This document shows positions 1 through 50,534 of a DNA stretch of 50,534 nucleotides, piece after piece; the first letter of the stretch is position 1; each line of letters begins with the position of its first letter. The stretch spans positions 1-50,534 of the forward strand of contig CALWLN010000003.1 of assembly GCA_944381535.1 (NCBI GenBank), given 5' to 3'. The translations under genes were made by a program, and so were the position numbers. The notes beneath the pieces were generated by a model. It did not search any database. It was not told the DNA's origin and saw only the letters and a program-made list of their open reading frames with translations. This DNA is from an uncultured Lachnospiraceae bacterium. Lineage in GTDB: Bacteria > Bacillota > Clostridia > Lachnospirales > Lachnospiraceae.

Positions 1-1
1 G

Positions 2-2824
2 CTTTTGTATAAATGGTACCGGAGCGATACGGCCAGCAACGAAAACGGCACGCCTATCGAGAAGGCCGAGTATTACAGATATACGCCGGACACCTCGCAG
101 GATAGCATCGTCTACTACTACTGTGTGATTACAAACCGCAACACAGATCCGAAGATTACCGGCAACCAGACCGCCACGGTCAAAACAGAGGCCATCCCGG
201 TCTATACCGGCACGGTGTATGTCACGCTGGATGCCCAGGGCGGCAGCGTGAGCGTCGACAAGGTTCCGCTGAAGTTCTACGACCAGAGCAGCGGCAGGAT
301 CAGGCCTGACGGAAACCTGCCGATTCCGGAAAAGGAAGGCTATGCCTTCATGGGCTGGTACACGCAGCCGGAGGGCGGCAGCCAGATGACGCAGTACGAT
401 GATTTCGAGAACGCCATCACCCTCTATGCCCAGTGGAGCCCGGATGCCCTCATCCCTGTCATCGCCGAACAGCCGGATGATGTGGAGGAACAGATCATCA
501 ACACCGAAATCTTTCTCCCGATGACCGTCCTTGACCCGACCGACGGCGGCACCCTTTCCTATCAGTGGTACCGCTGCAACGAGGACGGCTCCGGAGCGCA
601 GCCCGTGGAAGGAGCGACAGAGGAAACCTTCATGGGCATGGCCGATGCGTTGGGCACCTTTTATTACTACTGCGTGGTGACCAATACTAACAAAAATGTG
701 AGCGGCAGCAAGACGGCTTCCGTGCGGAGCGATATCGCTAAGGTGACCGTTGTGGCACCCACAGGCATCGTAGGCGCCATGACACCGCAGCTTAACTGGG
801 AGGTCATGAACGACGCCACATACGGCAAGGGCGCCCAGGTGGACGATCTGGTTTGTTCCGCATCTGTAGGCGACGGCGGCGTGCTGACCTACCAGTGGTA
901 CGTCAGCCCCGACGAGACAAGCGCCGGCACACCCATAGACGGCGCCACTCAGAGCGCTTTCACGCCGCCCACCGATGAGGACGGGATCTTCTATTACTAC
1001 TGCGTGGCGACCAACACGAACGAGTACGCCTCCAACAGCAAAACAGCGCAAGCCACCTCGGACAGAGCAAAGATTACCGTTGTGGATGCCCAAGCGCCGG
1101 TTATCACCACCCAGCCGGCCAGCGCAGCGTACAGGGAGGGCGATACGGCCGTGCCGCTGACCGTAGAGGTGGAAGCCCCAGAGGGCTGCAGCCTCACCTA
1201 TCAGTGGTACGAGGGCTATATCGAGGACGGCGTTGCCGTGGACGGTGCTGACCAGAACAGCTTTGTGCCTGCTGTACAGATGGAACCGGATAAAGACTAC
1301 ATGTCCATATACAACTACTTCTGTGAAATCACAGCCGCCTACCCCGACGGCAGGACGCTGACCCTCTATTCACGGGTTGCGGACATCACAGTCATCGATC
1401 CTTCCAGCGGGGAGTACATCGTCACCTTTGACCCCAACGGCGGCAGCGTTTCCGAAATCTCCATGTCCACCGTGAATCAGCAGCTCCTGTATATGCCTGT
1501 GCCCGAACGCATCGGCTATGATTTCGACGGCTGGTACACGGAAAAAGAGGGCGGCACCCATGTCACCGTCAGCAGCCGGATCTACTCCGGGGACGAGACT
1601 CTGTATGCCCACTGGATCGACAACGGCCGGCCGGAGTATGCCCAGTCTCCTGTCATTACGGCCCAGCCGGAAAACGCCCAATATTCCGCAGGCGACACGG
1701 CGAGCCCCCTGACTGTGGAGGCAGAGGTAACGGATGGCGGAACTCTTTCCTACCAGTGGTACCAGAGCACCGACGGCAGTACGACCGGCGGAATCAAGGT
1801 GGGCACGGATAGTCCGAGCTTCACGCCCGATCCATCCGCCGAGGGCACCTATTATTACTATTGCGTGATCACCAATACAAACGGCGAGGCGTACTATCCG
1901 ACCGCCACGACTGCAACGGATGCGGTGCGCATAGAGGTAACGCCGGCCCATACCCACACGCCGATTCTGGTCATGGGCAGGGACGCCACCTGTACGGAAG
2001 CCGGCAGCAAGGCTTATTACACCTGCGACTGCGGAATGTCCTTTGAGGACGAGGAATGTACCAAAGCGATAGCCGATGTGGATGCCTGGAGGATCATCCC
2101 CGCTCTTGGCCATAGCTTCGGAACCTGGGAAACGGTGACAGAGGCCACCTGTACGAAAACCGGAAAAGAAAAGCGTATCTGCTCCCGCTGTCAGGCAGAA
2201 GAGACGCGCGAAATTGAGAGGAAAGAGCACGAGTGGTCCGAAAGCTACCTGGGTGAAAACGCGGATCCGCAGAAGCATTACCATGTATGCCAGGTCTGCG
2301 GCACAAGGGACAACGGAGCGGAACACACCTGGAACGTGGATGCCGCCACAGAGCAGACCGATAAGCATTGTACCGTGTGCGGTTATGTGGCAGAAGCGCA
2401 GATCGGGCATATCCATCAGGGCATCCTGGTGGCGGGCAGGGATGCCACCTGCACCGAGGCCGGCAGCAAGGCTTATTACACCTGCGGCTGCGGAATGTTC
2501 TTTGAGGACGAGGAATGCGCCAGGGTGATCACCGATCTGAATAGCTTTAAAACCATTCCCGCATTGGGACATGACTTTGAAGACGGGAAATGCGTCGTCT
2601 GCGGTGCGGCGGATCCGGACTATGAACCGGACGGACCGTCACAGCCAACGGAACCGTCGCAGCCGATGGAACCGTCACAGCCGACCAATCCCGGCGGTAA
2701 CGAGACCGAAGGTCCGCGGACCGGCGACAACGGCCAACTGGCGCTTTGGATCGCAGTGTTGTTTGTATCTGGAGGTATACTGGGGACGCTGTCCGTTAAG
2801 CGGATGCGGAAAAATCATAAATAA
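2..2824 (+). CDS. Wall-anchored Ig/InlB-repeat surface protein, 5' end outside window
   Basis: The reading frame is open at the left edge, so the true start lies upstream; 939 residues are visible. In order they show Ig-like units carrying a QWY...YYYCV..TN pattern (about residues 1-58, 152-250, 255-360, 362-470, 545-645), two InlB/Listeria-Bacteroides repeats with G..F.GWYT and LYA.W (about 72-145 and 473-540), and a Cys/His-rich part (about 650-885) with several CxxC pairs and a near-duplicated block beginning DATCTEAGSKAYYTC. A Pro/Ser/Glu linker follows, then PRTGD (904-908), a hydrophobic segment (911-931) and a basic tail. This is a sortase-type sorting signal of variant LPXTG form. The family acts on the cell surface in adhesion or matrix contact; the ligand cannot be read from sequence. 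A strong terminator follows the stop. Confidence 0.85.
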   Translation, partial: LLYKWYRSDTASNENGTPIEKAEYYRYTPDTSQDSIVYYYCVITNRNTDPKITGNQTATVKTEAIPVYTGTVYVTLDAQGGSVSVDKVPLKFYDQSSGRIRPDGNLPIPEKEGYAFMGWYTQPEGGSQMTQYDDFENAITLYAQWSPDALIPVIAEQPDDVEEQIINTEIFLPMTVLDPTDGGTLSYQWYRCNEDGSGAQPVEGATEETFMGMADALGTFYYYCVVTNTNKNVSGSKTASVRSDIAKVTVVAPTGIVGAMTPQLNWEVMNDATYGKGAQVDDLVCSASVGDGGVLTYQWYVSPDETSAGTPIDGATQSAFTPPTDEDGIFYYYCVATNTNEYASNSKTAQATSDRAKITVVDAQAPVITTQPASAAYREGDTAVPLTVEVEAPEGCSLTYQWYEGYIEDGVAVDGADQNSFVPAVQMEPDKDYMSIYNYFCEITAAYPDGRTLTLYSRVADITVIDPSSGEYIVTFDPNGGSVSEISMSTVNQQLLYMPVPERIGYDFDGWYTEKEGGTHVTVSSRIYSGDETLYAHWIDNGRPEYAQSPVITAQPENAQYSAGDTASPLTVEAEVTDGGTLSYQWYQSTDGSTTGGIKVGTDSPSFTPDPSAEGTYYYYCVITNTNGEAYYPTATTATDAVRIEVTPAHTHTPILVMGRDATCTEAGSKAYYTCDCGMSFEDEECTKAIADVDAWRIIPALGHSFGTWETVTEATCTKTGKEKRICSRCQAEETREIERKEHEWSESYLGENADPQKHYHVCQVCGTRDNGAEHTWNVDAATEQTDKHCTVCGYVAEAQIGHIHQGILVAGRDATCTEAGSKAYYTCGCGMFFEDEECARVITDLNSFKTIPALGHDFEDGKCVVCGAADPDYEPDGPSQPTEPSQPMEPSQPTNPGGNETEGPRTGDNGQLALWIAVLFVSGGILGTLSVKRMRKNHK
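1987..2524 (+). repeat. Internal duplication of Cys-rich block in the surface protein
   Basis: Two closely similar coding blocks lie about 460 bp apart (starting near 1987 and 2449). Each encodes DATCTEAGSKAYYTC, then a C.CGM.FEDEEC stretch and an IPALGH ending. Similarity is high in DNA as well as protein, which suggests a fairly recent duplication. Cysteine pairs and HxH residues could bind metal, but no fold was tested. Confidence 0.7.
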
Positions 2825-2852
2825 TTTTCAGGCAGCATACGTCAGATCAAGT

Positions 2853-2899
2853 GCGGCGAACCTTATAAATCTGCAAGGTTCGCCGTTTTTCTGTTTTTT
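2853..2899 (+). terminator. Rho-independent terminator after surface protein gene
   Basis: The arms GGCGAACCTT (2855-2864) and AAGGTTCGCC (2875-2884) pair perfectly around a 10-base loop, with an extra C-G pair outside. GTTTTTCTGTTTTTTT follows. It lies about 30 bp after the surface-protein stop and directly upstream of the decayed dockerin gene, so that gene should receive little read-through. Confidence 0.92.
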
Positions 2900-2910
2900 T
2901 ATGCTATGCT

Positions 2911-4380
2911 AAGATACAGCTGCTGTCCCTGGTTCCGTCCAATCTTCTGACGGTGTCGGCCAAGGATGAAACTTTGTACGGCGACGCCAATGGGAACGAG
3001 AGGGTGGAACTGCTGGACGTCAACCTGATGGAGCGGTATATGGAAGGAGACGCGGAGGCGCAGGACAGTATTTATTTCACCGAGGCCGACGTCAACGCCG
3101 ATGGAGTGGTGGACGATGTGGATGTGCAGATGGTGAAAGACTATCTGGTGGGAAACCGCGACAGCCTGACGCCAGAGCTGCATACCATCCGCTTCGTGAC
3201 GGACGGCGGCGGGGAGATTGCGCCGGTTCTGGCGGGGGACGGGTACCCGTACCGGGGGGAGATTCCAACGCCCGCAAAGGACGAATACATATTTGTCAAC
3301 TGGGTCAAGGAGGATGGAGAGGTCTATTACCCGCTGACCGAGGTGGTTTCGGAGGACATGACCCTGACTGCCGTTTACGAGCTGATAGAATCCAGGGAGC
3401 AGATCAATATCACCTCCTTCAGCCTGGAGGACCAGGAACCGGATGTTTCCTTTGAGATAACCGGCGATTTTGCAAGTGCCGAGGATGTCAAGGCCAATAT
3501 CACCGTTCTGCCAAAGGACGGCTCCGACTCGGTGGCGGTGGAGGTGCAGGATAACGGCGACGGGACCTTTAAGGTCTATGCGCCGGAAGGTTTCAATGAG
3601 GGAGCTTCCTACGAGCTGACCCTGGGCGAGGGGCTTTCTTTCTCAGGTAAAGAAGAGATGTTCCGCACGGCGTACTTCATTATCGCCAAGGAAGAGAACG
3701 ATACGCTTCAGTATGATGCTGACGTGATCTTTATCCAGGATACAGACTCGATGAGCTATACGATCGACGGAAAGACCGTGGACGTGCTTGAAACAGCCTT
3801 GCTGAGCAATGACGAAAGCACGGACGCCATCACCGGAAGCTTTGAGATGTCCGGACAGAAGCTGAAAGCAGGCGATATTGTCTGCGTCTATGAGACGACA
3901 GACCCGAGAAACCGTGACTATACGCAAAATGACTATCAGGACGATGCGATGGCTTTTATCAGCATCACAGAGGTGAGCGGCGATACATACAGTTTTGAAA
4001 GCCTAAGTGAAGAGGATGCGGAAGATGTCCTGGCGATGCCGGATTCGATTCCATTCTAAGTGGATACCCTTCCGAAAGCGGACGGTACGGTCAACAGAAA
4101 CGATTACGACGCTTACGCGCTTTCACTGATGGGCGAGACCGAAGCGCCGGAGTTTGAAGTGTACGATTTCCTGATTTTCTACACCGTGGATATCGACACC
4201 GTGAATACCGCCGATGAGGCCGAAGCTGCCGACGTTGTATATGCGCAGGTCACCGGGATTGACGGCGGAGGAAGCCCTGGGCGCTGAGGATGTGAGCGCC
4301 GCCTTTGACGAGGTATTCAGCGCGGAAACAACTGGCTTTTCAGATCTTTGGGGGAATGGCCGTTACGCTTATTGGAAGTA
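2911..4380 (+). pseudogene. Decayed dockerin/InlB-repeat surface protein gene
   Basis: The readable protein begins with what looks like the last part of a signal peptide (LLSLVPSNLLTVSA), then a dockerin-like pair of EF-hand loops (DANGNERVELLD and DVNADGVVDDVD), an InlB-type beta repeat, and about 230 residues of unassigned extracellular sequence. Three lesions are visible. The 5' part of the signal peptide and any start with a ribosome binding site are missing, with a terminator directly upstream. An in-frame TAA at 4057-4059 interrupts a sequence that continues sensibly as VDTLPKADGTVNRND. A frameshift at about 4261-4272 moves the reading into another frame (LTAEEALGAEDVSAAFDEVF). After about 4380 composition changes and similarity is lost. 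A GTG at 2953 could start a 368-residue product, but no ribosome binding site supports it. Confidence 0.72.
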
Positions 4381-4449
4381 TCCAGATCCTCTTTCTGGAA
4401 AATCAATCTCCCTGCCGTCATTGTTAATTTCTTCTTTGCGTATCGTTGG

Positions 4450-5061
4450 CTATGCGATTTTGCTTTTGATTTCCGCAACATCCTTCTCGATGACGTTCAT
4501 TTTGTCTAAAAGATAATTTACCTTGACTTCGTAGGCCAGATTTTGATTGACGGCCGGAATGGCTTCATTCAGTTTGTTGACCAGATTGATATGATTTTCC
4601 GCCAGGAGCTGTATGTTATGGTCCGTGGTATTCTCAATATGCAATCTTGTCTCCAGGAGCAGATTGTGAGTTGCCTGCTGGTTTTCCTTTAATTGCTCCA
4701 CATCATCTTTTAATTGCTCCACATCATCTTTTAATTGCTCCACATCATCTTTTAATTGCTCCACATCATCTTTTAATTGCTCCACATCATCTTTTAATTG
4801 GTTTACATCGCCTTTTAATTGGTTTACATCGCCTTTTAATTGGTTTACATCGCCTTTTAATTGGCTCACATCGCCTTTTAGTTGGCTCACATCGCCTTTT
4901 AATTGGTTTACATCACCTTTTAATTGGCTCACATCGCCTTTTAATTGGCTCACATCGCTTTTTAATTGGCTCACATCGTCCTTTAGAGGCCGTAATTCAA
5001 ATTTTAATTTTGTATCCAGTAGTTGCGAGATTGCCGCTAAATCTTCCGTTGTCAATGTCAT
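4450..5061 (-). CDS. Small heptad-repeat coiled-coil protein
   Basis: 203 residues with no signal peptide or membrane segment. Residues 1-28 form a short head; residues 29-126 are 14 consecutive heptads of the form DVxQLKx (x = S, N or E at position 3), an almost ideal coiled coil; the rest is helical and ends in a second likely coil. The start has a ribosome binding site (AAGGGGGGAC) and a candidate promoter. Proteins with this plan (short head with LLDTKL, heptad array, helical tail) are common hypothetical proteins in Lachnospiraceae; a role in oligomerisation or scaffolding is only a guess. The opposite strand is also open here and gives LIAPHHLL-type repeats, but it has no ribosome binding site and is an antisense artefact. 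Confidence 0.8.
   Translation of the reverse strand: MTLTTEDLAAISQLLDTKLKFELRPLKDDVSQLKSDVSQLKGDVSQLKGDVNQLKGDVSQLKGDVSQLKGDVNQLKGDVNQLKGDVNQLKDDVEQLKDDVEQLKDDVEQLKDDVEQLKDDVEQLKENQQATHNLLLETRLHIENTTDHNIQLLAENHINLVNKLNEAIPAVNQNLAYEVKVNYLLDKMNVIEKDVAEIKSKIA
4684..4977 (-). repeat. 14-copy 21-bp tandem array encoding heptads
   Basis: Fourteen in-frame 21-bp units, one heptad each. Read in the gene direction the third residue runs S,S,S,N,S,S,N,N,N,E,E,E,E,E. The five E units are almost identical in DNA, so this end is the most recently expanded. Confidence 0.95.
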
Positions 5062-5095
5062 TTTGTCGTCCCCCCTTTTTCTTTATGAACATTAT

Positions 5096-5123
5096 ATTAT
5101 CACAGACAGAAAACGCTGTCCAA
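5096..5123 (-). promoter_or_regulatory. Candidate promoter of the coiled-coil gene
   Basis: On the minus strand TTGGAC (5118-5123), a 16-base spacer and GATAAT (5096-5101) lie about 35 bp before the start codon. A second overlapping TATAAT (5091-5096) has a poorer -35 distance. Confidence 0.45.
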
Positions 5124-5213
5124 TCAATTATCGCAGGAATTTTTTTCAAAAATTTTGTGCAGTTCGCTGAAAATCAGAGTATTTTCGAGGTAAGTAAGAA
5201 AGCTTGAAAAAAA

Positions 5214-5287
5214 TGGAAGCAAGGGGGCTCGAACCCCTGACCTTTCGCGTGTGAGGCGAACGCTCATCCCGGCTGAGCTATGCTTCC
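5214..5287 (-). tRNA. tRNA-Val (anticodon CAC)
   Basis: The minus strand folds as a full cloverleaf: acceptor GGAAGCA/TGCTTCC, D arm GCTC/GAGC, anticodon stem TTCGC/GCGAA with loop CTCACAC (anticodon CAC, valine), T arm AGGGG-TTCGAGC-CCCCT, and discriminator A. CCA is not encoded. A run of seven T follows at once and may help termination. Confidence 0.96.
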
Positions 5288-5296
5288 ATACGAATC

Positions 5297-5324
5297 ATTA
5301 TAGCACGTTCTCAAAAATTTGCAA
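5297..5324 (-). promoter_or_regulatory. Promoter of tRNA-Val
   Basis: Minus-strand TTGCAA (5319-5324), 16-base spacer, and a perfect TATAAT (5297-5302) that sits 9 bp before the tRNA 5' end. Confidence 0.65.
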
Positions 5325-5344
5325 TGAAAAATTTGAAAAATATA

Positions 5345-5404
5345 AAAAAATCGAATAAATTAAAATACTGTTCACAGACCAATACGGAAAGGCTGTGAAC
5401 AGTA
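5345..5404 (-). terminator. Terminator of the leftward purine operon
   Basis: A perfect 12-bp inverted repeat, TACTGTTCACAG (5366-5377) and CTGTGAACAGTA (5393-5404) with a 15-base loop. Read leftwards it is followed by TTTTAATTTATT. It lies about 75 bp after the arcC stop. Confidence 0.78.
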
Positions 5405-5478
5405 ATCAAAAGGGCTTGGCTGCGTACTTTAAAAATTTTGCCGGATGGCGCTTGAACCTGCAAATTTAATCGGAGGAA

Positions 5479-6420
5479 TCAGTTCAACCGTATTCTGGTA
5501 CCGGTCTTTCCGTTGATTCCGTCTCTGGCTTTTTCCAGAAGGGTGATCAGAGCCGTGCGCTCCGGTCCCGATTCCGCAAAGGCGATACCGGCTTCCACCT
5601 TGGGAAGCATGGAGCCGGGGGCGAAGTGGCCCTCGGAGACATACTGCCTGGCTTCCTCCACTGTGACGTTGTCCAGCCATTTCTCATTCTCCTTGCCGAA
5701 GTTTAAGGCTACCTTTTCCACGGCGGTGAGTATGATTAAGAAGTCTGCGTTCAATTCCCTGGCTAACAGACAGCTTGCAAAATCCTTGTCGATAACGGCT
5801 CCCACGCCCTTTAGGTGGTTGCCCTGACGAATAACCGGAATACCGCCGCCGCCGCTGGCAATGACGATCTCACCGGCATGTAAAAGGTCTCTGACCGTGC
5901 CGATTTCCACAATTTCCACAGGCTTGGGAGAGGCCACCACACGTCGGTAGCCCCGGCCGGAATCCTCCTTCACCTGCATGCCCTCTGTGATGGCAAGGTC
6001 CGCTTCCTCTTTGGTGAGAAAATGACCAATGGGTTTGGTGGGATTTAGAAAGGCCGGGTCGTTTTCGTCCACCCGCACCTGGGTGATCACCGTGGCCACG
6101 GATTTTTCAATGCCCCGGTTTAAGAGCTCCTCCCGCAAAGCGTTCTGCAGGTCGTAGCCGATGTAGGCCTGGCTCATGGCCACGCAGACAGACAGGGGCG
6201 TGAAGGTGGGGTGATTGGGGTCCATGCGGCCGTATGCGCCCATGGCGTTGTTGATCATGCCCACCTGGGGGCCGTTTCCGTGGGAGATAATGACCTCGTG
6301 GCCCTCCTCGATCAGGTCGGCAATGGCTTTGGACGTAGTCTGTACGGCCACATACTGCTCCGGCAGGTTATTGCCCAGGGCGTTTCCCCCCAAAGCGATG
6401 ACAATTCTTTTTTTATCCAT
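5479..6420 (-). CDS. arcC: Carbamate kinase
   Basis: 313 residues, the usual family length. It carries the N-terminal IVIALGGNALG nucleotide-binding motif, SHGNGPQVG, and ASGGGGIPV. The enzyme makes ATP and carbamate from carbamoyl phosphate and ADP in the cytoplasm. The start at 6420 is preferred over an in-frame upstream start because GGAGAGGG lies just before it and the protein then begins at the conserved MDKKRIVIALGGN. It is the last gene of the leftward operon, directly after the carbamoyltransferase that would supply carbamoyl phosphate. It corresponds to yqeA of the E. coli purine cluster. This is the energy-yielding step proposed for the pathway. Confidence 0.94.
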   Translation of the reverse strand: MDKKRIVIALGGNALGNNLPEQYVAVQTTSKAIADLIEEGHEVIISHGNGPQVGMINNAMGAYGRMDPNHPTFTPLSVCVAMSQAYIGYDLQNALREELLNRGIEKSVATVITQVRVDENDPAFLNPTKPIGHFLTKEEADLAITEGMQVKEDSGRGYRRVVASPKPVEIVEIGTVRDLLHAGEIVIASGGGGIPVIRQGNHLKGVGAVIDKDFASCLLARELNADFLIILTAVEKVALNFGKENEKWLDNVTVEEARQYVSEGHFAPGSMLPKVEAGIAFAESGPERTALITLLEKARDGINGKTGTRIRLN

Positions 6421-6454
6421 AGTTATATCCCTCTCCGATATATGATGCGATGTA

Positions 6455-6478
6455 GGGGGCATAAGGTATTTTGCCCCC
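6455..6478 (-). other. Intercistronic hairpin between ygeW and arcC
   Basis: Inverted repeat GGGGGCA/TGCCCCC (6455-6461 and 6472-6478) with a 10-base loop and no T-run, in a 111-bp gap. It could be a processing or mRNA-stability element that lets ygeW and arcC levels differ. Confidence 0.4.
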
Positions 6479-6531
6479 CATGCTGTCGCTGATTGTACTG
6501 TATTTTCCGCCCCGCAAGCTGTAAAGGACGA

Positions 6532-7725
6532 TTAGTCCATTTTCCGTTTCGCGGCCCGCTCCTCCAAAGCCTTTAAGGTCGCCTGGGGATTTTCAAATTT
6601 GCTTAAGAAAATCATGGCGGCGATGATGTAGGGCTTGTAGCTTGCCTCTTTGTACAGAGGATTGCGGTAGCGGTCAAATACGGAAGCGTCAACCTCGCCC
6701 TCCTTGCAGCTTACGCCGGTGATGTCGGCGGGCAGGCAGTGCATATACAGAGCCTTTCCGTCCTTGGTAAGCTTCATCATTTCCTCGGTGCAGGCCCAGT
6801 CCTTGTGCTCCGCGTTCTGTGCCAGAAGCTCCTGCTCTAAGGCCTTGATACCGTCAAAGTCGCCTTCCCCGTAGAGGTTGGTGCGCTTCTCCATGGCGGC
6901 GAAGGGAGCCCAGCTCTTGGGGTATACGATGTCGGCGTCCTTAAAGGCCTCCGCCATATCGTTGGTCTTGGTGAAGGAACCGCCGGATTTCTCGGCGTTG
7001 GTCTTGGCGACTTCTTCCACCTCGGGCATTACCTCGTAGCCCTCCGGATGAGCCAGAACCACCTCCATGCCGAATCTCGTCATCAGACCGATGATACCCT
7101 GGGGCACGGACAGGGGTTTTCCGTAGGAGGGGGAGTAGGCCCAGGTCATGGCGACCTTTTTGCCCTTCAGATTTTCGATTCCGCCGAATTCGTGGATGAT
7201 ATGTAAGGCGTCAGCCATGGCCTGTGTGGGATGGTCGATATCGCACTGGAGATTTACCAGCGTGGGTCTCTGCTCTAAGATGCCGTCGGCATGCCCCTGC
7301 TGCACGGACTCGGAAACTTCACGCATGTAAGCGTTTCCTTTTCCGATGTACATGTCGTCACGGATACCGATCACATCCGCCATAAAGGAAACCATGTTGG
7401 CAGTCTCCCGGACGGTTTCGCCGTGGGCTACCTGAGATTTTCCTTCATCTAAATCCTGAACTTCCAGGCCCAGAAGATTGCAGGCGGAAGCGAAGGAAAA
7501 GCGGGTGCGGGTGGAGTTGTCACGGAACAGGGAAATTCCTAAGCCGCTCTCAAATACTTTGGTGGAAATGTTGTTTTCCCGCATGAAGCGCAGAGCGTCG
7601 GCAATGGTGAATACGGCCTCAAGCTCGTCATCGGATTTTTCCCAGGTCAGGAAAAAGTCGTTGTTGTACATTTCCTTGAAATTTAAGGCATTGAGCTTGT
7701 CGATGTAATCCTGTAAAGTTTTCAT
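6532..7725 (-). CDS. ygeW: Knotted carbamoyltransferase YgeW
   Basis: 397 residues of the aspartate/ornithine carbamoyltransferase superfamily. The carbamoyl-phosphate loop STRTR is at residues 71-75; HPTQAMAD and HCLPAD are also present. Length and the TWAYSPSYGKPLSVPQ region match the YgeW branch with a knotted C-terminal domain rather than OTCase. In the purine pathway it is thought to work as a ureido lyase, phosphorolysing a ureido group to carbamoyl phosphate and an amine; the exact substrate cannot be read from sequence, with 2,3-diureidopropionate derivatives the likely class. Start chosen by AAGGAG 9 bp upstream. It lies between ygeY and arcC on the same strand. Confidence 0.93.
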   Translation of the reverse strand: MKTLQDYIDKLNALNFKEMYNNDFFLTWEKSDDELEAVFTIADALRFMRENNISTKVFESGLGISLFRDNSTRTRFSFASACNLLGLEVQDLDEGKSQVAHGETVRETANMVSFMADVIGIRDDMYIGKGNAYMREVSESVQQGHADGILEQRPTLVNLQCDIDHPTQAMADALHIIHEFGGIENLKGKKVAMTWAYSPSYGKPLSVPQGIIGLMTRFGMEVVLAHPEGYEVMPEVEEVAKTNAEKSGGSFTKTNDMAEAFKDADIVYPKSWAPFAAMEKRTNLYGEGDFDGIKALEQELLAQNAEHKDWACTEEMMKLTKDGKALYMHCLPADITGVSCKEGEVDASVFDRYRNPLYKEASYKPYIIAAMIFLSKFENPQATLKALEERAAKRKMD

Positions 7726-7797
7726 AGTGTGTTCTCCTTTTTAAAAAAAATGGTTTTAAAGGGTTTCGGATAAAAATGCATGGGACGAAATGTTCTT

Positions 7798-7846
7798 GAC
7801 CCAGGGTTCCCAAAGTCATGGGGGATGGAACGCATGACCCTGGGTC
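7798..7846 (-). other. Intercistronic inverted repeat between ygeY and ygeW
   Basis: Perfect 10-bp arms GACCCAGGGT (7798-7807) and ACCCTGGGTC (7837-7846), with a 29-base interior that can form a small CCCA/TGGG hairpin. No T-run follows on either strand, so it is not a standard terminator. The gap is 151 bp, long for this operon. Confidence 0.45.
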
Positions 7847-7876
7847 TTTGATATTATTACATGAAATTTATGTAGT

Positions 7877-9190
7877 TTATTCCTGGCAGTACATACCCGG
7901 CAGCGCCGCATAGACGGCTGCGCAGGTCACAAGGTCCTGTTTCCAGGTCTTCTCGTTGGGCGCGTGGGCCTGAGCCTCCGCGCCGGGGCCGAAGCCGATG
8001 CAGGGGATCCCGTTTCTTCCCATGATGGAAACGCCGTTGGTGGAGAAGGTCCATTTGTCGGTCAGCGGGCGGGCTCTGCGCATTTCCAGGGTTTCCTCGG
8101 CGCCAATGCGGGAATCGCCGTAAAGGCTGGTGTAGGCATTTTCCAGAGCCCTGGTCACCTTGTGGTCCTTGGGGATGGCCCAGGTGGGGAAGTAGCATTC
8201 GATCTCGTATACACAGCCGGTGTAGGAGGGCCTGTCGTAATTGTACATGGAAACCTTTACATCATCCCCGTATTTCTGTACGCTGGGCAGGGCGCGAATC
8301 TCGTCCAGACAGCTTTCCCAGGTCTCCCCGAAGGTCATCCGGCGGTCCAGGGAAACGGAGCAGGAGTCGGCCACGGCGCAGCGGCTGGGGGAGGTGTAGA
8401 AAATCTCGGAGACGGTAACGGTGCCCCGGCCCAGGAAGCGGGCTTCCTCCCAGTCCTTGTTGTATTTGGGGTCTAACATTTTCACAAGGCCCTTGATTTC
8501 GGTGTCATCCTCCGCGTCATTTTCATTTAAGGCCCGGACATCCTGGAGAATGTCGGCCATCTTAAAGATGGCGTTGTCTCCCCGTTCGGGAGCGGAGCCG
8601 TGGCAGGAGATACCCTTCACGTCCACGCGGATTTCCATACGTCCTCGCTGTCCCCGGTAGATACCGCCGTCGGTGGGCTCGGTGGAAACCACGAATGCCG
8701 GACGGATTTTATCTTCGTTGATGATGTACTGCCAGCAGAGACCGTCGCAGTCCTCCTCCTGAACGGTACCAACCACCATGATTTTGCAGCCCTCGGGGAT
8801 CAGATTCATATCCTTCATGATCCTGGCCCCGTATACGGCGGATACGATTCCGCCGAGCTGATCGGATACGCCCCGGCCGCCGATTTCGGTGTCGGTCTCG
8901 TAGCCTTCATAGGGGTCGAAGGTCCAGTTCTCAATGTTTCCGATTCCTACGGTGTCGATGTGCGCGTCGAAGGCGATGATTTTATCGCCAGTTCCCATGT
9001 AGCCGATGACGTTGCCCTGGGGGTCGATGGTCACCTCGTCAAAGCCCACCTTTTTCATCTCGGCGGCGATGGTCTCAATGTGGGCCTTTTCCTGGCAGCT
9101 TTCGCCGGGATTTCTCACGATGGCCCGAAGGAACGCAGTCATGTCCTTCTCGTAGCTTTGCGCGGCTTCTTTGATTTTGTTTAAGTCCAT
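7877..9190 (-). CDS. ygeY: M20-family amidohydrolase/peptidase YgeY
   Basis: 437 residues of the M20 metallopeptidase family. The metal ligands are visible: HID (His77, Asp79), Asp110 in GRGVSDQ, and the QEED pair at about 145-147, with a later [11 protein letters not shown] motif from the dimerisation lid. M20 enzymes hydrolyse amide bonds of N-acyl or N-carbamoyl amino acids. In the ygeWXY group it is expected to remove a ureido (carbamoyl) group during purine-ring breakdown. The start has AGGAGGG at normal spacing. Cytoplasmic, with no signal peptide. The gene follows ygeX by 35 bp on the same strand. Confidence 0.92.
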
Positions 9191-9225
9191 TTGTAAAACC
9201 CTCCTTTTTTATGATTGTTTATGGT

Positions 9226-10434
9226 TTATAAATATTGTTTGCCGTCCCACACGATTTCCTTGTAGCGGTCCGGGTCGGTATCGCCCTCGGTGGAGAAGAG
9301 CAGTACTCTGGATTCTTTATTGAGGTCTAAGGCCTCCTTCAAATCGGCATAAGCCGGATTTGTCATGATTTCCACCAGCACGCCGAAGGGCGCGGCGCCG
9401 GATTCACCGGAGGTTACCTGCACATCGCCCTTGATAGGGGCGGCCAGCATGCGCATGCCCTTGGCGGCCACCCAGTCGGGAGCTGCGGCGAATATGGATA
9501 CGTGGTTCTTTAAAATGTCCCAGGAGATGGTGTTGGGCTCTCCGCAGGCCAGCCCGGCCATGATGGTCTGCATATCGCCGTCTACGATGGCTTCTTCCCC
9601 GTCACCCTGCACAGCGCCTTTGTAGAGGCAGGCTCCCGCGTCAGCTTCCACCACGATCACGGTGGGAGGCTTGTCGGAATATTTGTTGGCGAAGTACCCC
9701 TGCACAGCCCCCGCCAGAGAGCCTACGCCGGCCTGAACGAAGATGTGGGTGGGCCGGTCAATGCCGTAATCGGCAAGCTGTCCGCTGGCTTCCAGGGCCA
9801 TGGTTCCGTAGCCCTGCATGATCCAGGAGGGAATCTCCTCATATCCCTTCCAGGCGGTATCCTGGACTACTACGCCGTTTGGAGTTTTTGCGGCGGCAGC
9901 AGCGGCCATGCGCACGCATTCGTCGTAGTTGACTTCCTCGATGGTGGCGGTGGCGTTTTCAGCCTGGATATTTTTCAATCTCGTCTCGGTGGAACCTTTG
10001 GGCATGAATACCACAGCTTTCTGGTTCAGACGGTTGGCTGCCCAGGCAACGCCCCGTCCGTGGTTGCCGTCGGTGGCGGTGAAGAAGGTGGCCTGGCCGA
10101 ATTCCTCCCGGAGCTTGTCGGAGGTTAAGGTGTCGAAGTCAAGCTCGCTGATGTCTCTGCCGGTCTTACTGGCAATGTATTTGGCCATTGCGAAGGAGCC
10201 GCCCAGCACCTTGAAGGCGTTGAGACCGAACCGGTAGGACTCATCCTTGATACACACGTCGGAGAGTCCCAGATAATCCGCCATGTGGGTGAGGCGTGCC
10301 AAAGGAGTGGGAGCGTAACCCGGGATGGTCCTGTGGAAAGCATGGGCTTTCTCTACCTCGGTGAGGGCCATCACGGGCAGATTCCCATCCGCCGTCTTTG
10401 GCATAGTGTTTTTGGTCCATTTGATTTCTTTCAT
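9226..10434 (-). CDS. ygeX: Diaminopropionate ammonia-lyase
   Basis: 402 residues, close to E. coli YgeX/DpaL. A fold-type II PLP enzyme with the Schiff-base lysine in LNAFKVLGG (Lys75), TATDGNHGRGVAWAA, and a glycine-rich phosphate loop QAGVGSLAGAV. It splits 2,3-diaminopropionate into pyruvate and two ammonia through 2-aminoacrylate. AGGAGGG precedes the start. The gene lies 20 bp downstream of the regulator gene and is the first catabolic gene of the leftward operon. It would supply the carbon product (pyruvate) of purine degradation. Confidence 0.95.
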   Translation of the reverse strand: MKEIKWTKNTMPKTADGNLPVMALTEVEKAHAFHRTIPGYAPTPLARLTHMADYLGLSDVCIKDESYRFGLNAFKVLGGSFAMAKYIASKTGRDISELDFDTLTSDKLREEFGQATFFTATDGNHGRGVAWAANRLNQKAVVFMPKGSTETRLKNIQAENATATIEEVNYDECVRMAAAAAAKTPNGVVVQDTAWKGYEEIPSWIMQGYGTMALEASGQLADYGIDRPTHIFVQAGVGSLAGAVQGYFANKYSDKPPTVIVVEADAGACLYKGAVQGDGEEAIVDGDMQTIMAGLACGEPNTISWDILKNHVSIFAAAPDWVAAKGMRMLAAPIKGDVQVTSGESGAAPFGVLVEIMTNPAYADLKEALDLNKESRVLLFSTEGDTDPDRYKEIVWDGKQYL

Positions 10435-10454
10435 GTAAAATACCCTCCTTTATT

Positions 10455-11099
10455 TTAATTTTTGCTGGTGTCCAGGTAGCTGTACAAGGTATATTTGGAA
10501 ATGCCGAAGAATTTGGATATCTTATCTCCGGACTTTGTGATCAGAAATGCGCCGGAGTCATTTAAAAAGCGGATGGCCGCCACCTTCTCCTCCTTGTTCA
10601 TAAGAGCGACGGGCTTTCCCACCAGCTTTACGGACTGGGCAATCAGATCGTCCAGAAGATCGTTGACGTTCTGGGTAATGCGTTCCGGCTCCTTCCGTGG
10701 TATGGCCTCCTCTTCAAAGCCGGTTAAGGATTTGAGGCTTTCTTCTAAATAAAGAAGATTGGTGATATCATAATTTATGGAAAAAATGTAATTGACCCGG
10801 CCGGTGGTTTCCTCCCGCACGAAGATGGTGCTGGACTTTAAGGTCTTGCCGTCATTGGTCCTGGTAAGATATCCAAGCTGGTCCTGGATCTGCGCCGGGT
10901 CCTTCTGCAGGGTCTCCAGGACAATGTGGGAGGGGCCGTCTCCCAGTTTGCGGTTGGTGATCTGTCCGTTTTCAATATATACGATGGACTTGTTGATGCT
11001 CTTCTTGGTCAGGTCGTGGATGACAATCTCGCAGTTGCTGCCGAATTGTCTGGAAAGGGCACGAGCCATCTGTTTTAGAAATTCTAGCGTATTACTCAT
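10455..11099 (-). CDS. YheO/DauR-type PAS-HTH transcription regulator
   Basis: 214 residues. Residues 1 to about 115 resemble the YheO-like PAS domain (CEIVIHDL...SIVYIENGQI...), and about 150-210 a DauR-like helix-turn-helix ending SKFFGISKYTLYSYLD. Regulators of this family sense small metabolites and control nearby catabolic genes. It is the first gene of the leftward operon and faces ssnA across a 266-bp divergent region, so it most likely controls both arms in response to a purine intermediate. The ligand is unknown. Start supported by AAAGGA. Confidence 0.85.
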   Translation of the reverse strand: MSNTLEFLKQMARALSRQFGSNCEIVIHDLTKKSINKSIVYIENGQITNRKLGDGPSHIVLETLQKDPAQIQDQLGYLTRTNDGKTLKSSTIFVREETTGRVNYIFSINYDITNLLYLEESLKSLTGFEEEAIPRKEPERITQNVNDLLDDLIAQSVKLVGKPVALMNKEEKVAAIRFLNDSGAFLITKSGDKISKFFGISKYTLYSYLDTSKN

Positions 11100-11200
11100 A
11101 GTAAAATCCTTTCTATGTCAAAACATCTGGAGCACGCGCCGGGTACCGGCTTTCCGCCTCCGGGCGAGAATGTTCGGTCCGGGTTTCCCGTCTTGCCTTT

Positions 11201-11228
11201 ATCATAACACAAAAAAAATAAAAAGCAA
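11201..11228 (-). promoter_or_regulatory. Candidate promoter of the leftward purine operon
   Basis: Minus-strand TTGCTT (11223-11228), 16-base spacer, TATGAT (11201-11206), about 100 bp before the regulator start. The unusually long, GC-rich leader (11100-11200) could hold regulatory structure; no known riboswitch was recognised in it. Confidence 0.5.
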
Positions 11229-11275
11229 TACCAAATCTAAAAAAATTTTAGGTAAAAACAAAAAAAGTGAGATTT

Positions 11276-11305
11276 TTGATGTTGCTTTTTTTCATAATAT
11301 ATGAT
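11276..11305 (+). promoter_or_regulatory. Candidate promoter of the rightward purine operon
   Basis: TTGATG (11276-11281), 18-base spacer, TATGAT (11300-11305), about 60 bp before the ssnA start. The stretch between this and the leftward promoter (about 11207-11275) is very A/T-rich and is the natural place for a shared operator. Confidence 0.45.
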
Positions 11306-11365
11306 AGAGTGTAATTAGATTAAATAGTCAAGCAATTCTGAGCACATAGCAGAAGGGAGAAGCGT

Positions 11366-12697
11366 ATGATACTGATTGGGAACGGAACGGTGATCACAAG
11401 AGAGGAAGCCTGTCCGATGATCGCGAATGGGGGCGTGCTTACGGACGGGACAAAAATTGTCAGGGTAGGAGACTTTGAGGACCTGAAAAAGGAATATCCT
11501 GACGCGGAAGTGATGGATGTGGGGGGCAGGCTGATCATGCCGGGGTTGATCAACACCCATGAGCATATCTACAGCGCTTTTGCAAGAGGCCTTTCCATAA
11601 AAGGATATGATCCCAGGGGATTTCTGGATATCCTGGACGGTATGTGGTGGACCATTGACCGACACCTGACTTTGGAGCAGACGAGACTTTCCGCCGTGGC
11701 TACTTACATAGACTGTATCAAGAACGGCGTGACCACGGTCTTTGACCATCATGCCAGCTTCGGGCAGATTGAGGGGAGTCTTTTTGCCATTGCGGACGCG
11801 GCCAGGGAGCTGGGGGTGCGCGCCTGCCTCTGTTATGAGGTGTCCGACCGGGACGGGGAGGAGAAAGCCAGAGCTTCCGTGAAGGAAAACGCTGATTTTA
11901 TTAAATATGCCGCAAAGCAGGAGGGGGATATGGTGAAGGCCATGATGGGCATGCACGCCCAGTTCACCATTTCCGATAAGACCATGGACCTGTGCCGGGA
12001 GAATATGCCGGAGGGCGTGGGTGCCCACATCCATGTGGCCGAGGGGATTGAGGATCTGCATCACTGCCTGAAGCATTACGGCAAGCGGATCGTGAACCGC
12101 CTGATGGATCATGACATTTTAGGACCCCAGACTCTGACGGCCCACTGCATTTATATCAACAGCCAGGAGATGGATCTTTTAAAGGCCACCGATACCATGG
12201 TGGTACATAACCCGGAATCCAACATGGGCAATGCCTGCGGCTGCCCGCCCACCATGGAGATATTTAAGCGGGGGATTTTAACGGGCCTTGGAACCGACGG
12301 TTACACCCACGATATGTTTGAGTCCTATAAGGTGGCCAACGTGCTGCACAAGCATTCCCTGTGCGACGCCAACGCAGCCTGGGGCGAGGTTCCGGCCATG
12401 CTGTTTGAGGGAAACGCGAAAATTGCCAACCGCTATTTCAAGACGCCTCTGGGCGTGCTGAAGGAAGGGGCGGCGGCGGATATCGTGGTGGCGGAATACG
12501 ACCCGCTCACCCCCATGCACGCGGGAAACATTAACAGCCATATGCTGTTCGGCATGAACGGAAGCAAAATCGTAACCACCATGTGTAACGGCAAGGTGCT
12601 GATGAAGGACCGGGAGCTTCTGGGTATCGACGAGGCCAAGGCCATGGCGGACTGCCGGCAGGCGGCAAAAGAGCTGGCGGACAGCATAAATGCATAG
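11366..12697 (+). CDS. ssnA: Amidohydrolase SsnA
   Basis: 443 residues of the metal-dependent amidohydrolase superfamily (guanine deaminase/chlorohydrolase branch). Metal ligands: THEH (His65, His67), then HIHVAEG, TAHC and GLGTDGYTHDM near the end of the barrel. It carries out a hydrolytic deamination or ring-opening in purine breakdown; the E. coli homologue sits next to ygfK and is also needed for purine use. AAGGGAG precedes the start. First gene of the rightward arm. The exact substrate is not settled by sequence. Confidence 0.93.
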   Translation: MILIGNGTVITREEACPMIANGGVLTDGTKIVRVGDFEDLKKEYPDAEVMDVGGRLIMPGLINTHEHIYSAFARGLSIKGYDPRGFLDILDGMWWTIDRHLTLEQTRLSAVATYIDCIKNGVTTVFDHHASFGQIEGSLFAIADAARELGVRACLCYEVSDRDGEEKARASVKENADFIKYAAKQEGDMVKAMMGMHAQFTISDKTMDLCRENMPEGVGAHIHVAEGIEDLHHCLKHYGKRIVNRLMDHDILGPQTLTAHCIYINSQEMDLLKATDTMVVHNPESNMGNACGCPPTMEIFKRGILTGLGTDGYTHDMFESYKVANVLHKHSLCDANAAWGEVPAMLFEGNAKIANRYFKTPLGVLKEGAAADIVVAEYDPLTPMHAGNINSHMLFGMNGSKIVTTMCNGKVLMKDRELLGIDEAKAMADCRQAAKELADSINA

Positions 12698-12777
12698 TCT
12701 GAATAATGAAATAGCGGCCCGCACAGGAGCAGAGTGCAGACAGGCAATTACGATGATAAATACGAGGAGGTATTTTT

Positions 12778-15768
12778 ATGGGAGACAGAATGACACCGAT
12801 TCCCTTTGGGAATCTGATGAACTGGGTATTGGAGGAGAAAAAGAAGGATAACAGAGTGTTTGGCGTCCGTCGGATGTACAGGGCCGACCCGGACAAATCT
12901 GCCGAACTTTTCGGGGAGAAGATGGAGACGCCCTTCGGCCCCGCAGCGGGACCGAATACCCAGCTTGCCCAGAATATCATAGCGTCCTATGTGACCGGCT
13001 GCCGGTTCTTCGAGCTTAAGACCGTGCAGATTCTGGACGGGGAGGATTTGCCGGTGGCAAAGCCCTGCATACTGGCGGAGGACGAGTGCTACAACTGCGA
13101 GTGGTCTACGGAGCTTCGGGTGCCGGACGCGGCAGACGAGTACATAAAGGCATGGATTGCCCTGAAGGTTCTGGCCATCGAGTATGGTCTGGGTTCCTCC
13201 GACGGATTCATCTTTAATATGAGCGTGGGCTACGATCTGAAGGGGATTCAGTCGGAAAAGATTGATACTTTTATTGAAAATATGAAGGAAGCGAAGGACA
13301 CCGAGGAGTGGAAACGCAGTATCGGGTGGCTTAGGGAGAATATCCACCGGTTTTCCAGGGTGACGATGGAGGATGTGGAGGCTATTTCTTCCAATATCTG
13401 TAACTCTGTGACCGTGTCCACCCTCCACGGCTGTCCGCCCCAGGAGATTGAGAGCATTGCCACGTACCTGATAGAGGAAAAACATCTGAATACCTTTATC
13501 AAGTGTAATCCCACCCTCTTAGGCTATGAGACAGCCAGAGAGATCATGGATAGTATGGGTTATGATTACGTGGTGTTCGGAGACTTCCATTTTAAGGATG
13601 ATCTGCAGTTTGAGGACGCCGTTCCCATGCTTCGACGGCTTCAGAAGCTCGGTGAGGAGAAGGGTGTGGAATTCGGTGTGAAGATCACCAACACCTTCCC
13701 GGTGGACGTGACCAGAGAAGAACTGCCGAGTCAGGAAATGTACATGTCGGGAAAATCCCTGTGCGCCCTGTCCCTGTCGGTGGCCCATAAGCTCTCCGAG
13801 GCCTTTGAAGGGAAGCTTCGGATTTCCTACTCCGGGGGAGCTGATTATTTCAACATTGATAAGATTTTCAGCCTGGGGATCTGGCCCATCACCGTGGCCA
13901 CCACCCTCCTGAAGCCCGGCGGATATCTGAGAGATATCCAGTTGGCGGAGAAGCTGGCTGCTATGGAATATCAGCCCTTTACCGGCGTGGACGTGGAAGG
14001 GCTGGGGCGTCTAATTGAGGAAATCCGGCAGGATGAGCACCACCGCAAGGCCATAAAGCCCCTGCCCTCCCGGAAAATGGCAAAGAAGGTTCCTCTTCTT
14101 GACTGTTTTACCGCCCCCTGCAGCGAGGGATGTCCCATTCACCAGGATATCCCGGCGTATGTGAAGCTGGTAGGGGAAGGGAAGGACGCGGAGGCCCTGA
14201 GAGTCATTCTTGATAAGAATCCGCTGCCCTTCATCACGGGAACCATCTGCAATCACCGGTGTATGGACAAATGTACACGAAACTTTTATGAAGAATCCGT
14301 CAATATCCGGGGAGCCAAGCTGGCGGCGGCCCAGGGCGGCTATGAAGACGTTCTGCGGGAATTGGCCGGTTCCGGAGCGTCTGCCGGACAGAAAGCGGCT
14401 GTCATCGGGGGAGGTCCTGCGGGAATTGCGGCGGCTCATTTCCTGGCAAGAGCGGGTGTGGACGTGACGGTCTATGAAAAATCCGGCGTCCTGGGCGGCG
14501 TGGTAGCGCAGGTCATTCCGGGCTTTCGTATCGCCGATTCAGCCATTGAGAAGGATGTGGAGCTGGCAAGGGCTCTGGGTGTGAAGTTCGTGCTGAACCA
14601 TCCGGTGACGGATGTGGAAGCCTTGCGGGCGGAGGGCTTCGACGGGATATTTGTGGCTGTGGGCGCAAACAAGGGCATGGCTCTGGGTATTGAGACAGAG
14701 GCGGAGTGGAATGCGGTAGAATTCCTCTGGGCCTGTAAGAATCAGCCGGATACCGTCAAGGCCGGAGAACATGTGGTGGTCATCGGCGCCGGCAACACAG
14801 CTATGGACGCAGCGAGAGCGGCAAAGAGGCTTCCCGGCGTTAAGAAGGTTTCCGTGGTATATCGGAGAACCAAACGCTACATGCCCGCGGACGAGGAAGA
14901 GCTCCGGCTTGCCCTGGAGGACGGCGTGGAATTCCTGGAACTTCTGGCTCCAAAGTGTCAGAAGGACGGCGTGCTTGTCTGCAACAAGGTGGTGCTGGGG
15001 GAGATGGATGTTTCGGGCCGGCAGAAGCCGGTGGTGACGGTGGAAGAAGTGGAAGTGCCGGCAGATACCGTAATCGCTTCCCTGGGAGAAAAGGTGGATT
15101 CCGACTATTATAAATCCCTGGGAATTGCCCTGGATGAAAAAGGTGTTCCGGTGCTGAGCGAGGCCATGGAAAGTTCCAAAGAAGGCATCTATCTCATCGG
15201 CGACGGCGCAAAAGGACCGGCCACCGTGGTGATGGCGATCCGGGACGCTCAGGCAGCCGTGAACCATTATCTGGGAGCGGAGGCCAGGGCCGAGATTACC
15301 GTTGACACCGACCCGGAACAGGCGGCAGATAAGAAGGGTATTCTTGCGCACAGCAGCCTGGCGGACAAAGAGGACGCGCGCTGTCTGGAGTGCAACCATA
15401 TCTGTGAGAACTGTGTGGATGTATGTCCCAACCGGGCAAATGTGTCTGTGAAGGTTCCCGGAAATACCATGCCGGCCATCATTCATGTGGATTATATGTG
15501 CAATGAGTGCGGCAACTGCAGGAGCTTCTGCCCCTACGACAGCGCGCCCTACAAGGAGAAATTTACCTTGTTTGCTAACGAGAAGGACTTTGCGGACAGT
15601 GAAAACGACGGTTTTGTGATTCTGGACAGGGAGACCCTTAAGACCAGAGTACGGCTTTCCGGCAGCGTGACGGAGGAAGTGCTGACCGGTGACGACTGCG
15701 GGTTGTTTGCGGGCCTTAAGGATGTCATCGTAAGTATCGGGGAGAATTACTCCTATCTGCTGCTATAA
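12778..15768 (+). CDS. ygfK: Large Fe-S flavoprotein YgfK (purine pathway reductase)
   Basis: 996 residues. The N-terminal ~430 residues resemble a dihydroorotate/dihydropyrimidine-dehydrogenase-type barrel (GPAAGPNTQLAQNI, STLHGCPPQEIE, YSGGADYFN). From Cys443 comes a GltD-like Fe-S segment (CFTAPCSEGCPIHQDIPAY, CNHRC), then two dinucleotide folds (GGGPAG near 544, VIGAGNTAMDAARAA near 670), and two C-terminal ferredoxin-like clusters (CLECNHICENCVDVCP from 869, CNECGNCRSFCP from 908). It is usually labelled a putative selenate reductase subunit, but the context argues for electron transfer to or from a purine or its breakdown product. GAGGAGG precedes the start. It lies between ssnA and hydA. 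Confidence 0.93.
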   Translation: MGDRMTPIPFGNLMNWVLEEKKKDNRVFGVRRMYRADPDKSAELFGEKMETPFGPAAGPNTQLAQNIIASYVTGCRFFELKTVQILDGEDLPVAKPCILAEDECYNCEWSTELRVPDAADEYIKAWIALKVLAIEYGLGSSDGFIFNMSVGYDLKGIQSEKIDTFIENMKEAKDTEEWKRSIGWLRENIHRFSRVTMEDVEAISSNICNSVTVSTLHGCPPQEIESIATYLIEEKHLNTFIKCNPTLLGYETAREIMDSMGYDYVVFGDFHFKDDLQFEDAVPMLRRLQKLGEEKGVEFGVKITNTFPVDVTREELPSQEMYMSGKSLCALSLSVAHKLSEAFEGKLRISYSGGADYFNIDKIFSLGIWPITVATTLLKPGGYLRDIQLAEKLAAMEYQPFTGVDVEGLGRLIEEIRQDEHHRKAIKPLPSRKMAKKVPLLDCFTAPCSEGCPIHQDIPAYVKLVGEGKDAEALRVILDKNPLPFITGTICNHRCMDKCTRNFYEESVNIRGAKLAAAQGGYEDVLRELAGSGASAGQKAAVIGGGPAGIAAAHFLARAGVDVTVYEKSGVLGGVVAQVIPGFRIADSAIEKDVELARALGVKFVLNHPVTDVEALRAEGFDGIFVAVGANKGMALGIETEAEWNAVEFLWACKNQPDTVKAGEHVVVIGAGNTAMDAARAAKRLPGVKKVSVVYRRTKRYMPADEEELRLALEDGVEFLELLAPKCQKDGVLVCNKVVLGEMDVSGRQKPVVTVEEVEVPADTVIASLGEKVDSDYYKSLGIALDEKGVPVLSEAMESSKEGIYLIGDGAKGPATVVMAIRDAQAAVNHYLGAEARAEITVDTDPEQAADKKGILAHSSLADKEDARCLECNHICENCVDVCPNRANVSVKVPGNTMPAIIHVDYMCNECGNCRSFCPYDSAPYKEKFTLFANEKDFADSENDGFVILDRETLKTRVRLSGSVTEEVLTGDDCGLFAGLKDVIVSIGENYSYLLL

Positions 15769-15782
15769 AGGAGGCGCGTCAT

Positions 15783-17156
15783 ATGGATACACTGCTTCAG
15801 GGCGGAACCATCGTTACACCTCAGGGGAGTTTTGCGGGAGATATCCGCGTTCGGGGAGAGCGCATTACAGAGATTGGGGAAGGGCTTATCGCCCAGGGGG
15901 AGAAGGTGATTCCGGTGGAGGGAAAGCTTCTGTTTCCGGGATTTATTGACACCCACACCCATTTTGATCTGGATGCGGGATCCTTTCACACGGCGGATGA
16001 TTTCGCGACGGGAACCCGGGCGGCCATTGCGGGGGGAACCACGGTGATTCTGGATTTTACGACCCAGGAGAAGGGCGAGACCCTGATGGAGGCTCTTGGA
16101 AACTGGCACAGGCTGGCAGATGGAAAATGCTCCTGCGATTATGGATTCCATATGTCCATCACCGACTGGAATGAGGCGGTAAGAAAAGAACTGCCGCTGA
16201 TGACCCGGGAGGGAGTGACCTCTTACAAGCTTTATATGGCCTACGACAATTTAAAGGTTTCCGACGGGGAGATATTTGAAATACTACAGGCGGTGGAGCA
16301 TGAGGGCGGCATTATCGGCGTCCACTGCGAGAACGGGGAGCTGATCACAGAGCTTTCCGGGCAGCTTCTGGCCCGGGGAGAGACGGGGCCGGAAGCCCAT
16401 CCGAAAGCACGCCCGGCGGAGATTGAAGCGGAGGCCGTTTACCGTCTTTTGACCATCGCCAGAATGGCCGGCACGCCGGTAAATATCGTACATCTGAGCA
16501 CCAGAAGGGCTTACGAGGTGGTCCGGGCGGCCCGGGCGGAGGGCCAGCGGGTCTATGTGGAATCCTGTCCCCAGTATTTTCTTTTGGAGGATTCCAAATA
16601 TGAGCTTGCGGGCTTTGAGAGCGCCAAGTACGTGCTGTCGCCGCCCCTTCGGAAACAGGAGGATGTGGACTGCCTGTGGAAGGCTCTGGCAGCCGGGGAG
16701 ATTGATACAATCGGCACGGACCATTGCAGCTTTCATTTTCATGGACAGAAGGAGCGGGGACTTAAGGATTTCACTAAAATCCCCAACGGACTGCCCGGAG
16801 TGGAGCACCGGCCGGTGCTGATGTACACCTACGGCGTTGGCACGGGAAAAATCACAAAGGAGCAGTTCTGCGGCGTGCTTTCGGAAAATCCGGCGAAGCT
16901 CTTCGATATGTATCCCAGGAAGGGCGCTCTGATGGTGGGCAGCGACGCTGACATCGTTGTCTGGGACCCGGAGGCGAAGGATGTGATCTCCGCCGGGACG
17001 CAGGTTCAGAATGTGGACTATACGCCCTATGAGGGTATGAAGATCAAGGGAAAACCCGTGCAGGTGTTCCTGCGGGGGACCCTGGTATACCGGGAGGGGC
17101 AGGTGGTCGTCCCCGGGCAGGGAAGATATGTACACAGAGGGCGGTCCGGGTTATAA
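15783..17156 (+). CDS. hydA: Dihydropyrimidinase/hydantoinase-type amidohydrolase
   Basis: 457 residues. Catalytic features of the family: DTHTHFD (His58, His60), the carbamylated lysine in SYKLYMAYDN (Lys149), GVHCENGE (His181), IVHLST and GTDHCSF. It opens cyclic ureides (hydantoin or dihydropyrimidine rings) and is the homologue of E. coli hydA/hyuA of the same cluster. It starts 14 bp after ygfK with AAAGGAGG, so the two are co-transcribed. Expected role: opening the five- or six-membered ring left after YgfK and SsnA. Confidence 0.93.
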   Translation: MDTLLQGGTIVTPQGSFAGDIRVRGERITEIGEGLIAQGEKVIPVEGKLLFPGFIDTHTHFDLDAGSFHTADDFATGTRAAIAGGTTVILDFTTQEKGETLMEALGNWHRLADGKCSCDYGFHMSITDWNEAVRKELPLMTREGVTSYKLYMAYDNLKVSDGEIFEILQAVEHEGGIIGVHCENGELITELSGQLLARGETGPEAHPKARPAEIEAEAVYRLLTIARMAGTPVNIVHLSTRRAYEVVRAARAEGQRVYVESCPQYFLLEDSKYELAGFESAKYVLSPPLRKQEDVDCLWKALAAGEIDTIGTDHCSFHFHGQKERGLKDFTKIPNGLPGVEHRPVLMYTYGVGTGKITKEQFCGVLSENPAKLFDMYPRKGALMVGSDADIVVWDPEAKDVISAGTQVQNVDYTPYEGMKIKGKPVQVFLRGTLVYREGQVVVPGQGRYVHRGRSGL

Positions 17157-17168
17157 CAAAATATAGTT

Positions 17169-17205
17169 GTTCCTAACGAAATTCTGATAGAATTTCGTTA
17201 GGAAC
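17169..17205. promoter_or_regulatory. Perfect 16-bp palindrome upstream of ridA-tetR
   Basis: Arms GTTCCTAACGAAATTC and GAATTTCGTTAGGAAC are separated by five bases. It lies 12 bp after hydA and about 40 bp before ridA. No T-run follows, so as a terminator it would be weak. Its symmetry and its place just before an operon encoding a TetR regulator suit an operator. A mixed role (mRNA hairpin at the operon boundary) is possible. Confidence 0.55.
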
Positions 17206-17245
17206 CGTTCATATCATTTATTTCATCAACAGGAGGAAAACAAAC

Positions 17246-17623
17246 ATGAAAAAAGCAGTAAACGCAAGCAACGCACCGGCAGCGGTGGGACCTTATGTTC
17301 ATGCGGTGGAGACCGGAGAACTGGTATTTACCTCAGGACAGCTTGGCTTAGACCCGGTAAGCGGTGAGCTTCCGGAGGGCGTGGAGGCACAGACCCACCA
17401 GAGCCTTAAGAATCTGGACGCCGTTCTCAAAGCGGCAGGCTCCGATTTTGACCATGTAGTAAAGACCACCGTATTTCTTGACAATATGGGCGATTTTGCA
17501 ACCGTCAACGCCATTTATGCCGAATATTTCAAAGGAGAGGTCCCCGCGCGTTCCTGCGTGGAGGTGGCAAAGCTTCCCAAAGGCGCTCTGGTAGAGATCG
17601 AGGCCATTGCCGTAAAGGCATAG
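17246..17623 (+). CDS. ridA: RidA family enamine/imine deaminase
   Basis: 125 residues, the usual RidA/YjgF length, with GPYVHAVETGELVFTSGQLG and the C-terminal PARSCVEVAKLPKGALVEIEA signature including the conserved arginine. RidA proteins hydrolyse 2-aminoacrylate and related enamines to keto acids and ammonia in the cytoplasm. YgeX in the same locus goes through 2-aminoacrylate, which gives a direct reason for its presence here. GGAGG precedes the start. Confidence 0.95.
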   Translation: MKKAVNASNAPAAVGPYVHAVETGELVFTSGQLGLDPVSGELPEGVEAQTHQSLKNLDAVLKAAGSDFDHVVKTTVFLDNMGDFATVNAIYAEYFKGEVPARSCVEVAKLPKGALVEIEAIAVKA

Positions 17624-17636
17624 GAGCAGTCCGTAT

Positions 17637-18230
17637 ATGGAGCGCGTAAAAGGGGCTGATACCCAGGAGCGCATTTTAAACGCGGCCTTAAAGGTCATCA
17701 ACGCGGAGACGATCAGCGGAACCAGAATGCATTTGATTGCCCAGAAGGCGGATGTGGTACAGTCCAATGTCCATTACTATTATAAGACAAAGCAGGATTT
17801 GCTGCTGGCTCTCCAGGAACGGGTGCTTTCCCAGTGCTATGACATCCGGGAGCAGGACAAAAAGCAGAGCGAGGATACGCTGGAAAGCCAGCTGCATATC
17901 TTTTTTCAGCAGAAGAAGTTTCTGATCAGCAAGCGGAGCGACTATGATTTTGCGGAGTTGGACTTTCTGATTCAAGGGAAAAATGATGAGGAGATCCATG
18001 ACCGCTTTGTGGAGTCCTATGAGCGTTGGCGGGATGATATCCGGGAAGTGATCATCCGCTATTGTCCCGGTATGGATGAGGAGACCAAGGAGATCCTGCC
18101 CTTTATCATCGTCGCCATGATGCAGGGAGCAAGCCTGCAGACGCTGGTGGAGAAAAACGGGTTTGATGTGGAGGTTTTTTTCGCGAAATGTGAGGAGATG
18201 TTGCTTCAATATTTAAAGCAATATCAATAA
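17637..18230 (+). CDS. TetR-family transcription regulator
   Basis: 197 residues with an N-terminal TetR helix-turn-helix (about 8-55; ERILNAALKVI...VQSNVHYYYKTKQDLL) and an unassigned helical ligand domain. It starts 14 bp after ridA and is followed 20 bp later by the permease gene, so it belongs to the ridA-permease operon and probably represses it. The 37-bp palindrome at 17169-17205 is a plausible binding site. Ligand unknown; a purine is the obvious candidate. Confidence 0.87.
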   Translation: MERVKGADTQERILNAALKVINAETISGTRMHLIAQKADVVQSNVHYYYKTKQDLLLALQERVLSQCYDIREQDKKQSEDTLESQLHIFFQQKKFLISKRSDYDFAELDFLIQGKNDEEIHDRFVESYERWRDDIREVIIRYCPGMDEETKEILPFIIVAMMQGASLQTLVEKNGFDVEVFFAKCEEMLLQYLKQYQ

Positions 18231-18250
18231 GGAACAGGAGAAGAAGGGGA

Positions 18251-19627
18251 ATGGAGACAAAAAAAGCAAAGAGGCAGTACGCCTCTGTATTTGAACAGAC
18301 GGGAGTGCCCCGGATGAAGGAGGCAGTTCCGTTGGCATTGCAGCATGTGGCGGCTATGATTGTGGGGTGCGTGACCCCTGCCATTATTGTTTCTCAGGTG
18401 GCCGGGCTGACCTCCCAGGACCGGATCATTCTGGTGCAGGCGGCGTTGATGATGGCGGGAATCTCTACGCTTTTGCAGATTTTTCCCATAGGGAAGCTGT
18501 TGGGAAGCGGCCTTCCGGTTATTCTGGGGGTGGGCTTTGCCTATCTTCCCAGCGTGTCCGCATTGGTTTCCGGCTATGATCTGGCCACTGTGTTCGGCGC
18601 CCAGTTGATCGGCGGCTTTCTGGCGATACTGGTGGGGCTGAATGTGAAGCGGCTGATAAAATTTTTCCCGCCGCTGATCACGGGAACGGTGGTATTTACC
18701 ATCGGTCTGTCCCTGTATCCCACCGCCATCAAATATATGGCGGGCGGCGAGAGCAGCGCTAATTACGGAAGCTGGCAGAACTGGCTGGTGGCCTTGATCA
18801 CCCTGGCGGTTGTGACGGTTCTGAACCATTTCGGAAAAGGCATTTGGAAGCTGGCGTCTATTTTGATCGGTATTGTTGTGGGTTACATTGTCAGCATGTT
18901 TTTCGGAATGCAGGATTTTTCATCCATCGGGCAGGCCGGGATCATTCAGCTTCCCATTCCTCTGCATTTCGGCATGAAATTCGATATTTCGGCCATTGCG
19001 ACCCTTGGTATTCTGTTTGTGGTCAATTCGGTGCAGGCCATCGGCGACTTTACGGCCACTACTACCGGCGGTATGGGGCGGCTGCCCAAGGATGAGGAGC
19101 TTCGTGGCGGAATTGTCACTTACGGCGTTACTAACCTTCTGTCCTCCTTCTTCGGAGGACTGCCCACGGCCACCTTCAGTCAGAACGTGGGAATCGTGGT
19201 GACTACCAAGGTCATCAACCGCGTGGTATTCGGTATCGCTTCGGTGGTGATCATATTGGCCGGACTGTTTCCGAAATTTTCCGCGATACTCACCACCATA
19301 CCCCAGTGTGTACTGGGCGGCGCCACCATCTCGGTCTTTGCCTCCATCACCATGACGGGTGTGAAGCTTCTGACCACCGAGGAAATGAATTACCGGAACA
19401 CCTCCATTGTGGGGCTTTCCGTGGCTCTCGGCATGGGGATCACCCTGGTGCCCGAGGCGTTATCCCATTTTCCCGGGTGGGTGAGTACTGTGTTCGGAAA
19501 ATCGCCGGTGGTGGTGGCTACGATTTGCGCCATTCTGCTGAATTCGATTCTGCCGGGAAAAAAGGGAAATAAGACAGCGGAGGAATTAGAAGAAGCCATG
19601 GGCGAGGCGAAGGAAGAAAAGGAGTAA
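18251..19627 (+). CDS. NCS2 family xanthine/uracil-type permease
   Basis: 458 residues, strongly hydrophobic with about 12-14 membrane segments. Family hallmarks: LQHVAAM in the first segment and the NCS2 signature QNVGIVVTTK. These proton symporters import xanthine, urate, uracil or other nucleobases. By context the substrate is most likely xanthine or urate, giving the cell its purine supply. Ribosome binding site AGGAGAAGAAGGGG. Coupled with the upstream tetR and the downstream XdhC-like gene (4 bp gap). Confidence 0.92.
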   Translation: METKKAKRQYASVFEQTGVPRMKEAVPLALQHVAAMIVGCVTPAIIVSQVAGLTSQDRIILVQAALMMAGISTLLQIFPIGKLLGSGLPVILGVGFAYLPSVSALVSGYDLATVFGAQLIGGFLAILVGLNVKRLIKFFPPLITGTVVFTIGLSLYPTAIKYMAGGESSANYGSWQNWLVALITLAVVTVLNHFGKGIWKLASILIGIVVGYIVSMFFGMQDFSSIGQAGIIQLPIPLHFGMKFDISAIATLGILFVVNSVQAIGDFTATTTGGMGRLPKDEELRGGIVTYGVTNLLSSFFGGLPTATFSQNVGIVVTTKVINRVVFGIASVVIILAGLFPKFSAILTTIPQCVLGGATISVFASITMTGVKLLTTEEMNYRNTSIVGLSVALGMGITLVPEALSHFPGWVSTVFGKSPVVVATICAILLNSILPGKKGNKTAEELEEAMGEAKEEKE

Positions 19628-19631
19628 CCGA

Positions 19632-20711
19632 ATGGACCGTTTTTTTGAGATGATCCCAGGGCTTTCGGCAGATAAGAACTACCGGACGGCGGTGGGAATT
19701 GACGGGGAGATAGCCGGAGAAAAGGCGGTGTTCTCGGAGGAGGGCGTGCTGTACCGGACGGAGGGATTTCCCGAGGAAATTTTGCGGGAACTTGGGGCGG
19801 AGTTCTCCCGTGCTGCGGAAAATGGCCCGGGTCTTTCGAAAAATGGCCCGAGTGCTGCGGAAAATGGCCCGGGCCTGCGGGAGACGGCCCGGGGCCGGGT
19901 CTTTGTGGAGGCTCTGGGAACCAGGAAGAAAATGGTGCTCTGCGGCGGCGGTCATGTGTCCCTGGCCACCCTTGCCATTGCGAAGATGACGGAATTTCAT
20001 ATTACGGTGGTGGAGGACCGGCCGGACTTTGCCCAGGCAGCTTTAAAGGCCGGGGCGGATGAGATCATCTGCGATGATTTCACCCACGGACTGAAAGACT
20101 TAAAGACCGATCTTGATACCTATGTGGTGATCATGACCCGGGGGCACCGGCACGATCTGGATTGCCTGCGGCAGCTGCTGACCAGGGAATACGCCTATCT
20201 TGGCATGATGGGAAGCCGTTCCCGGGTGAGGAAGATCAAAGAGCAACTGCGAGAGGAGGGCTTTGCGGAAGAACGGATAGAGCGTCTTCACGCTCCCGTA
20301 GGGCTGCCCATCTCGGCGGTGACCCCGGCGGAAATCGGCGTGTCCGTTCTGGCGGAGGTGATTCAGGAAAAGAACCAAAAGAAACGGCAGGTGGCCTACG
20401 AAAAGGAACTGGCGGACTGGCTGTTTTCGGAGGAACACCGGCAGTCGGCGGTGCTGGCCACTATCATTGCAAGAAAGGGCTCCGCGCCCCGGCAGGCGGG
20501 GACGAAAATGATAATCTTTGCTGATGGCAGCAGTCTCGGTACCATCGGCGGCGGCTGCATGGAGGCGGAGGTCAAAAGCCAGGCCCGGCATATGCTGGCG
20601 GGCGGGAGAGCGCGCTGTAAGACCTGCTTTGTGGATATGACAGGCCGGGAAGCAGAGGAGGAAGGAATGGTCTGCGGTGGGACGCTGGAGATTTATCTGG
20701 AAATTCTGTAG
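19632..20711 (+). CDS. XdhC/CoxI-family molybdenum-hydroxylase maturation factor
   Basis: 359 residues. A Rossmann XdhC domain comes first (VLCGGGHVSLATLA near residue 98, RGHRHD, GMMGSRSR), and the CoxI-type domain last (GSAPRQAGTKMIIFADGSSLGTIGGGCMEAE near 285-320). This is the reverse of the usual XdhC order. The family matures molybdenum hydroxylases such as xanthine dehydrogenase. No hydroxylase subunit gene is in the window, so the client must lie elsewhere. A repeated ENGPG linker (residues 61-82) looks like a recent tandem expansion. The 3' end seems to have been altered by insertion of an AT-rich island: it now ends EIYLEIL-stop, while a second copy reading EIYLEILRQLC-stop lies at 21465-21497. 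Confidence 0.86.
   Translation: MDRFFEMIPGLSADKNYRTAVGIDGEIAGEKAVFSEEGVLYRTEGFPEEILRELGAEFSRAAENGPGLSKNGPSAAENGPGLRETARGRVFVEALGTRKKMVLCGGGHVSLATLAIAKMTEFHITVVEDRPDFAQAALKAGADEIICDDFTHGLKDLKTDLDTYVVIMTRGHRHDLDCLRQLLTREYAYLGMMGSRSRVRKIKEQLREEGFAEERIERLHAPVGLPISAVTPAEIGVSVLAEVIQEKNQKKRQVAYEKELADWLFSEEHRQSAVLATIIARKGSAPRQAGTKMIIFADGSSLGTIGGGCMEAEVKSQARHMLAGGRARCKTCFVDMTGREAEEEGMVCGGTLEIYLEIL
20687..20708 (+). repeat. Left copy of 22-bp repeat flanking the AT-rich island
   Basis: Matches 21461-21482 in 20 of 22 bases. It is the last seven codons of the XdhC-like gene (EIYLEIL) plus two bases. Both differences are at third codon positions and are silent. Confidence 0.75.
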
Positions 20712-20870
20712 CGGGGTGCAAAGCCGGAACAGGTAGGACTGTTTCGCAAAGAAATATAAAAATAGAATAAAACATTTTAAAAAGCCAATTTAAGGTATGT
20801 GCGTCATTTTGTGGAAAGCGAGAATTCCGTATACACGTTAACGGATCAAATAGATTTTCATAAGGGAGGT

Positions 20871-20951
20871 ATGAATATGGGATATATCAATCTTCAAAGG
20901 TACAAAAACGGAGATTTTATACCTATTTTTTACTTACAGTTCAATGAATAA
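20871..20951 (+). CDS. Very small ORF in AT-rich island
   Basis: 26 codons (MNMGYINLQRYKNG...) with an excellent ribosome binding site, AAGGGAGGT, 3 bp before the first of two in-frame ATGs. AT-rich, unlike the neighbours. I recognise no family. It could be a real small peptide, or the start of a gene truncated when the island formed. About 160 bp upstream is non-coding AT-rich sequence in which I see nothing else. Confidence 0.35.
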   Translation: MNMGYINLQRYKNGDFIPIFYLQFNE

Positions 20952-21008
20952 TTTTGTCATCAAAATATGTAGATTTTGGACACTGCAATAAAATAAAGGA
21001 AGAATTAG

Positions 21009-21434
21009 ATGTATACTAAGAAACGAATAGCAATTTTTATAGTTGTTATCATTAGCGTTATTATTGGTGGAATAGTACTATATCAAAATGCAAAATCAAA
21101 TGAAAAGTCACAAGAATTTGAAGGTTACAGTAATACAGATAAGACAATCGTTCCTACTGTAATGGTGGGAGACAACATATATGAATGGCGCGAAGGACAG
21201 CTATGTCAAGAACCATTACCGGAGGAATGTGAGTATTATGGTGAAATTAAGTATATAAGCGGAATTTTACCAAAACATGATTGTGAATTTGTCTTTGAAT
21301 ATGCCACAACCGGACAGATATATACAGTACCAGGCAATTCTAATAGTGTATATTTATATCTGACAATTGATTATCCGGAAAACAGTATAATGCAATTGGT
21401 TGATACGGTTGCGATATTTGATTTGAAAAAATGA
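21009..21434 (+). CDS. Hypothetical membrane-anchored protein in AT-rich island
   Basis: 141 residues: a short basic start, one membrane segment (about 7-25), then an outward-facing domain of about 110 residues with no recognised family (TVMVGDNIYEWREGQ..., then a beta-rich second half). Codon use is strongly AT-biased compared with the genes on either side, which points to horizontal origin. The start follows AAAGGAAG. It lies wholly between the two copies of the XdhC-gene end. Confidence 0.7.
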   Translation: MYTKKRIAIFIVVIISVIIGGIVLYQNAKSNEKSQEFEGYSNTDKTIVPTVMVGDNIYEWREGQLCQEPLPEECEYYGEIKYISGILPKHDCEFVFEYATTGQIYTVPGNSNSVYLYLTIDYPENSIMQLVDTVAIFDLKK

Positions 21435-21460
21435 GGCAAATGGTAATTCAAAGCGGGGCA

Positions 21461-21497
21461 GGAAATTTATCTGGAAATCCTGCGGCAGCTGTGCTAA
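21461..21497 (+). pseudogene. Orphan copy of the XdhC-like gene 3' end
   Basis: From 21463 the DNA reads EIYLEILRQLC-stop in one frame, matching the last residues of the XdhC-like protein 774 bp upstream and extending four residues further. It has no start of its own. It most likely marks the other side of an insertion. Confidence 0.6.
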
Positions 21498-21510
21498 GAT
21501 AGGGGAGGGG

Positions 21511-21548
21511 CTATAGTAAACGGAAAATTTATTTGTCGTTTACTATAG
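21511..21548. repeat. 12-bp perfect inverted repeat at island edge
   Basis: Arms CTATAGTAAACG (21511-21522) and CGTTTACTATAG (21537-21548), 14-base interior, no T-run. It lies just after the orphan XdhC end and 16 bp before the next gene. It could be an operator for that gene or a recombination-site remnant. Confidence 0.6.
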
Positions 21549-21563
21549 AAACAGGAAGTTAAG

Positions 21564-22808
21564 GTGATAAGTTTGAGAGAAGTTTTAAAGAACGTATCCA
21601 GAAGCCTTTTCGCCCTTCTTATGACGGTGTGTCTGCTGACGGCTTTGGGCTGCGGGACAGGCAGTTCCGGGAACCGGGAAACGGCGGATTTTCCGGCTTC
21701 CAATGAAGCGGGAGACGCAAGCGGCGAAGCGGAGAGAGAGCAGGCGGATACGGAGGTATCCGCTTTTTCTCTGGATGAAAATGTCAAAGCTGCCCAGGGA
21801 GATCTGACGGTGCGGTTTCTGGATGTGGGCCAGGGCAGCGCAGCGTTGATCCGACAGGATGGGCATACCATGCTGGTGGACGGCGGAGACCGGGAGACAT
21901 CCTCCTTTGTGGTCAGCTTTTTGAAAGAGCAGGGGGTTACGGAGCTTGACTATGTGGTGGTATCCCACTACGATTCGGACCATCTGGCCGGGGTCATCGG
22001 CGTACTCAACGCCTTTTCCTGCAAACAGGTGCTGGCTCCGGATTATGAGGGGGATACGAAACTTTACGAGTCCTTCCGGTCCGTAGTAGAAGAAAAAGGA
22101 ATTCCCGTAACCTACTCTGTGCTGGGGGATAGTTTTTCCTTCGGGGACAGCAGCTTTCGCGTCGTAAGCCCGGCAACCTACGAATACGAGGATGATAATT
22201 CCAAGTCCCTTGGCATCCGTCTGGAATATGGGCAGAATAGTTTTCTGCTGTGCGGAGACTGTACGGAGGAAAGCGAACAGGATCTTCTGTATTTTGGAAC
22301 AGAGCTTCAGAGCGATGTGTTCGCCGCCAACCATCACGGCAGCCAATACTCCAACAGCCAGGAATTTCTGGAGGCCGTATCCCCGGACTATGTAGTCATA
22401 AGCTGCGGGGCTGGCAACAGCTACGGCCACCCGGACGCGTCCGTGCTGCTGGAGGTGCAGAAGCTTGGGGCCGGCCTGTTTCGGACGGATCTGCAGGGAA
22501 CCATTACCGCGGTCAGCGACGGCGAAACAATCCGCTTTGCCCAGGAGCCTTCCATGGATTACCGCAGCGGGGCAGAGATTGCGGAGGCGGCCCATGAGAC
22601 GGAAGCGGATGGCGTGGCAGACACCGGCGGCGGTTCGGGGGAAGATCAGAACGCGCAGTATGTGCTGAACACCAATACCATGAAATTCCACCTTCCGGAT
22701 TGCGGCAGCGTGGAGGATATCAAAGAGGAGAATAAGGAGTATTCCACGGAAGCCAGAGATACCATTCTCAGTGAGGGCTACAGCCCCTGCAAGCGGTGTA
22801 ATCCTTGA
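21564..22808 (+). CDS. ComEC-like metallo-beta-lactamase-fold lipoprotein
   Basis: Up to 414 residues. N-terminal basic and hydrophobic stretch ending LTALGC (likely lipidated Cys30), a low-complexity linker, then a metallo-beta-lactamase fold of the ComEC/Rec2 C-terminal type: FLDVGQG, MLVDGG, metal motif HYDSDH (His135, Asp137, Asp139, His140), CGDC and NHHGSQYSN. The C-terminus holds a small Ada-like Cys module (MKFHLPDC ... GYSPCKRCNP). Such proteins are expected to cleave phosphodiesters outside the membrane; the substrate is unknown. The GTG at 21564 has AGGA upstream; a TTG at 21573 with AAGGTGAT is an equally good start and gives the same signal peptide. Confidence 0.85.
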   Translation: MISLREVLKNVSRSLFALLMTVCLLTALGCGTGSSGNRETADFPASNEAGDASGEAEREQADTEVSAFSLDENVKAAQGDLTVRFLDVGQGSAALIRQDGHTMLVDGGDRETSSFVVSFLKEQGVTELDYVVVSHYDSDHLAGVIGVLNAFSCKQVLAPDYEGDTKLYESFRSVVEEKGIPVTYSVLGDSFSFGDSSFRVVSPATYEYEDDNSKSLGIRLEYGQNSFLLCGDCTEESEQDLLYFGTELQSDVFAANHHGSQYSNSQEFLEAVSPDYVVISCGAGNSYGHPDASVLLEVQKLGAGLFRTDLQGTITAVSDGETIRFAQEPSMDYRSGAEIAEAAHETEADGVADTGGGSGEDQNAQYVLNTNTMKFHLPDCGSVEDIKEENKEYSTEARDTILSEGYSPCKRCNP

Positions 22809-22848
22809 CAGGGCGCGAAAATTTGAATTGTAAAGGAGCGCGACAGAT

Positions 22849-24639
22849 ATGATAGCAGAAAGAATTGAAGCCTTGCGCCGGGAGATGCAGGCTCGGGGAA
22901 TTGACATTTATATCGTTCCCACTTCCGATTTCCACGAGTCCGAGTATGTGGGAGACTATTTCAAGGCCAGAAAGTATATTACCGGCTTTACGGGTTCCGC
23001 AGGCACAGCGGTCATCACCAGGTCGGAGGCGGGCTTGTGGACCGACGGCAGGTATTTTATCCAGGCTGAAAATCAACTGAAAGGTACCCCGGTCACACTC
23101 TTTAAGATGGGCGAGGAGGGTGTACCCACCGTAAAAGAATATGTGGAACAGAACTGGAAGGAAGGCCAGTGTCTGGGCTTCGACGGACGAGTCATAAACG
23201 GCAAGGCCGGGGACGAGTATGAGGCCATGGCAAAGGAGAAAAAAGGACGTCTTCATGTGGACGAGGATTTGGTGGGCATAATCTGGAAGGACCGTCCTGA
23301 CCTCCCGACAGAACCGGCATTTTTACTGGCACCGGAGTATGAAGGGGAGAGTACCGGGGAAAAATTAAAACGGCTGCGGGAGAAGATGGAGGCGGAGAAG
23401 GCCACGGTTCACATTCTGACCTCCCTCTATGATATCGCGTGGCTTTTGAATGTCCGGGGAGGCGATATCGACCATGTGCCGGTGGTTCTGTCCTTTGTGA
23501 TGGTAACCGGAGACGGCTGCTGCTGGTATGTGAATGAGGCGGTGCTTAATGACGAGTTACGGACCTATCTTAAAATTAATGGTATTCAGGTGAAGGGCTA
23601 CAACGATATTTATGGGGACGTGGAGGCTCTGGATGCCCGGGAAGTGGTGCTGATGGATAAGTCGGTGGTAAACTTCCGTATCTGCCACAGCTTAAAGCCG
23701 GAAATAAAGGTTGTGAACAAAGAAAATCCCACCATGCTCATGAAGGCGGTAAAAAACCAGGTGGAGCTTGAAAATACCAAAAAGGCCCACATCAAGGACG
23801 GCGTAGCCTTCACAAAGTTCATGTACTGGCTGAAGAAAAATATAGGCAAAATGGAAATCAGCGAAATTTCCGCTTCCGACTATCTGGCGGAGCGAAGAAA
23901 AGAGCAGGAGCATTTTCTGGACTTAAGCTTTGACACCATCAGCGCTTACGGCCCCAATGCCGCTATGATGCACTACAGCGCCACACCGGAGTCCAACGCG
24001 GTGTTGAAGCCCCAGGGCTTTCTGCTGGTGGATTCCGGCGGACATTATCTGGAGGGGACCACGGATATAACGAGAACCATTGCACTGGGTGCGCTGACGG
24101 AGGAGGAAAAGCTGCATTTTACTGCGGTGTGCCGGGCAAACTTAAATCTGGCGGACGCAAGATTCCTCTACGGCTGCCGGGGAATTAATCTGGATATTCT
24201 GGCCAGGGGCCCGCTGTGGGACATGGGGCTTGACTATAAGTGCGGCACCGGACACGGCGTGGGACACATTTTAAATGTTCATGAGGGACCCAACGGCTTC
24301 CGCTGGAAGGTGGTGCAGGAGCGGAATGACAGCGCTGTGTTGGAAGAGGGCATGGTCACCACCGATGAGCCCGGCGTTTACCTGGAAGGGAAGTACGGTA
24401 TCCGCACGGAGAATGAGCTGATCTGCAAAAAGGGCGAGAAGAACGAGTACGGCCAGTTTATGTATTTTGAAAATATCACCTATGCGCCCATTGACCTTGA
24501 CGCCATTCTGCCGGAGGAGATGAGCCTGGCGGAGAGACGGCGGCTCAATGAGTATCACAAGCGGGTGTATGAGACGCTGGCTCCTTATATGACGGAGGAG
24601 GAGAATGTCTGGCTGAAGGAGTATACCAGGGCGATATAG
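22849..24639 (+). CDS. Xaa-Pro aminopeptidase (M24B, aminopeptidase P)
   Basis: 596 residues, the length of the long three-domain aminopeptidase P type. N-terminal creatinase-like domains, then the pita-bread catalytic domain with its five metal ligands in context: LVDSGGHY, GTTDITRT, GTGHGVGHILNVHEGP, TDEPGVYLE, GIRTENE. It removes an N-terminal residue preceding proline. Cytoplasmic. AAGGAG precedes the start. It follows the lipoprotein gene by 40 bp and ends before a strong terminator. Together with the peptide transporter downstream it could help use imported peptides, but it is a separate transcription unit. Confidence 0.94.
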   Translation: MIAERIEALRREMQARGIDIYIVPTSDFHESEYVGDYFKARKYITGFTGSAGTAVITRSEAGLWTDGRYFIQAENQLKGTPVTLFKMGEEGVPTVKEYVEQNWKEGQCLGFDGRVINGKAGDEYEAMAKEKKGRLHVDEDLVGIIWKDRPDLPTEPAFLLAPEYEGESTGEKLKRLREKMEAEKATVHILTSLYDIAWLLNVRGGDIDHVPVVLSFVMVTGDGCCWYVNEAVLNDELRTYLKINGIQVKGYNDIYGDVEALDAREVVLMDKSVVNFRICHSLKPEIKVVNKENPTMLMKAVKNQVELENTKKAHIKDGVAFTKFMYWLKKNIGKMEISEISASDYLAERRKEQEHFLDLSFDTISAYGPNAAMMHYSATPESNAVLKPQGFLLVDSGGHYLEGTTDITRTIALGALTEEEKLHFTAVCRANLNLADARFLYGCRGINLDILARGPLWDMGLDYKCGTGHGVGHILNVHEGPNGFRWKVVQERNDSAVLEEGMVTTDEPGVYLEGKYGIRTENELICKKGEKNEYGQFMYFENITYAPIDLDAILPEEMSLAERRRLNEYHKRVYETLAPYMTEEENVWLKEYTRAI

Positions 24640-24692
24640 TGGATTATCGGATTGCGATAACTGTGATAAGGTAGTAATGGAAATATCAAGTC

Positions 24693-24745
24693 AAAAAAGC
24701 CGGAGGCGCCAGTAAAAAGAAGCTGGAGCCTTCGGCTTTTTAAAA
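24693..24745. terminator. Bidirectional rho-independent terminator
   Basis: Stem from AAAAGCCG-G-AGGC-G-CCAG (24695-24712) and CTGG-A-GCCT-T-CGGCTTTT (24723-24740), with one wobble and one mismatch. T-runs on both strands suit termination of the rightward aminopeptidase gene and of leftward transcription. Confidence 0.88.
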
Positions 24746-25042
24746 TCTTTGTTTTCTGAACCTTCATGAATTTTCCAGAAAGACGTTCGTTTGATATCAG
24801 AAAGGTTTCGAATAGTTTCGGTTATAAGTTTCACCACTTGTTATAATTGTATAAAAAACAAAAGAATGAATTGGTAAAAAATACTGATTTACAACAGAAA
24901 TAGAAGATGATATAATGAAAAAAACTTGAAAAAGTTTTGGAAAAATGGAAATATCAATAAAAACCGAAGCAAAAAACAATGGTTTTCGAAACAAATGAAA
25001 CAAGATTAAGCACAGCAACAAAACGAAAAGAAACGAAAGCAA
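24746..25042. other. AT-rich non-coding stretch with TTTCG motifs
   Basis: No gene supported. The stretch is AT-rich and holds repeated TTTCG words: 24806 and 24816 (10 bp apart) and TTTC at 24829 on the plus strand; palindrome TTTCGAAA at 24984-24991; and several on the minus strand at 25021-25040. These resemble the short repeated half-sites used by DeoR-family repressors, and the neighbouring gene is a DeoR regulator. Confidence 0.35.
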
Positions 25043-25828
25043 TCATATGGTGATGATCTGTACGCCCTGAGCGGCAATCTCTTCCAGCGCCTCCGGATTG
25101 GCATTTCGGTTGGTGATCAGGGTGTCCATGGCCGAGAGGGGAATGATCCGGAAGAAGCCCTCGTATCCGATTTTGGAGTAATCCGCCACGATGATGACCT
25201 GGCGGGAGCGCTCAATCATCATCTGCAGCAGCGTTGCGTCCTCGGCATGGCGGGTGGTTACGCCGCCCTTTACATCCACACCGTCCACGGAGAGGAAGAG
25301 CTTGTCGGCGCGATAGTATTCCATCTGCTTTAAGACGTCGCTGCCATAGGTAAAGGTATGTCTTGCGTTTAAAATACCGCCCAGCAGGATGGACTGGATG
25401 TCCCCTTTTCCTGCCAGTGTGCTGGCGATGTTAAGGGAGTTGGTCAAAACTCTGAGATTTTTTTCGGCAGCGGTCCTGGCTAACTCCATTGCGATAAAGT
25501 AGTTGGAGGAGCCGTCGTTTAGTAGGAGCGTGTCGTTATTCTGGATCAAGGAAACCGCCGCTTCGGCCAGCCGGGTTTTGGCCTCCGCGTTGGAGGTTCG
25601 GGTTCCGGTTCCGGTAAAGTTGAAAATGGCGCTTTGTATGGGGATGGCGCCGCCGTGGGTGCGCTCCAGAAGCCCCTCCTGCTCTAAGAATTCCAGATCC
25701 TTGCGGATGGTGACCTCGCTGACTCCAAGCTGTTTGCTGATCTGAGCCACATGGATATTTCCGTCCCTGGAGAGCAGGGAGAGAATCGTGCGGCGCCGTT
25801 CGTTTAATTTTCGGGCTGAATTTGACAT
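25043..25828 (-). CDS. DeoR-family transcription repressor
   Basis: 261 residues from the ATG at 25828 (AAGGAA upstream); a longer frame exists but its first 41 codons are AT-rich leader. An N-terminal DeoR helix-turn-helix (RRRTILSLLSRDG...VSEVTIRKDLEFLEQEGLLERTHGGA) and the C-terminal DeoRC sensor domain (NDTLLLNDGSS, SVDGVD, GVTTRHAEDA, VADYSKIG). These repressors usually respond to sugar phosphates. It diverges from the transporter operon, 190 bp away, and is the obvious candidate to regulate it. Confidence 0.9.
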   Translation of the reverse strand: MSNSARKLNERRRTILSLLSRDGNIHVAQISKQLGVSEVTIRKDLEFLEQEGLLERTHGGAIPIQSAIFNFTGTGTRTSNAEAKTRLAEAAVSLIQNNDTLLLNDGSSNYFIAMELARTAAEKNLRVLTNSLNIASTLAGKGDIQSILLGGILNARHTFTYGSDVLKQMEYYRADKLFLSVDGVDVKGGVTTRHAEDATLLQMMIERSRQVIIVADYSKIGYEGFFRIIPLSAMDTLITNRNANPEALEEIAAQGVQIITI

Positions 25829-25849
25829 GGCTTTTCCTTTCCGTAATAT

Positions 25850-25940
25850 AACAAAACTTTGAAAATCATATGAGGGGAAACAGTGCAACTGATTTGAATT
25901 TATCATATTCGTAAAGAAAAGTAAATACTTTCGAAATAAA
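25850..25940. promoter_or_regulatory. Candidate DeoR operator region
   Basis: The divergent gap between deoR and the transporter holds AACTTTGAAAA (near 25855) and ACTTTCGAAAT with the palindrome TTTCGAAA (25929-25936), about 75 bp apart. The same 8-bp palindrome occurs on the other side of the deoR gene. Confidence 0.35.
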
Positions 25941-26018
25941 AAGAAAGACAAACGTGGGATTTATACGGCAAAAGACATTACGTCTATGCTGTTATGAATA
26001 AAGAAGGAGGACATATCC

Positions 26019-27821
26019 ATGAAACACACAAGTAAAAAAAGAAAAACCAGATTTATGTGTATGCTGCTGTTGCTGGCGCTTTTGCTTTCCGGCTGCGGCG
26101 GCTCGCCGTCGGGGGATGGCAATGGGGACAATGAAGGCGGCAACACCAGTGCGGAGGGAGATTACGAAGGGTATTACAAGACTTATCTGACGGCTTCCAT
26201 CGCCACTATGAACTTTCTGACGGACGCCGACGGCACCAGCACCGAACTGTATTCCCGAAGCGGGTTGAGGCTTTACAATTACGTCCCGGACGGGAATGGC
26301 GGCGCCTCCCTGGAGGGAGAGCTGGCAGTCTCCGACCCGGTGTGCCTGGATGGGGACGCCGGCACTACCTGGGAGATTACCCTAAGGGAAAATGCCAAAT
26401 GGCAGAATGGAGACGCCATTACGGCGGATGATTTTATTTTCAGTATGCAGACGGCCTTAGACCCTGAACAGCTCTACACCGAGGGCTCCAAGGCAGCCAA
26501 CGGCCTGGTCGAGATTCAAAACGCGGCCGCCTATCTGGAACAGTACGCCCCCGGCAATTCCCCGGTTTCCTGGGAGGATGTGGGAATCAAAAAGACCGGC
26601 GATTATACCATCCAGATCATCACGGAGTACAAGACCAACGCGGAGAAGATAAAGCAGCATTTTAATATGCCCAGTACCATGCTGGTCCATCAGGCCACCT
26701 ATGAAAGCTGCTGGGATTCTTCCCACGCGGTCAACAGCTATGGATCCAGCCTGGACAAATACATGAGCTGCGGAGAGTATATTCTGACAGAATGGGTCAC
26801 CGACTCCAAATATGTGCTGGAGAAGAACCCGGACTATGTGCATGCGGATCTGATCAAGCTGCCGGGTATCGTGTACCGGGTGGTGGCGGATAACAATACG
26901 GCGCTGGAGTTGTTTTTGCAGGGCGAATTGACACAGGTAGCCTTAGGCTCCGCGGAAATTGAAAATTATCTGCAGGATCCCAGATATATGTCTGACCCGC
27001 CCTTGCAGCAGTTAAACGTTCTCATCAATAACCGCAACACCGACAATAACGGTATTTTAAATAATCTGAATTTCCGCAAGGCTTTGTTCTACGCCACCGA
27101 CAGGGAGTCCATTGCGGCTTTGCGAAACGCCATTCCGGCCACCTACATTTTGGGTACGAAGATGATCGTAGATGAATCCGGAACCACCTTCCGAAGCCTG
27201 GAATCCAGTTCCGCCTATCTGCCGGAGAATTACGGATACGATCCGGAATATGCCAAGGAATGCTATGATCTGGCTATGGAGGAATGTGGTCTGACTTCCT
27301 TAAACCTGACGGTTATCTTTTCAGAGAGCAGCCCCAACCAGAGGCCCATTGCGGAGTATATACAGACCAGCTGGAAGGAGATTTTCGGCGATTCCTTTAC
27401 CTTGACCCTGGATCCCAAGCCCACCACCGTTGCTTATTCCCAGAGAAAGGGCTGGACCAGCAATCCCAACTCCTATGAGCTGGCCATCGAAGGCTATGTG
27501 CCGGTGGACAATATTTTGACGGATGCTTTGAAATTCTATACCACCGGCTATCCAAACGCCAATGAGTATAACAACAACGAGCGGGTGGACGCCCTGTATC
27601 AGGAGGCCGTATACGGCGAGCAGGCACTGAACGATAATGATTACCTGATTTCCCTGGTGCAGCAGATGGAACAGATTCTGATTTATGAGGATTATATTAC
27701 CTGCCCGGTATTTGAGATACCCAACGCATGGCTGCTGGACGAGCATGTGCAGCTTCCGGTGACGGAGCGTGTTCCGGGCGGCGGATGGATGACGGACTAT
27801 GCGGAGTTTGTGACGGAGTAA
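26019..27821 (+). CDS. Peptide ABC transporter substrate-binding lipoprotein
   Basis: 600 residues, SBP family 5 (OppA/DppA type). Signal peptide with lipobox LSGC (Cys26), a Gly/Ser/Asp linker, then the family fold with WEITLRENAKWQNGDAITADDFIFS and FRKALFYATDRESIA. It binds oligopeptides outside the membrane and hands them to the two permeases that follow. Strong AAGGAGG before the start. First gene of a run of seven with short gaps. Confidence 0.94.
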   Translation: MKHTSKKRKTRFMCMLLLLALLLSGCGGSPSGDGNGDNEGGNTSAEGDYEGYYKTYLTASIATMNFLTDADGTSTELYSRSGLRLYNYVPDGNGGASLEGELAVSDPVCLDGDAGTTWEITLRENAKWQNGDAITADDFIFSMQTALDPEQLYTEGSKAANGLVEIQNAAAYLEQYAPGNSPVSWEDVGIKKTGDYTIQIITEYKTNAEKIKQHFNMPSTMLVHQATYESCWDSSHAVNSYGSSLDKYMSCGEYILTEWVTDSKYVLEKNPDYVHADLIKLPGIVYRVVADNNTALELFLQGELTQVALGSAEIENYLQDPRYMSDPPLQQLNVLINNRNTDNNGILNNLNFRKALFYATDRESIAALRNAIPATYILGTKMIVDESGTTFRSLESSSAYLPENYGYDPEYAKECYDLAMEECGLTSLNLTVIFSESSPNQRPIAEYIQTSWKEIFGDSFTLTLDPKPTTVAYSQRKGWTSNPNSYELAIEGYVPVDNILTDALKFYTTGYPNANEYNNNERVDALYQEAVYGEQALNDNDYLISLVQQMEQILIYEDYITCPVFEIPNAWLLDEHVQLPVTERVPGGGWMTDYAEFVTE

Positions 27822-27839
27822 TGTAGGAGAGGGCAGGAT

Positions 27840-28790
27840 ATGGCAAAATACATATTAAAACGTATTGCCGGTATTTTCATTGTACTGTTCGTAGTGATGA
27901 CAGCTGCGTTTTTCATGATGCGGCTGATGCCGGGGGGAATCCTGGATGGCGTGGAGGAGAACTTAAGCGCCGATATGCGGGATTTGATTTATGCAAAATA
28001 TAACATGGACAAGCCAATCTGGGAGCAGTACCTTCTGTTCTTAAAAGGGATTGTGACCGAGTGGGACTGGGGCGTTTCCTTAAAGCTGTATGTCAATGTC
28101 AGCGTGTGGGACATCCTGGCGGAGCGGATTCCCATCACGCTGTACCTGGGGTTCTTGTCGTTGCTGATTTCGGTGCCCATAGGGATTGCCTTCGGCACGC
28201 TGGCGGCTCTGAAGAAAAACGGAATCGTGGACCATGCCGTTTCCTTTCTGGTGGTACTCTTTATCTCCATCCCATCCTTTGTCATGGCCACAGGGCTTCA
28301 ATACTTTGTGGCCTATAAGTGGGGATGGTTCCCGCTGATTTACGATGACAGCCTGCCGCGGATCACAACCACCTTTCTGCCTGTGCTGGCCCTGTCCTTC
28401 AGCCCCATTGCCACCATCACCCGTTACCTGCGGGCAGAGCTCTCCGAGTCCTTGAACTCGGATTATATGCTGCTGGCCCGCACCAAGGGGCTGACCCGGG
28501 TACAGGCCACCATGCGCCATGCCCTGCGGAATTCCCTGGTGCCGGTGGTGAATGTGATCGTTCCGGCCTTTATCAGCATTATGGGAGGAAGCCTCGTGGT
28601 AGAAAGTATCTTTGGCATTCCGGGTCTGGGCGGTATTACGGTGCGCTCCATCAACGTGGCCGACTACTCCGTGACCCTGGCGTCGCTGATTTACTACACC
28701 TTGATCAGTCTGGCGGCAATCCTTCTGGTGGATATTTCCTATGGACTGATTGACCCGCGGATCCGGATGGGAGGCAGCAAGGATGCATAA
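27840..28790 (+). CDS. Peptide ABC transporter permease (OppB/DppB type)
   Basis: 316 residues with about six membrane segments. A typical N-terminal YILKRIAGIFIVLFVV and the cytoplasmic coupling loop LARTKGLTRVQATMRHALRN near residue 215. It forms half of the membrane channel. 18 bp after the binding-protein gene; overlaps the next gene start by 8 bp. Confidence 0.94.
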   Translation: MAKYILKRIAGIFIVLFVVMTAAFFMMRLMPGGILDGVEENLSADMRDLIYAKYNMDKPIWEQYLLFLKGIVTEWDWGVSLKLYVNVSVWDILAERIPITLYLGFLSLLISVPIGIAFGTLAALKKNGIVDHAVSFLVVLFISIPSFVMATGLQYFVAYKWGWFPLIYDDSLPRITTTFLPVLALSFSPIATITRYLRAELSESLNSDYMLLARTKGLTRVQATMRHALRNSLVPVVNVIVPAFISIMGGSLVVESIFGIPGLGGITVRSINVADYSVTLASLIYYTLISLAAILLVDISYGLIDPRIRMGGSKDA

Positions 28791-29931
28791 GGAAGAATAC
28801 ACGGGACTGGCTCCCGAACTCATGGAAATTCCCGAGGAAAAATTCAGATTGGTGAATCTGGATATGGATGAATCGGATGAAAAATTTAAAGGAAAGCCCA
28901 TAGGCTTTTTGAAGGACGCCTTTTTGCGGTTTTCGAAGAACAAGGTCTCCATGGTGGCCCTGGCCGGCGTTCTGCTGGTGATTTTCATGGCGTTTGCCGG
29001 GCCTGCCATGACGCCCTATGGATACAACGACCAGAATCCGGAGGAGGCCAATCTGCCGCCGAAAATGCCGGGTCTGGAGAAGTTGGGGATTCTGGACGGA
29101 TCCCGGTGGCTTACCAGCTGCCGAAAGGACAGTCTGGACGAGTTCCCGGAGGGAAGTATCCTGGAAATCGGCACGGATGTGGAGGAAATCCGCGGCGTGG
29201 AGGTGGTGAGCGTCAAGGTGGATTACTATAAATACACCGGTGTGGAGGACGATACCTACCATTATTTCGGCACGGATTACCTGGGCAGGGATCTGTGGAC
29301 CAGGCTGTGGCGTGGTACCCGGATTTCTCTGCTGATCGGATTCTTATCTGCCATCACCAACTGTATCATTGGCATTATATTCGGAAGTATTGCAGGGTAT
29401 TACGGCGGGAAGGTGGACATGGTCATGATGCGTATCTGTGAGGTCATCAACGCCATCCCTCAGATTGTGCTGGTCACGCTGTTTATCCTGTATTTCGGCT
29501 CGGGGCTGGTCTCCATTGTGTGCGCCCTGCTTGTGCAGAACTGGGTTGCCACGGCCACCCTCATAAGGTCCCAGTTCTACCGCTACAAGGGCAGAGAATA
29601 TGTGCTGGCGGCCCGCTCTCTGGGCGTCACGGACCGGAAACTGATTTTTGTACATATCCTGCCCAATGCCGTAGGGCCGGTGATCACCCGGGTGATGACA
29701 GCCATCCCCAGCGCGATTTTTACCGAGTCCTTCCTGGCATTCCTGGGACTGGGTATCAAGCCGCCGGAGACCTCCATCGGTATGCTGCTGGCGGACGGGC
29801 AGAAGGTGATTCTGACCTACCCAACCCAGGTACTGTTCCCGGCCATTATTATTTCCATTCTGATGGTGTGCTTTAATCTGATGTCCAACGGTCTGCGGGA
29901 CGCTTTTGACCCCACCCTGCGTGGAGCGTAA
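28783..29931 (+). CDS. Peptide ABC transporter permease (OppC/DppC type)
   Basis: 382 residues from the ATG at 28783, preferred because GGGAGG lies at normal spacing and the ATG overlaps the upstream stop. After the first membrane segment there is a long outer loop of about 100 residues, then FGTDYLGRDLWTRLWRGTRISL and the coupling loop AARSLGVTDRKLIFVHILPN. Second half of the channel. Confidence 0.93.
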   Translation: MHKEEYTGLAPELMEIPEEKFRLVNLDMDESDEKFKGKPIGFLKDAFLRFSKNKVSMVALAGVLLVIFMAFAGPAMTPYGYNDQNPEEANLPPKMPGLEKLGILDGSRWLTSCRKDSLDEFPEGSILEIGTDVEEIRGVEVVSVKVDYYKYTGVEDDTYHYFGTDYLGRDLWTRLWRGTRISLLIGFLSAITNCIIGIIFGSIAGYYGGKVDMVMMRICEVINAIPQIVLVTLFILYFGSGLVSIVCALLVQNWVATATLIRSQFYRYKGREYVLAARSLGVTDRKLIFVHILPNAVGPVITRVMTAIPSAIFTESFLAFLGLGIKPPETSIGMLLADGQKVILTYPTQVLFPAIIISILMVCFNLMSNGLRDAFDPTLRGA

Positions 29932-29942
29932 GGAGGAACGAT

Positions 29943-30983
29943 ATGGGAGAGACAATGATTCAAGTGAAAGACCTTCGGGTGAATTTCCGGGCCTGGGCCG
30001 GCACCGTACAGGCGGTGCGGGGGGTGAATTTTGAACTGAAGAAGGGGGAGACCCTGGCCATCGTAGGGGAGAGCGGTTCCGGGAAGTCCGTGACCACAAA
30101 GGCTATTCTGGGAATCCTGCCCTCCAACGCCAGAATCACTTCCGGCGAGATACTGTATAACGGGAAGGATCTGACGAAGCTGAAGGAGAAGGAGTTTTAT
30201 GACATCCGGGGCAAGCATATTTCTCTGGTGTTCCAGGACCCCCTGTCAGCCTTAAATCCCATCCAGAAGGTGGGCAAACAGATTTGTGAAGCCTTGAAGA
30301 AAAATGAACATATGAGTAACGGGGAAGCGAAAAAAAGGGCCATTGCCCTTATGGAGGACGTGGGGATTCCGGAGCCGGAGACCAAGTTCTCCCAGTATCC
30401 CTTTCAGTTTTCCGGCGGTATGCGCCAGAGAATCGTGATCGCCATAGCCCTGGCCTGCAATCCGGAAATATTGATCTGTGACGAGCCCACAACAGCCCTG
30501 GACGTGACGATTCAGAGCCGCATTCTGGACAAGATTAAAGAATTGAAGGCAGAGCATGATCTGTCCGTCATCTTTATTACCCACGATCTGGGCGTGGTGG
30601 CCGGCATTGCGGACCGGGTGTGCGTGATGTATGCCGGGAAAATCGTGGAGTACGGCACCGTGGACGATATTTTCTATGAGCCGGCCCATCCCTATACCTG
30701 GGCGCTGTTAAGCTCCATGCCGGACCTGGATACCAAGGAAAAATTATTTTCCATCCCCGGCGCTCCGCCCAATATGATGTATCCGCCAAAGGGGGACGCC
30801 TTTGCCCCCAGAAACCGGTACGCCATGGAGATTGATTTTGAACAGGAGCCGCCCTTTTTCAAGGTTTCGGATACCCATTACGCGGCCACCTGGCTGTTAC
30901 ATCCCAAGGCGCCCAAGGTGGAGCTGCCGGAGGTGCTAAAGCACCGCATTCAAAGAATGAAGGAGGAGAGGGAAGGAGCATGA
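29943..30983 (+). CDS. Peptide ABC transporter ATPase (OppD/AmiE type)
   Basis: 346 residues. Walker A GESGSGKS, signature FSGGMRQR, Walker [13 protein letters not shown], then the oligopeptide-transporter C-terminal extension ([23 protein letters not shown]...[10 protein letters not shown]). The four cysteines found in many OppD proteins are absent, as in the Gram-positive AmiE branch. Powers import. The stop overlaps the start of the next ATPase (ATGA). Confidence 0.94.
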
Positions 30984-31939
30984 GCGAGAAGGAAAACAGG
31001 CCGATTTTAGAGGTTTCCAATCTTTGCATGGACTTTTACGGCACGGGCGCCAGGAAAAGCTGCGTTCACGCGGTGGACCATGTCTCCTTTGCCGTCCGGA
31101 AGGGGGAGACCTTCGGACTGGTAGGGGAGAGCGGATGCGGTAAGACTACCACCGGCCGCTGTATCATACGTCTGTATCAGCCCACCTCCGGTGAAATGTA
31201 TTATGACGGAAAGCCTATTCACGGGAAGCTGACCAGAGAAAAGAGAAAGTATATTACGGACCATATTGCCATGGTGTTCCAGGACCCCATCGCCAGCCTG
31301 AATCCCCGTATGACCGTACAGGACATCATTGGGGAAGGGCTGAAGCTGAGGGGCGTTAAGGACAAGGAAGAGCGGCACAGGATCGTGAAGGGGCTTTTGG
31401 TGCGGGTAGGCCTTACCCCGGAGCATGCCACCCGCTATCCCCATGAATTTTCCGGCGGTCAGCGGCAGAGAATCGGTATTGCCAGGGCCCTGGCCGTAAA
31501 TCCGGGGATGATCATCGCGGACGAGCCGGTATCCGCCCTGGACGTTTCCGTGCAGGCCCAGGTCATCAACCTGTTAAATGAGCTAAAGGAGGACTTAGGG
31601 CTGACCATTTTATTTATTGCCCATAATCTGAGCGTAGTCAAATATTTTTCAGACCGGATCGGGGTGATGTATTACGGAAAACTGCTGGAAGTGGCGGACG
31701 CCGACCAGCTGTTTCAAAGGCCGGCCCATCCCTATACCAGAGCGCTGCTGTCTGCGGTGCCTCAGCCGGATCCATACCTGGAGCGGAAACGGAAGAAAAT
31801 CATCTATGATCCTTCCGTTCATCAATATGGTCCGGGGAATGAGCCGTCCTATCATACCATTGAGGAGGGACATATTCTGTACTGCTCGGACAGGGAATTT
31901 GAGGAACTTATGAAATCACAGGAAGGAAAGAAGGTGTAG
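30980..31939 (+). CDS. Peptide ABC transporter ATPase (OppF/AmiF type)
   Basis: 319 residues. Walker A GESGCGKT, signature FSGGQRQR, Walker B MIIADEPVSALD, and a C-terminal stretch ending in HTIEEGHILYC. Pairs with the preceding ATPase. It starts inside the upstream stop (ATGA), so translation is coupled, and ends 2 bp before the NlpC-like lipoprotein gene. Confidence 0.94.
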   Translation: MSEKENRPILEVSNLCMDFYGTGARKSCVHAVDHVSFAVRKGETFGLVGESGCGKTTTGRCIIRLYQPTSGEMYYDGKPIHGKLTREKRKYITDHIAMVFQDPIASLNPRMTVQDIIGEGLKLRGVKDKEERHRIVKGLLVRVGLTPEHATRYPHEFSGGQRQRIGIARALAVNPGMIIADEPVSALDVSVQAQVINLLNELKEDLGLTILFIAHNLSVVKYFSDRIGVMYYGKLLEVADADQLFQRPAHPYTRALLSAVPQPDPYLERKRKKIIYDPSVHQYGPGNEPSYHTIEEGHILYCSDREFEELMKSQEGKKV

Positions 31940-31941
31940 CT

Positions 31942-34203
31942 ATGAGGAAGGGGGATAAACGGATTTTCCTGCTGTTTACGGCGGTGCTTCTTGCGGGGGT
32001 TCTCTCCGGCTGCGCGGAAAAGGAGCAGGAGACGGAGGCGGTGGCGTCGGATTTTCTGCATTATCCGTACAGCCAGGAAGCGGCGGCGGACAGAATCTAT
32101 GATATTTCCGCGGAGGAGGCTTTAATAGCGGTGTCCACAGCCTATCTGCAGAAGGGCGTTCTGATTCAGTATGACCAGGCATGGACGACCCGTGTCAATA
32201 ACGACTTTCCGGCCCGGGCGGCCAGATGGAACCGGACGGCGGCGCCGGAGCTTGCCACCAGCCAGTATACGGTTTATACGGACTGCTCCAAATTCCAGAA
32301 CGCCATCTATTACAATACCTTTCAGTATGAGCTGCCGGCGGAATCCACGGATACCATGCTGGATTATCCGGAACTTCAGGTGATGTATTACGAGCCCTCC
32401 TGGGAGGAGACCGAGGAGGAAAAGACGCAGATATTTGAGCAGCTGGAAAATCTTCTGCAGGTGGGGGACCTTATCAACTACCGTCTGGCAGACGACAACA
32501 ACGGCCATATTCTGATGTACACGGGGGACGGGGAGTTCATCCATGCCACCTCCGGTGACACGGGCGGCGACTATCAGTATACCAGTAATAACGGGGGAGC
32601 CACAAAGGTGGATGTCACGGAGCCTACCGGCGCGGTGGGGAAAATCAGCTTAAAGACCTTAGAGACCAGTACCGAGAGCAGGTATCTGCTGGCACAGCTG
32701 AAATTCGGTGTGCTGCGGCCCATGATGGAGTTGTCTAAGGAAGATATTACGGGCGACGCTTACTGCCGCACCGCATTCATGCAGGGAATCATTTCCGAGG
32801 TGACAAGCGATGTGCCCGGCGGGCAGAGCATTGAACCGGGAGCAGAAGTAAATTATACCGTTACCTTCCAGAATCTGGATTCCGTAGCCCGGAATGTGCA
32901 TGTGGACCTTGCGGCCGCAGAACATACGGCTATCACAAAAGAGCCGGAGAGCTTTGACTTGGAGATTCCGGCCAACAGTACGGCCACGCTGACTTTTGCC
33001 GTACAAATCGATGAGGACCCGGCTTTGCTGGGAACGGAGATTTCGGGCCCCGGCGTCAAGGCCAACGGCATGACGGTGGCAACTACCGGACATCTGGTAC
33101 AGAAGAATCTTAAGGACAGCCTAGCCACTGCCTTCGAAACCTTTGATTTTACGGCGGCGGGGGTCAGAAATGATTACAGTATGGCTGCAGCCGCATACCG
33201 GGAAATCGCCGGTTATGAGCTTCCCTTTGCGTCCACGGAAGAACTTTTGTGGAAGGTTTTCGTCCGGGACGATTACAATAATATTGCGCTGTCTCTGCGT
33301 TCGGAAGGCGTTATCCCCGACATGGTGGTCAAAGGTTATTACGGCGGCATGGCGGTAAAAAACGCGGAGGGTGACCCGGGAGAGCGGGTTTCGAATTTTA
33401 CAGGGGCAAGCCTTAGGGCCGGCGATATTCTGGTGGTCAGTGAGGATCTTACCCCGGAGCATACCTATTTGTATCTCTGTACCGGTCCCTATAACCTGGC
33501 GGGCTGGTTTGAGGAATACGGGGAGGTTTCCATCCTGCGCTCCGGCTATCTGGCCCCCATCATGGAAAGCATGCTGGGGCAGTATGCTTTTGCGCTCCTT
33601 CGTCCTTCCTTTGTGATGGAAGAGACACCGGAAGAGACAGTGCTGGGGGAGGCCGATACTTCCGATTATACGGATACCGTCATAATCACCGGAGAACCGG
33701 AGTGGACCGGGAGTACCGGTAAGGTGGAGGTATTGTCCGTAACTACCGGAGAATCCCGGGTGGTGGCGGTGGAGGATCCTTCTTCTGTCGCTTCAGAACG
33801 GTTGTGCCGGATAACGGTAGAGAATGGTTATGCCCGGTTTGCCAGCCCGGCTTCCGGGGGGATTTACGATGGGACAGGCCTCCGCGCGGGTATGGTAGAG
33901 AAGGGAGCGGCCATCGGGCTGACGGAGGGAACGCTGTCTTATGAGAGCGACCAGGGAACCGCCAGTGTTGCGGTAAATGAGGACACAAAAATTTTCCTGG
34001 TCTCCAACGAAAATGATTACGGACGCCTGTCAAATCCAGAGCCGGCGGACACGGTTGTTGCGGCAGCTGTTTCAGAGAACGGAAATAAAGCCTGGAATCT
34101 GCTGTTTGAGGCAGACGAGGCAGGAACATGTAAATGGGTGATTGTGGAGAAAAACGGACTGGATATTTCCAGGTGCGTTGGCCTTCCCAGGCCTCTGTAT
34201 TGA
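31942..34203 (+). CDS. NlpC/P60-like lipoprotein with a second, degenerate domain
   Basis: 753 residues. Lipobox LSGC (Cys24). Residues about 55-215 resemble an NlpC/P60 (papain-like) domain: DCSKFQNAIYYNTF (Cys115), VGDLINYR, GHILMYTGDGEFIHA (His189, His201). Residues about 290-385 form an Ig/CARDB-like beta domain. Residues about 405-530 look like a second copy in which the catalytic cysteine is replaced (DYS, Tyr412), though AGDILVV and a histidine (507) remain. The last ~190 residues match the module repeated in the next protein (DTKIFLVS...CKWVIVEKNG). Expected at the outer membrane face, cutting or binding peptidoglycan peptides; activity is inferred from fold only. GGAAAGAAGG precedes the start. 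Confidence 0.78.
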   Translation: MRKGDKRIFLLFTAVLLAGVLSGCAEKEQETEAVASDFLHYPYSQEAAADRIYDISAEEALIAVSTAYLQKGVLIQYDQAWTTRVNNDFPARAARWNRTAAPELATSQYTVYTDCSKFQNAIYYNTFQYELPAESTDTMLDYPELQVMYYEPSWEETEEEKTQIFEQLENLLQVGDLINYRLADDNNGHILMYTGDGEFIHATSGDTGGDYQYTSNNGGATKVDVTEPTGAVGKISLKTLETSTESRYLLAQLKFGVLRPMMELSKEDITGDAYCRTAFMQGIISEVTSDVPGGQSIEPGAEVNYTVTFQNLDSVARNVHVDLAAAEHTAITKEPESFDLEIPANSTATLTFAVQIDEDPALLGTEISGPGVKANGMTVATTGHLVQKNLKDSLATAFETFDFTAAGVRNDYSMAAAAYREIAGYELPFASTEELLWKVFVRDDYNNIALSLRSEGVIPDMVVKGYYGGMAVKNAEGDPGERVSNFTGASLRAGDILVVSEDLTPEHTYLYLCTGPYNLAGWFEEYGEVSILRSGYLAPIMESMLGQYAFALLRPSFVMEETPEETVLGEADTSDYTDTVIITGEPEWTGSTGKVEVLSVTTGESRVVAVEDPSSVASERLCRITVENGYARFASPASGGIYDGTGLRAGMVEKGAAIGLTEGTLSYESDQGTASVAVNEDTKIFLVSNENDYGRLSNPEPADTVVAAAVSENGNKAWNLLFEADEAGTCKWVIVEKNGLDISRCVGLPRPLY

Positions 34204-34227
34204 TAACCGAAGAGGGAAGGAGGAGAC

Positions 34228-37200
34228 ATGATGAAGCGAAAAAAGGTAGTTGCCCTGGTGATTATTCTGGTTGTCATTCTGGCCCTTGGAGCGGCTGTGT
34301 TGGCATGGCTTTGGACACAGAGGCAGCCAGAGGAGGATGAGGGCGAGGAACCCCGGCAGCAGGTGGAGCTGAAGCTTCCGGAAAGCGAATACGACGTTCA
34401 TTGTGTGTTGACGGAGGGCGCCATCCGGTATGCTGCCGACGGTGAGAGCTATGAGATTGACACCTGGGCGCTTAATACCAATGAGGCCATGACCTTGACC
34501 ATTGATACTGATGGTGTCATTCCCCGGGACGGCTTTGTCTACCGGGTATATGTACCGAAGAACGGAACGGATCCGGCCATTTTTGCGGGCGCCGTGGTTT
34601 CCGGCGGTATACAGAAGGTGGATTTTCAGGCCAGGCCTATCAGTGCCAGGGACTCGGAATGGCTCTATGAAGGCAGTATGAATAATAAGTACCGTCAGAC
34701 CTCTGAGTCGGTGCTGTACTATGTCAAGGTGCAGGACGGTCGTCTTCGCAGAGTGGAGGCAGAGACGGTGACGGGCTTCGCGCAGTTCAACAATGACTGT
34801 CCGGACCACGAGAACCATGCCCATACCAACGGCTGTTATTTATATAATGCCTATGTGAAGTATACCGGCGGTTTTCTGGTTCCCTATGAGCTTACCTGGG
34901 CCATGCTGTCTGTGGATGGCGCCAGCATTTACCGCTTTATCGGTACGGATGGGGACAGCCAGTATGCCTGTCTGCCGGGGCAGGATTCCGATCCCTCCAG
35001 GCTGGTGGTGACCACCGGAGAATATGACGCGGAAAACCGCAGGATATCCGTGGAGGACTTAAATGGCAATACCTACACCTGCACCGTCAGCGAGACTGGC
35101 GTGGTGCCGGTGGGGGGAAGAATTTACCGGATCGACGAGGAAACGGACGGTTCCCTTCGGTTCAGTGTGGCGCTTAGAGAGGGAGATGCCTACGATTATG
35201 TGAATACGCCCATTACGCAGGTGAACGGGGATGAGGTCACGGTTGCCTCCGACGCCGTGATGCAGGTGACCGGGGACACCCAGGTCATCGAGGCCACCCG
35301 CTTCTGGACCGGCTGGCTTTCCCTGTCGGAGATAGACGGAAGCCTGATTCAGACCGCAGAGCGGACCAACGCCTGTAGGGAGCAGGGAGCCCATACCCAT
35401 ACCAACGACTGCTATTTCTATAACGGATATTATAAAACGGATAATTTCTCCAATCTGAAATGGATCATGACGGAGACCACGGGGGATTCCCTCTATGCCA
35501 CTATGGGCGGAAGCGCGGATGAGCCCTGGGGTTCCGGAGATATGGAAGAGACCGTGCTGGTATTAAGTATGTCCGGCTCCAGAATTACGGTTATGGATAT
35601 GAACGGCAGCCAGCATACCTATTCCTACAACGCGGAGGGCGTGGAGGTCTATCCAGGGGCCATCTATCATATGGAGCTGGATGAGGAGCGGAACGCGGTC
35701 ATTTCCGGCGCCAATACTTCCTATACGGAGCCGGGCTTTGACGTGGTACGCGCTCCCCTATGCCGGATAAACGGGGAGGAACTGATATTTGGCGAAGGCG
35801 AGTATGCCAAGGAGACCCATTTAACCAGTGAAACAAAGATTTATTATATGGCGGTGGGGGACCGCCGGCTGATTCCGGTGTCCTCCGGCCAGCTGCAGGT
35901 GGCTCAGCGCACTGCCGGCTGCATGGATCGGGGCAGCCATGTCCATGACAATAACTGCTATTTCAGCAACGCTTTGTTTGGCTGTGACGGGCAGGGCAAT
36001 TTAAAATGGGTTATCATGAGCGCAAAAAACGGCTCCCTGTGGTACACCATAGGGGACGAGGAAAATAAGCTGAGCACGGACGTCACCGCCAAGACTGCGG
36101 TGGCCTTGACCCTGTCAGCTATGAGAGGGGACGGGACGGCGGAGGTGCTTCTGCTTTCCAGCGGACAGGAAGTTTCCTATCCGGTGGACCAAAGCGGGCT
36201 CATCCCTTCCAAAGGACGGATCTATGCCTATGAGCTGCGGGACGGAAGGATTTACTTTAAGGAACCCAACGCAGACGGGGAGAACAATTTCAGCCGCGGC
36301 GGTATCGTGGAGGTGGAGGAGGGCCTGGTGACCATCCAGAGCCGGGAAAGCTTCCGCATTACATCAAAAACCCAGCTTTATACCGTGGATGTGGTAAACG
36401 GAAAGCTGGTCCCAGCGGATACGACAGAACTGGCTGTCTGCCAGCCCACCACCTACTGCAAGAGCCAGGAGCCTGGCCATGTCCATAACTGGAGCAGGTG
36501 CTATTCCAGCAACGCAGCCTACGCCACCAACGGTGCGGGCGAGCTGCTATGGATGGTGGCGCGCTCCGACGGAGAGGGAATCAGCGGCTATCTGGGAAGT
36601 TCCACAAGTCCGGCAGTTTCGGCGGGCTCCCCCGCAAATGTGCTCTTTACCACCTCCCCTGTGGAATTCGGCAGTGACGGAAGCATGTGGATAAACGGCA
36701 TGACCATGGACGGAACCGAGGTCCGCTATGAGCTTCTGGAAAGCGGCCTTCTTCCGGTAAAGGGAAGCATTTATCACATGGAGCTTGTGAACGGGAAGGC
36801 CCTATTGTCCGCACCCGATAAGGATCACAGAGTCAGCGGCTATGATCTGGGCAGCAGGCCCTTGCAGGCCCTTTCCGGAAATACCATTGTGCTCCCGGCA
36901 GGAGAACGGTATCAGATCACGGAGCGCACGAAGATATTCAATATTGAGACGGTGGGCAGTATTCTGGTGCTGACGGATACCACGGACCTTCCGGTTGCCA
37001 GGTTAAACTGCGCAAAAGACCATACCCACACCAATGACTGCTACACCTATAATCTGTATTTTGCGGCAGATGAAAACGACGAGCTGCTGTGGGTGATGGC
37101 GGCACCCTCGGATACTGGTATTTTCAGCAAGACCGGGATGGATGCTTCGGCCAGCATAGACAGCGGCGATCCCGCTAACGTGGTGGTGACCTTAAGCCAT

Positions 37201-40200
37201 GCCTATCCGGAGTGGGAAAACGGTGTGAAGAAAACCGTGGTGGACGTGATGGATATGACGGGAACCCAGAGGCATGTGGAGGTGAAGGAGGGAAGCCTTC
37301 TGCCCGCATATGGCAAAGGCTATCATATGGTGCTTTCCGCGGACGGTACGGCAGAATTTTCCGTGCCTGCCACAAGGGATGTACCTACCGAATCCGATCT
37401 GGGCTATGATTTTGCCCGCTATCAGGTCATGGCAGTAAATGGCAATCAGGTGCAGCTTCGAAACGGCGCCATTTTGACCATTACCTCCGATACCAGGATT
37501 TTCAACGAGGATGTGGAGAATAACAGACTGATAAATATCAAGGCCGGCGGAACGGTTGTGCCATCCGCACGCACGGAAAGCTGCCCGGGCAAGGACCACG
37601 ACCATGTCAGCGGGTGCTTTATCTACAGCGCATGGTATGCGGCGGACGGCGACGGCAACTTAAAGTGGATTCTTACCCAGTCTGAGGGGGATAAGAGCAT
37701 TTACAGCGCCCAGGCCAGGGAAACGGATCTGGACCTGGCGGCCCTTGAAGCAGAGACCGGCTTTGTGCTCACTACCGGTCCGGCCAGGGAGGACGGCAGC
37801 GGAACTCTTCGGGTGAGCGCCGAGGACATTTTCGGAACGAAATATACCAATGCGGCGCTGGATACTTCCACGGAGAATGCGCTGCTTCCATATGAAGGAT
37901 ATGGCTATCAGGCCGTGGTGAAAGATGGGAAACTCACCTTGTCTGATATGACCGGACAGGGCGTGGCCAGATATGTGGTGAAGGGCTATGAGAACGGCAT
38001 TTTAAGTGTAAACACTACCAGCGGCAGCAATCCGGCTCAGTATCGGGTAAGCTCCAACACCTTGATCCGGTATGCGGAGCTTCAAAATGGAAAGCTGCGT
38101 TTTGTGGAGGACAGTGGAATTCCGGAGGGTGAAGCTACCAATGCATGGATTCGGCTGGAAAACGGCTATGTGTCCTGGATAGTGGTTGAGGTGAACGGCA
38201 GCTCCATCTACAATTACTTCGGCACGGAGCTGACTCTTTCCGCAGAGCCGCAGAGTGTGGTGCTGACCACGGGCTATGCCTATCCCGAATGGACAGTTGA
38301 CGGAACCAGACAGGTGAAGGTGCCGGTTACCGATATGAAGGGGACGGAGGAAGTTCTGACCTTGTCCGGGGATATCCAGGCGCCGGTGCCCGGCAAGTTG
38401 TATATGGTAGAGAAAAATAGTGACGGCACGGCAACCTTGAGCCTGTGCGGCGGCACGGATGTGAGCCGCGCAAGATTACGGGCAGCGGACCTGGATGCGG
38501 GAACTGTGACGGTGGAGGACGGTTCCGGAAGCCGGACCCTGGATATTGCAAAAAACGCGTATCTTAAGGTGGTTACATCGGATACCGGTGAAGCGCGGCG
38601 CATGACTTTGGAGGGAGATGGAATCGGCAGGACCGGTACGGATAATTACTGTGCCATTTATGGCGTCAATGAAGCCAATGAGATCGTCTTTATGCTGTCG
38701 GAGGAAAATGCCAACAGTATCTGGTATGGTCTGGCGGGCGTGGAGAACGGTCTGCACGACACGCTGGAGGTGGAACCTTTGACAGAGGATACCGGCGTGG
38801 TGATCGTTACCGATGCGAATTATGAGACAAAGACAGCCACCCTGCAGGATGTATCCGGATCCCAGCCGAAGAAAGTGACCGTAGACCTGTCGGGAGAAGG
38901 CTATTGCTGGCCGCTGGTGGGCTATGCCTATAAAGCCAGCATTACCGGTGAGACTGCTGTGCTGACGGAGCTGACAGACTACTCAGCCCAGGGGTCTGAT
39001 TTGAAGACCGACAAGGTGACCAGGTATGAGAGTGGAGTTTTGACAGGAGATACCGCAGCAACCAATCGGAATTACGAGTATAAGATTACCTCCAATACCC
39101 ATATCCTGTATGTAACCAAGGAGAATGGAGTGATTTCCGGGATTACCACGGAGGGCGCAGGCTTTGCGGCGGGCGATGGGTATAACGCCTTCGTGAAAGC
39201 CGACGCAGATGGCTATGCCCAGTGGGTAGTGGTGGAAACCAGTGGACAAAGTATCTATTCCAATCTTGGGAAATATTTCCCGGTGACAGGGGCAGCCCAA
39301 AATGTAGTATTGACCATGGGCGAAGCCTATCCCGTATGGGAAGACGGAGCCAGATACAATGAAGTGGCTGTCACAGATATGACGGGAACGGAGAGAACGT
39401 TAATCTTATCGGATGACAGTATCCTTCCGGTCAGCGGAAAAATATATGGGATATCGGCAGAAACAGACGGAGAGACCACGCTGTACGTCATACCGTACAG
39501 TGGCGACGGAAATGTGCGTATGGGGAGGCTGAGCGGAAAGAGCGGTTCTACGTTAACTTTGACCAGCAGCAATGACGCGGCGGCTACGGTCATCGTGCCT
39601 GTTGATAGTTATCAGCAAATTGTAACGGTGGACACCAGCCGTACCAATGACACGCGAATTTCTGGCATGAGTGAAGGAATCGGCACGCTGATTACGGACA
39701 ATAGCCGTTACAACGCTCTGTACGGCGTAAATGAAATGGGACAGGTGACCTGGATTCTGACAGGAGCAGATGACAGCAACGGGAAAGCCGTTTCCCTTTA
39801 CTACACCTTGGGCCGGGAGAGTGACGCGTATGAGGTGGCGGCGCCCGACTTTGAATCGGCGCCAATCGCCTTTGTGACGAAAGCTCCTTACTTAAATGAG
39901 GATGGTTATTATGTGGTAGATTTGCAGGATATTTATGGCCAGACTTATGAAGGACTGCGGTTTGATGAGACGGCGGAAGTATCTCCGAAGGAGAATGAGC
40001 CATATTCTGTTACAATTCAGAACGGGGTGGCCGGCTTTACCAGATTCAGCAGAGACCTTGTGGAGAGTGACGGAACGGTAAGCTATGACAAGGGTGTATT
40101 GACCGGTATCACACGAGGCAGTGGAAATACTTATACCTATAACATTACCGCAAATACCCATATCGTATATGTAAAGAGAGATGGAAACACCATTAGAATT

Positions 40201-41064
40201 GCAACGGAGGAGGAGCGCAGGGACATTGCCGCTGCCGGTTTTGATACGGGAAACACAGCATACTCCTGTCTGCTTTCTAAGGGGACGTCAGCAGCGGTTA
40301 CCGGAGATTATATACAGTGGATGTTTGTAGAAGTTACAAATCAGAGCCTGTATAATTTGTCGCAGGATTCCGGTACCTGGGCGGGCTATAACATTACATC
40401 CAGAGCAACCCGCTCTCCGGCGGAGTTGGCACTGATTACCTCCGATATTACCTGGAACAATGAGGAGCAAAGCTACCAGGTGGATGCGGTGGATATGACC
40501 GGAAGGGAAAGAACTTTAAGCTTTGCCGGAACGGCAGGACAGATTCCCATTAACGGAAAAGTATATCTTATTACGGAGACGGAAGAGGGGTATCGGTTTG
40601 ACTGGGCTGCACAAGAGAACTATAGTGCTTATGATAGCACCGATATTGTGGATCTGCTCAGGCAGCCGGTAATCGGCTATGACGCGCAGGCGGGAACGAT
40701 TACATTAAGTAATAACAGGACCCTGATACTGGCAGAGGATGTAAAGATTCTTTCCGTATCCCGAAAGAGTGGGAGCAACCTTGCAGATTACGATGGGTTA
40801 GAAACCGAAATAACAACAGCGGGGAATAACGGATCGTCAACAGCGCCAAGCTATAATTGGAACGGAATTTTTGGCTTGAATGGAGGGGGAGAGATTGTCT
40901 GGATCATGAACTGCAATGTGGACGGTTCCATATACTATATTGCCGAATCAAATAACACACAACCCCCAACCCTCCCCGACAAAACCACCACAGTCAGCCT
41001 CACCCTCCCGGCGTTCCTCGGCCTGGTTCCCACCAGGCTGTGGTCCTGGCTGGCAGGCATGTAG
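34228..41064 (+). CDS. Giant membrane-anchored modular repeat protein
   Basis: 2278 residues. A short cytoplasmic basic start, one membrane segment (about 7-31), then an acidic linker and about 12 beta-rich modules of 170-190 residues facing outward. Each module has a T.(I/L)(F/Y/R)... strand, a GYxY or GxIY turn, and a core of the form (N/G)LKW(I/V)....G.S(L/I)Y. Modules 1-6 carry CxnHxHxnC: Cys191/His197/His199/Cys203, 383/389/391/395, 565/571/573/577, 744/751/753/758, 928/932/934/938 and 1119/1124/1126/1130. Modules 7-12 lack it. The tail after about 2255 is Pro/Thr-rich and has no sorting signal. I recognise no family; a surface scaffold or adhesin is a guess. It starts 24 bp after the NlpC-like gene with AAGGAGG. 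Confidence 0.82.
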   Translation: MMKRKKVVALVIILVVILALGAAVLAWLWTQRQPEEDEGEEPRQQVELKLPESEYDVHCVLTEGAIRYAADGESYEIDTWALNTNEAMTLTIDTDGVIPRDGFVYRVYVPKNGTDPAIFAGAVVSGGIQKVDFQARPISARDSEWLYEGSMNNKYRQTSESVLYYVKVQDGRLRRVEAETVTGFAQFNNDCPDHENHAHTNGCYLYNAYVKYTGGFLVPYELTWAMLSVDGASIYRFIGTDGDSQYACLPGQDSDPSRLVVTTGEYDAENRRISVEDLNGNTYTCTVSETGVVPVGGRIYRIDEETDGSLRFSVALREGDAYDYVNTPITQVNGDEVTVASDAVMQVTGDTQVIEATRFWTGWLSLSEIDGSLIQTAERTNACREQGAHTHTNDCYFYNGYYKTDNFSNLKWIMTETTGDSLYATMGGSADEPWGSGDMEETVLVLSMSGSRITVMDMNGSQHTYSYNAEGVEVYPGAIYHMELDEERNAVISGANTSYTEPGFDVVRAPLCRINGEELIFGEGEYAKETHLTSETKIYYMAVGDRRLIPVSSGQLQVAQRTAGCMDRGSHVHDNNCYFSNALFGCDGQGNLKWVIMSAKNGSLWYTIGDEENKLSTDVTAKTAVALTLSAMRGDGTAEVLLLSSGQEVSYPVDQSGLIPSKGRIYAYELRDGRIYFKEPNADGENNFSRGGIVEVEEGLVTIQSRESFRITSKTQLYTVDVVNGKLVPADTTELAVCQPTTYCKSQEPGHVHNWSRCYSSNAAYATNGAGELLWMVARSDGEGISGYLGSSTSPAVSAGSPANVLFTTSPVEFGSDGSMWINGMTMDGTEVRYELLESGLLPVKGSIYHMELVNGKALLSAPDKDHRVSGYDLGSRPLQALSGNTIVLPAGERYQITERTKIFNIETVGSILVLTDTTDLPVARLNCAKDHTHTNDCYTYNLYFAADENDELLWVMAAPSDTGIFSKTGMDASASIDSGDPANVVVTLSHAYPEWENGVKKTVVDVMDMTGTQRHVEVKEGSLLPAYGKGYHMVLSADGTAEFSVPATRDVPTESDLGYDFARYQVMAVNGNQVQLRNGAILTITSDTRIFNEDVENNRLINIKAGGTVVPSARTESCPGKDHDHVSGCFIYSAWYAADGDGNLKWILTQSEGDKSIYSAQARETDLDLAALEAETGFVLTTGPAREDGSGTLRVSAEDIFGTKYTNAALDTSTENALLPYEGYGYQAVVKDGKLTLSDMTGQGVARYVVKGYENGILSVNTTSGSNPAQYRVSSNTLIRYAELQNGKLRFVEDSGIPEGEATNAWIRLENGYVSWIVVEVNGSSIYNYFGTELTLSAEPQSVVLTTGYAYPEWTVDGTRQVKVPVTDMKGTEEVLTLSGDIQAPVPGKLYMVEKNSDGTATLSLCGGTDVSRARLRAADLDAGTVTVEDGSGSRTLDIAKNAYLKVVTSDTGEARRMTLEGDGIGRTGTDNYCAIYGVNEANEIVFMLSEENANSIWYGLAGVENGLHDTLEVEPLTEDTGVVIVTDANYETKTATLQDVSGSQPKKVTVDLSGEGYCWPLVGYAYKASITGETAVLTELTDYSAQGSDLKTDKVTRYESGVLTGDTAATNRNYEYKITSNTHILYVTKENGVISGITTEGAGFAAGDGYNAFVKADADGYAQWVVVETSGQSIYSNLGKYFPVTGAAQNVVLTMGEAYPVWEDGARYNEVAVTDMTGTERTLILSDDSILPVSGKIYGISAETDGETTLYVIPYSGDGNVRMGRLSGKSGSTLTLTSSNDAAATVIVPVDSYQQIVTVDTSRTNDTRISGMSEGIGTLITDNSRYNALYGVNEMGQVTWILTGADDSNGKAVSLYYTLGRESDAYEVAAPDFESAPIAFVTKAPYLNEDGYYVVDLQDIYGQTYEGLRFDETAEVSPKENEPYSVTIQNGVAGFTRFSRDLVESDGTVSYDKGVLTGITRGSGNTYTYNITANTHIVYVKRDGNTIRIATEEERRDIAAAGFDTGNTAYSCLLSKGTSAAVTGDYIQWMFVEVTNQSLYNLSQDSGTWAGYNITSRATRSPAELALITSDITWNNEEQSYQVDAVDMTGRERTLSFAGTAGQIPINGKVYLITETEEGYRFDWAAQENYSAYDSTDIVDLLRQPVIGYDAQAGTITLSNNRTLILAEDVKILSVSRKSGSNLADYDGLETEITTAGNNGSSTAPSYNWNGIFGLNGGGEIVWIMNCNVDGSIYYIAESNNTQPPTLPDKTTTVSLTLPAFLGLVPTRLWSWLAGM
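34797..37620 (+). repeat. Six modules with a CHHC motif
   Basis: Cys-X(3-6)-His-X-His-X(3-4)-Cys occurs six times at intervals of 192, 182, 179, 184 and 191 residues, usually followed by Tyr/Phe and Asn or Ser. Related CxxxEHxHxxxCY elements occur in other Firmicute surface proteins. Metal binding is plausible. Confidence 0.85.
40987..41044 (+). other. Nested hairpin at the 3' end of the giant gene
   Basis: Outer arms ACCACAG/CTGTGGT (40987-40993, 41038-41044) enclose GCCTGG-TTCCCA-CCAGGC (41021-41038). It is C-rich, lies inside the last codons of the giant gene and has no T-run. It could weaken read-through into the esterase gene. Confidence 0.35.
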
Positions 41065-41101
41065 TGAATCGAATGAAATCAAAGGAAAGGAAGCTCTTAT
41101 C

Positions 41102-42100
41102 ATGGATTTGATGACAGCCCATTATTTTAAAGCGGCCAATGCGCAAAAGCCATTGGCCTTCGATAAGACAAAGCCCTTTGAGCCGCAGAGGGCGGCCATC
41201 GAGGAAGCATATATCAAATTATTGAAAATGCCGGAAAGGCAAACCAGCGTGCCATTTGAGATTGAGTACGAAAAGCAGGACAACGAGGAATACGATGAAA
41301 TCCGCTTCCGCATGGAGACAGAACCCGGCTTTTATGTGCCGGCCCATCTGCTCTTGCCAAAGCGCCGGGAGGTAGGAAAGAAGCTTCCGGTGGTGATCTG
41401 CTTACAGGGGCACTCCACAGGCATGCACATCTCCCTGGGGCGGCCCATTTACCAAAACGATGAAAAAACCATTGCCGGGGATCGGGATTTTGCGCTGCAG
41501 GCAGTGCGCAGGGGTTATGCGGCCATTGCCATGGAGCAGCGTGGTTTAGGGGAGCTAAAAACCGGTGTGCCGGACGGACAGGGATGTCACCAGATGGCCA
41601 TGCAGGCTCTGATGGTGGGCCATACCCTCCTCGGGGAGCGGGTTCATGATGTCCGCTGTCTGGTGGAGAATCTGGGACAGTTTGAGGAGTTGGACACAGG
41701 CCGCGTGGGCATTATGGGCAATTCCGGAGGCGGCACCACCTCCTATCACGCGGCCGGGGTCATTTCCGGTATCACGGCAGTGCTGACGTCCTGTGCCTTT
41801 AACCGCTATGACGCTTCGATTCTAAGCATGTATCACTGTGCGTGCAATTATATACCGGGAATCTTAAATTACATGGAAATGCCGGATCTGGCGGTTTTGA
41901 TCGCGCCAAGGCCTCTTTTGATCGTAAGCGGCAGGGAGGATACCATTTTTCCCTTAGAGGCGGCCAAAAGAGGGTTTGCGACGGTGGAGGAAATTTACGA
42001 AGCGGCAGGGGCACCGCAAAACTGTCGCATGATAGTGGGGGAGGGCGGTCATCGGTTTTACGCAAAGGACGCCTGGCCCATCTTTGAAGAGATGATATGA
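41102..42100 (+). CDS. Alpha/beta hydrolase (acetyl xylan esterase/dienelactone hydrolase-like)
   Basis: 332 residues from the ATG at 41102, chosen for AAGGAAAGGAAG upstream; an earlier in-frame start would overlap the giant gene. Alpha/beta-hydrolase fold with the nucleophile elbow GNSGGG (Ser208), an acid in SGREDTIFP and a C-terminal histidine in GEGGHRFY. No signal peptide. Nearest to the cytoplasmic acetyl-esterase/dienelactone-hydrolase-like proteins found in carbohydrate loci; the GH3 gene that follows 22 bp later supports deacetylation of an oligosaccharide, an inference. Confidence 0.85.
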   Translation: MDLMTAHYFKAANAQKPLAFDKTKPFEPQRAAIEEAYIKLLKMPERQTSVPFEIEYEKQDNEEYDEIRFRMETEPGFYVPAHLLLPKRREVGKKLPVVICLQGHSTGMHISLGRPIYQNDEKTIAGDRDFALQAVRRGYAAIAMEQRGLGELKTGVPDGQGCHQMAMQALMVGHTLLGERVHDVRCLVENLGQFEELDTGRVGIMGNSGGGTTSYHAAGVISGITAVLTSCAFNRYDASILSMYHCACNYIPGILNYMEMPDLAVLIAPRPLLIVSGREDTIFPLEAAKRGFATVEEIYEAAGAPQNCRMIVGEGGHRFYAKDAWPIFEEMI

Positions 42101-42122
42101 TACCGTGGGGAGGAAGCAGCAT

Positions 42123-44441
42123 ATGGGTGAAGAAAAATACCGGGACATCATCCGCCGGATGACCCTGGAGGAGAAGGCGGGCCTGTGCTCCGGCGAAGAT
42201 TACTGGCATACGAAAGCCATAGAAAGGCTTGGCATCCGGGCAATCATGATGGCGGACGGCCCCAACGGCCTGCGAAAGCAGGACGAGGAGGCGGATCATC
42301 TGGGAATCAATGAAAGTATCCGGGCAGTCTGCTTTCCACTGGGATGTCTCGCCGCCTGCTCCTTTGACCGGGATATGATGTATGAAATGGGGCAGGTGCT
42401 GGGAAGGGAGTGCCGGGGAGAAGGGGTTTCCGTCCTTTTGGGGCCGGCCATCAATATGAAGAGAAGCCCTCTGTGCGGACGGAATTTTGAGTATCTCTCG
42501 GAGGATCCCTTCCTGGCCGGAGAGCTGGCGGCTGCCTGGGTGCAAGGGCTGCAAAGCCAGGGAGTGTCCGCCTGTGTCAAGCATTATCTGGGTAACAACC
42601 AGGAGCACAGACGAATGACCAGTTCCTCCCAGATAGACGAAAGAACCCTGCGGGAAATCTATCTGCCCGCCTTTGAGCGGGTGGTGAAAAAGGCCAGGCC
42701 CTGGGCGGTCATGAGCTCCTATAATCGGGTCAACGGGGAGTACGTGGCGGAAAGCTATCATTTTCTGACTGAGGTGCTCCGAGAGCAATGGGGCTTTGAC
42801 GGTGTTGTTATCAGCGACTGGGGCGGTGTGGCGGACCGGGTTTCCGGCCTTAGCGCGGGCCTGGAGCTGGAAATGCCAACCTCCCATGGCTATAATGACC
42901 GGCTGATCGTGGAGGCCGTACAGGAGGGCCGCCTTCCGGAAGAAGTGTTGGACCGGGCGGTGGAGCGGATCTTAAAGCTGCTGGAAAGAACGGATACAAC
43001 AGGACGAAGCCGGGGGTTTTTTGACCGGGAGTCTGACCACAGAATTGCCGCAAAGATGGCGGAGCAGTCCATTGTTTTGCTGAAAAATGAAGAGGGGGCG
43101 CTGCCCCTTAAGGCAGAGGAGTCCATTGCCTTTATCGGCGCCTATGGGGAAAAGCCCCGTTATCAGGGGGGAGGAAGCGGTCACATCAATGCCTTTTTTG
43201 CGCCGGGAGCCTTTGAGACGGCCAGAAAGCTGGGCTGTCCAGTGACCTTCGCCGCCGGATTCAGCGACCAGGAGACCGGGGACAACAGAGATTTGCTGGC
43301 GGAAGCGGTGGAGACGGCAGGGAAGGCTAAGGCGGCGGTGATTTTTGCAGGGCTTCCCGAGGAATGGGAGTCCGAGGGCTATGACCGCGCCGGTATGGCC
43401 ATGCCGGAATATCAGAACGAATTGATTCGCCAGGTAGCCATGCGGCAGCCCAATACCATTGTGGTGCTGGCAGGCGGCGCTCCGGTGGAAATGCCCTGGG
43501 AGCCTATGGTAAAGGCGGTTCTTATGACCTATCTGGGCGGGGAAGCGGTGGGAGAAGCCGTAGTCGGCATTCTCTACGGACGGGTGAACCCCTCCGGCAG
43601 GCTGGCGGAAACCTTTCCCATGAAGCTTCAGGATAATCCGTCCTACCTGTTCTATCCGGGAGAGGGAGACCGGGCGGAATACCGGGAAGGAATTTTTATG
43701 GGCTATCGGTATTATACCACCAAGGAGATGGCGGTGCGCTATCCCTTTGGCTACGGCCTTAGCTATACCACCTTTTCCTATGGTCCCTTATCACTGGAGG
43801 AAAAGGCCCAAAATCCGGGAGATGTATGCCGCCTGAAAGTGGAGGTGACCAACACCGGAGACCGTGCCGGCAGTGAGGTAGTGCAGCTCTACGTGGGCAG
43901 TACGGGCGGGGAGGTCCTGCGGCCCCTCCGGGAGCTGAAGGGCTTTGAAAAAGTGTGGCTGGAGCCCGGGGAGACCAAAACGGTGGCATTTTCCCTGGAT
44001 GAGCGTGCCTTTGCTTATTTTGATGAGGAAGCAGAGGACTGGCGGATTGAGGCAGGGGAGTATGAAATTGCGGTGGGGACCTCTGCCCGGGATATGGCGG
44101 CAAGGGTCCGGCTCTCACTGAAAGGCAGTTCTCCGAAGCCTTGCCGCTGTACCTTAAACAGCACGTTGGGGGATTTGGTTCGAAATGAGAAGAGCAGGCC
44201 TCTGGTGCAGCCGTTGATGGAACGGTATCAGGAAAGCCTGCACCGCATGGAGACCGGCGGGAAGGTATCCTGCGAGGCGGTGCCTCTTCAGATGGTGGAG
44301 TCCATGGTGCGCTACATGCCACTGCGTTCCTTGATCAGCCTGGGGGGATTTTCCATCAGCCGGAAGGAGCTTTTGGAACTGGTGGACCGTGTCAATGAAG
44401 TGGAAGAGAAACTGGAAGAAAGAAGGAAAAAAGCAAGATGA
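42123..44441 (+). CDS. GH3 family beta-glycosidase
   Basis: 772 residues from the ATG at 42123 (GGGGAGG upstream; an earlier GTG contains that ribosome binding site). N-terminal GH3 barrel with MADGPNGLR, NFEYLSEDP, KHYLGNNQE and the nucleophile in VVISDWGG (Asp232); C-terminal sandwich domain (FAGLPEEWESEGYDR) and a fibronectin-III-like domain (VTNTGDRAGSEVVQLYV). No signal peptide, so it acts on imported beta-linked sugars. Substrate (glucose, xylose or other) is not settled by sequence. Its stop overlaps the next start. Confidence 0.92.
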   Translation: MGEEKYRDIIRRMTLEEKAGLCSGEDYWHTKAIERLGIRAIMMADGPNGLRKQDEEADHLGINESIRAVCFPLGCLAACSFDRDMMYEMGQVLGRECRGEGVSVLLGPAINMKRSPLCGRNFEYLSEDPFLAGELAAAWVQGLQSQGVSACVKHYLGNNQEHRRMTSSSQIDERTLREIYLPAFERVVKKARPWAVMSSYNRVNGEYVAESYHFLTEVLREQWGFDGVVISDWGGVADRVSGLSAGLELEMPTSHGYNDRLIVEAVQEGRLPEEVLDRAVERILKLLERTDTTGRSRGFFDRESDHRIAAKMAEQSIVLLKNEEGALPLKAEESIAFIGAYGEKPRYQGGGSGHINAFFAPGAFETARKLGCPVTFAAGFSDQETGDNRDLLAEAVETAGKAKAAVIFAGLPEEWESEGYDRAGMAMPEYQNELIRQVAMRQPNTIVVLAGGAPVEMPWEPMVKAVLMTYLGGEAVGEAVVGILYGRVNPSGRLAETFPMKLQDNPSYLFYPGEGDRAEYREGIFMGYRYYTTKEMAVRYPFGYGLSYTTFSYGPLSLEEKAQNPGDVCRLKVEVTNTGDRAGSEVVQLYVGSTGGEVLRPLRELKGFEKVWLEPGETKTVAFSLDERAFAYFDEEAEDWRIEAGEYEIAVGTSARDMAARVRLSLKGSSPKPCRCTLNSTLGDLVRNEKSRPLVQPLMERYQESLHRMETGGKVSCEAVPLQMVESMVRYMPLRSLISLGGFSISRKELLELVDRVNEVEEKLEERRKKAR

Positions 44442-45619
44442 TCTACGGTATATTAAAGGAGAACAAGGAAGGGGAATATCGGGTGATTTCCACTCCCGCG
44501 GAGGTAAGGAGCATTGTGGCGGCCGGGCATAAGGTTCTGGCACAGCATGACTGCGGGGCTCGGGCAGGATTTCCGGATGAGGCCTATGGGGCGGCGGGAG
44601 CGGAAATTGTGGAAACCGCCGAGGAGATTTACAGACGCTGTGATATGGTGGCGAAGGTCAAGGAGTTTAAGCCGGAGGAATATGGCCTGTTAAGGGAAGG
44701 ACAGATCATCTTAGGCTGCATTCATCCCGCCGGGCACCCCCAGGAAGTGGACGCCATATTAAAAAGCAAATGCATTGCCTTTACCGCGGAGGACTCCCAT
44801 CGTCATGGCTCCCCCTTCTGTGAGGCTGCGGGAAAGCAGGGAGCGTTGTTCGGCCTGGAATCCATGCTGACCATCAACGGCGGAAAGGGAAAATTTGTGG
44901 GAGGTCTGGCCGGCGCGCCCGGCATGAATGTGCTGATCCTGGGCGGAGGAACCGTAGGCCAGGGAGCGCTCCAGGTATTGTATGCCCTGGGAGCCAATGT
45001 GACGGTCATGGACATCAATGTGGGCTTGCTTCGCGCCTTGAGCTATCAGTATGAGGGGAAGATTGACACCATGCTGTGCAATAAGGAAACCATTGCCAGT
45101 GTGCTGTCCCGCACCGATATGGTGGTAAACTGTGTCAAGTGGCCCAAGGAGCGGAAGGATTTTCTGATTGACAAAGAGATGTTAAAGCTTATGGAGCCGG
45201 GCTCGGTGCTGGTGGATATCTCCAATGACGATCCGGGTGCCATCGAATCCAGCCATGAGACCCACCATGACAATCCCCGCTATGTGGTAAACGGCGTGGT
45301 GCACTACTGCGTCAGCAATATTCCCAGTGCCATCGCCCACTCCTCCTCGGTATGCTGCGCGGCGGAGATTCTGCCTCTGATTCTGGGGCTGTTGAATGAC
45401 GGCGTGGAGGAAACCTGTGTCAGGGACGGCTATTACCGCAGATGTCTGACCGCCTATAAAGGGATTCTGACCCATGAGGAAACCAGCGTGGTGCAGGGAA
45501 GACCCTGGGCCCGCCCGGAGGATGTGCTGGGAATCCGGTATCGGGACCTGGATCCGGCGCCGCCGGCCACGACCACCAGGTCTACCAATTTTTTGAAGCT
45601 GCATTCCCAGCCAGGATGA
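44438..45619 (+). CDS. Alanine-dehydrogenase-like NAD(P)-dependent oxidoreductase
   Basis: 393 residues with the AlaDH/PNT N-terminal domain (ENKEGEYRV, VAAGHKVL, VAKVKEF) and C-terminal Rossmann domain (LILGGGTVGQGALQVLYALGANVTVMDIN). The arginine, lysine and histidine used by alanine dehydrogenase (in GEYRV, KVKE, CIHPAG) are kept, and an aspartate lies in DISNDDPG. Sequence otherwise differs from standard Ald, so substrate may be a different amino or opine-type acid. Translationally coupled to the GH3 gene (ATGA), an odd partnership. The Pro/Thr-rich tail is unusual. Converges on the next gene with a 12-bp gap. Confidence 0.78.
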   Translation: MIYGILKENKEGEYRVISTPAEVRSIVAAGHKVLAQHDCGARAGFPDEAYGAAGAEIVETAEEIYRRCDMVAKVKEFKPEEYGLLREGQIILGCIHPAGHPQEVDAILKSKCIAFTAEDSHRHGSPFCEAAGKQGALFGLESMLTINGGKGKFVGGLAGAPGMNVLILGGGTVGQGALQVLYALGANVTVMDINVGLLRALSYQYEGKIDTMLCNKETIASVLSRTDMVVNCVKWPKERKDFLIDKEMLKLMEPGSVLVDISNDDPGAIESSHETHHDNPRYVVNGVVHYCVSNIPSAIAHSSSVCCAAEILPLILGLLNDGVEETCVRDGYYRRCLTAYKGILTHEETSVVQGRPWARPEDVLGIRYRDLDPAPPATTTRSTNFLKLHSQPG

Positions 45620-45631
45620 GAGGAACGGTTG

Positions 45632-47575
45632 TTATAGGACGTTCCGTTCTTCGAAGAAGGGCTCTGCCAATTGGACAAAATGCAGGGTCTCATCCTGCAC
45701 ATACGCAAATTCACCGCTCTCAAACAGCTCCACCCGCCTGCCATGAACGCTCTTGATGGTTTTTGGTGAGATAAATTTATCAGCCAGACCGATGGGGGCA
45801 AAGCCTCCCGTCAGTGGAACCATCAGATAAAGCCGGAAATCGTCGGGGTTCTCCAGGGTAAGGGACGAAGTCTCGTCGGCGGAAAGAATCTGCAGACTGC
45901 GGCTGAAATGCTCGTAAACGGCAAAGGAATCTCCCGTGAGCCCTTCGATATCCTTAGGACCGATGGTTCCGGTCACCGGTTGTCCGTTTCGGCTCAGATT
46001 GAGAACGGCCAGCACGCCGGTATTTCCGCAGATATTTTGCAGCTTAAAAATATTGCCGGAGCGTTCCGGGCTTTCGGTGAGACAATCCCTGGAGGGCATG
46101 GCGGGCCGGTCACAGCGGAGAATACGGCCGTCGGAGAGAATCAGCGGCCATAGAATCTCCGGTCTGGTGCTGCCCAGCTCATCGCTGATGTAGATGGGAC
46201 CGCCGCTGACGGCGTGAATAAGGCTGTTTTTCATGGCCTGGTCGTCGTGGGTCCACCACATATCCCAGTCGGTATACATAAACTGGCCTATGAACAAGGA
46301 ATTATAAGCGCATTGCAGGACGTGTTTGGGGAACCAGTCCCGGTTGTCGGGCAGGAAATCGTCGCTGCACCTGCATATGGGGCTGATGGGCCGGTTCCAC
46401 AAATCCTCGCCGGCCAGCCCCATGCTGTTAATCAGCCGGTTATGAAAATGCCGGGCGGCAGCGGCCTCCAGGGCCGCGTGGATATTGCGGGCGCAGACGC
46501 CTACGGGAGCCAGTTCCTTGTAATAACGGCGTATCATGCTTTGGTTATCCGCCTTTACAAATACGGCTCCGCAGTCCTTGTAGAACTGGTAGCAGGTATC
46601 GTAAAAGCGGTAGGCTTTTTCATACTGAGGCGCGGGAAGAAATTCACCGTCCGGAGCCTGGAAGAAGATATCCCGGTATTTTCGGAAAAGCTCCCCCTCC
46701 GGGTCCACCCCCTTGTAGTAGCCGGTGCAGGGGTGCCAGAGCCCGGTCAGAATGCCCATTTCCCGTAAACTTGCAATACACCCGGCAAGGCCTTTCGGGA
46801 AACGCTCCGGGTCGGCCTCCAGAGAGTAGAGGGAGCCGCTGCGCATGATCAAGAGCATTTCATCATAATTTTGATACTCCTTGCCATAAAATTCATGAAC
46901 CTCGCCCCACATATCGTCCAGCAGAAACCATCTTACCGGAATCTGCTTGTCCTTCAGTTCTCTGGCCTTTGCCACCAGCGCCTCCTCATTGATCCGGATC
47001 CGCAGGGCATCCCGGCTGTCCCAGCCCAGATATTCGAACATATCCGGGTAGCGGCGCTCCGAAAAGGGCAGGCAGTTATTGCCCAGAAGCCGCAGTCCCG
47101 TGGCGACACATTTCTCAAAAAGTAAGAAGGGATTTTCCCCTCTGGCCGTGAGAAAAGCCAGGGCGTCACAGGTATTTAAATTGCTGTACCAGCTGAAAAG
47201 TCTTGCGCTTAAGCCCTCTTCAAAGCCCTCCAGTACGCATTTATACTGCTCCGATACCACTGGCAGCAGTACGCCGTAGGTACCGTCGGTTTCCTTCCAG
47301 AGAAATGCCTGGGTCTCGGGAGGAACAAGGCCCGGGTCATGGCCAAAAAAGGGTCTGCACCAGTATTCACAATGACGGTAATCCGCCATATAGCTTTCGA
47401 GATTGTGAAGGCCCCCAATTAACAGTCTCACGCCGCATTCCGGATCCAGGGCGCAGTTACAGGAAGCGTGTACGGACACGGCATGGACACCGTCGTGCTC
47501 CGTAACGGTGATTTGAATTCCGGAAAAAACGCGATGTCCGTCCAGACGCTGCAGCCATGCGCTTAATTCTAACAT
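45632..47575 (-). CDS. GH36-like (raffinose synthase/Sip1 family) glycosidase
   Basis: 647 residues from the ATG at 47575 (AGGAAAGGCAGG upstream); an in-frame start 10 codons earlier overlaps the GH4 gene. Clan GH-D features: WFLLDDMW, VFVKADNQ (likely nucleophile Asp) and CRCSDDFLPDN (acid/base candidate), with a C-terminal beta domain. Related proteins act on alpha-galactosides such as raffinose. No signal peptide. It follows the GH4 gene by 17 bp on the same strand, so both probably treat the same imported alpha-linked sugar. Confidence 0.85.
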   Translation of the reverse strand: MLELSAWLQRLDGHRVFSGIQITVTEHDGVHAVSVHASCNCALDPECGVRLLIGGLHNLESYMADYRHCEYWCRPFFGHDPGLVPPETQAFLWKETDGTYGVLLPVVSEQYKCVLEGFEEGLSARLFSWYSNLNTCDALAFLTARGENPFLLFEKCVATGLRLLGNNCLPFSERRYPDMFEYLGWDSRDALRIRINEEALVAKARELKDKQIPVRWFLLDDMWGEVHEFYGKEYQNYDEMLLIMRSGSLYSLEADPERFPKGLAGCIASLREMGILTGLWHPCTGYYKGVDPEGELFRKYRDIFFQAPDGEFLPAPQYEKAYRFYDTCYQFYKDCGAVFVKADNQSMIRRYYKELAPVGVCARNIHAALEAAAARHFHNRLINSMGLAGEDLWNRPISPICRCSDDFLPDNRDWFPKHVLQCAYNSLFIGQFMYTDWDMWWTHDDQAMKNSLIHAVSGGPIYISDELGSTRPEILWPLILSDGRILRCDRPAMPSRDCLTESPERSGNIFKLQNICGNTGVLAVLNLSRNGQPVTGTIGPKDIEGLTGDSFAVYEHFSRSLQILSADETSSLTLENPDDFRLYLMVPLTGGFAPIGLADKFISPKTIKSVHGRRVELFESGEFAYVQDETLHFVQLAEPFFEERNVL

Positions 47576-47592
47576 GATGATACCTGCCTTTC

Positions 47593-49014
47593 CTAAAATC
47601 CCCACCCCCGTGGCAGGAAGTTTTTCGTATTTGCAATCATATCCTCCACCAGGCTGCGCGCCTCATCGACGCCGGGGTTTTGACCCTTTACCAGCGGGTC
47701 GCGCAAAAAGGCCTCTACCACCATTTCTTTATCACATAAAAGGGATGCCTTTAAGATACGTTCATGGTTTTCGACGTGGGGCCAAACCAGCTCCCGGATA
47801 GCCTCCGGCATATCCCCGGTGGTGACGGGGTGTATCCGGTCACGATCAAACACCGCATTTGTCTCAACGATGGCGGAGGCAGGCAGATTGGCAATCTGTC
47901 CGGCGGTATTGGGTACGTTCACGTTGCTGATCAGTCTGCCGAAGCCAAGCAATGCTTTTATCAGCGCAATGCCCTCTTCGCCGGTGGGCGTAAGGTCGAT
48001 GGTTTCCTCTCCGGCCACCAGGCGGGCGCTCCGCTGTAGTCTTTCCTTAAGGTCCTCCTTGCGCCATGACACCGGAGTAAGCTTGAATTTCCAGCGGGCT
48101 ACGGTTTCTGGGTCATTCAGATATTCGTCCCCGGGCATGAATTCCGCCAGGTGCCGGTCTCCCGCCGCGCCCAAAAAGCCGAAGCGCTTATACAGATCCA
48201 TTTTTACCTGGTTTGCGCTGGAAAAATAGTTGTTCTTGCTCATCCAGTTTTCATCAAGGACAGGGGCGGGCTCGTAATTGTGTTCCATATACTCCTCCAG
48301 TACCGGGAACAGGTCATGGCCTTTATAGGAGGCGGAGGTAAACCAGGTAAAATGGTTGATCCCCGTCACGGTCACATCAATATCCTGCCAGTTCACCTGC
48401 TCTGCATGGCATACCTCCTGGTAGACGTCCCGCAGAAATCTCTGGGTGCCGAATACCTCATGGCAGCAGCCGAAGGCTTTGATTTCGGGAAAGACATGAT
48501 ACAGTATCTTGACGCACAGGGACATGGGATTGGTGTAGTTGATGACCCAGGCCTTTGGCGCGTAATCCCGGATTGCCTGGGCGAAGGTGACAAACATGGG
48601 CAGTGTCCGCAGCGCACGGATCATCCCGCCGGGGCCTGCGGTATCGCCCACGGATTGGTAAATGCCCAGACGCTCCGGCAGATGAACGTCGGACTCCATT
48701 TCGTCAAAGGTGCCGGGCAGAATGGAAATCACCACAAAGTCTGCGCCTGTCAGAGCCTCCTTAAGGGAGGGGACGGTCACGTATTCCCATTTGCCGGGGG
48801 CGTCCTCCCTGGCGGAAAGCCGGTTTCCGATGATGGCGTTGTTGTTGGCGGCCTCCATATCGATGTCATATAAGCGGACAGTCCCGGATAATTGGGGCTC
48901 CATGGCCAGATCTGTCATCAGATTCCAGGCCCATCCCCGGGAGCCGCCGCCGATGTAGGCAATCTGTAAGTCCCTCACTTTCATTTTCTGTTCGTTCGTT
49001 TCCTCGTATTTCAT
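47593..49014 (-). CDS. GH4 family alpha-glycosidase
   Basis: 473 residues. N-terminal NAD-binding fold (IAYIGGGSRGWAWNLMTDL), YTNPM, the metal and catalytic Cys-His in GCCHEVFG, and GINHFTWF. GH4 enzymes use NAD+ and Mn2+ and an oxidation-elimination mechanism. The CHEV motif is, from what I recall, the one linked to alpha-glucosidases, against CHSV (alpha-galactosidases) and CN.P or CDMP (phospho-glycosidases); specificity is therefore an inference. AAGGAGA precedes the start. It diverges from the AraC gene. Confidence 0.91.
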   Translation of the reverse strand: MKYEETNEQKMKVRDLQIAYIGGGSRGWAWNLMTDLAMEPQLSGTVRLYDIDMEAANNNAIIGNRLSAREDAPGKWEYVTVPSLKEALTGADFVVISILPGTFDEMESDVHLPERLGIYQSVGDTAGPGGMIRALRTLPMFVTFAQAIRDYAPKAWVINYTNPMSLCVKILYHVFPEIKAFGCCHEVFGTQRFLRDVYQEVCHAEQVNWQDIDVTVTGINHFTWFTSASYKGHDLFPVLEEYMEHNYEPAPVLDENWMSKNNYFSSANQVKMDLYKRFGFLGAAGDRHLAEFMPGDEYLNDPETVARWKFKLTPVSWRKEDLKERLQRSARLVAGEETIDLTPTGEEGIALIKALLGFGRLISNVNVPNTAGQIANLPASAIVETNAVFDRDRIHPVTTGDMPEAIRELVWPHVENHERILKASLLCDKEMVVEAFLRDPLVKGQNPGVDEARSLVEDMIANTKNFLPRGWGF

Positions 49015-49210
49015 TTGGTTTTTCTCCTTTCCGGATACGGTGTTTTTGGTCCTGCACGCAGAAGCCCATTCTGCAAGGAGTCTTTTTGCGGCAGGTTGTA
49101 TGTTGTCTGACTGTCCTTAGTATAATAAAAAAATTGATAAAATGCTTAGAAAAATAGCGCCTTTTTCGTGAAATGTTATGATATCGGATACAAAAAATGG
49201 AGAAAGAGGA

Positions 49211-49239
49211 TTTACTTTTGGCCGGGAATAAACTACTAT
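49211..49239 (+). promoter_or_regulatory. Weak candidate promoter of the AraC gene
   Basis: TTTACT (49211-49216), 17-base spacer, TACTAT (49234-49239), 50 bp before the start. Another TATAAT at 49121 lacks a well-spaced -35. No inverted operator was clear in the 274-bp divergent gap. Confidence 0.3.
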
Positions 49240-49288
49240 AAAGACAGAGGTTACGGGCAGAAGTGACACGAAAAGGAGGAATAACGGA

Positions 49289-50167
49289 ATGAGTGATATC
49301 GTTTTTCAGGCGCAGATACCCGGTGTGTTTGCGGAGGAGACACTGCGTAGACAGAATTTTTTCATGGCCCGGCGGCATTTGCACGAGAGCACGGAATTGT
49401 ATTTTATGCTGGAGGGGGAGCGCTACTATTTTATTGAACAAGATACCTATCATGTGAAGCAGGGGATGGCGGTTTTGATCAACCGGGATCAGATCCACAA
49501 GACCAACATGGTCAGTGGAAGTACCGGCCACCGCCGTTTTCTGCTGCAGCTGGACCCTTCCGTGCTGGATGGTATGTTTTTCCTGCCTGAGATTCCGAAT
49601 GTACAGAGCTTTGGGGAGAACTACTGGGGTGTGGCGGAATTTTCGGAAGAGGACTGGCAGCAGGCGCTTCTGGTAATCGGGATGTTGAAGCGGGAGCTAC
49701 AGCACCGGGAGCCGGAGAGCAGCGCCATGGCGAAGCTGCTGGTCATGCAGCTTCTGGCGCTTTTTGTCCGAAGCCGCAGACAGCAGGAAATCGCCTGGCG
49801 TAAAAACAGGATATCCGGTCATCCGGTGCACACCGGTATCCATCAGACAGTTCATGAGGTTGCCATTTACCTGCAGAATCATTCCTCCGAGCCCTGTTCC
49901 CTGGATATGCTGGCGAACCGTTTTTATATCAGCAGGGCCTATCTGACCCGGATGTTCAAATCCGTCACCGGCTTCACCGTCACCGAATATCTGACGGTGT
50001 GCCGCATCCGGAAGGCCAGGATTCTGCTGGATGAGACAAAGCTCAGTATCACGGAGATTGCCGACCGGACCGGATTTGGCAACATTACTTATTTTGAAAA
50101 GGTATTTAAGGACATGACCCATATGACGCCTCTGAAATACCGGAACCGTTCAAGAGGGAATGGATAG
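49289..50167 (+). CDS. AraC-family transcription regulator
   Basis: 292 residues. N-terminal cupin-like sensor (HLHESTELYFMLEGERYYFIEQDTYHVKQG) and two C-terminal AraC helix-turn-helix motifs (about 205-285; LANRFYISRAYLTRMFKSVTG and ITEIADRTGFGNITYFEKVFK). Such regulators usually sense sugars and activate nearby glycosidase genes. It diverges from the GH4/GH36-like pair and ends 29 bp from uxaC. AAAGGAGG precedes the start. Confidence 0.92.
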   Translation: MSDIVFQAQIPGVFAEETLRRQNFFMARRHLHESTELYFMLEGERYYFIEQDTYHVKQGMAVLINRDQIHKTNMVSGSTGHRRFLLQLDPSVLDGMFFLPEIPNVQSFGENYWGVAEFSEEDWQQALLVIGMLKRELQHREPESSAMAKLLVMQLLALFVRSRRQQEIAWRKNRISGHPVHTGIHQTVHEVAIYLQNHSSEPCSLDMLANRFYISRAYLTRMFKSVTGFTVTEYLTVCRIRKARILLDETKLSITEIADRTGFGNITYFEKVFKDMTHMTPLKYRNRSRGNG

Positions 50168-50196
50168 CGGAGCCGTCATGGGCGTCCGCCGGAGTG

Positions 50197-50534
50197 TCAT
50201 AGTTCAAATCCGAAATACCGCACAGCGTTATTGTAACAAATATCTTTTACAATCTCCTCCAGCGTCTCGTAATCTGCCGGATATTCCCCGTCTTCCACCC
50301 AGGTTCCGAACAGGTCGCAGAGAATCCGCCGGAAATAGTCATGCCGGGTGTAGGATAAGAAGCTTCTGGAATCCGTCAGCATGCCCACGAACCCGGACAG
50401 GTTCCCAAGATTGGCAAGGGAGGAAAGCTGCTCCTGCATGCCGAGCTTGTGGTCGTTGAACCACCAGGCGGAGCCGTGCTGAATCTTGCTGACGGCGGAG
50501 GAATCCTGGAAGCAGCCAAGGATGGCGTCGATTG
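50197..50534 (-). CDS. uxaC: Glucuronate isomerase, C-terminal part (5' end outside window)
   Basis: Only the last ~112 residues are present; the frame stays open to the right edge. The C-terminal UxaC pattern is clear: [39 protein letters not shown] and [17 protein letters not shown]. The enzyme converts glucuronate to fructuronate (and galacturonate to tagaturonate) in uronate breakdown. It suggests a uronate locus to the right. Confidence 0.93.

Follow-up and report, generated by a model that had tools for sequence, protein, structure and literature searches.

A Lachnospiraceae locus probably encoding the downstream part of the reductive urate pathway, with a candidate operator between its divergent operons

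Gene content and layout of the locus

The window analysed here is a 50,534-nucleotide stretch of a contig (CALWLN010000003.1) from the assembly of an uncultured Lachnospiraceae bacterium (GCA_944381535.1). An earlier note described an anaerobic purine/urate degradation locus at positions 5479-20711, and each of the genes it named is an intact open reading frame in the ORF list and translations. The minus strand carries arcC, ygeW, ygeY, ygeX and a gene for a YheO-like PAS/HTH regulator, and the plus strand carries ssnA and the adjoining ygfK, followed by genes for a D-hydantoinase, RidA, a TetR-family regulator, an NCS2 permease and an XdhC-like factor (Table 1). The two sets flank a single 266-bp gap, as claimed, but the minus-strand gene bordering this gap encodes the PAS_6/HTH_22 regulator and not YgeX.

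Table 1. Features of the locus, with positions in the window
Feature	Position	Strand	Evidence
arcC/yqeA-like carbamate kinase (ATP from carbamoyl phosphate)	5479..6462	-	TIGR00746 388 bits, cut-off 358; 65% identity to ArcC of E. coli cluster
ygeW knotted carbamoyltransferase	6532..7725	-	TIGR03316 807 bits, cut-off 500; 68% to E. coli
ygeY M20-family hydrolase	7877..9190	-	TIGR03526 655 bits, cut-off 321.5; 62% to E. coli
ygeX diaminopropionate ammonia-lyase (YgeX/DpaL)	9226..10434	-	TIGR03528 620 bits, cut-off 532; 47% to E. coli
YheO-like PAS_6/HTH_22 transcription regulator	10455..11099	-	PF08348 117 bits, PF13309 70 bits
Shared divergent regulatory gap	11100..11365	.	between two start codons
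Palindrome CTAAAAAAATTTTAG, candidate operator	11237..11251	.	exact CTAAAANNNTTTTAG once in assembly; exact in 18/49 gaps
ssnA amidohydrolase	11366..12697	+	NF005540 676 bits, cut-off 444; 34% to E. coli
ygfK flavin/Fe-S reductase	12778..15768	+	TIGR03315 1364 bits, cut-off 835; 43% to E. coli
D-hydantoinase (hyuA/hydA)	15783..17156	+	TIGR02033 596 bits, cut-off 393; 38% to E. coli HyuA
ridA-type enamine/imine deaminase	17246..17623	+	TIGR00004 176 bits, cut-off 106
TetR-family regulator	17637..18230	+	PF00440 32 bits, cut-off 24
NCS2 purine permease	18251..19627	+	PF00860 286 bits; 33% to E. coli XanQ
XdhC-like Mo-cofactor factor, permuted domain order (Rossmann then CoxI)	19632..20711	+	PF13478 at 101-243, PF02625 at 269-328

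Eight enzymes, namely ArcC, YgeW, YgeY, YgeX/DpaL, SsnA, YgfK, the D-hydantoinase and the Rid family protein, score above the curated NCBIfam cut-offs. The translations contain FKVLGG in YgeX, STRTR and HCLP in YgeW, and HxH in SsnA and HydA, all of which we take to be catalytic motifs. YgeY has two insertions, of about 22 and about 14 residues, relative to its E. coli counterpart. The permease is assigned to NCS2 by Pfam, with a PbuX score slightly below the cut-off (401 vs 414). In an Rfam scan of the window at gathering thresholds, only a tRNA was detected, and no RNA element was found in the shared gap.

The core arrangement, ygeX/ygeY/ygeW divergent from ssnA/ygfK, is repeated in 33 of 50 well-flanked related loci, which excludes a chance arrangement. 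The earlier note was right to recognise here the anaerobic purine/urate set that E. coli and gut anaerobes possess. Among the 80 related loci, relatives of ridA occur in 21, and those of the TetR and XdhC-like genes in four and six, respectively, within the fetched stretches. Two regulators had been claimed; the TetR protein is confirmed, and the second is presumably the PAS/HTH protein, with relatives in 57 of the 80 loci. Among the uricolytic clusters of Lachnospiraceae and clostridia, that of another uncultured Lachnospiraceae bacterium (locus L033) has all twelve genes of the locus and that of the cultured Eubacterium ramulus (L034) has eleven, with no match to the XdhC-like gene.

The E. 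coli cluster (ygeW-ygeX-ygeY-hyuA-arcC and ygfK-ssnA-ygfM-xdhD) encodes the same enzymes from YgfK on, including the carbamate kinase step, with an NCS2 permease nearby. By contrast, the locus in the window has a divergent layout, includes ridA and the TetR gene, has a PAS/HTH regulator where E. coli has YgeV, an activator of the sigma54 type, and lacks both xdhD and ygfM, the XdhAC-type enzyme being encoded elsewhere in the genome. The importer and RidA, to whose family tdcF belongs, are not peculiar to this locus. In Clostridiales, the sigma54 regulon predicted for DioR already contains tdcF and pbuX together with ygeW-ygfK-ssnA-ygeY (PMC6615313). The locus is largely ordinary, of an already known type that belongs to the published reductive urate pathway; less familiar are the palindrome in the gap and the XdhC-like factor with reversed domains.

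The first enzyme and the predicted pathway

The description of the locus as complete does not hold, because the molybdenum enzyme of the first step is absent from the window, and the Mo-binding domain PF02738 is matched twice in the genome, both times on other contigs. The candidate urate-to-yanthine reductase is an XdhAC-type homolog on another contig (C29), which scores 1327 bits against TIGR03311 (cut-off 830) and is encoded next to xdhB, xdhC, yqeB and yqeC. In a pairwise alignment, this protein shares only 27% identity with XdhD of E. coli, and the stretch around Glu606 of XdhD, a residue suggested to possibly orient the substrate (PMC12507026), lies inside a gap. The XdhAC-type gene falls outside the 15-gene neighbourhood used in the same study, and another source counts xdhAC among six markers of the urate cluster (PMC12542679). 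Among 299 genomes of the family, YgfK was detected in 48, TIGR03311 in 50, and both in 47 (Fisher p ~5e-50, uncorrected for kinship); at the threshold used, YgfK occurs without TIGR03311 in one genome (G062) and TIGR03311 without YgfK in three (G155, G295 and G323). In 33 of the 48 YgfK genomes, TIGR03311 and ygfK lie no more than 15 kb apart.

We consider it highly probable (roughly 0.88) that the locus encodes those steps of the known reductive urate pathway that follow the first, for which the enzyme, XdhAC, is encoded elsewhere. The pathway steps have been assayed (PMC12507026), and the reactions and their order are published, except for which ureido group leaves first (PMC12507026, PMC12990295), so that the earlier statement that the step order is inferred is outdated. 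In particular, YgfK was assayed together with SsnA on yanthine, and loss of ygfK in E. coli stopped the formation of ureidomethyl-hydantoin (PMC12507026).

In this organism, the substrate of which we infer to be urate, the NCS2 permease may import urate or another purine, and XdhAC, encoded on its separate contig with YqeB and YqeC, would convert urate to yanthine. YgfK would reduce yanthine, and SsnA and HydA would open both rings to yield 2,3-diureidopropionate. One ureido group would be removed as carbamoyl phosphate by YgeW, allowing ArcC to produce ATP, and the second by YgeY; YgeX would then split diaminopropionate into pyruvate and ammonia, while the aminoacrylate intermediate may be cleared by RidA. 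Counted against this explanation were the low identities of SsnA, HydA and XdhAC to the E. coli enzymes (34%, 38% and 27%, respectively), the separation of the XdhC-like gene from XdhAC, and the exceptional genomes listed above.

It is improbable that the module instead acts on hydantoin, dihydropyrimidine or another purine, importing yanthine-like compounds, with XdhAC and an XdhABC-type enzyme serving only xanthine/hypoxanthine conversion. The location of the first-step enzyme outside the locus, the identity of HydA as a D-hydantoinase, the broad NCS2 kind of the permease and the NCBIfam label of TIGR03311, xanthine dehydrogenase, are all compatible with such a module, but the co-occurrence and frequent proximity of TIGR03311 and YgfK, and the fit of the full YgfK/SsnA/HyuA/YgeW/YgeY/YgeX set to the characterised pathway, argue against it. 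A selenate reductase, suggested by family labels ('putative selenate reductase subunit'), is very unlikely given the activity of YgfK with SsnA on yanthine and the effect of ygfK loss. Least credible is allantoin catabolism, which the tests proposed in the earlier note allowed for: carbamate kinase is also used in allantoin fermentation and HydA is related to allantoinases, but HydA scores below the allantoinase (AllB) cut-off (259 vs 358 bits) while exceeding that for D-hydantoinase, and no further allantoin-pathway family was detected among the 30 window proteins scanned.

The XdhC-like factor

The XdhC-like protein scores above the Pfam and below the NCBIfam cut-offs, and its gene does not adjoin XdhAC. 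Like the XdhC maturation factors (PDB 2we7 and 3on5, and the XdhC-like half of E. coli YqeB), it contains both domains; however, the Rossmann domain precedes CoxI, whereas in all three of these CoxI comes first. The reversed order follows from the sequence matches, the Foldseek ranking being silent on it. The predicted structure is weak (mean pLDDT 62.5, pTM 0.46, four-sequence alignment), and its top matches are the XdhC structures 2we8, 2we7 and 3on5, with TM-scores of 0.32 to 0.36. The XdhC-like half of E. coli YqeB matches the window factor, and the second half matches the separate YqeB of this genome. The reversed form was found in 70 of the 299 family genomes, and an XdhC-like relative is present in all 48 YgfK genomes compared with 47 of the 251 others. 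A literature search, with most subscription papers outside its reach, found nothing on circular permutation of XdhC. The factor probably serves in the maturation of the molybdenum enzyme.

The shared gap and its regulation

The sequence CTAAAANNNTTTTAG occurs exactly once in the 4.3-Mb assembly, inside the shared gap, and no exact copy elsewhere ties XdhAC to the same regulator. It is exact in 18 of the 49 gaps examined, including that of the window, a count that is not independent, having been taken on the gaps used for its discovery. A search in 47 other genomes is nearer to an independent test, although some of these species may overlap with the 80 loci; there, the pattern is rarer genome-wide than its reversed control (43 vs 137 sites, summed), so that the signal lies in position, not in number. 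We regard the palindrome as a candidate operator, by way of which the two divergent operons are probably both controlled by the PAS/HTH protein.

Control by sigma54, on which the DioR regulon depends, was rejected: no match to PF04552 was found in the assembly (93% complete), the gap contains no sigma54 site with up to two mismatches, and the window contains fewer such sites than expected (11 vs 24). A sigma70-like site at 11276-11305 (TTGATG-18-TATGAT) was dismissed as being at chance level (one found vs 0.8 expected). On the minus strand, a possible promoter next to the palindrome was picked out by eye only. Among the titles and abstract openings searched, with subscription papers mostly outside the search, we found no YheO/PAS regulator linked to purines and, among the matches listed, no regulator or operator of this type for urate or ygfK.

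A tentative scenario, to which we assign somewhat less than even odds, goes further. The urate pathway of Lachnospiraceae would have moved from sigma54 control to a dedicated YheO-like PAS/HTH switch, which would read CTAAAANNNTTTTAG as the one operator for the divergent operons on either side. A circularly permuted XdhC would take the place that, in other species, belongs to an ordinary XdhC or to an XdhC half within a YqeB fusion, and would mature the selenium-dependent urate reductase.

Urate-consuming gut bacteria are reported to influence blood urate (PMC12507026), and it therefore matters which genomes hold the whole pathway. A cluster may appear complete even though its first enzyme is encoded elsewhere, and XdhAC needs to be searched for genome-wide. 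The published regulation that we encountered concerns E. coli and the sigma54 regulons of clostridia; the candidate operator and its regulator offer a testable handle on a possible switch for urate use in Lachnospiraceae.

Gene content of the purine/urate locus and its missing first step

The window is contig C3 of an assembly of 4.3 Mb (completeness 93%). The region described in the earlier note as a complete divergent purine/urate degradation locus comprises twelve intact genes, split between two diverging groups, with the families matched. This bears out the observation in all but the term "complete", as the XdhAC-type gene lies on another contig. The shared divergent gap is also present, but its minus-side border gene is the PAS_6/HTH_22 regulator, not ygeX.

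In the reductive urate pathway, as set out in PMC12507026 and the commentary PMC12990295, urate is converted to yanthine by XdhD or XdhAC; YgfK and SsnA then yield chiefly ureidomethyl-hydantoin; HyuA forms diureidopropionate; the ureido groups are taken off by YgeW and YgeY, in disputed order; and YgeX produces pyruvate. This gene set was tabulated as early as 2008 (PMC2276186). The steps from YgfK onward are encoded in the window, by enzymes whose identity to those of the E. coli cluster ranges from 68% (YgeW) down to 34% (SsnA). Relative to the E. coli enzyme, YgeY has insertions at two places, one of about 22 residues and one of about 14. Among the matches listed in a scan of named genomes, from which very near records may be left out, the closest relatives of the window YgfK come from Lachnospiraceae and their kin, including an uncultured Lachnospiraceae bacterium (86% identity) and Eubacterium ramulus (70%).

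Features of the window and of associated contigs
Feature	Position	Length	Remark
ORFs with Listeria-Bacteroides repeats and dockerin domain	5-4059		sequence suggests surface or cellulosome-like proteins
tRNA-Val	5213-5288		immediately outside the twelve-gene locus
Twelve-gene locus	5479-20711		
Minus-strand group			arcC, ygeW, ygeY, ygeX, PAS_6/HTH_22 regulator
Plus-strand group			ssnA, ygfK, D-hydantoinase, ridA, TetR regulator, NCS2 permease, XdhC-like gene
ygeY	7877-9190		
Shared gap	11100-11365	266 bp	between PAS_6/HTH_22 regulator gene and ssnA
Palindrome CTAAAAAAATTTTAG	11237-11251	15 bp	sole exact CTAAAANNNTTTTAG in the assembly
XdhC-like gene	19632-20711		
Large ORF	34228-41064	2278 codons	no Pfam match at 1e-6; downstream of oligopeptide-type ABC transporter and NlpC/P60 protein
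xdhA (locus L011)	3-2138		cut off at C46 end
Frame at C29 start (locus L012)	~3-176		directly before xdhB
ORF with YqeC match (locus L012)	5262-6857		probable fusion joining two accessory proteins (selenium/Mo)

When the whole genome was searched for the Mo-binding domain, two matches were obtained, on contigs C46 and C29 of the source assembly, and none in the window. The former is XdhA, truncated by the contig end. The latter is a fused Fe-S/Mo protein scoring 1327 bits against TIGR03311, encoded in the order xdhB, xdhC, fused Fe-S/Mo gene, yqeB, and the gene for a YqeC-containing protein. Judged by its sequence, this protein has the make-up expected of XdhAC, which PMC12990295 names as the urate reductase of C. 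sporogenes. C46 and C29 may lie next to each other, because the frame at the C29 start resembles, by eye, the tail of the C46 xdhA. The putative accessory fusion in L012 is a single ORF with a YqeC match (residues 47-265) and a MocA/YgfJ match (388-526), the latter under the cut-off.

Among 299 family genomes scored at E up to 1e-200, a threshold that partial genes at contig ends can escape, YgfK was detected in 48, TIGR03311 in 50, and both in 47; YgfK occurred without TIGR03311 only in G062, and TIGR03311 without YgfK in G155, G295 and G323. The two genes share a contig in 37 of the 48 YgfK genomes and lie at most 15 kb apart in 33. TIGR03311 is thus near ygfK in most such genomes, and the window represents a case where the usual neighbour is located elsewhere. 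Shorter YgfK-like ORFs were also observed, of 562 codons (L023, G039:C1:4930-6531) and 575 codons (G029:C43:10932-12632, in a genome that also encodes a full YgfK); these match the N-terminal (to 427 and 447, respectively) and C-terminal (from 886 and 879) parts of the profile, with the middle FAD/NAD part unmatched.

Conservation of the layout

The YgfK scan matched at least 598 stretches, at least 572 of them encoding relatives, and the best 80 of these served as comparison loci. With every tblastn match of E ≤ 1e-8 taken as presence, orthologous or not, in loci many of which are shortened by contig ends, we detected ssnA in 77, the PAS regulator in 57, ygeY in 55, ygeX in 54, ygeW in 52, an NCS2 permease in 49, arcC in 46, hydA in 39, ridA in 21, the XdhC-like protein in 6, and TetR in 4. 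In 50 of the 80 loci, each flank exceeds 8 kb; 38 of these 50 combine ygeW, ygeY, ygeX, ssnA and ygfK, in divergent arrangement in 33. Among the 80, all twelve genes were found only in L033, from an uncultured Lachnospiraceae; some Blautia loci contain, of the genes tested, only ssnA and ygfK within the fetched stretch.

A circularly permuted XdhC-like protein

In the window XdhC-like protein, the Rossmann domain (101-243) precedes the CoxI domain (269-328), the reverse of the order in PDB 2we7 and 3on5 and in E. coli YqeB, where CoxI (11-99) comes before Rossmann (95-253). By its domain order, the protein is circularly permuted. Two NCBIfam models matched it, both under the cut-off and each in two stretches.

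With this protein as the query, matches were obtained in 95 of the 299 family genomes. The permuted kind (a single match through both domains, in the window order) is present in 70 and the usual-order kind (two parts) in 29, four of which encode both; G079 has an additional match, to the Rossmann part alone, that was assigned to neither class. All 48 YgfK genomes encode at least one of the two kinds: 31 the permuted kind, three of these together with the usual one, and 17 the usual kind alone. The permuted kind is found in 39 genomes lacking YgfK and is therefore not exclusive to urate use. The XdhC-like half of E. coli YqeB is 38% identical to the Rossmann part of the window protein, and the remaining part of E. 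coli YqeB matches the separate YqeB of the source genome (42%); TIGR03309 is described as often fused to XdhC-like domains (PMC2276186). In a set of 20 loci that includes that of the window (L113-L132, with flanks of 1.5 kb), a YqeB relative adjoins the permuted protein in 2. From the co-occurrence with YgfK and the E. coli YqeB fusion, we infer that the XdhC-like factor matures XdhAC.

A candidate operator in the shared gap

We compared 49 gaps between the PAS regulator gene and ssnA, from the window and 48 of the best 80 loci, scoring the dyad CTAAAA/TTTTAG, first noticed in these same gaps, at spacings of 0 to 8. It is exact in 18 gaps, always with spacing 3, and at least 11 of its 12 letters match in 38, compared with 0 (12 letters) and 28 (11 letters) of 490 first-order random sequences. 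The reversed control pattern occurs 6 times in the window's assembly, and sites like the palindrome occupy the corresponding gap in loci of relatives. Across the best 80 loci, CTAAAANNNTTTTAG is found at 21 sites, spread over 20 loci (control, 8). Of these sites, 17 fall in the PAS/ssnA gap, one in the ygeX/ssnA gap of L037, two upstream of ygeX in L084, and one outside the gap, in the E. ramulus locus L034. The exact form was found in 20 of 57 loci with a PAS-regulator relative vs none of 23 without (Fisher p 0.0004, kinship and fetched length ignored).

Another 47 genomes with YgfK contain 43 exact sites between them, distributed over 19 of the genomes (control, 137 summed). Nine genomes have a site located 1.5 to 3.1 kb upstream of ygfK, vs an expectation of about 0.04 (simple proportion over ~169 Mb); G319 has two sites at 8.3 kb from ygfK. 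The exact site is absent in 28 of the 47, and 33 of the 43 sites fall outside the 3.5 kb upstream of ygfK; the exact form is thus neither a universal nor an exclusive feature. We propose that the PAS/HTH regulator would bind the palindrome as a candidate operator.

According to PMC6615313, dpaL, tdcF, pbuX and ygeW-ygfK-ssnA-ygeY form one predicted sigma54 (DioR) regulon in Clostridioides, Clostridium and Desulfotomaculum, of unknown function at the time; PMC11448449 mentions this regulon in connection with C. difficile. No sigma54 match was obtained in the window's assembly (93% complete).

The window locus, rightly recognised in the earlier note, is a well-formed example of a pathway cluster already known, neither complete nor new, and two side observations are worth an experiment: the permuted XdhC and the regulator/palindrome pair.
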